Virus record (IMG/VR): IMGVR_UViG_3300005857_000013
Span: 1 to 37,986 of that record
Length of the DNA: 37,986 nucleotides
DNA from: a virus
Direction: 5' to 3' (one strand)
Shown here: positions 1 to 37,986 of the stretch, piece after piece
Position numbering within the stretch: position 1 is the stretch's first letter
Layout of the letters: each line of letters starts with the position of its first letter
Translations under genes and position numbers: made by a program
The notes under the pieces: generated by a model
The model's input: the letters and a program-made list of their open reading frames with translations, nothing else
Database searches by the model: none
What the model was told of the DNA's origin: nothing

Positions 1-2
1 GC

Positions 3-242
3 AAAGAAGTCACCACATATATCACCGTCGCTGATAGCGCTACGCAAGATAAAGCGCTTCAGCGTGCCCAACAAGTCGCTAAAGACTTCCAGTTCACCGC
101 CGACAACGCAAAGGTCGTGCTGGTCGCACAACGCTATAACCGCAACGGCAAATTGCAGGTTATCTTGCGCTTGCGCATTGTCCCATTATCATCCCGTGCA
201 GGTCGCAGCAAATTTGTCGCCCATAGCGCCGACGAAATTTGA
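3..242 (+). CDS. C-terminal end of an unrecognised protein (5' partial)
   Basis: An open frame runs from the window edge (frame beginning at base 3) to a TGA at 240-242, giving 79 residues with no start inside the window. The segment looks like real protein: charged and hydrophobic residues alternate, and the stretches TTYITVADSA and KLQVILRLRIVP read as beta strands around an alanine/glutamine-rich helix. I do not recognise the family. It precedes a strong hairpin and a small gene, before the packaging operon, so it may belong to an upstream early or replication unit of the same phage. That placement is inference. Confidence 0.6.
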   Translation, partial: KEVTTYITVADSATQDKALQRAQQVAKDFQFTADNAKVVLVAQRYNRNGKLQVILRLRIVPLSSRAGRSKFVAHSADEI

Positions 243-252
243 CGCACAAAAC

Positions 253-281
253 GGCAGGGCAGGTCAACCGCCTGCCCTGCC
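253..281 (+). other. Perfect 11-bp hairpin between two genes
   Basis: The arms GGCAGGGCAGG (253-263) and CCTGCCCTGCC (271-281) are perfect reverse complements around a 7-base loop. The hairpin sits between the stop at 242 and the ribosome binding site at about 292-299 of the next gene. No T-run follows, so it is not a standard intrinsic terminator. It could stabilise the 3' end of the upstream message or act as a weak terminator or attenuator. The arm sequence recurs in the terminator at 573-600. Confidence 0.6.
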
Positions 282-304
282 CACAATCAATGGAGGTGAA
301 CATT

Positions 305-538
305 ATGGCGTGCATTGACGAACTCAACATTGACGAACTGCAAGATACAATCGTTGACGCTATCGCCAACATTGTTCACGAGAAAATCGCCCAATGGCTA
401 TGGGATGAGGTTGGCTCTGCCATTGACAACATTATCCATCCATCAATGCGTTCATGTATTTGGCAACAAATTGCCCAATACATGGACGAACTTGCCAACA
501 ACATCCGCACATACGCCCAACAATTAGCCCAACAATAA
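305..538 (+). CDS. Small acidic helical protein, unknown function
   Basis: The ATG at 305 is preceded by a strong ribosome binding site (GGAGGTGAA, 292-300) and was chosen over a GTG/TTG-type extension reaching back to 239, which would overlap the hairpin. The product is 77 residues, rich in Asp, Glu, Ile, Ala and Gln, and looks almost entirely alpha-helical with amphipathic repeats such as DELQDTIVDAIANIVHEKIA. No family is recognised. It lies alone between a hairpin and a strong terminator whose stems share sequence, a moron-like arrangement. It could bind DNA or a host protein, but nothing in the sequence shows which. Confidence 0.7.
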   Translation: MACIDELNIDELQDTIVDAIANIVHEKIAQWLWDEVGSAIDNIIHPSMRSCIWQQIAQYMDELANNIRTYAQQLAQQ

Positions 539-572
539 GCCAATAGCCTGCCTAGCGCTCCAATCCCGCCCC

Positions 573-612
573 GCCCTGCCGTCCAGCGTGACGGCAGGGC
601 ATTTTTGTTTTT
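573..612 (+). terminator. Strong intrinsic terminator
   Basis: GCCCTGCCGTC (573-583) pairs perfectly with GACGGCAGGGC (590-600) around a 6-base loop. A T-rich tail follows (602-606 and 608-612, broken by one G). It lies 34 bases after the stop of the 77-residue gene and should end that transcript before the repeat block. Confidence 0.9.
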
Positions 613-649
613 GTGCCCCATAACGCCATCATCCATTACCGTCATCATT

Positions 650-724
650 TACCGCATTACCGCTCTATCGCTATCGCTCTACCGCTCTACCGCATTACCG
701 CTCTACCGCCCTACCGCTCTACCG
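650..724. repeat. Degenerate 8-bp tandem repeat (TACCGCTC type)
   Basis: Units of the form TACCGCNN follow one another: TACCGCAT, TACCGCTC, a TATCGC variant pair, TACCGCTC, TACCGCAT, TACCGCTC, TACCGCCC, TACCGCTC and a final TACCG. The period is 8 bases apart from one 6-base unit. Such an array could bind a protein cooperatively or simply reflect slippage. Confidence 0.75.
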
Positions 725-730
725 TCATCG

Positions 731-779
731 TTGCCGTTACCGTCATCGTTGCTAAAAGATAAACGCATAGCGTTATGCG
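731..779 (+). promoter_or_regulatory. Weak promoter-like site with an operator-like palindrome
   Basis: TTGCCG (731-736) and TAAAAG (753-758) are 16 bases apart and resemble a poor sigma-70 promoter. Just downstream, CGCATA (764-769) and TATGCG (774-779) form an inverted repeat around GCGT, in the most AT-rich part of the repeat block. It would read toward the terminase genes and leave a leader of about 500 bases. The match is weak and could be chance. Confidence 0.2.
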
Positions 780-853
780 CACCAAAATGCCATTATCGCC
801 CCATGACGCCCCGCAACATAACGCCCCGTCATTGTCGCCCCGCAATTGTCCTG

Positions 854-913
854 CACCATAGCGCCCCGCAAGATAGCGCCCCGCACCATAGCGTCCTGCA
901 AGATAGCGTCCCG
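854..913. repeat. Four 15-bp tandem units in a 30-bp higher-order period
   Basis: CACCATAGCGCCCCG, CAAGATAGCGCCCCG, CACCATAGCGTCCTG and CAAGATAGCGTCCCG follow head to tail. Units 1 and 3 begin CACC and units 2 and 4 begin CAAG, so a 30-bp dimer has been duplicated. The units have no spacers, so this is not a CRISPR array. Confidence 0.85.
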
Positions 914-995
914 CATGACGAAAAATGTCCGATAATTTTGCTTTGTTGATTTTGCCCATAGCGTCCATTGTGCGCCATTGTTGCGTCATTGTTGC

Positions 996-1009
996 CGATA
1001 GCGCTATCG
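996..1009. repeat. 14-bp perfect palindrome
   Basis: CGATAGCGCTATCG reads identically on both strands. It sits among CCATTGTTGCGTCATTG-type and CCATTGTGCGCC words that recur on either side. It could be a dimeric protein binding site or just a result of the repeat composition. Confidence 0.6.
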
Positions 1010-1277
1010 CCATTGTGCGCCAATAGCGCCATTGTGCGTCATGCCGTCATCATTGTGCGCCACACCACGCTATCGCCATGCCACGCTACGCTATCGCCGT
1101 GCCGACGCCATGCCGATGCCACGCCACGATGCCACGCCATCATGCCGACGCCACGCCCCGCATCAGCGCCCCGCATCAGCGCCATGCCCCAGCGCCCCCG
1201 CACGGCGAATGCCCCACCCCCGCCCCCCGCCCCTTTAATCCCCTTTGTGCTCCAATATGTCAAAAGAGGTTGGTGAT

Positions 1278-1754
1278 GTGATAGAATTGGGTTGGGTGAT
1301 GAGCGAGATGTCACGGAGAAAGGTTCAGGCGCATGAGAAGAGGCGGGAGTTTATGCGTTTATTGGACGAGGGTTATACGGTGGAGGAGGCGTGTCAGGCG
1401 TTGAATGTGGCGGTGAGTGAGTTAGGGGATTGGTTAGAGGATGAGGAGTTTTGTGATTTTATGGAGCGATGGCGTCGTGGGATGGAGGTGATAGTGGAGG
1501 GGAAGTTAATAGAGCGGGCGAGGAAGGGGAGTGTGACGGGGGCGGTGAAGTTTTTGGTATCACGGGAGCCAGAGCGATGGAGTGAGAAGGTGATGGTTCG
1601 GCAGGTTGGGGAGGAGCGGCGGGAGGTGCGGATTATTTTTGGGTGGCAGCCGAGTGATGGGCGAGTATTGGGGGAGCGGAGTGAGGTGATAGATTTGGAG
1701 GGGGTGAATGTGCGGGCGTTGAAGCCTGTGGAGTTAGAGGGAGGGAGGCGATAG
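1278..1754 (+). CDS. terS: Terminase small subunit (TerS)
   Basis: This subunit recognises phage DNA and delivers it to the large terminase for packaging. The N-terminal part has a helix-turn-helix-like stretch (DEGYTVEEACQALNVAVSEL). The centre has the pattern LIERARKGSVTGAVKFLVSREPERWSE in two parts, typical of small terminases of the homeodomain-like class. The large terminase follows after one base. The start is uncertain. GTG at 1278 has AAAGAGG about 9 bases upstream, whereas the ATGs at 1257 and 1299 lack good sites. From 1278 the protein is 158 residues. It is the first gene after the repeat block and marks the switch to G-rich coding sequence. Confidence 0.85.
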   Translation: MIELGWVMSEMSRRKVQAHEKRREFMRLLDEGYTVEEACQALNVAVSELGDWLEDEEFCDFMERWRRGMEVIVEGKLIERARKGSVTGAVKFLVSREPERWSEKVMVRQVGEERREVRIIFGWQPSDGRVLGERSEVIDLEGVNVRALKPVELEGGRR

Positions 1755-1755
1755 A

Positions 1756-3087
1756 ATGGTTCGGGAGTATGAGGTGACGGAGAAGCAGCGGGAGTTTTTG
1801 GAAAATTCTGCACGGTTTCGGGCGTTTATTGGTGGGTGGGGGTGTGGGAAGACGACGGCGGGGTGTTTGGAGGCGATACGGGTGTCGTTGATGTATGAGG
1901 GGGCGAGTGGGTTAGTGGCGAGGAAGACCTTTCGGGAGTTAGTTCAGACGACTTTGAGTGTGCTTTTTGATTTAATGCCGTGGGAGTTGGTGTGGTCACA
2001 CAACAAGCGGGAGGGGAAGGTGGAGATGGGGTTACCGCAGTGGCGGAAGCCGTCGGTGATATATTACATGTCGTTGGATGACAAGAGGAAGTTGGAGGGG
2101 ATGAATTTGGGATGGTTTTACATAGACGAGGCGGTAGAGGTAGAGGAGGAGTTTTGGGTGACCTTATTGGGGCGGTTACGGCATCCTGTGGGACCTCGGC
2201 GGGCGTGGTTGACGACGACGCCGCCAGCGTATGGGCATTGGATATACAAGTGGTTTAACCGAGGGGGTGATTTTAGTATCGTGCGGGCGAAGACTTACGA
2301 TAACCCGTATTTGTCGTCGGATTACATCAAGATGTTGGAGGGGTTATTTGAGGGGGAGGATTACCGCAAGTATATTTTGGGGGAGATGGGGGCGGACCGA
2401 AGCGGGGCGGTTATTTTCCCGAATTTCAATCCTGAGTTGCATATTGTGCCGAAGGAGGAGGTGGACGAGATATTGCAGGGGGTGCCGAGTTTATATCGGG
2501 GGATAGATTTTGGGTTTTACCGACCTGCGGCGGTTTGGGGTGCTTTGGACGAGTGGAGCAGGTTAGTGATTGTGGGGGAGTATTTGGGGCAGAGTGAGCC
2601 GTTGGAGGCGTTTGCTCAGCGGTTGAAACGGAAGGACATGGAGTGGTTTGGGGGGAAGCGGGTGTTAGTGGATTATCACGACCCGCATAGCACCTACACG
2701 ACGGATATTGTTCGGGTGGATAGGGCGCAGATATTGCGGGAGCATGGGCTTAATCCTGTGCCTGCGTTAGGGGGGAGTGTAGAGGGAGGGCTCATGTTGT
2801 TGCAAACTTTGATGGACCGATTAGTGATGGGGAAGCCGTTGTTGAGGGTGAGCGAGGAGTGTAAGTTGTTGATAGAGGGATTTCGGAGCGGGTATGTGTG
2901 GGATGAGAATGGGAAGAAGCCGAAGAAGACGGGGATTTACGAACATTTGTTTGATGCGTTACGCTATTTAGCGATTGGATTGAACCGTAAGATAGGGGCA
3001 GGGACATGGCAACCGTTGGGTGAACCGAGCAGCGAATTTCCGATGCCTCGGGGATTAACTTACATGGAGACTTTCAGGGTCAGGTGA
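1756..3087 (+). CDS. terL: Terminase large subunit (TerL), packaging ATPase and nuclease
   Basis: TerL drives DNA into the prohead and cuts it. The 443-residue protein has a Walker A loop GGWGCGKT (26-33), a Walker B FYIDEA (121-126) with its catalytic glutamate, and a coupling-type TTTPP (153-157). Its C-terminal RNase H-like nuclease has acidic residues at D251 (GIDFGF), D306 (LVDYHDP) and D400 (HLFDALRY). The length and motif order are normal for the family. It starts one base after terS ends, with an SD-like GGAGGGAGG inside the terS tail, so the two are probably translationally coupled. Codon choice is extremely G-rich on the + strand. Confidence 0.97.
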   Translation: MVREYEVTEKQREFLENSARFRAFIGGWGCGKTTAGCLEAIRVSLMYEGASGLVARKTFRELVQTTLSVLFDLMPWELVWSHNKREGKVEMGLPQWRKPSVIYYMSLDDKRKLEGMNLGWFYIDEAVEVEEEFWVTLLGRLRHPVGPRRAWLTTTPPAYGHWIYKWFNRGGDFSIVRAKTYDNPYLSSDYIKMLEGLFEGEDYRKYILGEMGADRSGAVIFPNFNPELHIVPKEEVDEILQGVPSLYRGIDFGFYRPAAVWGALDEWSRLVIVGEYLGQSEPLEAFAQRLKRKDMEWFGGKRVLVDYHDPHSTYTTDIVRVDRAQILREHGLNPVPALGGSVEGGLMLLQTLMDRLVMGKPLLRVSEECKLLIEGFRSGYVWDENGKKPKKTGIYEHLFDALRYLAIGLNRKIGAGTWQPLGEPSSEFPMPRGLTYMETFRVR

Positions 3088-3094
3088 GGCAAGA

Positions 3095-5035
3095 ATGGAA
3101 GGCATTGAGGGTTGGACGCAATTGATGCCGATGTTGGAGAGTTTACCGAGGGTAGAGGTGGAGGTTCGTCCTCAGTTAGCGCCGCCGAGCCCGTTTGTGT
3201 TGGGGGCGATGGCGGTAGAGTTGAAGCAGGAAGTGGGGAAGTATGAGGAGACTTTCAAGCGGTTATTGCGGATGGCGAAGGAAGGGCGGGCAGGGGCAGA
3301 GGAACGGTGGAAGATAGCGCAGGCGGCGTATGAGTGTCGGTATGATTTTGGGTTTAAGAGTGCGCACCAGGCGAAAGCCTATGTGCCTCGGTTGACCCGC
3401 AATGTGGATGTCGTGGCGCAATATCTCCGACGGATGTTGGTGGAAAATCAGCAGTTCTTCACGGTGACAACCCCTTCGTCCCGTTTAGAGGATATTGCGA
3501 ACGCAGCGGTTATTCAGCGGATGGTTCAGTATATTGTGGAGCGGAACAATTTAGACGAGCAATTCACGAGGTTAGCGAAGATGGGGTTGTTGTATGGGTT
3601 GGTGGTGATGAAGGTGTATGTGGCGCCTCGGAAGGTGACGCATGTGGTGGTGGGAGAAGACAACAAAATTCGGTCAGTGGAGCGGAACAGTTACACCATC
3701 AGATTGGAGTTGGTTGACCCTTGGGATTTCTACTTAGACCCGACGGGGTTGAACAAGTTTGTGATACAGCGGATTTTGGTGGAGAAGTCGGATTTGTATG
3801 ACTTTGTGGATTTGCAGTTATTGGAGCGGGAGGCAGTAGAGAAGTTGATTGCGAAGGGGGAGGGGCATTTAGCGAAGGTAGAGACGCCGTTGAAGACGCC
3901 GAAGGAGCGTCCGATGTTCATGCTGTTTGAGTATTGGGGGGATTGGTGGGACGAGCAGGGGCAGTTGTTGCATCGGAATATTTGGGCGATTTTCGGGGCA
4001 GTGGTGGGGGCGGATGGGACGGAGTTACCCGATTTCGTGTTGTTGAAAGGACCGATGCCGAACCCTTATTGGCATCAGAAACCGCCCTTTGTGTGGTCGT
4101 CCTTTTCCCCGTTGCCGTCCAAAGCCGTCTATCCCCTTGCCGTCGCCGATTTCCTCGTGGACTTACAGCGGGAATACACGAGATTGGTGAATGCGATGAT
4201 AGATGGGGCGATATTTGATGCGGTGAATTTGTTTGAGGTGAACGAGTTTGCGGTGGAGGATGTGAAGGAGTTGGATGAGATATGGTCGGGGAAAATTTTG
4301 CGACGGAAGGGCACTGACCCGATTATTACCCCTGTTCAGTTAGGGAAGATGCCGTCCGCCGCCAGTTTTATGTTACAGTTGATGGAGCGGTATTTGTTAG
4401 AAGGGTTTGGGGTCACAGAGACGGTCTTGGGGTATTTGAGCAGTCGGGGTCGTCCGACAGCGACGGAGGTTATGACGGCACGGGCGCATGCCTTCAGTGC
4501 GATTGAGGAAATGGGGCGGATGGTGGAAAGTAACTTTATGGAGCCGTTGTTGGAGCGAGTGTTTCAGGTGGCGATGCAGGTATTGCCTGATTTGGCGGAT
4601 GAGGAGATGTTGAATGCTTTGGGGGATATGTCGCCGACCTTGCGCCGATTGATGTCGTTGTCGGCAGAGGAGCGGGAGGCGTTGGTGCGGGGCGGATATC
4701 GCTTCCAAGTGCGGGGGATGAGCATGGCATTGACGAAGGCGCAAGAGTTGGCACGCATCAACGAGTTCGTCCAGATTGCCGCTCAAATCCCTGCGTTTGC
4801 CCAACAAATCAACTGGACGATGTTGTTGCGGAAGATTGTGGAGGCGTATGGGTGGTCACCCGATGAAGTGTTAGCGCCGACGCCAACCCCAGTTTTACCC
4901 CCCACAGCAACAGAAGGTGGTGGGGGTGAGGGTGAAGAGGTGCCGACAGCGGAAGCCGCTGCTGCCACAGGGCATGCGACCGAACCAGGGGCTGCCGTTG
5001 ACCTTGAGGGAGTGTTACAAGGGTTGGGTGAGTGA
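3095..5035 (+). CDS. Portal protein (head-tail connector)
   Basis: The portal forms the dodecameric ring through which DNA enters and leaves the head. The 646-residue length, the position right after TerL and the composition fit a podovirus portal. The N-terminal region has AKAYVPRLTRNVDVVAQYLR, typical of a portal wing. A long central helix region includes YPLAVADFLVDLQREYTRLV and TATEVMTARAHAFSAIEEMG. The last 50 residues are a Pro/Ala/Glu-rich tail (VLAPTPTPVLPPTATEG onward) that looks disordered. The ATG at 3095 follows GTGAGGCA. Synonymous codon use switches locally to a C-rich style near 4085-4160 without breaking the frame. Confidence 0.92.
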   Translation: MEGIEGWTQLMPMLESLPRVEVEVRPQLAPPSPFVLGAMAVELKQEVGKYEETFKRLLRMAKEGRAGAEERWKIAQAAYECRYDFGFKSAHQAKAYVPRLTRNVDVVAQYLRRMLVENQQFFTVTTPSSRLEDIANAAVIQRMVQYIVERNNLDEQFTRLAKMGLLYGLVVMKVYVAPRKVTHVVVGEDNKIRSVERNSYTIRLELVDPWDFYLDPTGLNKFVIQRILVEKSDLYDFVDLQLLEREAVEKLIAKGEGHLAKVETPLKTPKERPMFMLFEYWGDWWDEQGQLLHRNIWAIFGAVVGADGTELPDFVLLKGPMPNPYWHQKPPFVWSSFSPLPSKAVYPLAVADFLVDLQREYTRLVNAMIDGAIFDAVNLFEVNEFAVEDVKELDEIWSGKILRRKGTDPIITPVQLGKMPSAASFMLQLMERYLLEGFGVTETVLGYLSSRGRPTATEVMTARAHAFSAIEEMGRMVESNFMEPLLERVFQVAMQVLPDLADEEMLNALGDMSPTLRRLMSLSAEEREALVRGGYRFQVRGMSMALTKAQELARINEFVQIAAQIPAFAQQINWTMLLRKIVEAYGWSPDEVLAPTPTPVLPPTATEGGGGEGEEVPTAEAAAATGHATEPGAAVDLEGVLQGLGE

Positions 5036-5063
5036 GCCATAATTGTTCGTGAGGTGACGGACG

Positions 5064-5444
5064 ATGTGGAACAAATTGGCAATGTTTTGGTGGGGGTCGC
5101 AGAAATTAGTTGACCAAGCCTGGGACGCTGTAACCCAACTGTTGGAATGGGCGGAACAAACCCACCAGAGTGCGATGTCTTTGCTGAACCAACCTTACTA
5201 TCTCAAGGTGGGCACAGCGTTGGGACGGGTCTTCTGCTTGGCGGTCTTTTTGTCTAACGGGGTTGTGGCGCCTGAAGAGGTGATGGCACGGGAAGGACAT
5301 CCCAAGGCGGTGTTCATCAAGCGCTTTCTGACGGGATTGCATTCCGTTCCCTTCGCTTATGCCTATTTGGTGTCGTTCCCGAAAAATTCGGAACGACTTC
5401 AACGGGTGCGTTGGGTGACAGATTTGGGACCGAAAGGAGCGTGA
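5064..5444 (+). CDS. Unknown 126-residue phage protein
   Basis: The ATG at 5064 is preceded by GTGAGGTGACGG, and the gene lies 28 bases after the portal in the same operon. The protein starts with an aromatic, helix-forming stretch (MWNKLAMFWWGSQKLVDQAW). It has a mildly hydrophobic centre (ALGRVFCLAVFLSNGVV), too short for a confident membrane helix, and a basic C-terminus. I recognise no family. The place between portal and appendage genes suggests a structural accessory or chaperone role, but that is positional inference only. Confidence 0.75.
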   Translation: MWNKLAMFWWGSQKLVDQAWDAVTQLLEWAEQTHQSAMSLLNQPYYLKVGTALGRVFCLAVFLSNGVVAPEEVMAREGHPKAVFIKRFLTGLHSVPFAYAYLVSFPKNSERLQRVRWVTDLGPKGA

Positions 5445-5451
5445 GTTCGTG

Positions 5452-5667
5452 ATGGCGAAGGAGACAAAGCGCCCCGTTAAGATTATCGGGAACTACAACG
5501 AGAGTGAGAAGGACGCCCCTGGGTTCAATGTTTATGGGAACCGCAGGATGCCACGAGACCATCTCACCAAAGACCTACCTGTCCACGAAATTACTCCCTC
5601 TCTGGAGCGTCAAAAAGTGACCCAGTATCCTGACCCCAAGCAACCTCTTCTTCGGAAACGACAGTGA
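5452..5667 (+). CDS. Small unknown hydrophilic protein
   Basis: This 71-residue product starts at ATG 5452 (a GTG at 5449 is also possible) after AAAGGAGC. It is hydrophilic and rich in Lys, Arg, Pro and Asn, including PGFNVYGNRRMPRDHL, with no hydrophobic core that would suggest a stable fold. It may be a small virion component or a peptide that folds on a partner. It fits tightly between its neighbours and uses the operon's usual ribosome binding sites, which argues that it is real. Confidence 0.7.
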   Translation: MAKETKRPVKIIGNYNESEKDAPGFNVYGNRRMPRDHLTKDLPVHEITPSLERQKVTQYPDPKQPLLRKRQ

Positions 5668-5678
5668 GGTGACCAAGG

Positions 5679-6842
5679 ATGTCGTTATGGCTCATAGAGG
5701 GATTTGACATAAAATGGTTTAAGCCAGGTTTAGATAACTCGTTAGTGCCGATAGTGCCCAAGTGGGGCTTACCGATTGTGCCTTTTGCGATGGAACCGAC
5801 TAGTGCCAACCTTCTCCAACTCCAGCCCAACAGCGGGACTATCCGTGCCCCGATGAATGTCGCCACGAAACTCCCCTTTATGTCTCCCTTGGATGTCATC
5901 GTAGGGGCTCGGTTTTACCGCACGGGTGCTTCCCCCGCCCTGTTGTGTTCGGTCTGGGAAGGGAAGCCGACAGAGACAGGGTCTCGTCTCATAGGGGGAG
6001 TGATGGTGGCGTCGGATGGAAGTATGGTGGGGTTCCAAGGGGGTAGTTGGAACCGAGATGCTGTTGGGTGGGGACTAAGCGAGCACACTAATTTCGTCTC
6101 TACCCCCGACTTCACCTTCCCATATAAAGAGCCCCAACCCCATCTTGGAAACTTCTGGGAAGCCCATTTGGTGTTGAACGCTGCGGGACAACTGACGATA
6201 GAGTTACGGGCGTATGATGATAGTGACCAATTAGAGTTTGATAGTTTGGCTTCAGGAACGATAACCGTTTCGCCTCCGCCCAACATGAACAATCTTTACT
6301 TGTGGGTCTTCTCTAATTATTCCTACAAAGACGCTTCAGGCAACCTGATACCGATGCATGCCTTAGATGACCTGTATCTGGTGCTGGTGGATGGCATTTA
6401 TCCGTCCAGCCCTATCGGACCTATCATAGTAGACACCCTCCTTCCTGTTCGGGCGACAGTGATGGAGTGGAATGTGACGGGGGCAGGGCATGTAGAGGCA
6501 GTCCGAGACGGTTGGGTGTCTCACCCTGCGAATGACCCTGAGTATATTTGGACGAATGCAGCAAACCGCCGAGAGTTATGGAAAATAGACACACCCATTT
6601 ATGAGCCAGAACCCGTGCTGGTAGGGATACAGATGACGGCGTGGGTTAATTTCCAAACCCTGCCTCCTTCCAAGTTAGCCTTGCTGACCCGCTGGGAAGG
6701 GAGTGAGGTTGCTTGGCAACCCCAAGTGGGTGTCCAAAGTGATGTCACAGGGGTCTTTGGGTACATCACCAGGGTTTTGCTTCCCTTCGTTTCGTTTAAC
6801 CAACTGAGGGATGTAGAGTGGGGTGTCCAAACGGTGCCGTAA
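5679..6842 (+). CDS. Lectin-like (concanavalin/LamG-type) phage surface protein
   Basis: The 387-residue protein is almost all predicted beta structure. An opening MSLWLIEGFDIKWFKPGLD is followed by alternating strand segments with the pattern WEAHLVLNAAGQLTIELRAY and a later DDLYLVLVDG. This architecture, with an early GFD motif, is common in phage proteins that carry a jelly-roll lectin-like domain and decorate the capsid or tail. The likely role is host-surface binding or head decoration. No catalytic motif is visible. The ATG at 5679 follows GTGAGGTGACC. The fold assignment rests on sequence style, not on a database match. Confidence 0.6.
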   Translation: MSLWLIEGFDIKWFKPGLDNSLVPIVPKWGLPIVPFAMEPTSANLLQLQPNSGTIRAPMNVATKLPFMSPLDVIVGARFYRTGASPALLCSVWEGKPTETGSRLIGGVMVASDGSMVGFQGGSWNRDAVGWGLSEHTNFVSTPDFTFPYKEPQPHLGNFWEAHLVLNAAGQLTIELRAYDDSDQLEFDSLASGTITVSPPPNMNNLYLWVFSNYSYKDASGNLIPMHALDDLYLVLVDGIYPSSPIGPIIVDTLLPVRATVMEWNVTGAGHVEAVRDGWVSHPANDPEYIWTNAANRRELWKIDTPIYEPEPVLVGIQMTAWVNFQTLPPSKLALLTRWEGSEVAWQPQVGVQSDVTGVFGYITRVLLPFVSFNQLRDVEWGVQTVP

Positions 6843-6858
6843 GGGGAGGAGGGATGAG

Positions 6859-7584
6859 ATGATTGGAATTGTGATGCGAACGGAGGAGGATTTGAACCGT
6901 CTTTTAGTCTTTTGGTTGGAGATTGCTTGTTTGCAGTTTCACACTGGTGATGGTAGTGGCGGTAGTGGTAGTAGTGGCAGTAATGGCGGTAATGGCACGG
7001 GAGATGAAAGCAGCGGTAGTGGAGGTAGTGGTGGTAATGGCACGGGAGGCGAAGGCGGTGGTAGTGGTAATAATGGTACGGAAGGTGAAGGCAGTGGTAG
7101 TGGCAGTAATGGCACGGGAGGCGAAGGTAGCGATAGTGGCGGTAATGACACGGGAGGCGAAGGTAGTGGTGGAACTGGTGAAAATGGTGGCAATGACACA
7201 GGCGACGGTAGTGGTGGTAATGGCACGGAAGGCAATGGAAACGAAGATGTAGTAACTTGGCAAGTGAAACTTTACATAGACGGTGCTAACATTGCCAGTC
7301 GCAGTGCAAACATTCGTATTTATGTCGTAAGGGATACGGGAACAGTGACAGAGCGACATTTTGAGATACGGGACAGTAGATATTTATTGGGTGATAGAGG
7401 CGATGTGGAAGTTCTATCGGTGGCTTTTGACCGTTATTCATTGACAAAGGTTTGGCGCTGGTGGTATTATGATTATGAAACTGGCGACTTAGTGTTTGAA
7501 GACATTGCAATTACAGTTCCGCCGTTCAATGGATTGTCACCTGATGTGGACCACTGGGTTGACGAGCAAGTTCATCGGGCTTAA
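6859..7584 (+). CDS. Glycine-rich repeat protein with C-terminal beta domain
   Basis: The chosen ATG at 6859 follows AGGGGAGGAGGG, and the product is 241 residues. A 30-residue N-terminal anchor is followed by about 95 residues of Gly, Ser, Asn, Thr and Glu in a 12-13-residue degenerate period (NGTGGEGSGSG type). The C-terminal 110 residues (VVTWQVKLYIDGANIASRSA onward) look like a folded beta domain. It resembles a phage appendage or fibre with a flexible glycine-rich shaft and a terminal knob, which is inference. It lacks the GXY period of collagen. Neighbours are a lectin-like protein and a tail fibre. Confidence 0.7.
   Translation: MIGIVMRTEEDLNRLLVFWLEIACLQFHTGDGSGGSGSSGSNGGNGTGDESSGSGGSGGNGTGGEGGGSGNNGTEGEGSGSGSNGTGGEGSDSGGNDTGGEGSGGTGENGGNDTGDGSGGNGTEGNGNEDVVTWQVKLYIDGANIASRSANIRIYVVRDTGTVTERHFEIRDSRYLLGDRGDVEVLSVAFDRYSLTKVWRWWYYDYETGDLVFEDIAITVPPFNGLSPDVDHWVDEQVHRA
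6946..7245 (+). repeat. Coding tandem repeat, about 36-39 bp period
   Basis: Degenerate units around GGTAATGGCACGGGAGGCGA recur about seven times and encode the Gly/Ser/Asn/Thr/Glu shaft of the protein at 6859-7584. Units differ by substitutions and by small in-frame length changes, as expected from replication slippage under frame selection. Such repeats often vary in number between related phages. Confidence 0.8.
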
Positions 7585-7620
7585 CGGACAAAGTGACCCC
7601 CGACTTTAAGGGGTGATTTT

Positions 7621-7974
7621 ATGCGGGTCAAACTTTACGAAGACGAAGTGAATTTTGTGCTGGGTCGTGACAACACCTATTACATTCTCGTGTTAGAACC
7701 TTGGAGCGGACAACCTGTGGACATTCAGAAGGTTGCGTCGGTTCATGTTTACGCCAAAGTGCCAGACACGAACATCGCCATAGAAGCCGACTATCTGCTT
7801 TTCACCAAACTTGCCAACACGGTCATCAAAGTCATCTTTCCTGCCTCCAGAACGCCGTCGGACTTAAAGGTGGGGAATGTGCTATACATGTATTGTGATT
7901 TGACGACGACGGACGGGAAGCAATATTCGTTACTCCAACCGCCACAACGGTTAAGGGTGGTGTCGGCGTCATGA
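7621..7974 (+). CDS. Small beta-rich phage structural protein, unknown
   Basis: This 117-residue protein starts at ATG 7621 behind AAGGGGTG. It looks like a compact beta sandwich, with strand segments such as VNFVLGRDNTYYILVLEP, VASVHVYAKV and VGNVLYMYCDLTT. It resembles in style the small immunoglobulin-like or baseplate-attachment proteins encoded beside tail fibres, but I do not recognise a named family. It overlaps the next gene by four bases (ATGA), which suggests coupled translation. Confidence 0.75.
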   Translation: MRVKLYEDEVNFVLGRDNTYYILVLEPWSGQPVDIQKVASVHVYAKVPDTNIAIEADYLLFTKLANTVIKVIFPASRTPSDLKVGNVLYMYCDLTTTDGKQYSLLQPPQRLRVVSAS

Positions 7975-8171
7975 AAGGCGAACAGGTCATCACCGTGTTG
8001 GCGATATTGCTCATCGCTGGGCTGGAGTTGGTGGCGTTATGGAAGGGGATAGATGGGACGGCGTTAGCCATCTCGTTGGCGTTGATAGGGTTGTTAGCAC
8101 CGTCGCCCATCCGATGGATTAAGGTGAAGAATTGGTTGGAAATCCGCAAGGATACTGAGGAAGAAAAGTGA
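7971..8171 (+). CDS. Small two-helix membrane protein, holin candidate
   Basis: The 66-residue product has two hydrophobic segments: residues 5-23 (QVITVLAILLIAGLELVAL) and about 30-45 (TALAISLALIGLLAPS). A charged C-terminal tail ending in EEEK follows. Small size, two membrane segments and a charged tail match the usual plan of class II holins, which open the inner membrane at lysis. No endolysin gene is next to it, so the role is uncertain; it could instead be an unrelated small membrane protein. The ATG overlaps the previous stop (ATGA). Confidence 0.6.
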   Translation: MKGEQVITVLAILLIAGLELVALWKGIDGTALAISLALIGLLAPSPIRWIKVKNWLEIRKDTEEEK

Positions 8172-8207
8172 ACGCACATGAACAACAAGACAAACAGGTG
8201 ATGCCCA

Positions 8208-9866
8208 ATGCCTCTTTATCCTGACGACAAGGTGAAGGTCAGTATTTTACCGACAGACCGCTCAGAGAGGGACGAGCGGACAGGGATTGTTACGGTCATC
8301 GGTTTTTCGCCGATTAGAGGGCAGGGGCTGGTAAAGCATACGGGATTTGGTTACAGCCGTGTTGAGGTGGTAGGTCGGGTTCAAGCCGTTGGTGGGGAGC
8401 CTGAGGCGAAGTTTCTGAAACAAGTCGCTCAGGGGGTAAGTGAGTGGGATTATGTCCGATGGGGGGATATAGCGGAGAGACCGTTACAATTTCCGCCTGA
8501 GCCCCACAAACACGGGCTGGAAGATTTACTTCAGTCGGGGGCAGTGACGGGACAGGTCATCAAGTTTGACGGGACGAACTGGACACCGAGTTGGGTTAAT
8601 TGGGAAGAGATTGACGGTAACCCTTCTCAATTTCCTCCAGAACCGCACACTCATTCCCGCTCAGATATTACCGACTTCTCTCATGCTTCTACACACGCTT
8701 CAGGGGGCAGTGACCCGATAACAGGTAACCTTGATGCAAATGCGAGGGTTACTGTTAAGCAATCAGGAACTGTCGTTGGAACTCGTAGGGCGATTAACTT
8801 CATCGCTGGAAGCAACATCAGTCTTAGCATTTCTGACGATGCTGTCAATGAGAAAGTTGATGTCACCATCAGTGCTACGGGCGGAGGAAGTTCATCGCAC
8901 AATCTTTTGGATGGGGTTGTTCATCCCGACACAGAAGCAACAACTGTCACTCGTGGTATGTTAGTTGTGGGGAAATTGTCGGGCACAGAAATAAAGTGGG
9001 GTGGTCTGCCATTGGGTTCGTCAGGTAATGTTTTAAAATCCGACGGCACTGATGTCACTTGGGGCAATGTTGACTGGTCGGAGATAACAAACAAGCCTGC
9101 AACCTTTGCGCCATCGCCCCACACTCATGACGCCGCTGATATAACTACAGGTCGCTTAAGTGTTGCAAGGCTTCCAACATCTACAACTGCAAATCAATTT
9201 CTTGTCGTTAGAACGGCAAATTCAGACCCAACTTATGATGTCATTCAAGCAAGTGACTTACCTGCACATACCCACACCCGCTCACAGATAACCGATTTTT
9301 CTCACGCTGCAACGCACCAAACAGGGGGCAGTGACCCGATAACGGGTAACTTGGATGCGAATGCCCGTGTGGGGGTAATGAGTGCGGGAACTTTAGTAGG
9401 GACGAGACGACGAATAAACTTTATAGCGGGCACGAATGTCACCTTGAATGTCGTGGATGATGCGACGAACGAGAAGGTAGATGTGACCATTAACGCTGTT
9501 GGTGGTGGTAGTGGTGCTGGTGAACTGTTTGTGATGGCGACGGCGCCACCACAAAACATCAATGCGAATGCTCATTTCGTCTTAGCCCGAATAACTGTGC
9601 CGACCGACAAACCGAACCTGAAGGTCATCGCCGTCGCAGTTTCGCCTTTTTTAGGGTCTGGAGATGTGAGAAACGCTAGGATTGTGTTGTTCAACGAAAC
9701 GAACAATGTTGCCGTCGCAACATGGAATAGTAGCAATGGACCAGTCTATATGGAGCCTAATCAAGTGTTCAACCTTGGTGGTAAGACGGTCAGTTTTCGT
9801 CTATCGCATGGAGCGTCGTCAGCACAGGTATGTTGGGGCAGTGTAGCGTTCAAATTGACACCTTGA
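8208..9866 (+). CDS. Tail fibre / receptor-binding protein with HxH motifs and an internal duplication
   Basis: The 552-residue protein has four HxH motifs in fibre-like context: PHKH (100-102), PHTH (147-149), PHTH (305-307) and AHTH (354-356). In T4 long tail fibres such pairs bind iron along a three-stranded shaft. A segment of about 80 residues is duplicated (about 147-226 and 354-433), each copy containing SGGSDPITGNLDANARV or a close variant. The last 110 residues form a beta-rich tip with no repeat and are the likely receptor-binding head. The protein probably forms a homotrimeric fibre that sets host range. The start at 8208 follows CAGGTG. Confidence 0.75.
   Translation: MPLYPDDKVKVSILPTDRSERDERTGIVTVIGFSPIRGQGLVKHTGFGYSRVEVVGRVQAVGGEPEAKFLKQVAQGVSEWDYVRWGDIAERPLQFPPEPHKHGLEDLLQSGAVTGQVIKFDGTNWTPSWVNWEEIDGNPSQFPPEPHTHSRSDITDFSHASTHASGGSDPITGNLDANARVTVKQSGTVVGTRRAINFIAGSNISLSISDDAVNEKVDVTISATGGGSSSHNLLDGVVHPDTEATTVTRGMLVVGKLSGTEIKWGGLPLGSSGNVLKSDGTDVTWGNVDWSEITNKPATFAPSPHTHDAADITTGRLSVARLPTSTTANQFLVVRTANSDPTYDVIQASDLPAHTHTRSQITDFSHAATHQTGGSDPITGNLDANARVGVMSAGTLVGTRRRINFIAGTNVTLNVVDDATNEKVDVTINAVGGGSGAGELFVMATAPPQNINANAHFVLARITVPTDKPNLKVIAVAVSPFLGSGDVRNARIVLFNETNNVAVATWNSSNGPVYMEPNQVFNLGGKTVSFRLSHGASSAQVCWGSVAFKLTP
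8646..8885 (+). repeat. Tail-fibre internal duplication, copy 1
   Basis: This copy encodes about 80 residues closely similar to those encoded at 9267-9506. Shared blocks include DITDFSHA, GGSDPITGNLDANARV, RRAINFIAG and NEKVDVTI. The DNA has diverged at many third positions, so the duplication is old or the copies came from different sources. Confidence 0.8.
9267..9506 (+). repeat. Tail-fibre internal duplication, copy 2
   Basis: This copy matches 8646-8885 at the protein level, with AHTHTRSQITDFSHAATH in place of PHTHSRSDITDFSHASTH and RRRINFIAG in place of RRAINFIAG. An unduplicated spacer of about 125 residues with its own HxH motif separates the copies. Confidence 0.8.
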
Positions 9867-9876
9867 GGTGATTACC

Positions 9877-10671
9877 ATGACGGCAGGAGAAATGTTCTAT
9901 CTCATCCAACAACACTTGGGCAGACAAGACATCTCTCGTGATGTGTTCAACCGACTTTTATGTGTCGTGCTGCCAGCACTTTTCCGCAAATATAACTTCT
10001 ATTCCCTTGCCAAGCATACCTATCTTCAGCCGACTAATCCATGGAGCGTTCCCGTTCCCGACGATTACTACGATAACATTTCGTTGGTGATGATAGCGAA
10101 GGATACCCGAACGGCATATGTGTCACTGCGTCATCTGTTGTCCGTCAATGACTTCATCGCTTTATACAGCACCGCCGATTTGGATTACTTATCCCAAATC
10201 TACAGCCCCTCCATCCCAATGTATTACATCATCGCCACTCCTTCCGACATTTTCAAAAACATTGGTGACCGCATTCCTGCGGAGGAACGAGACCGAAAGA
10301 GCCTCCTTCTTTACCCACCCATTGACCACCATCTCTATCAACTCTCCTTCCTTTACTACCCACTCGGCGTTGTAACGCCCAATCAGATTACCGACGATTA
10401 CGAACATCCGTTGATGCAGAAGTATGGGGAGTGGGTGATGTATGAGATGTTATGGCGGCTTGCCGTTCAGTTGAAGGAGTTTGACACTGCGACGGCAATC
10501 AAAAACCTTGCTGACGAAAAGTTCATTGAAGCACGGTTGGCGGAAGCAAGAGAAGCCAATACACCCCCTCTGACGCTACACTTGCAACGATATGCGCAAC
10601 GAATTAGAATTACGGAAGGACCGAGAGCAGAAGAAGTCGGAAGGATTGTGATAAAGGTGGGTGATGTGTGA
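9877..10671 (+). CDS. Tail adaptor (head-tail connector) protein
   Basis: The 264-residue protein has the layout of podophage adaptor proteins that sit under the portal. An N-terminal helical region is followed by VPVPDDYYDNISLVMI. Later a strand LYQLSFLYYPLGVVT leads into an acidic turn, DDYEHPLMQKYGEWVMYEML, and a long C-terminal helix. This pattern is seen in many phage adaptors of the P22 gp4 / T7 gp11 functional class. The next gene encodes the nozzle-like protein, the expected partner. The ATG at 9877 has GAGGTG six bases upstream and was preferred to a GTG at 9868. Confidence 0.7.
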   Translation: MTAGEMFYLIQQHLGRQDISRDVFNRLLCVVLPALFRKYNFYSLAKHTYLQPTNPWSVPVPDDYYDNISLVMIAKDTRTAYVSLRHLLSVNDFIALYSTADLDYLSQIYSPSIPMYYIIATPSDIFKNIGDRIPAEERDRKSLLLYPPIDHHLYQLSFLYYPLGVVTPNQITDDYEHPLMQKYGEWVMYEMLWRLAVQLKEFDTATAIKNLADEKFIEARLAEAREANTPPLTLHLQRYAQRIRITEGPRAEEVGRIVIKVGDV

Positions 10672-12179
10672 TGCCGCCAGTGATGGCAACTCGTCCCACA
10701 GACCTACAACGATGGGATTTTTTGTTGCCGAGGGGCGGTTGGGTGGACACGCACATCCCGTTGGGCGACCCGCCAGGGGTGACCATGCTTTACAACCTTC
10801 GGGTGAGCCGTGACGGCTTGGAAACTGTCCCTGGTTGGCTCCAAACTCATGTTCATAGTTTTGCCTCCAGTCCTGGGGAACTCAAAGGTATTCGTTCCGT
10901 TTCTTTGCCGTCGGGGCTAACCCTGACCTTCGTGTTTTATAGCACAGGCATCTTTATGCTTAATCCCGACACGAATTCGTTAGTGGATGTGACGCCCACC
11001 CAGTCTCCCATGCCCGCCATCACCGACCATGCCCCTGATGTCGTTTACTTAAACGGGAAACTTTACACGGTGTTATCGGATGGCGTTTACGAGTTAGACC
11101 CCTCGGCGGCATCCCCGAGTTTTGAACGGATTGCGGGTTCACCAGGCGGTAAGGCGATAGGTGTTTTAGGGTTCAGATTGTTAGTGGGGAACATTGTTGG
11201 TGGGGCGGGTTGGGATGAAGTGTCTTACCGAATTGCGTGGTCGGGGATGAATGCGCCCCGCACTTGGGATATTGCCCAAACGATAGATGTGCCCAACTAT
11301 GACCCAATTCTCCGTTTTCTTCCTTTTGGTGATGTCTTTTTGGTTGTTACGCCCCATCGTTTTTATACCCTGAGTTGGACTGGGAGTGCCGTAACGCCGT
11401 TTGCTATCACTTTTGCTGCCCACATCCCTTCTGCCATTACCAATCCGTTGCAAATCCAGTCCGTCTTCCTTCACGATGTGAAGATGGTTGTGTATGCGTT
11501 ACACGACGGCATTTATACTTTCTCGGGACAGGAGAGCATTCTTCTGAATGCCAATATTTTCAACGCTTATCGGGAGATGGTGTCGCAACATGGAGTGCCA
11601 CTGATGGGTTACGACCCCGAGAGTGCGGAGGTTTGGGCTTATTGGCTGAATGCCAACAGAGCCTTTGTGTATCAAATTCTTTTCCGAAGTTGGTATAGCC
11701 GTGATTATCCCCCTGGTGCATATCTTGGGTTGTTCAACACTTCGGCAAACCCTCAAGCACGGGTGATATTTGTGCGCATGATGTCTCCGACGCAGTTAGA
11801 ATTTTTGAGGCTGCGCAGTTCTACGGATGTTGACCAACGCCGAGGTGCTGACCCGTTTACCGCTCAGGTCATTACGCCTGTTGTGGAGGTGGGGGCTGTG
11901 GGTGGGTTGAAGACCACGCATAGTGCGATAAATTGGTGGACGATTTTCGGGCAAAGGACAGAAGTGAGTGGCAATATTAGAATGTATGCCGTCGTGAGCA
12001 ACAGTTTACCGATATTGACCACAGAGCAAGATTGGGAGGAAGTGGGGATTTTGGCGTTGAGTGGTGAACAGGAGGAGCGAGGGTTCAATCGGACAGGTCG
12101 CTATATGCGGTTCAGGTTTGACTTTGACGGGCTAACGACACGGATGGTCTGGCACGGGTTCTCGGTCTTCTGGCGATAA
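10671..12179 (+). CDS. Tail nozzle / stabilisation protein, beta-propeller-like
   Basis: The protein is 502 residues and begins at ATG 10671, whose A is the last base of the previous stop. The N-terminus contains VTMLYNLRVSRDGLETVPGW, the typical opening of phage stabilisation and nozzle proteins (P22 gp10, T7 gp12 functional class). Repeated strand blades follow, with patterns such as DVVYLNGKLYTVLSDGVYEL and IGVLGFRLLVGN. It probably forms the hexameric distal tail tube below the adaptor and holds fibres in place. The fold assignment is from sequence pattern only. Confidence 0.75.
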   Translation: MPPVMATRPTDLQRWDFLLPRGGWVDTHIPLGDPPGVTMLYNLRVSRDGLETVPGWLQTHVHSFASSPGELKGIRSVSLPSGLTLTFVFYSTGIFMLNPDTNSLVDVTPTQSPMPAITDHAPDVVYLNGKLYTVLSDGVYELDPSAASPSFERIAGSPGGKAIGVLGFRLLVGNIVGGAGWDEVSYRIAWSGMNAPRTWDIAQTIDVPNYDPILRFLPFGDVFLVVTPHRFYTLSWTGSAVTPFAITFAAHIPSAITNPLQIQSVFLHDVKMVVYALHDGIYTFSGQESILLNANIFNAYREMVSQHGVPLMGYDPESAEVWAYWLNANRAFVYQILFRSWYSRDYPPGAYLGLFNTSANPQARVIFVRMMSPTQLEFLRLRSSTDVDQRRGADPFTAQVITPVVEVGAVGGLKTTHSAINWWTIFGQRTEVSGNIRMYAVVSNSLPILTTEQDWEEVGILALSGEQEERGFNRTGRYMRFRFDFDGLTTRMVWHGFSVFWR

Positions 12180-12205
12180 AATATCGGTGAAGAGGTGAAT
12201 GTTCT

Positions 12206-12409
12206 ATGTTGATAGGGCACGGGATAATGCGGCATGTCGGGAAAGCCCTGCGGAAAGCAGGGAAAGCGGCTCAGCAAGCGAAATTAGAAGGAACGGTAGG
12301 AGAAGCCTTGCGTCGGTTAGCGAAGAGGCAAAATGCAGCGAAGGCTGAGAAGGTGCGGCGACGAAAGAGGAAAATCGTCAGCGCATTAACACATGGCTTA
12401 AGATGGTGA
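12206..12409 (+). CDS. Small highly basic protein 1
   Basis: This 67-residue product contains about 19 Lys/Arg and only three acidic residues, ending in a VRRRKRK cluster and a short hydrophobic tail. The N-terminal half is rich in Ala, Lys and Gly and probably helical. The ATG at 12206 follows AGAGGTG with an 8-base spacer. It is the first of three adjacent basic genes between tail and capsid genes. A nucleic-acid-binding or DNA-condensing virion role is inferred from charge and place only. Confidence 0.7.
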   Translation: MLIGHGIMRHVGKALRKAGKAAQQAKLEGTVGEALRRLAKRQNAAKAEKVRRRKRKIVSALTHGLRW

Positions 12410-12618
12410 TGCTGATGGCAGTGCGACGACCTCGGGTGCGCCAGCGAGGCACAACTTTGGACATGAGCCCCGTTCAGAGGGCTCTAAAGAAGTTGACTTC
12501 GGAGGGCAAGCAACGCAGTCGGATGGGGAAGAAGACAACAGGCAGAAAAAGTCCCCGCCGACGGATTGTGTCGCCTTCTCGGAAGCGCCTTCGTGCTTTG
12601 CGTCTTCCCACTTACTAA
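12409..12618 (+). CDS. Small highly basic protein 2
   Basis: The product is 69 residues and rich in Arg, Lys, Ser and Thr (for example RMGKKTTGRKSPRRRIVSPS). It has almost no acidic residues and no obvious hydrophobic core, as in protamine-like or core peptides of some viruses. The start is ambiguous: ATG 12409 overlaps the previous stop, and ATG 12403 and 12415 are in the same frame. No family is recognised. It forms a set with the basic genes on either side. Confidence 0.65.
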   Translation: MLMAVRRPRVRQRGTTLDMSPVQRALKKLTSEGKQRSRMGKKTTGRKSPRRRIVSPSRKRLRALRLPTY

Positions 12619-12633
12619 AAGAGAGGGTCTTAC

Positions 12634-12717
12634 TTGTCTAACAGAGTTCGGTCTTGGCAGATAACTGAACTATTGCGACAGTTGAGGGAAGCGGAAGCCT
12701 ACGGTGGGGAGGTTTAA
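12634..12717 (+). CDS. Possible 27-residue micro-protein
   Basis: A TTG at 12634 follows a strong GAGAGGGT ribosome binding site (12621-12628). It opens a 27-codon frame ending in TAA at 12715-12717, filling an otherwise empty gap of about 120 bases. The peptide would read MSNRVRSWQITELLRQLREA and then EAYGGEV, an amphipathic helix with a short tail. The tight fit and strong ribosome site support it. The TTG start and short length weaken it. Confidence 0.4.
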   Translation: MSNRVRSWQITELLRQLREAEAYGGEV

Positions 12718-12740
12718 GAAAGGCGGGAGGGAACCAAGAG

Positions 12741-13019
12741 ATGGGGAAAGCCCGTATTGGCACGATATATCGTTATCGCACAGGGAAATATGTCCGAGAG
12801 AAGTTAGGGGATAAACCAAGGGATACGATAGGGTATCGGGTCGTGCCTGTGCCTGGCAAACCTGGTCGGAAGGTGTTGGTGGCTATTCGGCGCAAGAAAG
12901 GTCCCCGAGGGGGACGCACCAAAGCCATTGCCTTATTGCGCCATATCCGCACAGCCAAAGGGCGTCAATTGGCACGGCGTGCTAAAATTAAACGGGCACA
13001 ACGACGACGAAGGAGATGA
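12741..13019 (+). CDS. Small highly basic protein 3, Arg-rich tail
   Basis: The 92-residue protein has roughly 34 Lys/Arg and three acidic residues, ending in a run of arginines. The first half has strand-like segments (TIGYRVVPVPGKPGRKVLVAI) that could form a small beta domain. The second half is a basic helix. The charge and compact size suggest DNA binding, perhaps inside the capsid. The ATG at 12741 follows GGGAGGG. The next gene's ribosome site lies in its 3' end, so translation is probably linked. Confidence 0.75.
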   Translation: MGKARIGTIYRYRTGKYVREKLGDKPRDTIGYRVVPVPGKPGRKVLVAIRRKKGPRGGRTKAIALLRHIRTAKGRQLARRAKIKRAQRRRRR

Positions 13020-13024
13020 TACAC

Positions 13025-13819
13025 ATGCGTTGTTGGGGCATGATTGTCGGGCTGTTCGCCTTTGTGGCTTTTCTCGCAGGGGTCACTCAACTGCCTTCAG
13101 AGGAGGAAATCACCGAACGGGTCTTACGCCCATCGGTTCAGGTGGCTTATTTTGAGGGGATAGGCGGGGCGACAGCGGAATGGCAAGTGGCAGGGTCAGG
13201 AGTGGTTTTTAAGACAACTGACAAGAAGACTTACATCCTCACCGCTGCCCATGTCATAGAACGAGCAAAACGGGTGCGTTATGAAACGGATAAAGAGGGG
13301 AAAGAACGCAGGGTGGAGGAGTTTGAGGATGTGATGGCGATTATTGAGCGGGTGCGGGATGGCATTGTCACGGGCGAATTACGGGTGCGCTGTCGGGTGT
13401 TGAAGTCGTCTAAGTTGGAGGAACAGGGTGGGGATGATGTGGCAGTTTTGGAGCCCTACGAAGGCGATTTGTTCGTCTCAGGCGCAAGACCACTCCCTAA
13501 AGGGAAAAATGTTTACGCTGGACAACCCGTGTATCATTGCGGGAGTTTGTGGGGAGAATTAGTGAACTCCGTGACCTTTGGGGTCATCTCCTCGGTCGCA
13601 CGGATGTATCGCAATAAACCCTTCCTCCAATTGTCCACGACGGCGTTACCAGGTTCCAGCGGTGGGGGCATCTTTGTCGTGGACGAGGGGAAGTGCTACT
13701 ATGCGGGGATGTTAACCCGAGGAGTGGGAGAAACGGTCAATCTCGCCGTCCCGTTGTCTCGTATTCGGCAGGTCTTAACGCAATGGGGATTGGAGGAGAT
13801 ATTAGACAAAGCACAATAG
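13025..13819 (+). CDS. Exported trypsin-like serine protease
   Basis: The 264-residue protein is a chymotrypsin/trypsin-fold serine protease of the HtrA-like style without a PDZ domain. The triad is visible as H76 (ILTAAHVI), D138 (GGDDVAVLEP) and S212 (LPGSSGGGIF). Residues 6-20 (MIVGLFAFVAFLAGV) form a signal peptide or membrane anchor, which would place the catalytic part outside the cytoplasm. The ATG at 13025 has AAGGAG nine bases upstream; ATG 13016 is too close to that site. It lies between basic proteins and capsid genes. It may mature virion proteins or act on the host envelope; the signal sequence argues for the envelope. Confidence 0.85.
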   Translation: MRCWGMIVGLFAFVAFLAGVTQLPSEEEITERVLRPSVQVAYFEGIGGATAEWQVAGSGVVFKTTDKKTYILTAAHVIERAKRVRYETDKEGKERRVEEFEDVMAIIERVRDGIVTGELRVRCRVLKSSKLEEQGGDDVAVLEPYEGDLFVSGARPLPKGKNVYAGQPVYHCGSLWGELVNSVTFGVISSVARMYRNKPFLQLSTTALPGSSGGGIFVVDEGKCYYAGMLTRGVGETVNLAVPLSRIRQVLTQWGLEEILDKAQ

Positions 13820-13831
13820 AGTTGGGTGTTT

Positions 13832-14701
13832 ATGCGCCAACCTTTTAGCATTACCGAGATGACCCGAGGCGTTTCGGTGCGGGTTGTGCCCCATCAGACG
13901 ATACGAGTGGCAGTCATCAATGACCTGCATGTGCCTTTCCATGACCCACAAGCCATTGCCTTGTGTCTCCAAGTCCTTCAAACGGTCACCCCTGATTTGG
14001 TGATTATTAACGGGGACTTCATAGATTTCTTTGCGATTTCCCGATTTGACCGCAGCCCACAGCGTAAACTGATGGTAGGGGAGGAAATCAAAGAGGCACG
14101 GAAGGTGTTACAACGCCTGACGACCCAATGTCAACCCCGCAAATGGATTTTCCTCATGGGGAACCACGAAGACCGATTGCGCCACTATTTATGGACGAAA
14201 GCCCCTGAACTGTCTTCGTTAGAGGAATTACAGGTAGCGAATTTATTAGGGTTATCGGACAATTGGGTAGTGTTGGACTATACCGATGTGCCTCAACCTG
14301 TCGGGTGTGATGTCGTTCCGACCGTCCATTTCCCTGAAATGTTTGTCACGCATGGGGATAAAATCCGATTGTCGGGGAATACTGTCAACTTGGCTCGGTC
14401 TATCTTTTTGAAGGTCTTGCGCAATTGTCTGGTGGGGCATTGGCATCGGGCAGATGTCTATGTCCAAATGGACTATCATGGGAAGTCCCGAGGGAGTTGG
14501 GTCGTGCCCTGTCTCTGCTATCAACGCCCCCACTGGGATAGCGGGCGCATCTGGGGGCAGGGATTGGCAGTGATAGAAATGAACCAACGGGGCTTCTTTA
14601 AAGTGGACATCGTGTCGTTCATCCGTGAAAACGGACACATCCTTGCCTTCTGGAACGGCAAGGAGTTTGGTGTTAAAATAGAAGGGAGGCGAAACAAATG
14701 A
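13832..14701 (+). CDS. Calcineurin-like metallophosphoesterase
   Basis: The 289-residue protein carries the metal-ligand motifs of the family in order: NDLH (30-33), NGDFID (60-65), MGNHED (109-114), THGD (173-176) and GHWH (202-205). These build a two-metal centre that hydrolyses phosphomonoesters or diesters. Family members include protein phosphatases, nucleotide phosphodiesterases and SbcD/Mre11-like nucleases, and the substrate cannot be told from the motifs. A GTG at 13826 is an alternative start; the ribosome site is weak. It overlaps the next gene by four bases and sits among virion genes, where it may be a late accessory enzyme. Confidence 0.88.
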   Translation: MRQPFSITEMTRGVSVRVVPHQTIRVAVINDLHVPFHDPQAIALCLQVLQTVTPDLVIINGDFIDFFAISRFDRSPQRKLMVGEEIKEARKVLQRLTTQCQPRKWIFLMGNHEDRLRHYLWTKAPELSSLEELQVANLLGLSDNWVVLDYTDVPQPVGCDVVPTVHFPEMFVTHGDKIRLSGNTVNLARSIFLKVLRNCLVGHWHRADVYVQMDYHGKSRGSWVVPCLCYQRPHWDSGRIWGQGLAVIEMNQRGFFKVDIVSFIRENGHILAFWNGKEFGVKIEGRRNK

Positions 14702-14901
14702 AAATCTACCTGCCCAAACTACCGAGCGAGCGGGATTTGGAGTTGATGATAGAGTGGTTGGAAATTTTGGGTCCTGCTATTGCATTGACAGTGCCCAAGC
14801 GGGCATATCTGGTCTATGAAGCCTTGCAACAGATTATTGCCTTTCTGCGGCGGTTGCGTCATAATGAGACATGGCGCCGTGAAGGCGTGATTGAACTATA
14901 G
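14698..14901 (+). CDS. Small helical protein, unknown
   Basis: This 67-residue product starts at ATG 14698, overlapping the previous stop (ATGA) after GGGAGGCGA. It appears all-helical: an acidic helix (ERDLELMIEWLEILG) and a second helix (AYLVYEALQQIIAFLRRLRH) that could pair as a hairpin. I do not recognise it. It lies directly before the scaffold candidate and may be a small head-assembly factor, but only the position suggests this. Confidence 0.7.
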   Translation: MKIYLPKLPSERDLELMIEWLEILGPAIALTVPKRAYLVYEALQQIIAFLRRLRHNETWRREGVIEL

Positions 14902-14918
14902 CCGAGGAGGTGTCTCTG

Positions 14919-15593
14919 ATGGAGCAAACTCGGGACGATTGGTTGTGGGATGCTGGGATGGATACCGAGTATGAACCCGCAGAACAAACAGGAGGGCGAC
15001 AGAAAGAAGAGAAGCCTGACCTGATGAAGGAACTGGAAGCAATAAAACAGCAACTCCAGATGTGGCAAACTTACATGTGGCAGCAGTATTGGACGAACAT
15101 GGTCAATGAGGCGATTAGCCAAGTCCTGCGCCAGAAACCCTATCTTCAGGCATGGGTGGACGAACTGAAGGGGGGATTGGCGCAGGATGTGGCAACTTGG
15201 TGGCAGCAAAAACAATCGGAAGGACAGAACATCAACTGGGACGATGTGTCAAAATTCCTAAAGGATGCCTTGCAGAAGCGGGCGGAAGGGATTGAGGCGA
15301 AACTGGCTCAAATAGGCTTCAATCCTGCTACTGCGACGGCACCCGTGACCCTCCCAGGGAGCGGGGCTGTGCCACCAAGTTCAGAACGGAGGGCGCCAAC
15401 CGAGGAAGCACCAGGGTATGGGATGCCCTTAGGGAACGATATGGAGTTGCGCATTGTCCCCCCTGGTTACTTGGAGGAACTTACTCGGAAACAACGGGAG
15501 GAGTATATTCGGGATATTCTGGCGCTGCAACAAAAGAGGCGTCAGGGAGGTATATTACCGAGAGCAGCAGCCTCAACACAGAAAACAGAGTAG
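14919..15593 (+). CDS. Putative capsid scaffolding protein
   Basis: Scaffolds guide assembly of the prohead and then leave. The 224-residue product is acidic and helical, with a probable coiled coil (DLMKELEAIKQQLQMWQTYM), a low-complexity Pro/Ala linker at about 145-170 and a C-terminal basic helix (KQREEYIRDILALQQKRRQG). It lies 20 bases before the major capsid gene, the usual place for a scaffold. No sequence family is recognised. The ATG at 14919 has GAGGAGG eight bases upstream. It could alternatively be an internal head protein. Confidence 0.6.
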   Translation: MEQTRDDWLWDAGMDTEYEPAEQTGGRQKEEKPDLMKELEAIKQQLQMWQTYMWQQYWTNMVNEAISQVLRQKPYLQAWVDELKGGLAQDVATWWQQKQSEGQNINWDDVSKFLKDALQKRAEGIEAKLAQIGFNPATATAPVTLPGSGAVPPSSERRAPTEEAPGYGMPLGNDMELRIVPPGYLEELTRKQREEYIRDILALQQKRRQGGILPRAAASTQKTE

Positions 15594-15613
15594 TCTGATG
15601 AGGTGAGCGAACG

Positions 15614-16567
15614 ATGCCAGGGCAACGATGGGTGTTGTATCAGCCAGCAGGGGCAGGGTATTTAACTTTTCCGACCCTTAGCGACGAACTGCGTCGGGCA
15701 ACCTATCCTTTGTATGAGTTCCGCCAGTTCGTCCGCCCTGACCCCAGCCCTTCCCGCAAAGGCGAAGTTCACTACTTTAACCGTGTCGGACGAGTAACAA
15801 CCTTAGTAGAACCCATCGGCGAACAGGAGAACTTCCGTCCCTTACCTGCGCCTTCGGTGGCACGAGGGCAATTGATTGTGGAAGACTATGGGGCATATTT
15901 TGAGTGGACGGAGCGGTTGGAACGGTTCGCCGAATGGGATGTGCAGCAAATTCTTATTGAAACCCTGAAACTCAACATGCAACATAACTTGGATGTGCTC
16001 GTGGCGAGGACACTCAAATCCACACCAATTAAAGCCGTTCCCATCTCCGCATCCGCCGTCACCATTGCCACAGCGCCTCCCTATCCCCAAGCAGGCGCCC
16101 CTGGGTTGACGAACGCCCATGTCAAGGATGTCATTGACTTTATGCGGTTGACCCTTCAGGTGCCTCCGTATGATGGTTCTAACTATGTCTGCATTGCGCA
16201 TGGGGCGGCTATCCGTGTGCTCCACGACCAGATTTCTGACCAGTTCCTGAAATACACCTCGCCCGACATCTTCTATACTTCGGAAGTCGCTCAGTGGTAT
16301 GGGTGTCGGTTTGTTCAGACGAACAACTCCGATGCCTTGTCGCCTGCTGCGGGCACAGGTCCGACGAAGACGGCAGAGGCGATTTTCCTCGCCTTTGACC
16401 CTATCATTGAAGCCATCTCTGTCCCCGAGGAAATCCGTCTGGAGGTCGTGCCTGGCACCTTCGGACGGATTAAACGGGTCGCATGGTTCTTCTCAGGTGG
16501 TTGGGCATTGACTTGGGATACGCCCAACCCTGGTGAGTGCCGTGTTGTTCACTTCACTTCGGGTTAA
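15614..16567 (+). CDS. Major capsid protein, N4 gp56-like
   Basis: The 317-residue protein fits the N4 gp56 type of HK97-fold capsid protein. Near the N-terminus LRRATYPLYEFRQFVRPDPS leads into KGEVHYFNRVGR, matching the N-arm and E-loop start of that family. The middle has the spine-helix region WDVQQILIETLKLNMQHNLDVL. The domain LTNAHVKDVIDFMRLTLQVP is followed by YVCIAHGAAIRVL, and the end is beta-rich with an RIKRVAWFFSGGWAL strand pair. Location after a scaffold candidate agrees. The ATG at 15614 follows GAGGTGAGC. Confidence 0.88.
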   Translation: MPGQRWVLYQPAGAGYLTFPTLSDELRRATYPLYEFRQFVRPDPSPSRKGEVHYFNRVGRVTTLVEPIGEQENFRPLPAPSVARGQLIVEDYGAYFEWTERLERFAEWDVQQILIETLKLNMQHNLDVLVARTLKSTPIKAVPISASAVTIATAPPYPQAGAPGLTNAHVKDVIDFMRLTLQVPPYDGSNYVCIAHGAAIRVLHDQISDQFLKYTSPDIFYTSEVAQWYGCRFVQTNNSDALSPAAGTGPTKTAEAIFLAFDPIIEAISVPEEIRLEVVPGTFGRIKRVAWFFSGGWALTWDTPNPGECRVVHFTSG

Positions 16568-16602
16568 TGACATTGTAGTGGCGTAAAAGGGGTGAGAAAA
16601 CG

Positions 16603-17043
16603 ATGTTGGGTCCAACTTATGAGGCACTGGCATTGTTGCACCGTCAAGGAGTGTCGCTCAGCACGGCAGGAGTGGTGGATAGTGTCCCACCCGTGCCCTC
16701 GGGGTTATTCCCTGGCTATGAAACGATGGGGGTCACTGTTATTGGGGTCGGCGTGAGTAACCCGTCAGCAGCAGTGCCGTCAGGGTTAGTCATTCGGTTG
16801 GAGAGCGTGGATGCGTCGGGCACTGTGACCGCTTCTCAGGATGTTACTTTTGGTGCTATTGCTGCGGGAAACTTTGCGACGGTCACCATCGCCCCCTTCT
16901 ATGTCGCTATCGGCAACATGTTGCGGGTGCGGGTGCAAACGGCGGTGGGTGCGGGGTTGACGGGCGACTTGACGGTCTTTCTGAAGTGGCACGGCAAGCC
17001 AGTGCCTGAGCAGCGGCAAGTGATTGGGGTTGCCAATGTCTGA
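16603..17043 (+). CDS. Putative capsid decoration or head-accessory protein
   Basis: This 146-residue protein begins at ATG 16603 after AAAAGGGGTGAG, right after the major capsid gene. It is beta-rich, with several strands such as TMGVTVIGVGVSN, GLVIRLESVD and MLRVRVQTAVG. It contains many Val, Gly, Ala and Thr residues and no charged clusters. That composition and location are typical of proteins that bind the outside of capsids, but no named family is recognised. Confidence 0.6.
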   Translation: MLGPTYEALALLHRQGVSLSTAGVVDSVPPVPSGLFPGYETMGVTVIGVGVSNPSAAVPSGLVIRLESVDASGTVTASQDVTFGAIAAGNFATVTIAPFYVAIGNMLRVRVQTAVGAGLTGDLTVFLKWHGKPVPEQRQVIGVANV

Positions 17044-17067
17044 TGCTGACGGAAGGGAGTGAGGTAT

Positions 17068-17319
17068 ATGCCGTTGCAGAGGGATAAACCTTATCGGCTA
17101 TATCTCGCTCCCTTCCACCCTCCTATCTACGAACAAGCAGGTCATTTCTTTTATCCCGACGGTTGCGAAGTGCCAACGGAAGTAGCGAAGCGACTATTGG
17201 ACTATGTTGACGAACTGTGTGCCCAGTGGGGAATTCCCGTGAACGAGCACAAAAAGCGGTGGTTGCCGAGGACGGCACGAGAACATGACGAACTCAGGCG
17301 GCATTACTGGAAGCGGTAA
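17068..17319 (+). CDS. Small unknown head-region protein
   Basis: The 83-residue product starts at ATG 17068 (a GTG at 17059 is also in frame) behind GGAAGGGAG. It has an aromatic N-terminal half (YRLYLAPFHPPIYEQAGHFF) and a helical C-terminal half (VPTEVAKRLLDYVDELCAQW) ending in basic residues. It may be a head-completion or minor capsid factor. Only the location suggests this. Confidence 0.65.
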   Translation: MPLQRDKPYRLYLAPFHPPIYEQAGHFFYPDGCEVPTEVAKRLLDYVDELCAQWGIPVNEHKKRWLPRTAREHDELRRHYWKR

Positions 17320-17330
17320 GGTGGTGCTTG

Positions 17331-17564
17331 ATGGCGAAAAGGCGCCGAAGGACAGCGAAAAAGGGCTCTGATAGGAAGTGGATACAAAAGGCTATCAAAC
17401 GCCCTGGTGCCTTCACGGAAAAAGCCCGAAGACGAGGGATGACGGTGGCGGAGTTTGCCGAACAGGTCATCCGCAATCCCGAACGCTATGATACCCGCAC
17501 TGTCCGTCAAGCCCACTTGGCACGGACATTGCGACGGCTGGCACAACGCCGTAAACGCCGCTAA
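17331..17564 (+). CDS. Small highly basic protein 4
   Basis: This 77-residue protein opens with a KRRRRTAKKG cluster and ends with RRLAQRRKRR. The centre (KWIQKAIKRPGAFTEKARRR and MTVAEFAEQV) looks like a pair of short helices. Similar small proteins starting with a WIQKAIK-like motif are frequent beside capsid genes in uncultured tailed phages, as far as I recall; their function is not known to me. The ATG at 17331 follows AAGGTGG. The charge suggests nucleic acid binding. Confidence 0.75.
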   Translation: MAKRRRRTAKKGSDRKWIQKAIKRPGAFTEKARRRGMTVAEFAEQVIRNPERYDTRTVRQAHLARTLRRLAQRRKRR

Positions 17565-17579
17565 AGGAGGTGTTGTGAA

Positions 17580-17870
17580 ATGGCGTTGCCTTGGATAACC
17601 ACCTTTGTGGACAATGTGATTGTGGAGGTGCATAAAACTGAGGATGGGATTGTTGTGGTGCGAGGGGGGAGTATTTTGCCGCCAAAGGAACGGGATGAAG
17701 TGCTTCAAAAGGCGGGGTTGTATGACTTCGTGATGAAGGTGCAAATGGAACTGGCACAAAAGTCCGTAGAACGGGCGTTGACCGAAGAACCAGCGCCCTC
17801 GGAAGTTCGGCGAGGGCGTCCCCGTAAGCCTGAACTGACAGTGCATGTCGTGACGGAAACGGAGATTTGA
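17580..17870 (+). CDS. Small protein with a C-terminal AT-hook-like motif
   Basis: The 96-residue product follows a textbook AAAGGAGGTG site. Residues 1-60 look like a small alpha/beta domain with strands VDNVIVEVHKT and IVVVRGGSIL. Residues 77-84 read RRGRPRKP, which contains the Gly-Arg-Pro core flanked by basic residues that defines an AT-hook, a minor-groove DNA-binding element. It is followed by a beta-like tail. The host or virion role is not known; a packaging, head or gene-regulatory function would fit. Confidence 0.7.
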   Translation: MALPWITTFVDNVIVEVHKTEDGIVVVRGGSILPPKERDEVLQKAGLYDFVMKVQMELAQKSVERALTEEPAPSEVRRGRPRKPELTVHVVTETEI

Positions 17871-17881
17871 GGTGACCTCAG

Positions 17882-18571
17882 ATGGCTTCTCCTTGGGTAG
17901 CCGCAGGTTTGGGATTTGCAGTGGGGAGTTTATTCGGCAGAAAAAAGAAAAGAAAGCGACCCGAGGTTATCCAACCTCAACTCCAAATTCCCTATCTCAG
18001 TGAGCAGCAGATTTTAAGTCATCCGATGTTATCTCAGTTGTATCAACAGTGGAAACAGTTGGCACAAACGGTGTCCACAACCCCTCCCCCTACATTGCCT
18101 TCAGGGGTGATAGAAAATCTGTCCCATCTTGCTCAGTCACAACCCGATATCACCCACACTATCGCCACAGTGGGAGAAATGATGCGCCCTCTTTTTGAGC
18201 AAGAATTGCAGCGACAGTTGGAAATGACCCACGAACAATTGGCTCGTTCTTTGGGGACATCATCAGGCGGGGCGATTGCGGAAATGTTACGGAGACAAAT
18301 AGCGGAAGCAGAGCGAGGTTGGATGGCGCAATTGGGGCAAATGGGGATGCAGGAGTTGCAAGCACAACGAGGCTTGATGCAATGGGCGACCGAGGCGTTA
18401 CCCCGCATGATGACTTTCCAAGCCCAATTGCCCTTCCTGTCTTACACTCTGTTATCCCAAGCCACAGCACCGTTTCTGGGCACTTTCACTCAAGGGCAAG
18501 TCGTTCCAAGAGCGCCAACATTGATGGAGCAACTGTTACCTGTTCTGTTACTTGGGGGTATTTTCAGTTAG
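17882..18571 (+). CDS. Putative internal virion / ejection protein (small)
   Basis: The 229-residue protein starts with a glycine-rich hydrophobic segment (AAGLGFAVGSLFG) followed by a basic cluster (RKKKRKRP). It continues with long Gln-rich helices (EQELQRQLEMTHEQLARSLG) and ends in a hydrophobic stretch (LMEQLLPVLLLGGIF). A membrane-active N-terminus plus helical Gln/Ala-rich body is typical of small podophage ejection proteins (T7 gp14 functional class). It is the first of three such genes before the giant protein. The assignment is by organisation and order, not by a recognised domain. Confidence 0.5.
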   Translation: MASPWVAAGLGFAVGSLFGRKKKRKRPEVIQPQLQIPYLSEQQILSHPMLSQLYQQWKQLAQTVSTTPPPTLPSGVIENLSHLAQSQPDITHTIATVGEMMRPLFEQELQRQLEMTHEQLARSLGTSSGGAIAEMLRRQIAEAERGWMAQLGQMGMQELQAQRGLMQWATEALPRMMTFQAQLPFLSYTLLSQATAPFLGTFTQGQVVPRAPTLMEQLLPVLLLGGIFS

Positions 18572-18588
18572 AAGCGAGGGGATAGGAA

Positions 18589-19149
18589 ATGCCTTTGCGG
18601 ACACCTGAATTTTATACTCAGTTGGGAGTGGCTTTGCTACAACCCCAACAGTGGCAGATGTATTATGAGCCTGACCCGTTTGCGTTCATCGTGCAGAATT
18701 TGATGGCAGCCATGATGTTACGAAAAGGAATGCGACAACAGTCCTTGCGGGATATGATGGAGTGGATGACCCGAATGGGACCTGAGCAGGCGATGCAGTG
18801 GTTGAAGTTCCAACCCTTCCGTGACCTGTTCAAGAAACAAACGGGATTGAAGGAGAAGGATTTACAACAGATGGAAGCGACGATAGAAGAGATGTTGGCG
18901 CCTGAGCGGGAATTAATGACAATCCCATTTCCCACGACATCTGAACCCGCACCACCTCCTGCACCAACTCTTGCACCAATCCCTGCACCAATTTCTGCAC
19001 CGTTGCCCGAATATCCACCTCATCTCCCGATGCCGATGCCTGTCGTTCCTGTGCCGACCAGTGGGTTCGTTCCGCCGAAAGGCAGTGAATGGATGCCGTT
19101 CCTGCGTCTTGTATTCCCTGGGGTGCAGTTCCCTTGGGTGCTCTATTGA
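18589..19149 (+). CDS. Unknown protein with proline-rich linker, ejection-module candidate
   Basis: The 186-residue protein has a helical N-terminal part (about 1-105) that is rich in Met and Gln, for example NLMAAMMLRKGMRQQSLRDM. A Pro/Ala linker (about 118-165) follows, with repeats of the type APTLAPIPAPISAP, and then an aromatic C-terminal tail (FLRLVFPGVQFPWVLY). The long linker suggests that two binding ends connect partners. It lies between two putative ejection proteins in the same operon and may be part of the same internal core. No family is recognised. Confidence 0.6.
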   Translation: MPLRTPEFYTQLGVALLQPQQWQMYYEPDPFAFIVQNLMAAMMLRKGMRQQSLRDMMEWMTRMGPEQAMQWLKFQPFRDLFKKQTGLKEKDLQQMEATIEEMLAPERELMTIPFPTTSEPAPPPAPTLAPIPAPISAPLPEYPPHLPMPMPVVPVPTSGFVPPKGSEWMPFLRLVFPGVQFPWVLY

Positions 19150-19159
19150 GGTGAGGTAA

Positions 19160-21706
19160 ATGGCACAGTGGATTTTCACCCCTGAACAACACCGATATTT
19201 GGAAGAGTTATTACGGGGACGGCGGGTCATCTCGCCTGCTTTACCGTTGCCCCCCGCCCCTGCCTCTCCATCTCCGAGTAGAGAACATTTACCTTCTGAA
19301 GCCCGCTGGTTTCTGGAAAGGGCGGCGCCTCAGTTGTTCCGTCCAAGTTCAAGTCCAAGTTCAACACCCACATCCACTTCGTCTAAGTCATCTTCACAAC
19401 GAACCACAACGAGGCAGACGCAAGAGCGACCAACGGTTCGTTCTGCTACTCGTCCTACAACTTCAGCATCTCGTTCTGTTACTCGCTCAAAAATTCGTTC
19501 TACAACTTCAACAACTCGCAAACCCCAAATTGCTCGCCCAACTCCTGTTCCAGCCCCTTCTTCTCCGTCTGTTGCGCCACCTGTCATAGTCATACCTTCT
19601 TCTTCTCCGCCTGTTGCTGTTCCCGTCACTGCTCCCTTGCCGTTTCCATCCTCTCCAGAGGTCATCATGACTGAACCGCAACTTGCGGAATTGCCGATGC
19701 AATTTCGTCCCGTGCATCGGGAACGACCCCAAGTCGCTCTCCCCTCCGTGCCTGAACTTCCGCCCGATGAGCCACCTCCACCCAGCCCTGAGGAGCAAAA
19801 ACTACGGGAGTTTTTGTCTGACCCTCAGAATTGGCGGAAGTTGTTGACTTATGCGGAGATGTTTCCTCAACGATATGAGCGGTTGATGGCAATGATTGCT
19901 CGGTTTTATCCGAGGGCGTTTCCTGAAGGAGATATTCTGTTTCAGCGAGAGTGGTATGCCAACCGTCAACGACGCATCAACGAGCAACTGATGATGTATC
20001 AAATCCAATACCAGCGAGCATGGGATAGGTATCAGGCGGAAATCAATGAATTGCAAGAGAAATGGGAGACTTTCACACAATCCATTAATAATGCGGTGAC
20101 GCCTCAAGATGTTATCGGGGTGTTGTATGAGGCAGCGGGGGCAGGGTTGCCACCAGACAAATATCAGTTGTTGATGAGAATGGGGAAGGCAAAGTTGTTA
20201 GCCATCCTGAGCCAGTTGCCCACCCCAGAAATGCAGAAAACTTTAGACATCCTGGGACGCCGAGGGTTCTTCAGTCCTCAGGAGTTAGAGACTTTTCAGG
20301 GGTATTTACGAGGGGAACACTGGGCACGACGGTCACTTGCCTCTGTAGCGCAGATGGATGTTGCCCGATTGCGGTCAGCAATAGAACGGGCAAGTAATTT
20401 GCGGGTCAATGTGGCTCCGTTAGAAACGCAGTTGAAGCAGTTGGAGCAACTCACGACCATGATGGAAGATATGCCGACTAATCCAGAACTGCTGAATGTG
20501 ATTTCTCGCCAGACAACGCAGATAACGACGGAATTGGAGCGCTTAGTCCGAGAGGCGTTACGACCGATAGAGACCTCGTTGCAACGGTTAGCCAGTTTCA
20601 TCTATGCCCAGTTCGGGAACCGTGACCAGTTACGGTCATGGTTCCGAGATGCTATGCGCACCCTCCCGCAGGTGTTGGGGCGCTTTTCTCCCCAACTGAC
20701 CCAATCCCTGTTACAAAGCATGGGGGATATAGAGAAAGCCAATGACAAAGCCATTGCGGATGGCTTACTGATGTTGGCGGATGCGCTGACCGAGACGATA
20801 GAGCGGTTGAAGACCGATTTTGGCGACTTCCCGCAAGTGGCAGCGCTCGTCAGTATGGTAGAACCGCTGGTGGGAGAGTTGCGTCGCAAAGCCCAAGACC
20901 TTCACACGCTTGCTCAGACCTTAGAAAAAATTTATGACCAAGTGGCGGAAGCGTTAGCGAAGGACCCCCTGAGGGGGATGTCGGAGGCGCAATGGCAGCG
21001 GTTGGTGATGCAGCAACGAAACTTGCAATTGCGAGAGCGGGGGTTGCGGTTGCAAGCGGAGCGCAATGAGATAGCAAAGGCACGGCTGTGGTTGGAAGCG
21101 GAGCGCAATGAGATAGCGAAAGCACGGTTGCGGTTGGCAGAGCAGATGTTGGATTGGCGACAACAACAAGCGAATATCGGTCGGCTATTACAAACTTTGG
21201 GGCTCATGTTACGGCTTCATACACAACAGGGTGACTACAACAACGCCCTCCGCATTGCAGGCACTTTGGCGAATATCTTGAGCGACCTCGGCAACTTGGA
21301 TAAATTGGAAAACTTGGGGCTCTTATCCCCTGAATTAGCAGGGGCAGTGAAAGTTCTACGACAGGTTTCGGAAATTCAACTGAACGCTCTGCTCAGTGAA
21401 CTTCAAAATGCCCAACAGAAATCGCAGAAAGGGACAAAGGTGTCGCCTGACCCTATTGTGCAACGAGTGGACGAGTTGCTAAATACCCTATTGCTCTCCT
21501 TGGGGTTACCGCCTCTGCTGACACCTGAGGGACAACCGACTTCAACTCCTTCAACTACTTCACCAAGGCAAGAGCAAGTGCCGAAGCAGGGGAGACAATT
21601 ACCCATCCCAGTTGGGAAACCTGTTGCTCCCCGACCAAGCCCCTCTTCGCCCCCTGCTCGTCCTTCTTATCGGGATGTGCTTGGGGGAGGGCTATTTACA
21701 CCCTAA
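19160..21706 (+). CDS. Large helical internal virion protein candidate
   Basis: The 848-residue protein has a short N-terminal helix (about 1-25), a 190-residue disordered Ser/Thr/Pro/Arg-rich region, and then an almost wholly alpha-helical body (about 225-780). Long coiled-coil segments include MYQIQYQRAWDRYQAEINEL and the duplicated AERNEIAKARL. A Pro/Ser tail ends in RPSYRDVLGGGLF. Size, helicity and place before a giant lytic transglycosylase protein fit an internal core/ejection protein (T7 gp15 functional class). No enzyme motif was seen. The ATG at 19160 follows GAGGTGAGG. Confidence 0.55.
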   Translation: MAQWIFTPEQHRYLEELLRGRRVISPALPLPPAPASPSPSREHLPSEARWFLERAAPQLFRPSSSPSSTPTSTSSKSSSQRTTTRQTQERPTVRSATRPTTSASRSVTRSKIRSTTSTTRKPQIARPTPVPAPSSPSVAPPVIVIPSSSPPVAVPVTAPLPFPSSPEVIMTEPQLAELPMQFRPVHRERPQVALPSVPELPPDEPPPPSPEEQKLREFLSDPQNWRKLLTYAEMFPQRYERLMAMIARFYPRAFPEGDILFQREWYANRQRRINEQLMMYQIQYQRAWDRYQAEINELQEKWETFTQSINNAVTPQDVIGVLYEAAGAGLPPDKYQLLMRMGKAKLLAILSQLPTPEMQKTLDILGRRGFFSPQELETFQGYLRGEHWARRSLASVAQMDVARLRSAIERASNLRVNVAPLETQLKQLEQLTTMMEDMPTNPELLNVISRQTTQITTELERLVREALRPIETSLQRLASFIYAQFGNRDQLRSWFRDAMRTLPQVLGRFSPQLTQSLLQSMGDIEKANDKAIADGLLMLADALTETIERLKTDFGDFPQVAALVSMVEPLVGELRRKAQDLHTLAQTLEKIYDQVAEALAKDPLRGMSEAQWQRLVMQQRNLQLRERGLRLQAERNEIAKARLWLEAERNEIAKARLRLAEQMLDWRQQQANIGRLLQTLGLMLRLHTQQGDYNNALRIAGTLANILSDLGNLDKLENLGLLSPELAGAVKVLRQVSEIQLNALLSELQNAQQKSQKGTKVSPDPIVQRVDELLNTLLLSLGLPPLLTPEGQPTSTPSTTSPRQEQVPKQGRQLPIPVGKPVAPRPSPSSPPARPSYRDVLGGGLFTP
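21056..21139 (+). repeat. 42-bp coding duplication in the helical virion protein
   Basis: Two adjacent 42-base units each encode AERNEIAKARL plus three residues. They begin at 21056 and 21098 and share the block GCGGAGCGCAATGAGATAGC. The 14-residue period equals two heptads, so the duplication keeps a coiled coil in register. Confidence 0.85.
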
Positions 21707-21735
21707 GCGAAGTGTGTTATTCTTTTCTCTGCATT

Positions 21736-21799
21736 CATCGTCTTAAGGGGATAATGTGGACAACAGGCATCGTCTGAAGAGGATAATGTGGACAACAGG
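21736..21799 (+). repeat. Two 32-bp tandem units upstream of the giant gene, promoter-like
   Basis: Units at 21736-21767 and 21768-21799 share CATCGTCT and the 20-base block GGATAATGTGGACAACAGGC, with only two differences in between. Each carries a GATAAT (21750-21755 and 21782-21787), close to a -10 element, and a TGGACA close to a -35. TGGACA of unit 1 (21757-21762) and GATAAT of unit 2 are 19 bases apart, a long but possible spacing. This 133-base gap is the longest in the structural operon, so extra promotion or protein binding before the 13.7-kb gene is plausible. Confidence 0.6.
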
Positions 21800-21839
21800 C
21801 TTAGGAGGGAGCCAACAAGAGTGAGCGGGTGTTGTTGGG

Positions 21840-24800
21840 ATGGCACGACAAACGGCAGGTCAGAAGGAAGTCATTATTCAGCGCATTATCACGGAAGCCT
21901 TACGACGAGGTTATAGCGTCCCTGAAATCTTTGCTTTGCTGACAATTGCCAACATAGAGAGTGGCTTTAACCCCAAGGTCATTGGGGATGGGGGAAAGTC
22001 GTTTGGTCTTTTTCAGGTCAATGAGGCGAGGTTCCCTCGTTATGGGGTCACGCCTCAGACGGCTCGTCAACTCTTAGATGTCAACTATCAACTTCCCCGT
22101 GTCTTTGACGATTTTGAACAACTCCGTCAACGCCTTCGGAAAACAACCCCCGATATTTTCCAAGACCTACCGACTGAGATTTCCCCTGCCGAATTAGAAG
22201 AGCGTCTTGCCAAAGCCTTCGTCCTTTACGGGACCTATTGGAACCGCCCTGCTCTCTTAGACGAAGTGTTGCGAGACCCTCGGGCGTTTGCGAAGGTATA
22301 TCCCAAAGTCCCTCGGCAAGTCATGCGTCAAAAGATGAAGGAAGCCTATCAGTATTTGATGCGGTTCTTGCCCCATGCTGCCCGAGGGTTACAGGCACAA
22401 ATCGCAGGACAAATGGCGGAGGCGTTGGGGTTAATTCTACGAGAAAAAACCCAAGTGCCCGCTCGTCCGTTACCCTACACTCAAGTTCGTCCTGCTACGC
22501 CCGTTCCGCCTGAAACCCAAACGCCCGTGATAGCCGAACTGGCGCAGTTAGCCCCTCATTTGCCCACCCTCTATGCACTGGGGAAAACTTTTCTGAACAT
22601 CGTCCGCCCCTATGAGGAACGCAAGGAGAAGCCACCTATCCAGTATGCTTTCAAAACCTTACCCAATTACAAATATGCGGATGAAGACGAAAAGATTATC
22701 GGGCACCTCTTGCAGCAATTTGTGCCAGGGTTTGAGACTGTTTGGAAACGGATGCGTCCCGACGAACGGGTTAGCACCATTTCGTTGCTGAAGAGCACCC
22801 TGCGGACGGTTGCACCCCTCCACAATCGGCTGGCTGCCGAACAAGACCCGCAACGGCGTCGGGAACTTCAGGCGCAGATAGACCGCCAGATGCGGGTGAT
22901 GCTGGTTCGGTTGCACCAAGCCGTCCCCACCTTGCGAGCCCTGCGTCCGCCGTCGTGGCGGTTAGCGGGGGAAATCATGAAGGAGTTCGGGGTCGGGGCT
23001 ATCCGAGATGTCTTGGCAACCCTCTTGATGATACCTGCCTCTGTGGACTTCCGTCGCCAATACCCCATCCAAGACCCCCAAACAGGCACTGTTACTTATG
23101 TCTCTTTCCCTGAATTTGTGCGCCATCGCATTCAAGAACGGGTGCGCTCCTTGCCGTTAGACAAAAGAGAGGCAGCAATACTGGAAAAGTTGGCAATGGA
23201 TGTTCTACCTACCAAACCGACCGCCCCGTTGTGGTTGATTTATGACACTTTGAAGGGAGCATTGGCGGATTTAGTGGGAGGGATTGCTTGGGTGGGAGCC
23301 TCCTTGGGTGATTGGGTGATGGGGGTCTTGGGGCGGCGCACCCGAGCAGGGAAGATGGTGGAGCAACTCTTTAACCGATGGGGGCGGTTGGTGGGCTATT
23401 ATGCGACGGAGTTAGCCAGAGACCCTGAGTTCCGTCGTCGCCATGCGGGTTATGCCTTCAATTTCCTTCTGACCGTCAACCCTGATGCCATCAATCGGCG
23501 CACAATGCAACCGACGGAGTATGGTTGGTATCAATATGCTCAACACTTTGTTGTGAATATGCTGCAAGACATTGCTGCATATGCGTTGGGTGACCAAATT
23601 CCTCAGTGGCTGCACGAAAGCCTCATCCATCGCTCGCCTATCTTAGGATTTCTCACTACTTTGTTTGTTCCTGGCGGAGTGTTGAAGTTAGCGGATAAAG
23701 CGATTAAATGGTTGACACGAGTGGGGCGATTGTCTGAGCAAGCCGCTCAGGCATGGCATTGGGCAGTGCGAGGGGCTGCCTTTACCCTTTTCGGGATGCC
23801 CGAGGAAGCCTTGCGTCCTGTCATTGTCTCTCGTCTGGGGTCTAAGATAGCCGAAACCGCTTTGCGGGGCGTGACTGCCGAACAAGCCACGATTTGGGAG
23901 CAGGCTGCCCGACTGGTGGGGCGTCCAAGCAAACCTTTGGTGACTTTGCTTAAGAGCGGTGTGAAAGAGGGGCTGCCTTGGGAGGAGGTCGCCAAAGTCT
24001 ATCAGCGGTCATTCCAGACAGTGGAAACGATATTTGATGCGCTGACAGGGACGACAATGGGGTTGATTTACATGTCACCGACCTTTGGGGATGAACGGGA
24101 TTATGTGGCAGGGATGTTGGCGGGGCTGGGGATGAGTATGGGGTTAAAGTTGCCGTCGTTGTTGGTGGGGAAGGCATGGAACCGTATTGCAGAGAAGGCA
24201 GGTTTGCCGATTTCGGAGTATAAAGTGCCTCCCGAGGTCGGGTTACGGGTTTGGGAGCGGTTGCGGGAGTTTATTCGGGATGTGATGGGGATAGAGAGTG
24301 TGATTGCCCCGACGATGAAACGCCCACAAGCGGAGGCGGAATTAAAACGGTTTGGTCAGGCGGTTCGGAAGTTGTTCGGGGACGAGTTGGCGGTCACGAT
24401 TTTGAATGAGTTATGGGAAGAGTATTTAGGGCGTCGTTATCCGCCGATAACACCCGAGGTAGCCGAACGCTTGCGGAAGTTGCGCCCCACTCTCATCCAA
24501 GAAGCCACTCAGTGGGTCTATCAAAACTTACCTGACGAGTTCCGAGCGAAGATAGAGGCAGGGCAACCCTTCCAGCCCACCGAATTACGAGATTTGCAAA
24601 ACCAAGTGTTCCAATTGACGGTGCAATATTTCACGCAGGAAAAGAAATTCAATCGCCCTCCTTCTGAGAAGTTAGCCGCCGAGGTATGGGTGCAGTTGCT
24701 GTTAGACAAAAATATCCAATTTGTCCCTCGTTTCCCCAAGGTGCCTCCCAAGGATATTCGGGCGGCAGCGTTCCAAAGTCTCGTGCAGGAGATACCTGCT

Positions 24801-27800
24801 GTTGAAAAGGCAGTAGGGCGACCTAATATTCATGACTTGAATGATTTGACGGCATGGACGCTTATCCGATTGCCTTCGGAGTTAGTTGAAAAATTGCAGG
24901 AACCTGTTCCTGTTTTAGATGCTGAAACGGCAACCGCATTACGGCGTGCCATTGTTACTCTCACCGAGCCTTATTTCCGACGATTATCCGAACAACAACA
25001 AACCGTTTTGCGGTCACAGATTTATCAGCGCTTGTTGGAATGGCATAACAAATTACCTCCCGAAACGCCAACGGGGATTGTGCCCTATCGTCCTGTTGCT
25101 ATCACCACCCCCTTCCCGACGGCTATCGTCCCCTTCCGTCGGCGACGAGGGTTTGAAGAACCTGTGGAGATTACCCCTTATACTCCCCCACCACCAGGAC
25201 GACCTGTTAATCTCACTTTGGACGATGTGGAGCGGTTAAGCCAGGTCATCCTCACGCACATCGCCCATGACCCGAAAGCCGCTCAGGATGTCAGAGGCAT
25301 AGTGAGGGCGGCTCGGAAAATTTACGGAGAGGCTTCCGAGGGCGTCGCAAAGGTGTTAGAGGCGACGACTTTGATGCAGGCAGCGAAAACCGCTGCCCGC
25401 AAAGCCGAGTTTTTGCTCTACCATTTGCAAAAGTATGGGTTGCTCCCTGCTGACCGAGCCAAAGAATGGCGCACTCAGGTATTACAACTGTATCGGGAGT
25501 ATGACCGCCGATTTCGGCAAGACCCGCATGTTGTGCGGGTGCGGGAGAATGCGATTGAGTTTCTGAACCGTTTGGTAGATGTCATGAATGAGGTGGTGCG
25601 GGACGCTCGGTTGGACGACGAGGTGCGACGGGCAATTCAGGAGATGCAGCAGGAACCGTCCGTTACGGTGCGCACGGTCGTCCCGCAGGAACCTATCCCT
25701 GGGGAGCGGGTGGTTACGGCAACCTTCCCAGACCCACGCTCTCAAACCCTTCTGATGATATTGTCAGGGACAAGGACAGTGCAGAGAGCGATAGAACCTG
25801 AAATGGATTGGGTGACCCGTCAAGCCATCCCTCACATCAAAGTCATTCAATCTTTCAGTCGGGAGAAAAGTCTGGGATACATAGAAGCGTTAAGAGGTAG
25901 TCAACAACATGCCTTCGTTTACCGTGTCACTGACCCCGAGATGCAACGAGAGAGTTGGGTCATTGTTGGCGTGCCCGCTCAGAATATGACCGAGGAAGGG
26001 GCTCGTCAAATTGCCGATGCCCTCATCACGCTGTTAGGTGGCACAGGACACACCGAACAACGCCCATCCTTTAGTGACCTTGTGCGGACTTTTGAACCGC
26101 TGCATCCCTTGTTGACACTTTTGTCGGCTTGGTGGACAGACAAGGAAAAGTATCGGCGGATGGTGATGGAGGATGCGGAAACCCGACAATGGTTGATGCG
26201 GGAAATGAATTTAGAGAAAATACTACGAACGCCAGACGATTGGGAATTATTCTGGATGCGGACGACAAAGGAACTCCACGATGACCAACTGGCTTGGGAT
26301 AGGTTGGCAGCCCTCGCCTCAGAAAATGACCAAGTTCGTCTCCGCCGAACGCAAGTGTTCGCCCAATCCGTCTTCCGAGACATTGACTTACCTGTCGGAT
26401 TGGCTTATTGGATAGTCTCGGATATTGGTCTTGCTTCAATGACGGCGTTTGTTCCTGAACTGAATTACAAGTTCGTGACTTTAAATCGTCGGTTAGCAAC
26501 CATACGGTCTTTGCTTACTCAGGGGCTAATAGAAGAGTTCAATGCCCATCTCAGCACTTGGTTTTCCGCTCCAGGACACAACTGGACAGTGCAAATTCGT
26601 TCCGATTTACCAACCCCCTTCGTTTTCACCCTTTCAGAACACTCCAATTCCTTGTCTATGACCCCCGCTGTGTATGAGGACTTCATGAGGTTCTATTTAG
26701 AGCGATACAAACACGACATAGCAGCAGGCATTTCTTTGCCGTTGCATCCCCTTGCCTATTTCTTAGAATTCCTCAAAACTCGCCCCGACTTACAACAACA
26801 CATTTCTTCAGAGGCTTTTCAAAAACTAACTGAACAGTTACAGCGACAGTTCACAAAACGAGAATTTCGGACGGAGTTGGAAATTGTTACGCAATCTACT
26901 GCTGACCTCTTGTCTTCCGAGATACAACAGAACATGATGCGGTATGTAGAAGAAAACTATCCTCACCGTCCAGAACTTCAGGCATTTCTCCGTTCTATCT
27001 TGAATTCGTCGGTGGCAATCGTGCGGAGCGATGAATTGTGGGGGACAGGTAAGACATGGGGGTTGTTCATGGTGGATACACCCCATGTTGTGTATGTGTA
27101 TGATGTGCAACCTGTGGAGCGCAGTGTGATTTTGCACGAACAAATGCACCAGTTTTTGCAACGATTGTCGGGGGAAACTGATTATTACCGTCGTGAACAT
27201 TTGTTCCGCCAATTTACGACAAACCCTGATGAATTCTACGACCTTATTCCTATTCTCTTAGACCCCAAGCGAATTCTCCATTATCTCGCAGGTCCTGTTG
27301 AAGGTCTATTCCTACTTGTCACAAGAGTGCCTCATCCATATATCCGAGGTTCAGACGATTTTAGACTACTTCCCTTCTTGCAGTATGCCATTTTGAGTTC
27401 TTTGAATATCGCCCGAAATGTTCTTCATGCAACCAGGTCAGCGTCCCAGAAAGGCGAACGCTTCCGTCAACAGGGCATGGCAGCACTGGAGCCATGGGAG
27501 AAGGATGCTCTACGGTTTGCAAACTACTGGGCACAGGCGCTGATAGAGAGACAAGGTGCCCGCAATGTTCAGTTCGTGCCGACCCAGATATTTGTGCCTT
27601 TGGCGGTGCGGTTGCTTCGTTTCCATGATGCGGTCATGGAAGTGGCTCGGTTGCTTTCGGACATTGGGTTACAAGATGCTGCCACCCAACTGCAACGCCT
27701 CTATTCTGAACTTCCTCTCCGACTATCTCATCAAATTGTGGCGGGCGTTCGTATTCGTTCTGATGAACCCTTCTCCATCAGTAGTTTGCTGTATCGGTTG

Positions 27801-30800
27801 GGGGATGAGTATCTTGTTTGGGGCTATCGTCAGGAGATGGCGGGGATTGCACAGATATTGCAGTTTGTGGAGGGGTTGAGAGAGCAATTAGAACGACATG
27901 GGTTAAGGAACTATGTGCGTGAGATACAGGAAGCCGCTCAGTTAGCAATACGGCGTTTGAACGAGTTTCCCAATAAGTTCATCAATTGGTTGATAGACCG
28001 CACAGTGGAGGCAATTGAAGCCCCTGAAAATGTCGTGGAGTTGGCGACGAAAGTCGGTCAACAACCCGACCGATTGAGTGACCCTGCATTTGTTCGTGAA
28101 TTGAAACAGTGGGCGCCTGAGGAACTGTTACGCCCTCCCACGATATTGAACAAAGAAGCGTTTCCGTTAAACAATTTGATAGAAGAAATGCTGGCAACTA
28201 CAATGAGTTTCATTGGGAGAATGGCAGATTACCCCAGTCACAGAGGCTATTATGGGTTAGTTGCTTGGGCTTTGGTAAATGAGGTTATCCCGATATTATT
28301 GGATATGGCAAAAGACTTGAATGCCCTTCTTGTCAACAACCCTGAATTATACTTACCGCTTCGTCTTCGGGAGGAAGTAGGTCAATACTTAGCCCGATTA
28401 CAGCGAATATATGAGGTGTTGGATGCGGGGCATACGGTCGTGGCGAGGGTGTTGGGAGATGACGAGTTACAGCAGTTTGTTTGGCAGGCAGCGGGACGAT
28501 TAGCCGACCAATATCGGTCTCTGTTAGCCGTTCATCCGCCTTCGGTGGCGGAAGTGGTGGAATTTGTGCGCAAGAACTTCCCGACCCGTCCGTTGATGGC
28601 GGAGTTGCCGATAAGTCGTCGGCAACCTGCGGCACCGACTGAACCCCCTCGGGCACAATTAGAACCGCTTCCGTCCCTGCCTGCCCCTGAACAAATCAAC
28701 GACATTCGGGATATTCTACGGGTCTTTCTGTCGCCTTCCCGCCAACCTGACTACAACATCATTGTTCAGCACATCTTAGATGACCCCTTGATGACTTTGA
28801 TGTCGTTCCGAAGTGGCTACGAGTTATATCAGTCTTTAGCCCACACCTTGCGCAGTTCCTCTGAGAAGTTCTGGAATACCTTCCATGCGGTTTTGTTCCC
28901 AGAAATCCTGTCTCTCAGTGAAACCATCCGAGGATTGTTGTTGCAATTCCATCCGCAGTTGCAGCAATGGGGCAAGCGAGGCTTTCTTAGCATGGACGAA
29001 TTGCGTCTCTTAGACAACACTTTCCGACAAATTCAAGAAGAGTTGGCAGTGGATATTGCAGCCCGCATCTCTACTCGTCTTTCTGCTCAAGGGTTGCCGT
29101 TGGACTATGCTGCGGGACGAGCGTTGGATATTGCCCAAGCACTGGTGGAGGATATGTGGGTCTTGTCGTCGGGGGTCTTACCTCGGGATATTACCGCCGT
29201 CATCGCCACGATTAGAGAAGAACTTCGTCGGTCCCCCTTAATGCAAGTAACTTCCACAGGGAAAATCACTTATCTTGACCTCTATAAAGTTTGGAGAAGG
29301 GACATTAGCCGATTATTTGACCGTTTCGTTGATATGGTCATTGTGCCAGGCACCAAGAATATCCCTTGGACAAAAAGGTTGTATCGGGAACTTTTTGATG
29401 CCCTTCAACAAGCCAGCGAGAAAATCCCTGCGGTGCGTAAGTGGTTAAACAATTTGGCAAACAGTCTCCGTAATGAGGAACAATTTGAAGCGGTCTTGAA
29501 GGCGTTCCCCAGCGAGGTGTTGCAGCAGGAAGTGGAGCCAGGATTGCCCTTTGTGGCGTATGTGGCGGGGAGGATAGCCGAATTGTGGTATCCCAGGTCC
29601 CCCTTCGCCGTCGGTCAAGAGTTGAACGATATTCCCTTGGTCTCTTTGGTGACGCTCAGCAGTCGGTTGTATGCCAATCTCCAACCCTCACAACCCAAAC
29701 GCCCAGGACAAACACAACCTCCTCCCTCGCCCCGAGACCCGTTCCGAGAGTGGGCGACTTTACGCCAACGAGAGAGCCTTTCTGCCTCGGAACAGTCTCG
29801 GTGGAAGAAATTGGAGGAGGAAATCCCCAAGCAATTGCCACAAATTGCTCCTTGGGTAGAAAAGATGTATCGGAGTTTATTGCGTCGTTTCCGAGAAGCC
29901 TTACTCTCTTACCTTGACCTGTATGTGCTGGGGCGTTACTTATCTAACAAACATCGGCAATTATCTTCCTATTTGGAAAAAACTCAACAGTTTGCAAAAT
30001 TAAAATTCGCCGAGCCATTGTTGAAAACGCACTATGAACTCCTTCACACCCTCCTTTATGATAACCTTAAGAATTTGCCCAAGGAAATACAGTCGGCTAT
30101 TGTTCGGTTTGCAGAAGAGATTACTCAACATGAATTGCATCAACTAATCCATGAGCAACTTCGGCGTAGGGGGATACCTACGGAGTATCATCCCGCATTT
30201 ATCCAACAAATAGTGCAGGCATGGCTACGGGATGGCATAGATGGGATAGTGGAGAAGGAATTTGTGCATCCTCAATATGGGCAACGCCCCGTGACCTTTT
30301 CCCGCCCTCAAGTGGAAAATATGGTGAACAATATTGTGGAAGCCATTAAACGGTATTGGCAAGATGTGGAGCGTATCCAACGATTAGCCCGTCAAATATT
30401 AGAACAAGACCCCAAGGTATCCAAGTTGAAAGAGTGGTTGCGCTGGTCAGTGCAGAAAGACCCCAGCACAGGGATGCAACAATTGATTGACCACCTCGGT
30501 AATCCTGTCACGAATACTTTGGTGTTTAAGGGATATATTCAACTGTTCCAAGATGACTTTATGGATTTAATTCAGACTTACCATGATGAACTAACCCAAC
30601 ATTTGGTGCGGCGTTATGGGAATGCTGGGGAGGGATATGCTCGGACATTCTTGGAAGTGGTGGGTGATGCAGAGAAGTTAATGAACTTTATTTCTAATCA
30701 CCCTGAAGTGTTTGTGGATATTCTTCGTTTTCTTTCTCAAATTTACTTAGAACAAGAAGGCATTCGGGCAGTATCTTCTTCTCAATTCACATATCTGGGG

Positions 30801-33800
30801 TTTGAGGAGGCGGAGCGAATGATACGCTCATTGGTGCGGTCAGGAATGCGAGGAGGGATAGAGACCCGTTTCTTGGCAACATTGGCGCTGATAGGGGCAC
30901 TGGCAACCGCTTACAAAGCCTTCCCTGGTTTAGCAGCCGTGTTGAGCAATGCGTATGCGTTGTTAGCCTCTGCTCCCATCACTTCTGTGTGGACGATGGC
31001 AGGCTTGACGGGATTGGCGGGCATCACCCTCATCGGGATGTTGAAGGGACGACCCATCCTTCGGGCAACAGCAGCGAACTTCAGCACCCTCTTAGAACGA
31101 GCCTCCCATCTCTTTGCAACCACCCAGCAAACCATCACTCAGGGAGTAGAAGCCGCTGCCCAACGCCTTGCCGAAGTGGACCCCAAACTGGGGGCTATTG
31201 CAAAGGCAGCCGCAACGGAGTTGATAGAAGCGCCTGGCGCAACGCCTGTGGATGGGATGGTGGATGAGTTAGTCAATAGCCTGAAGTCAGGTAGCAATGC
31301 CATCTTTGCCCAGAAACCGCTTCGGGAGGTGACGGGGCGAAGTGTCAAGTTAACGAGGCGAGAACGAGAGCAAATTGCCCAAGCCACTGCTCAACGAGTG
31401 GGTATTCTCGCCTTATTGATGGGTAACCAACAACTGTTGGACACGGTAGAAAATTACGGGAAGTTGACCTTAGAAGCCCAACTGATGTTGAACGGTCTCC
31501 AAAACATTGCGAAAAATCGGTCGCTCGGCAATGACCTCACTCGGAACTACCTCGCTTATGTCTTCTTCCAGTTCATGAAGGGGAAGCCCAATTGGCAAGC
31601 GATTGCTGACCAGCCGTTGCGAGAAGTGTGGAAGCGCACTTTGTTGTCCGTGCCCGTGCCGACGCCTCAAGGCATCCAGCGGGAACGCTTTAAAGTGACG
31701 GACTTCACGATAGACATTGGGGGGCAACAACGCAATGTGGGCGACCTGACGGTGAGAGAGTTATGGGACGAACTTTACCGCCACTATGGCTACACGGGTT
31801 GGAGTTTCAATGCTATCAGCGCCTTAGACCCTGCGGCTCGGTATGAAATATTGCGGAACGCCACCAGTTACCTCCGACACCGAATGAAAGAGTTCATCAA
31901 GATGCAAGCCGACCCACAATTGCGAGCCAGTGCGGCGTATGCAGCGATGGCACTGGACGGTATTCGGCGGGTGAAGTGGGTGTTGTCCGACCCTGAGACA
32001 GCAGCGTCAGTGGAATATCATCCCGTTGCTCGGCTTTTCTTTGTGGAGAACTTGATGGAAGCCGACGCTCTGATGCAACACCCTCGGGTGCAACAGGCGT
32101 TAGGGGCATGGGCACAACCCCTCCGAGACTTCTACCGCAACTACTTGGACGCTATCCGTCAGCACGACCCTGCCCTCTATCAATCCGCTCGGCGACTGTA
32201 TCAAGAAGGACAAAAACATCTGAACGCCTTCATCACCCGAGTGGAGAACGCCCGTGTGGAAGATATTCCGAAAATCTTAGAAGAGTGGTCTTTGGAGAAC
32301 ATGAAGTTATTGCGGAAGTGGTTGTTGACGGCAGCACGGCGGTTGGAAGTGGCAGGGGTTGACCGCCCCCTCGCCGAACAAATCCGTCACATGATGGCGG
32401 AACCTGGCGCTCATGTGAACAGTGCATGGGTGCGATTGATGGAAACGCCTTGGGAAGAGGAGTTGTTGTTGCAGATTATGACGCCCACCCCTGAGGGGAG
32501 TGCGCATGTTGCTCCCTTCATTGTGAACCACCCTGCGGCTGCCATTTTCCGAGAGATTGCCGCAGGGGCTCGCCCGCCCAAAGAACGGGCAACTCCGATG
32601 AAGTTGTGGTCGTTCGTCGGCGCTCAAGGGGAAGCCTTGGCACGGCGGATTGCTAAGTCGCAGAAGGTCAGTATAGACGAAGTTCGGAAAGCGTTGAACA
32701 AGGTCATGTATTATGCCTACACCGCTGTGCGAGACCCGAACACCTTCCCCGACTTCAATGCCGTGTTCCAGCGGATTGACGAACCGATGCGACGCATCTT
32801 GACTTCGCCCGCCTATCGGAATTATGTAGAAAGTTTGACGGTAAACGCCGTTATCTCTGCCGCCTACCTGACCAATCTTCTCAGCACTCGTGCTTTGTTG
32901 GGCGAAACGCTCTTCCGAGGCGAACCGAGGGTGAACTTGATTGAGCGGGCTTACTTCCCGCTGTCGCCTGAATTGGCAGACATGCCACAGGACATTTGGG
33001 CGTCCTTGATTGTAGACTTGGCAGACTTGATGACAGGAGAGAATGACCGATTGCGGGTAACTCGGTATGGGATTGGGAAGCGGATGTTCCACTACGAACG
33101 CACTGAACGAGCCCTACCGAAAGCCGAACAGTTCTACAATATCATGACCAACTTCTTCCGCACCATCAATGCCTACAATGCTCTGCTTCCCTATGCCCCT
33201 GTGCTCAAAGGCTTAACGGTGTTGGCGCCGAAGTGGCTCCAACCCGCTATTACTCGGGAACTGCATTTGACAGTGGGTTCCCCCTTACTACGACGGGGGT
33301 ATCGTGACCCAGTAGAAGTCTTTGTGGACACCTTGGCACGGCGAGCCGAAGGATGGGAGTTGATAGCGAATTATCTCTCACAGTCGGCACCGATGGTCAG
33401 TTTGGAGATGGCGACCCGACTGGGTGGGGCAGCAGCACGGCTCCTCTCCGTTACCCAAATCCAAGCCTTAGCCGCCAACATCAACTCCATCGTTCGGCAA
33501 ATCACCACCTTCGCAACTGCTGCTGCCCGATTAGTGTCCGATTTCGGGGCTCCTCTTTATGCCTTACTTCCTCTTTGGCACTTCCCACGAGCCCTGTGGA
33601 TTGCGCTCCGAAGCCAACTGAATTGGGAACTGAGCCCTGTGGAACGGATGTTGCTGGCACGGATACCTGCCTTGTTGGCTCGGCACGAACAGTCGCATCG
33701 GGCAGCCGTTCTGCGTGGCGTGGAATTCCTCACGATGGCGGCGCAAGAGAAAGGACCTTTAGCGAACGCCATTGCGGATTTGTTAGACCCCACTTTGCCG

Positions 33801-35573
33801 ACCGACCGAAAAGCCACTGCCTTCGCCCAATTAGACCGTCAGTTGGCACAGCATGGAACGCTCAGCGAAAAATTGACGGAGTTGTTGTTAGGTCCGTTAC
33901 AGTTGTTAGACGAGGCGATGGTGATAGCGACGGCATTGGCAGGGATGGAAGCCTATCTCGCCGAGGCACAATCCAAGCGGTTACCGATAACTGACGAAGT
34001 CTTACGGGAGGCAATAGCATATGGGGCGAACTTGGCGGAGAGTGTGCAAGCCACCCCGAATGTCTCCTTTGCCCCTGTTGCTTTTAATGACGCTCGGATG
34101 GCAATTTTGTTAGGTCCGCTTGTTCGCCAGTTTGTTGTCGTGGGGTTCGCTATTGCTGAAACGAACTCCAAGTTGTTGCTGAAAGAGCCTCTTAAAGCCG
34201 TTTCGGACCTTGTGGCGGTCTTCCGAGGACAGAAACCTGCCAGTGCTGCCATAGATGCCTTGGAGCAATTGTCTAAGACTTTGGTAGCGTTAGCGGTGAT
34301 GAACCTCGGATTGTTGTCGCTCAATGCACTCTATCAATCACTGACGGGACGACAATTAGAAGAGGTGCCGTTGGGTTATCCGCCTGATGACCAGAGTTTG
34401 TCGTTGGCGAATTTGGTAGAAGAGGGGTTAGTGGCGATGACGCCTCGGGCGGTCGTGCGGTTGGGGAACTTGATGGCATACGCCTTCATGGGGAATGCCC
34501 CCGCCGTTTATGACACGACGATGACGACGGATGTGCCTCCCGTCATCCGAGGCGTAGCACAGACCTACAATGCCGTGACGAAAGGCGTAGAACTGTATCG
34601 GGCTTTCTCATTATTGAGCGAACTGCCGAAATACAAGGATGCGCCGTTCATGGAGAAACTGTGGAAGTCTATGGAATACATGCGGCGAGGCGGAACGGAC
34701 ACGGCGAAAGTATCCACACTGGCGGATGTCCTTTGGGCATTGATGGCAATGGCGTCGCTTAATCCGACGACGGCTCGTGCCGTGCAATGGTTCCCGTTGG
34801 GGCAGTTGGCTCGGACAGGGCGAGCCATTACGGAGATGCGGCAAGGGTTACCTGCTCCTGCCGTCGCCGAGTTGGGAGAGAAGTGGTATGCGACAACCGC
34901 CCAAGCCATTGCAGGGTTGCCTTGGGCTTATGGTCATTATCCACCTTTCTTGCTCTTCCATAAGTTGGCTGGTCCTGTGACGGAAGTCCAACGCAAGCGG
35001 GCATCGGATATAGTAAAAACACACAACTTTATCCGAGCCTTCCGACATATCCCTGCTCAAGGGGTCTTTGTGGGGCTGACCGAATATGCTCGTCGGGCAA
35101 ATACCTTCGCTGACATAAATGCTATGTTGTATCTCACAGCGATGCCTCAATGGTTACGACACAAAGATAGCCTCTTTGGGCAGTCTATCCAAGAGTTTCT
35201 CCAAGCCGCTAATACTTCCGAAGATGCCATGTATCAGTTCATCATGTCTAAACCCAACGACTTCATCGCTATGATGCTTATCTTTGGACCTGAGGAGATA
35301 CAGAAACGAGCCCCGAAGGTGACGGAGCACTGGTTCCATAACGGGCAATTTATGCCTCAGGCAGTTATTGCAGGGTTACGGCGCTATGGCTATATTTCTC
35401 CCGACAAAGAACCCTTTGCGGAGTATTTGCTGGACATCCTCCGCTATGCTGCTAAAACAAACTTGCGCCAATATGTGGTGCGAAAGTATAGAGACCTGTT
35501 ACGACGGCAGATGATGCAACGGGCGCTTTCTGAAATAGAGGCAGCCAAACAGATAGAGGAGGCGATAGAGTGA
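21840..35573 (+). CDS. Giant 4577-residue virion protein: N-terminal lytic transglycosylase, internal HExxH motif
   Basis: This single uninterrupted gene fills over a third of the window. Residues 1-180 form an SLT-type lytic transglycosylase with catalytic E40 (TIANIESGFNP) and SFGLFQV (54-60), which cuts peptidoglycan during DNA entry. Pro-rich linkers near 207-225, 1078-1125, 2258-2285 and 2615-2640 divide the rest into mostly helical blocks. HEQMH (1766-1770) follows beta strands and forms a zinc-metallopeptidase-like motif. Hydrophobic stretches lie near 387, 476-497, 740-780, 3010-3070 and 4147. The plan resembles T7 gp16 or a phage polyvalent protein, but is much larger than T7 gp16 (about 1300 residues). 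No RNA polymerase motif was found. The ribosome site is weak. Confidence 0.85.
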   Translation: MARQTAGQKEVIIQRIITEALRRGYSVPEIFALLTIANIESGFNPKVIGDGGKSFGLFQVNEARFPRYGVTPQTARQLLDVNYQLPRVFDDFEQLRQRLRKTTPDIFQDLPTEISPAELEERLAKAFVLYGTYWNRPALLDEVLRDPRAFAKVYPKVPRQVMRQKMKEAYQYLMRFLPHAARGLQAQIAGQMAEALGLILREKTQVPARPLPYTQVRPATPVPPETQTPVIAELAQLAPHLPTLYALGKTFLNIVRPYEERKEKPPIQYAFKTLPNYKYADEDEKIIGHLLQQFVPGFETVWKRMRPDERVSTISLLKSTLRTVAPLHNRLAAEQDPQRRRELQAQIDRQMRVMLVRLHQAVPTLRALRPPSWRLAGEIMKEFGVGAIRDVLATLLMIPASVDFRRQYPIQDPQTGTVTYVSFPEFVRHRIQERVRSLPLDKREAAILEKLAMDVLPTKPTAPLWLIYDTLKGALADLVGGIAWVGASLGDWVMGVLGRRTRAGKMVEQLFNRWGRLVGYYATELARDPEFRRRHAGYAFNFLLTVNPDAINRRTMQPTEYGWYQYAQHFVVNMLQDIAAYALGDQIPQWLHESLIHRSPILGFLTTLFVPGGVLKLADKAIKWLTRVGRLSEQAAQAWHWAVRGAAFTLFGMPEEALRPVIVSRLGSKIAETALRGVTAEQATIWEQAARLVGRPSKPLVTLLKSGVKEGLPWEEVAKVYQRSFQTVETIFDALTGTTMGLIYMSPTFGDERDYVAGMLAGLGMSMGLKLPSLLVGKAWNRIAEKAGLPISEYKVPPEVGLRVWERLREFIRDVMGIESVIAPTMKRPQAEAELKRFGQAVRKLFGDELAVTILNELWEEYLGRRYPPITPEVAERLRKLRPTLIQEATQWVYQNLPDEFRAKIEAGQPFQPTELRDLQNQVFQLTVQYFTQEKKFNRPPSEKLAAEVWVQLLLDKNIQFVPRFPKVPPKDIRAAAFQSLVQEIPAVEKAVGRPNIHDLNDLTAWTLIRLPSELVEKLQEPVPVLDAETATALRRAIVTLTEPYFRRLSEQQQTVLRSQIYQRLLEWHNKLPPETPTGIVPYRPVAITTPFPTAIVPFRRRRGFEEPVEITPYTPPPPGRPVNLTLDDVERLSQVILTHIAHDPKAAQDVRGIVRAARKIYGEASEGVAKVLEATTLMQAAKTAARKAEFLLYHLQKYGLLPADRAKEWRTQVLQLYREYDRRFRQDPHVVRVRENAIEFLNRLVDVMNEVVRDARLDDEVRRAIQEMQQEPSVTVRTVVPQEPIPGERVVTATFPDPRSQTLLMILSGTRTVQRAIEPEMDWVTRQAIPHIKVIQSFSREKSLGYIEALRGSQQHAFVYRVTDPEMQRESWVIVGVPAQNMTEEGARQIADALITLLGGTGHTEQRPSFSDLVRTFEPLHPLLTLLSAWWTDKEKYRRMVMEDAETRQWLMREMNLEKILRTPDDWELFWMRTTKELHDDQLAWDRLAALASENDQVRLRRTQVFAQSVFRDIDLPVGLAYWIVSDIGLASMTAFVPELNYKFVTLNRRLATIRSLLTQGLIEEFNAHLSTWFSAPGHNWTVQIRSDLPTPFVFTLSEHSNSLSMTPAVYEDFMRFYLERYKHDIAAGISLPLHPLAYFLEFLKTRPDLQQHISSEAFQKLTEQLQRQFTKREFRTELEIVTQSTADLLSSEIQQNMMRYVEENYPHRPELQAFLRSILNSSVAIVRSDELWGTGKTWGLFMVDTPHVVYVYDVQPVERSVILHEQMHQFLQRLSGETDYYRREHLFRQFTTNPDEFYDLIPILLDPKRILHYLAGPVEGLFLLVTRVPHPYIRGSDDFRLLPFLQYAILSSLNIARNVLHATRSASQKGERFRQQGMAALEPWEKDALRFANYWAQALIERQGARNVQFVPTQIFVPLAVRLLRFHDAVMEVARLLSDIGLQDAATQLQRLYSELPLRLSHQIVAGVRIRSDEPFSISSLLYRLGDEYLVWGYRQEMAGIAQILQFVEGLREQLERHGLRNYVREIQEAAQLAIRRLNEFPNKFINWLIDRTVEAIEAPENVVELATKVGQQPDRLSDPAFVRELKQWAPEELLRPPTILNKEAFPLNNLIEEMLATTMSFIGRMADYPSHRGYYGLVAWALVNEVIPILLDMAKDLNALLVNNPELYLPLRLREEVGQYLARLQRIYEVLDAGHTVVARVLGDDELQQFVWQAAGRLADQYRSLLAVHPPSVAEVVEFVRKNFPTRPLMAELPISRRQPAAPTEPPRAQLEPLPSLPAPEQINDIRDILRVFLSPSRQPDYNIIVQHILDDPLMTLMSFRSGYELYQSLAHTLRSSSEKFWNTFHAVLFPEILSLSETIRGLLLQFHPQLQQWGKRGFLSMDELRLLDNTFRQIQEELAVDIAARISTRLSAQGLPLDYAAGRALDIAQALVEDMWVLSSGVLPRDITAVIATIREELRRSPLMQVTSTGKITYLDLYKVWRRDISRLFDRFVDMVIVPGTKNIPWTKRLYRELFDALQQASEKIPAVRKWLNNLANSLRNEEQFEAVLKAFPSEVLQQEVEPGLPFVAYVAGRIAELWYPRSPFAVGQELNDIPLVSLVTLSSRLYANLQPSQPKRPGQTQPPPSPRDPFREWATLRQRESLSASEQSRWKKLEEEIPKQLPQIAPWVEKMYRSLLRRFREALLSYLDLYVLGRYLSNKHRQLSSYLEKTQQFAKLKFAEPLLKTHYELLHTLLYDNLKNLPKEIQSAIVRFAEEITQHELHQLIHEQLRRRGIPTEYHPAFIQQIVQAWLRDGIDGIVEKEFVHPQYGQRPVTFSRPQVENMVNNIVEAIKRYWQDVERIQRLARQILEQDPKVSKLKEWLRWSVQKDPSTGMQQLIDHLGNPVTNTLVFKGYIQLFQDDFMDLIQTYHDELTQHLVRRYGNAGEGYARTFLEVVGDAEKLMNFISNHPEVFVDILRFLSQIYLEQEGIRAVSSSQFTYLGFEEAERMIRSLVRSGMRGGIETRFLATLALIGALATAYKAFPGLAAVLSNAYALLASAPITSVWTMAGLTGLAGITLIGMLKGRPILRATAANFSTLLERASHLFATTQQTITQGVEAAAQRLAEVDPKLGAIAKAAATELIEAPGATPVDGMVDELVNSLKSGSNAIFAQKPLREVTGRSVKLTRREREQIAQATAQRVGILALLMGNQQLLDTVENYGKLTLEAQLMLNGLQNIAKNRSLGNDLTRNYLAYVFFQFMKGKPNWQAIADQPLREVWKRTLLSVPVPTPQGIQRERFKVTDFTIDIGGQQRNVGDLTVRELWDELYRHYGYTGWSFNAISALDPAARYEILRNATSYLRHRMKEFIKMQADPQLRASAAYAAMALDGIRRVKWVLSDPETAASVEYHPVARLFFVENLMEADALMQHPRVQQALGAWAQPLRDFYRNYLDAIRQHDPALYQSARRLYQEGQKHLNAFITRVENARVEDIPKILEEWSLENMKLLRKWLLTAARRLEVAGVDRPLAEQIRHMMAEPGAHVNSAWVRLMETPWEEELLLQIMTPTPEGSAHVAPFIVNHPAAAIFREIAAGARPPKERATPMKLWSFVGAQGEALARRIAKSQKVSIDEVRKALNKVMYYAYTAVRDPNTFPDFNAVFQRIDEPMRRILTSPAYRNYVESLTVNAVISAAYLTNLLSTRALLGETLFRGEPRVNLIERAYFPLSPELADMPQDIWASLIVDLADLMTGENDRLRVTRYGIGKRMFHYERTERALPKAEQFYNIMTNFFRTINAYNALLPYAPVLKGLTVLAPKWLQPAITRELHLTVGSPLLRRGYRDPVEVFVDTLARRAEGWELIANYLSQSAPMVSLEMATRLGGAAARLLSVTQIQALAANINSIVRQITTFATAAARLVSDFGAPLYALLPLWHFPRALWIALRSQLNWELSPVERMLLARIPALLARHEQSHRAAVLRGVEFLTMAAQEKGPLANAIADLLDPTLPTDRKATAFAQLDRQLAQHGTLSEKLTELLLGPLQLLDEAMVIATALAGMEAYLAEAQSKRLPITDEVLREAIAYGANLAESVQATPNVSFAPVAFNDARMAILLGPLVRQFVVVGFAIAETNSKLLLKEPLKAVSDLVAVFRGQKPASAAIDALEQLSKTLVALAVMNLGLLSLNALYQSLTGRQLEEVPLGYPPDDQSLSLANLVEEGLVAMTPRAVVRLGNLMAYAFMGNAPAVYDTTMTTDVPPVIRGVAQTYNAVTKGVELYRAFSLLSELPKYKDAPFMEKLWKSMEYMRRGGTDTAKVSTLADVLWALMAMASLNPTTARAVQWFPLGQLARTGRAITEMRQGLPAPAVAELGEKWYATTAQAIAGLPWAYGHYPPFLLFHKLAGPVTEVQRKRASDIVKTHNFIRAFRHIPAQGVFVGLTEYARRANTFADINAMLYLTAMPQWLRHKDSLFGQSIQEFLQAANTSEDAMYQFIMSKPNDFIAMMLIFGPEEIQKRAPKVTEHWFHNGQFMPQAVIAGLRRYGYISPDKEPFAEYLLDILRYAAKTNLRQYVVRKYRDLLRRQMMQRALSEIEAAKQIEEAIE

Positions 35574-37000
35574 TGGAAGTGTTGGTGCGTCGTCAGCCGA
35601 ATATTCGGGGCAAATTTGTCGTCGTGTCCAACTACGGCTGGTGCTGGAACATGGCTTTGTGGCTCCAAGAGGAAGGGCATGAGGCGGTCGTCTATATCCA
35701 CGAACCGACTTACAAACATGTGGCGGAGGGGTTGGTGACAAAGGTGGACAGTTTAGACGAGGTGTTGCGGACAGATTTCCGACGAGAGTGGATTTTGGTG
35801 GCGGACAATATCGGGATGGGACGGATGTTGGACGAGTATCGGCGTCAAGGATGGCTCGTTTGGGGCGGGAGCGCTTGGGCTGACCGCATGGAGAAAGACC
35901 GACAGTATGCGATGCGGTTCTTTGAATACTGCGGTATCAAAGTGCCATTGACCTATACTGCCCAAGGAACCCAAGATGCTCGTCAATTCCTTCAAAAATA
36001 TCCTGCTCGTTGGGTTTTGAAACCCCACGACAACAAAGTGCAAGTGTATATCTCAGAAGGCGTAGAAGATGCGTTGGAGGTGCTGGATTGGTGGGAGAGT
36101 TTGGGGTTAAGCACGATGGAAATTGATGTGCAGCAGTTCATTGAGGGGCGCAACATAGATGTAGAATTGTGGTTTGGCAATGGGTTTCCCTTCCTACCTG
36201 CGAACTACGATATAGAGACAAAGAAATTCTTGGTGGACGATTTAGGGATGACTGTTGGATGCATGTCATCAGTGTGTTGGTTTTCCTATCGCACGGATGT
36301 GCGAGTGTTGCAAGAAGTGTTATTCCCCTTCGCTCAGCAAGTCAAACGAACCCGTTGGACAGGACCTGCGTCTATCAACATCATGGTAGAGGAAGACACG
36401 AATGAACTGTATGCCTTGGAGTTAACCCCTCGGATAGGGTATAACGCTTACTATTGTCTCCATCATCTCAAAGGAAGCGTGGGTTGGGGTGAGATTATCT
36501 GGCGGATGTGTCACAAAGAGACCGAGGAATTAGAGGTCATAGAGGGCTTAGACGAAACAAAGTTTGCCGTTGGGATTGAAGTCTCCATCCCTCCCAGCCC
36601 CGTTGAGCACCCTGATAAACAGTTCATGAAGCGGTTGTATGAGGAAATTGCGAAGGGAGTGCCGCTGTGGGTGCACGAGGGACGGTATCCTGCTCATGTG
36701 CATCTTTGTGATGTCATGAAAGACGAACATGGGCGGTTGGTTTGTGCAGGGACAAACGGCATCGTGGCGGAAGTTATTGCGGTAGATGAAGACCCCCACG
36801 CAGCGCTGCGGAAATGTGCTGAAACGGTCAAGATGCTGAAAATCCCTAATAAACAAGCCCGTCTCCGAGACGCTCTGGATGATTTTGACCGCTATTATCC
36901 CCGTTGGACAAAGCACGGCATCGTTGCTCCCCTATATAATGTCGCTCACGGCATCGTTTCCCCATCGCCATTGTTATTGTGGGGCGAAAATTCGGGGTAA
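35573..37000 (+). CDS. PurD-like ATP-grasp ligase
   Basis: ATP-grasp ligases activate a carboxylate with ATP and join it to an amine; PurD joins glycine to phosphoribosylamine. The 475-residue protein follows the PurD plan. An N-terminal Rossmann-like part (KFVVVSNYGWCWNMALWLQE) comes first, then an ATP-grasp core with WVLKP (K150) and QQFIEGRNIDVELW (187-200). TGPASINIM (263-271) and LELTPRIGY (282-290) match the PurD TGP and EFNxRFG regions. The glycine-rich loop after K150 is changed (HDNKVQVYI), so the substrate may differ. ATG 35573 (or GTG 35570) overlaps the giant gene's stop, with GAGGAGG upstream. It is the last gene before a terminator. Confidence 0.8.
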   Translation: MEVLVRRQPNIRGKFVVVSNYGWCWNMALWLQEEGHEAVVYIHEPTYKHVAEGLVTKVDSLDEVLRTDFRREWILVADNIGMGRMLDEYRRQGWLVWGGSAWADRMEKDRQYAMRFFEYCGIKVPLTYTAQGTQDARQFLQKYPARWVLKPHDNKVQVYISEGVEDALEVLDWWESLGLSTMEIDVQQFIEGRNIDVELWFGNGFPFLPANYDIETKKFLVDDLGMTVGCMSSVCWFSYRTDVRVLQEVLFPFAQQVKRTRWTGPASINIMVEEDTNELYALELTPRIGYNAYYCLHHLKGSVGWGEIIWRMCHKETEELEVIEGLDETKFAVGIEVSIPPSPVEHPDKQFMKRLYEEIAKGVPLWVHEGRYPAHVHLCDVMKDEHGRLVCAGTNGIVAEVIAVDEDPHAALRKCAETVKMLKIPNKQARLRDALDDFDRYYPRWTKHGIVAPLYNVAHGIVSPSPLLLWGENSG

Positions 37001-37013
37001 ATTGCGTCATTTT

Positions 37014-37035
37014 GCCCGCATTTTCGGGCGTTTTG
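37014..37035 (+). terminator. Probable intrinsic terminator of the structural operon
   Basis: GCCCG (37014-37018) pairs with CGGGC (37025-37029) around CATTTT, followed by GTTTTG. The stem is only five G/C pairs and the T-run is short, so it is moderate. Its place, 14 bases after the last structural gene and just before a promoter, supports it. Confidence 0.6.
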
Positions 37036-37049
37036 ATGCCCTTTCGGGG

Positions 37050-37078
37050 TTGAAATCTTTGGCGGGGTGTGCTATATA
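37050..37078 (+). promoter_or_regulatory. Sigma-70-type promoter for the ring nuclease/recombination unit
   Basis: TTGAAA (37050-37055) and TATATA (37073-37078) are separated by exactly 17 bases, an almost ideal housekeeping promoter. Transcription would start about 37085, giving a leader of about 40 bases before the ATG at 37124. It is the best promoter match I found and indicates early transcription by host RNA polymerase. Confidence 0.8.
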
Positions 37079-37123
37079 TGAGAGCGGACGGAGATGAAAA
37101 GCCAACCGAAGGAGGGATGTCGG

Positions 37124-37468
37124 ATGGTCTATGTGACGAATGCGTTCTCGCTCAATATGTTGCCAGACAATTGCGTTCTGGCGCATATATTGGTCACCAA
37201 ACTTTCCCCTGACAATGCTCGTGAATTCTTGCGGGGAAATAACTTCCAATCCTACATCGGTCACCCCGATTTAGCCTCTATCGCCTCCAACATCTTGGGA
37301 ATGTCTTTGGCGGTCAACCGTCAAACCCTCACCGTCAAAGAGGGAGATGCCTTGTTAGTCGTCCAATATCGGGGACCTCGGTTGCCTGAGGGGACGACGA
37401 CGCTCCCTGAAGGGGCAACCATTGAGTTTTGGTTGGTGGACATCTTCATTGAAGACGAAGAGAGGTGA
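37124..37468 (+). CDS. acrIII-1: DUF1874 viral ring nuclease, AcrIII-1-like anti-CRISPR
   Basis: AcrIII-1 enzymes cleave cyclic tetra-adenylate, the alarm signal made by type III CRISPR complexes, and so silence Csx1/Can1-type effectors. The 114-residue protein has the full family signature: NAFSLNML (6-13), SYIGHPD (43-49), LGMSLAVNR (58-66), LLVVQYRGPRLPEG (77-90) and IEFWLVDI at the end. H47 aligns with the catalytic histidine known in this family, and R86 and E89 fit the conserved Arg/Glu that support cleavage. Length is normal. ATG 37124 has AAGGAGG eight bases upstream and was preferred to ATG 37094. It is the first gene of a new unit. Confidence 0.93.
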   Translation: MVYVTNAFSLNMLPDNCVLAHILVTKLSPDNAREFLRGNNFQSYIGHPDLASIASNILGMSLAVNRQTLTVKEGDALLVVQYRGPRLPEGTTTLPEGATIEFWLVDIFIEDEER

Positions 37469-37473
37469 TGAGA

Positions 37474-37722
37474 ATGTCGGTGTCACAAGCGCTGCGTGAT
37501 TACGGAGAAAAACAGCGGGAGGTGGTGAAGCGTTGGTTGAGAAAGTTGGTGGAGGAGTGGGGATGCGATACCTGGTCAGAGGTGCGGGCGTTGGGAAAGG
37601 CAATTGTGGCGGTGGGGGAGTTGTTGGGCGATTTGCATTTGCAACTTTTGCTGACCGAAATAAACTATACCAATGGAGGTGAACAAGATGTCCGAACCGA
37701 AGCAACTGGCGAAAGTGGATAA
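37474..37722 (+). CDS. Small helical protein, unknown
   Basis: This 82-residue product starts at ATG 37474 with AGAGG eight bases upstream. GTG 37465 and ATG 37468 are also in frame but too close to the ribosome site. It looks helical, with GEKQREVVKRWLRKLVEEWG and ALGKAIVAVGELLGDLHLQL as amphipathic helices. It lies between the ring nuclease and the recombinase, and its last 35 bases overlap the recombinase gene. It may be a recombination partner or an anti-defence factor, but no family is recognised. Confidence 0.7.
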   Translation: MSVSQALRDYGEKQREVVKRWLRKLVEEWGCDTWSEVRALGKAIVAVGELLGDLHLQLLLTEINYTNGGEQDVRTEATGESG

Positions 37723-37986
37723 GGTCGTGGAATACTTAGACACGAACAATCGTCGGGTCAAACTGTCCATCCAAATTGTCCGTCAATTCTTCTGCCCCAC
37801 TGCCTCCGATGCGGAGGCAATTGCGTTCATTCAGCACTGTAGATTGTTGGGGGCTAACCCCTGGTTACGGCAAATTTACCTCATCAAATACGACCCGAAA
37901 GCCCCTGCGCAGATTGTCATTTCCCGTGATTTCTTCTTGCGCTTGGTCTCGTCTATGCCGAATTATCGGGGTATCCGCTCAGGAAT
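37688..37986 (+). CDS. recT: RecT/Bet-family single-strand annealing protein (3' partial)
   Basis: This family anneals complementary single DNA strands during phage recombination and replication, usually with a partner exonuclease. The window shows the first 99 residues. Family features include VKLSIQIVRQFFCP, a CRLLGANPWLRQIYLIKYD stretch, and the basic ISRDFFLRLVSS, where the family typically has a Lys/Asp-containing conserved core. ATG 37688 follows TGGAGGTGAAC inside the previous gene, the same site style as at 292-300. The stop lies beyond the window. Whether an exonuclease or SSB follows cannot be seen. Confidence 0.9.
   Translation, partial: MSEPKQLAKVDKVVEYLDTNNRRVKLSIQIVRQFFCPTASDAEAIAFIQHCRLLGANPWLRQIYLIKYDPKAPAQIVISRDFFLRLVSSMPNYRGIRSG

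Follow-up and report, generated by a model that had tools for sequence, protein, structure and literature searches.

What might a phage do with a single protein of 4,577 residues? The window analysed here is the whole of IMG/VR record IMGVR_UViG_3300005857_000013 (37,986 bases), and 36% of it is occupied by one ORF that runs from ATG to stop without interruption:

21840..35573, + strand: giant ORF, 4,577 aa, cysteine-free (ORF calls; orthologues)

Relatives were gathered through searches with the terminase, the portal, the capsid and the gene downstream of the giant. A complete, stop-free and syntenic giant is present in three other IMG/VR records (G006, 5,137 aa; G008, 5,068 aa; G007, 5,054 aa), and two further contigs carry its N-terminal part up to the contig end, namely G010 (1,800 aa, 64% identical to the window) and G011 (2,292 aa, 31% identical). 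The giant-bearing records split into two clades, with inter-clade identities of 16–19%. In blastp, the giants of the window and G006 match with E=1e-38 over residues 2973–4551 and with 2e-11 over residues 3–621. Conservation peaks at residues 1–900 and 3000–4577, and is lowest between.

An earlier note on this DNA had described the uninterrupted 13.7-kb gene, which is borne out, and had allowed that the frame might be joined by an assembly error. Its length is unusual within a metagenomic contig, but the four independent complete frames, the two partial ones and the signature of purifying selection refute such a join and leave practically no chance that the frame is a misassembly or a stop-free non-coding stretch. 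Evidence for selection comes from the comparison of the window with G010, where synonymous differences are saturated (pS 0.81) while pN is 0.24; codon-position GC is also coding-like throughout the gene. Judged by sequence, then, the giant is a member of a newly seen family of proteins of 4,600–5,100 residues, which exceed in size the RNA polymerase injected by phage N4. The sample of one relative (3300005860) is from Washburn Spring, Yellowstone (PMC7380581, PMC9723716). Searches of GTDB genomes for a prophage or host, using the capsid and the gene downstream of the giant as queries, turned up no relative.

The N-terminal transglycosylase and the gene block

The N-terminus carries the domain that the earlier note had proposed:

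21885..22199, + strand: SLT-type lytic transglycosylase core, about residues 16–120 (PF01464; motif residues invariant in 6/6 homologues)
21957–21959, + strand: putative catalytic Glu40 (invariant in 6/6)

When residues 1–900 are used as the query, the PF01464 match (E=1.4e-4, 21.9 bits) lies above the cut-off of 21.3, compared to 20.7 bits for the full-length protein. Glu40 and the remaining SLT motif residues (Gly, Ser, Gln and Asn) are the same in all six homologues. By motif and profile, the N-terminus is an SLT-type transglycosylase, real though weak by profile. A Pfam scan of all six homologues found no other domain, a tblastn search of 50,697 phage records, run piece by piece, gave matches confined to the SLT domain, and PDB sequence searches (single and profile) returned only lysozymes, on the SLT part.

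The surrounding genes provide evidence on the type of virus and on the company that the giant keeps:

1756..3087, + strand: large terminase
3095..5035, + strand: portal protein; nearest named relatives mostly podoviruses
15614..16567, + strand: major capsid protein, related to podovirus PTXU04
17882..18571, + strand: 229-aa protein lacking cysteine, its ends glycine-rich/hydrophobic; alternative candidate for the small ejection protein
18589..19149, + strand: 186-aa cysteine-free neighbour, candidate gp14/N4 gp52-like protein (place and size only)
19160..21706, + strand: 848-aa cysteine-free neighbour, gp15/N4 gp51-like (place and size)
35570..37000, + strand: 476-aa protein, weak ATP-grasp match; overlaps the giant's stop

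Portal and capsid sequences point to a podovirus. No tail-tube or tail-chaperone family was found among the 20 genes scanned against PHROGs (the record is incomplete). The structural block of the window closes with genes for 186 aa, 848 aa and the giant, in that order. G006 shows the order 210, 761 and 5,137 aa, with its 761-aa gene, likewise cysteine-free, in the place of the 848-aa gene; in G007 and G008, a cysteine-free gene of 750–770 aa precedes the giant. Neither the 848-aa nor the 186-aa protein has sequence similarity to its same-place counterpart in G006. The 229-aa protein is conserved in G006 (39% identity) and is an alternative candidate for the outer-membrane pore.

This arrangement resembles those of phage N4, with the order gp52, gp51 and gp50, and of phage T7, in which gp14 (196 aa), gp15 (747 aa) and gp16 (1,318 aa) follow one another. 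T7 gp16 is likewise cysteine-free, its gene closes a set of three ejection genes and is the largest of them, and the protein likewise begins with an SLT-type transglycosylase whose catalytic Glu lies near residue 40 (E37 in T7). The window giant differs in being 3.5 times as long and in having an extra HExxH segment and Pro-rich linkers. Profile comparison (hhalign) of the giant with T7 gp16, N4 gp50 and PTXU04 gp25 detected no homology beyond the SLT fold, each target being a single sequence, such that very distant kinship may have escaped detection. The same limited sensitivity applies to the C-terminal part of T7 gp16, to which no homology was detected with the single T7 sequence. Given this, the giant is not classifiable as a gp16 homologue. 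The SLT domain, the small/middle/giant order, the podovirus portal and capsid, and the lack of cysteine nonetheless support the gp16-like role suggested in the earlier note, which thus stands as a role and not as homology. We consider it likely that the giant serves a podovirus as its largest ejection (pilot) protein, as a functional counterpart of T7 gp16 and N4 gp50. Our best reading is that it acts like these proteins, without demonstrated homology to either.

The middle region, the linkers and the C-terminal module

More than 4300 residues had been left without a function in the earlier note. Two features can now be placed within them, an invariant HExxH motif and a conserved C-terminal module. 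The first lies in the least conserved part of the protein:

26943..27224, + strand: putative zincin-like metallopeptidase core, residues 1702–1795; predicted helix/three strands/HExxH helix, low model confidence
27135..27149, + strand: HExxH motif (HEQMH), residues 1766–1770 (invariant in 6/6 homologues)

In a 581-residue alignment of the middle, the sole invariant columns are R, D, P and the H-E-x-x-H itself, and D, P, H, E and H remain invariant in the local alignment around the motif. A 'PVAF'-type strand precedes the HExxH by 48–59 residues in all six homologues. The two clades are misaligned at the motif in a 230-residue crop, and aligned in a tighter strand-anchored crop and in three longer alignments. 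For comparison, any HExxH appears in 0.4–2.4% of local shuffles. Another HExxH, at residue 3949, was disregarded because it is missing in G006 and G008.

Predicted secondary structure around the motif (helix, three strands, HExxH helix, helix; pLDDT about 50) follows the order reported for the zincin-like peptidases of polyvalent proteins, in which the HExxH helix is likewise followed by a second helix (PMC5512222). Two AlphaFold runs gave pLDDT values of 46–52 for this region, and fold searches with these low-confidence models returned no meaningful match. A zinc-ligand Glu in the second helix was sought after the HExxH, and none aligns across both clades; nor did any curated Pfam peptidase family match the segment by profile in the window or its homologues. 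With model confidence low and the fold search empty, we treat the peptidase as a hypothesis: by motif and predicted element order, the segment is possibly a zincin-like metallopeptidase.

Pro-rich linkers occur where the earlier note had placed them, and so do the hydrophobic blocks that it described (residues 756–776, 3015–3035, 4087–4107 and 4144–4164):

22437..22526, + strand: Pro-rich linker 1, residues 200–229
25044..25238, + strand: Pro-rich linker 2, residues 1069–1133; same place in G010 and G011
28599..28688, + strand: Pro-rich linker 3, residues 2254–2283
29652..29741, + strand: Pro-rich linker 4, residues 2605–2634
30837..35570, + strand: conserved C-terminal module, residues 3000–4577, no known family (conservation in homologues)
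30882..30944, + strand: hydrophobic stretch, residues 3015–3035
34098..34331, + strand: two hydrophobic stretches, residues 4087–4107 and 4144–4164

Single linkers are modestly enriched in Pro relative to shuffles, with 8 Pro per 30 residues occurring in 26% of these. The C-terminal module (∼1,570 residues) is conserved, holds three of the four hydrophobic stretches and belongs to no known family.

These features bear on a reading that overlaps with that of an ejection protein. Phage polyvalent proteins (Iyer et al. 2017) are likewise >2,000 aa, combine a lysozyme-type domain with a putative zincin-like HExxH metallopeptidase domain, and are inferred to be delivered together with the DNA (PMC5512222). 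If the giant were such an effector, its bulk would consist of several enzymes acting on cytoplasmic host targets, with the HExxH domain serving as a processing peptidase. The pairing of an SLT domain with a possible zincin-like domain fits this known combination, an HExxH is also present in the C1 domain of N4 vRNAP (PMC12633501), and Pro-rich linkers divide the modules. On the other hand, SLT is the sole Pfam domain in the six homologues, and neither an LPD nor any other catalogued domain of polyvalent proteins, nor a second enzyme domain, was detected; the HExxH segment matches no Pfam peptidase, and it is the only motif in a fast-evolving middle region. We regard this reading as the less probable one. 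The same data bear on the suggestion that the giant combines several separately folded tools, which is possible, with evidence for just one extra tool, the putative metallopeptidase.

Cysteine content, tape measures and RNA polymerases

The giant contains no cysteine codon, compared to 244 and 241 that the other two frames of the same DNA would encode. Together with the two preceding genes, it forms a block of 5,611 aa with 0 cysteines. The remaining window genes have 41 in 5,899 residues, from which 39 would be expected in the block (binomial P about 1e-17, a descriptive value, as the test was conceived after the zero had been noticed). In G006, the corresponding block has 1 cysteine in 6,108 residues versus 45 expected.

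For controls, we picked proteins by role. Cysteine is absent from T7 gp15 and gp16, N4 gp50, gp51 and gp52, SP6 gp35–37, P22 gp7, gp20 and gp16, P-SSP7 gp15 and gp16, and PTXU04 gp23–25, and T7 gp14 has one. Cysteine does occur in several fibre or receptor-binding proteins of comparable size. Two tape-measure proteins, lambda gpH (L055 10542–13103) and P23-45 gp96 (L054 18988–33996), are also without it, and hence the property is not specific to ejection proteins. N4-like vRNAP is known to be cysteine-free, which has been attributed to its route across tail and oxidising periplasm (PMC2784036, PMC3915230, PMC3715699). The controls show the same signature in proteins of T7, SP6, P22, P-SSP7 and PTXU04 and in the two tape-measure proteins. 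Absence of cysteine may mark tail-threaded proteins, although by itself it cannot separate ejection proteins from tape measures. The earlier note had missed the cysteine zero as well as the HExxH.

Could the giant then be the tape measure of a long-tailed (siphovirus-type) phage, equipped with a cell-wall hydrolase domain? The 5,002-residue tape-measure protein gp96 of Thermus phage P23-45 is similar in size and cysteine-free, and weak PHROG and tblastn matches link the giant to tape measures, although these are confined to the SLT domain. P23-45 is a thermal-spring phage, and one relative of the window phage likewise comes from a Yellowstone spring. However, blastp of the giant against gp96 yields chance hits only, and gp96 belongs to a long-tailed phage and contains a DFDGD RNA polymerase. 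The podovirus relatives of the portal and capsid and the negative scan for tail-tube and tail-chaperone families (20 genes of an incomplete record) also argue against a tape measure, as does the position of the hydrolase at the extreme N-terminus, like that of gp16. We consider this explanation improbable.

In size, position and possession of an HExxH, the giant also resembles N4 gp50, the 3,500-aa vRNAP, which is likewise cysteine-free, lies last in the gp52-51-50 block and continues beyond its HExxH into a large C-terminal part that is mostly helical. Because other phage giants, such as P23-45 gp96, conceal an RNA polymerase (PMC10770324), a diverged virion polymerase of N4-like or two-barrel type, starting early transcription, was considered. 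A T7/N4 motif-B pattern that matches N4 vRNAP as a positive control is found in none of the six homologues; the same is true of a DFDGD-like motif, present at residue 779 of the control P23-45 gp96. No TxxGR is conserved among the six, and the middle region has almost no invariant residues. We rejected this reading as very unlikely on the basis of these controlled scans. Relative to N4 gp50, the window giant is longer and has an SLT domain, no RNA polymerase motifs and no detected sequence homology. In gp50, the HExxH comes after the polymerase part, whereas the giant has an HExxH without a polymerase before it.

A proposed route into the cell

Returning to the ejection-protein reading, we infer virion location, ejection, the whole route through the envelope and the peptidase activity. 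The giant, the 848-aa protein and one small protein would be stored in the capsid and, upon adsorption, pushed as a set through the short tail, largely unfolded or as beads on a string, with the absence of cysteine preventing disulfide trapping in transit. The small protein would open the outer membrane, the 848-aa protein would line the periplasm, and the N-terminal transglycosylase of the giant would cut peptidoglycan. The C-terminal module of the giant, which bears three hydrophobic stretches, may be located in the inner membrane or beyond it, where it would conduct DNA. After delivery, the HExxH segment, a putative zincin-like metallopeptidase, might act on a host protein or on the giant itself. 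A more speculative extension, which we offer tentatively, is that one injected chain combines cell-wall cutter, DNA conduit and protease, in place of an N4-like virion RNA polymerase.

If the ejection-protein reading is correct, podoviral ejection proteins reach >5,000 residues, in a group for which no cultivated member was found, and a protein of this size can be something other than an RNA polymerase. How a half-megadalton chain crosses a narrow phage tail could then be studied in a second system, unrelated to N4 by sequence. Lack of cysteine, already published for N4-like vRNAP, offers an inexpensive way to screen sequences for proteins that thread through phage tails.

Some observations concern the neighbouring genes. 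The 476-aa downstream protein also adjoins the giant in G006, G007 and G008 (48–50% identical), and a weakly ATP-grasp-like protein is an odd companion for an ejection gene. Between the tail genes and the capsid, the window encodes a trypsin-like protease (PF13365, E=2.7e-15) and then a metallophosphoesterase (13016–14701), neither of which has a counterpart among the G006 genes compared. Finally, two virion genes that precede the capsid in the window (9868–12179) follow it in G006 (L011 8422–10768), indicating that the structural block has been rearranged between the clades.
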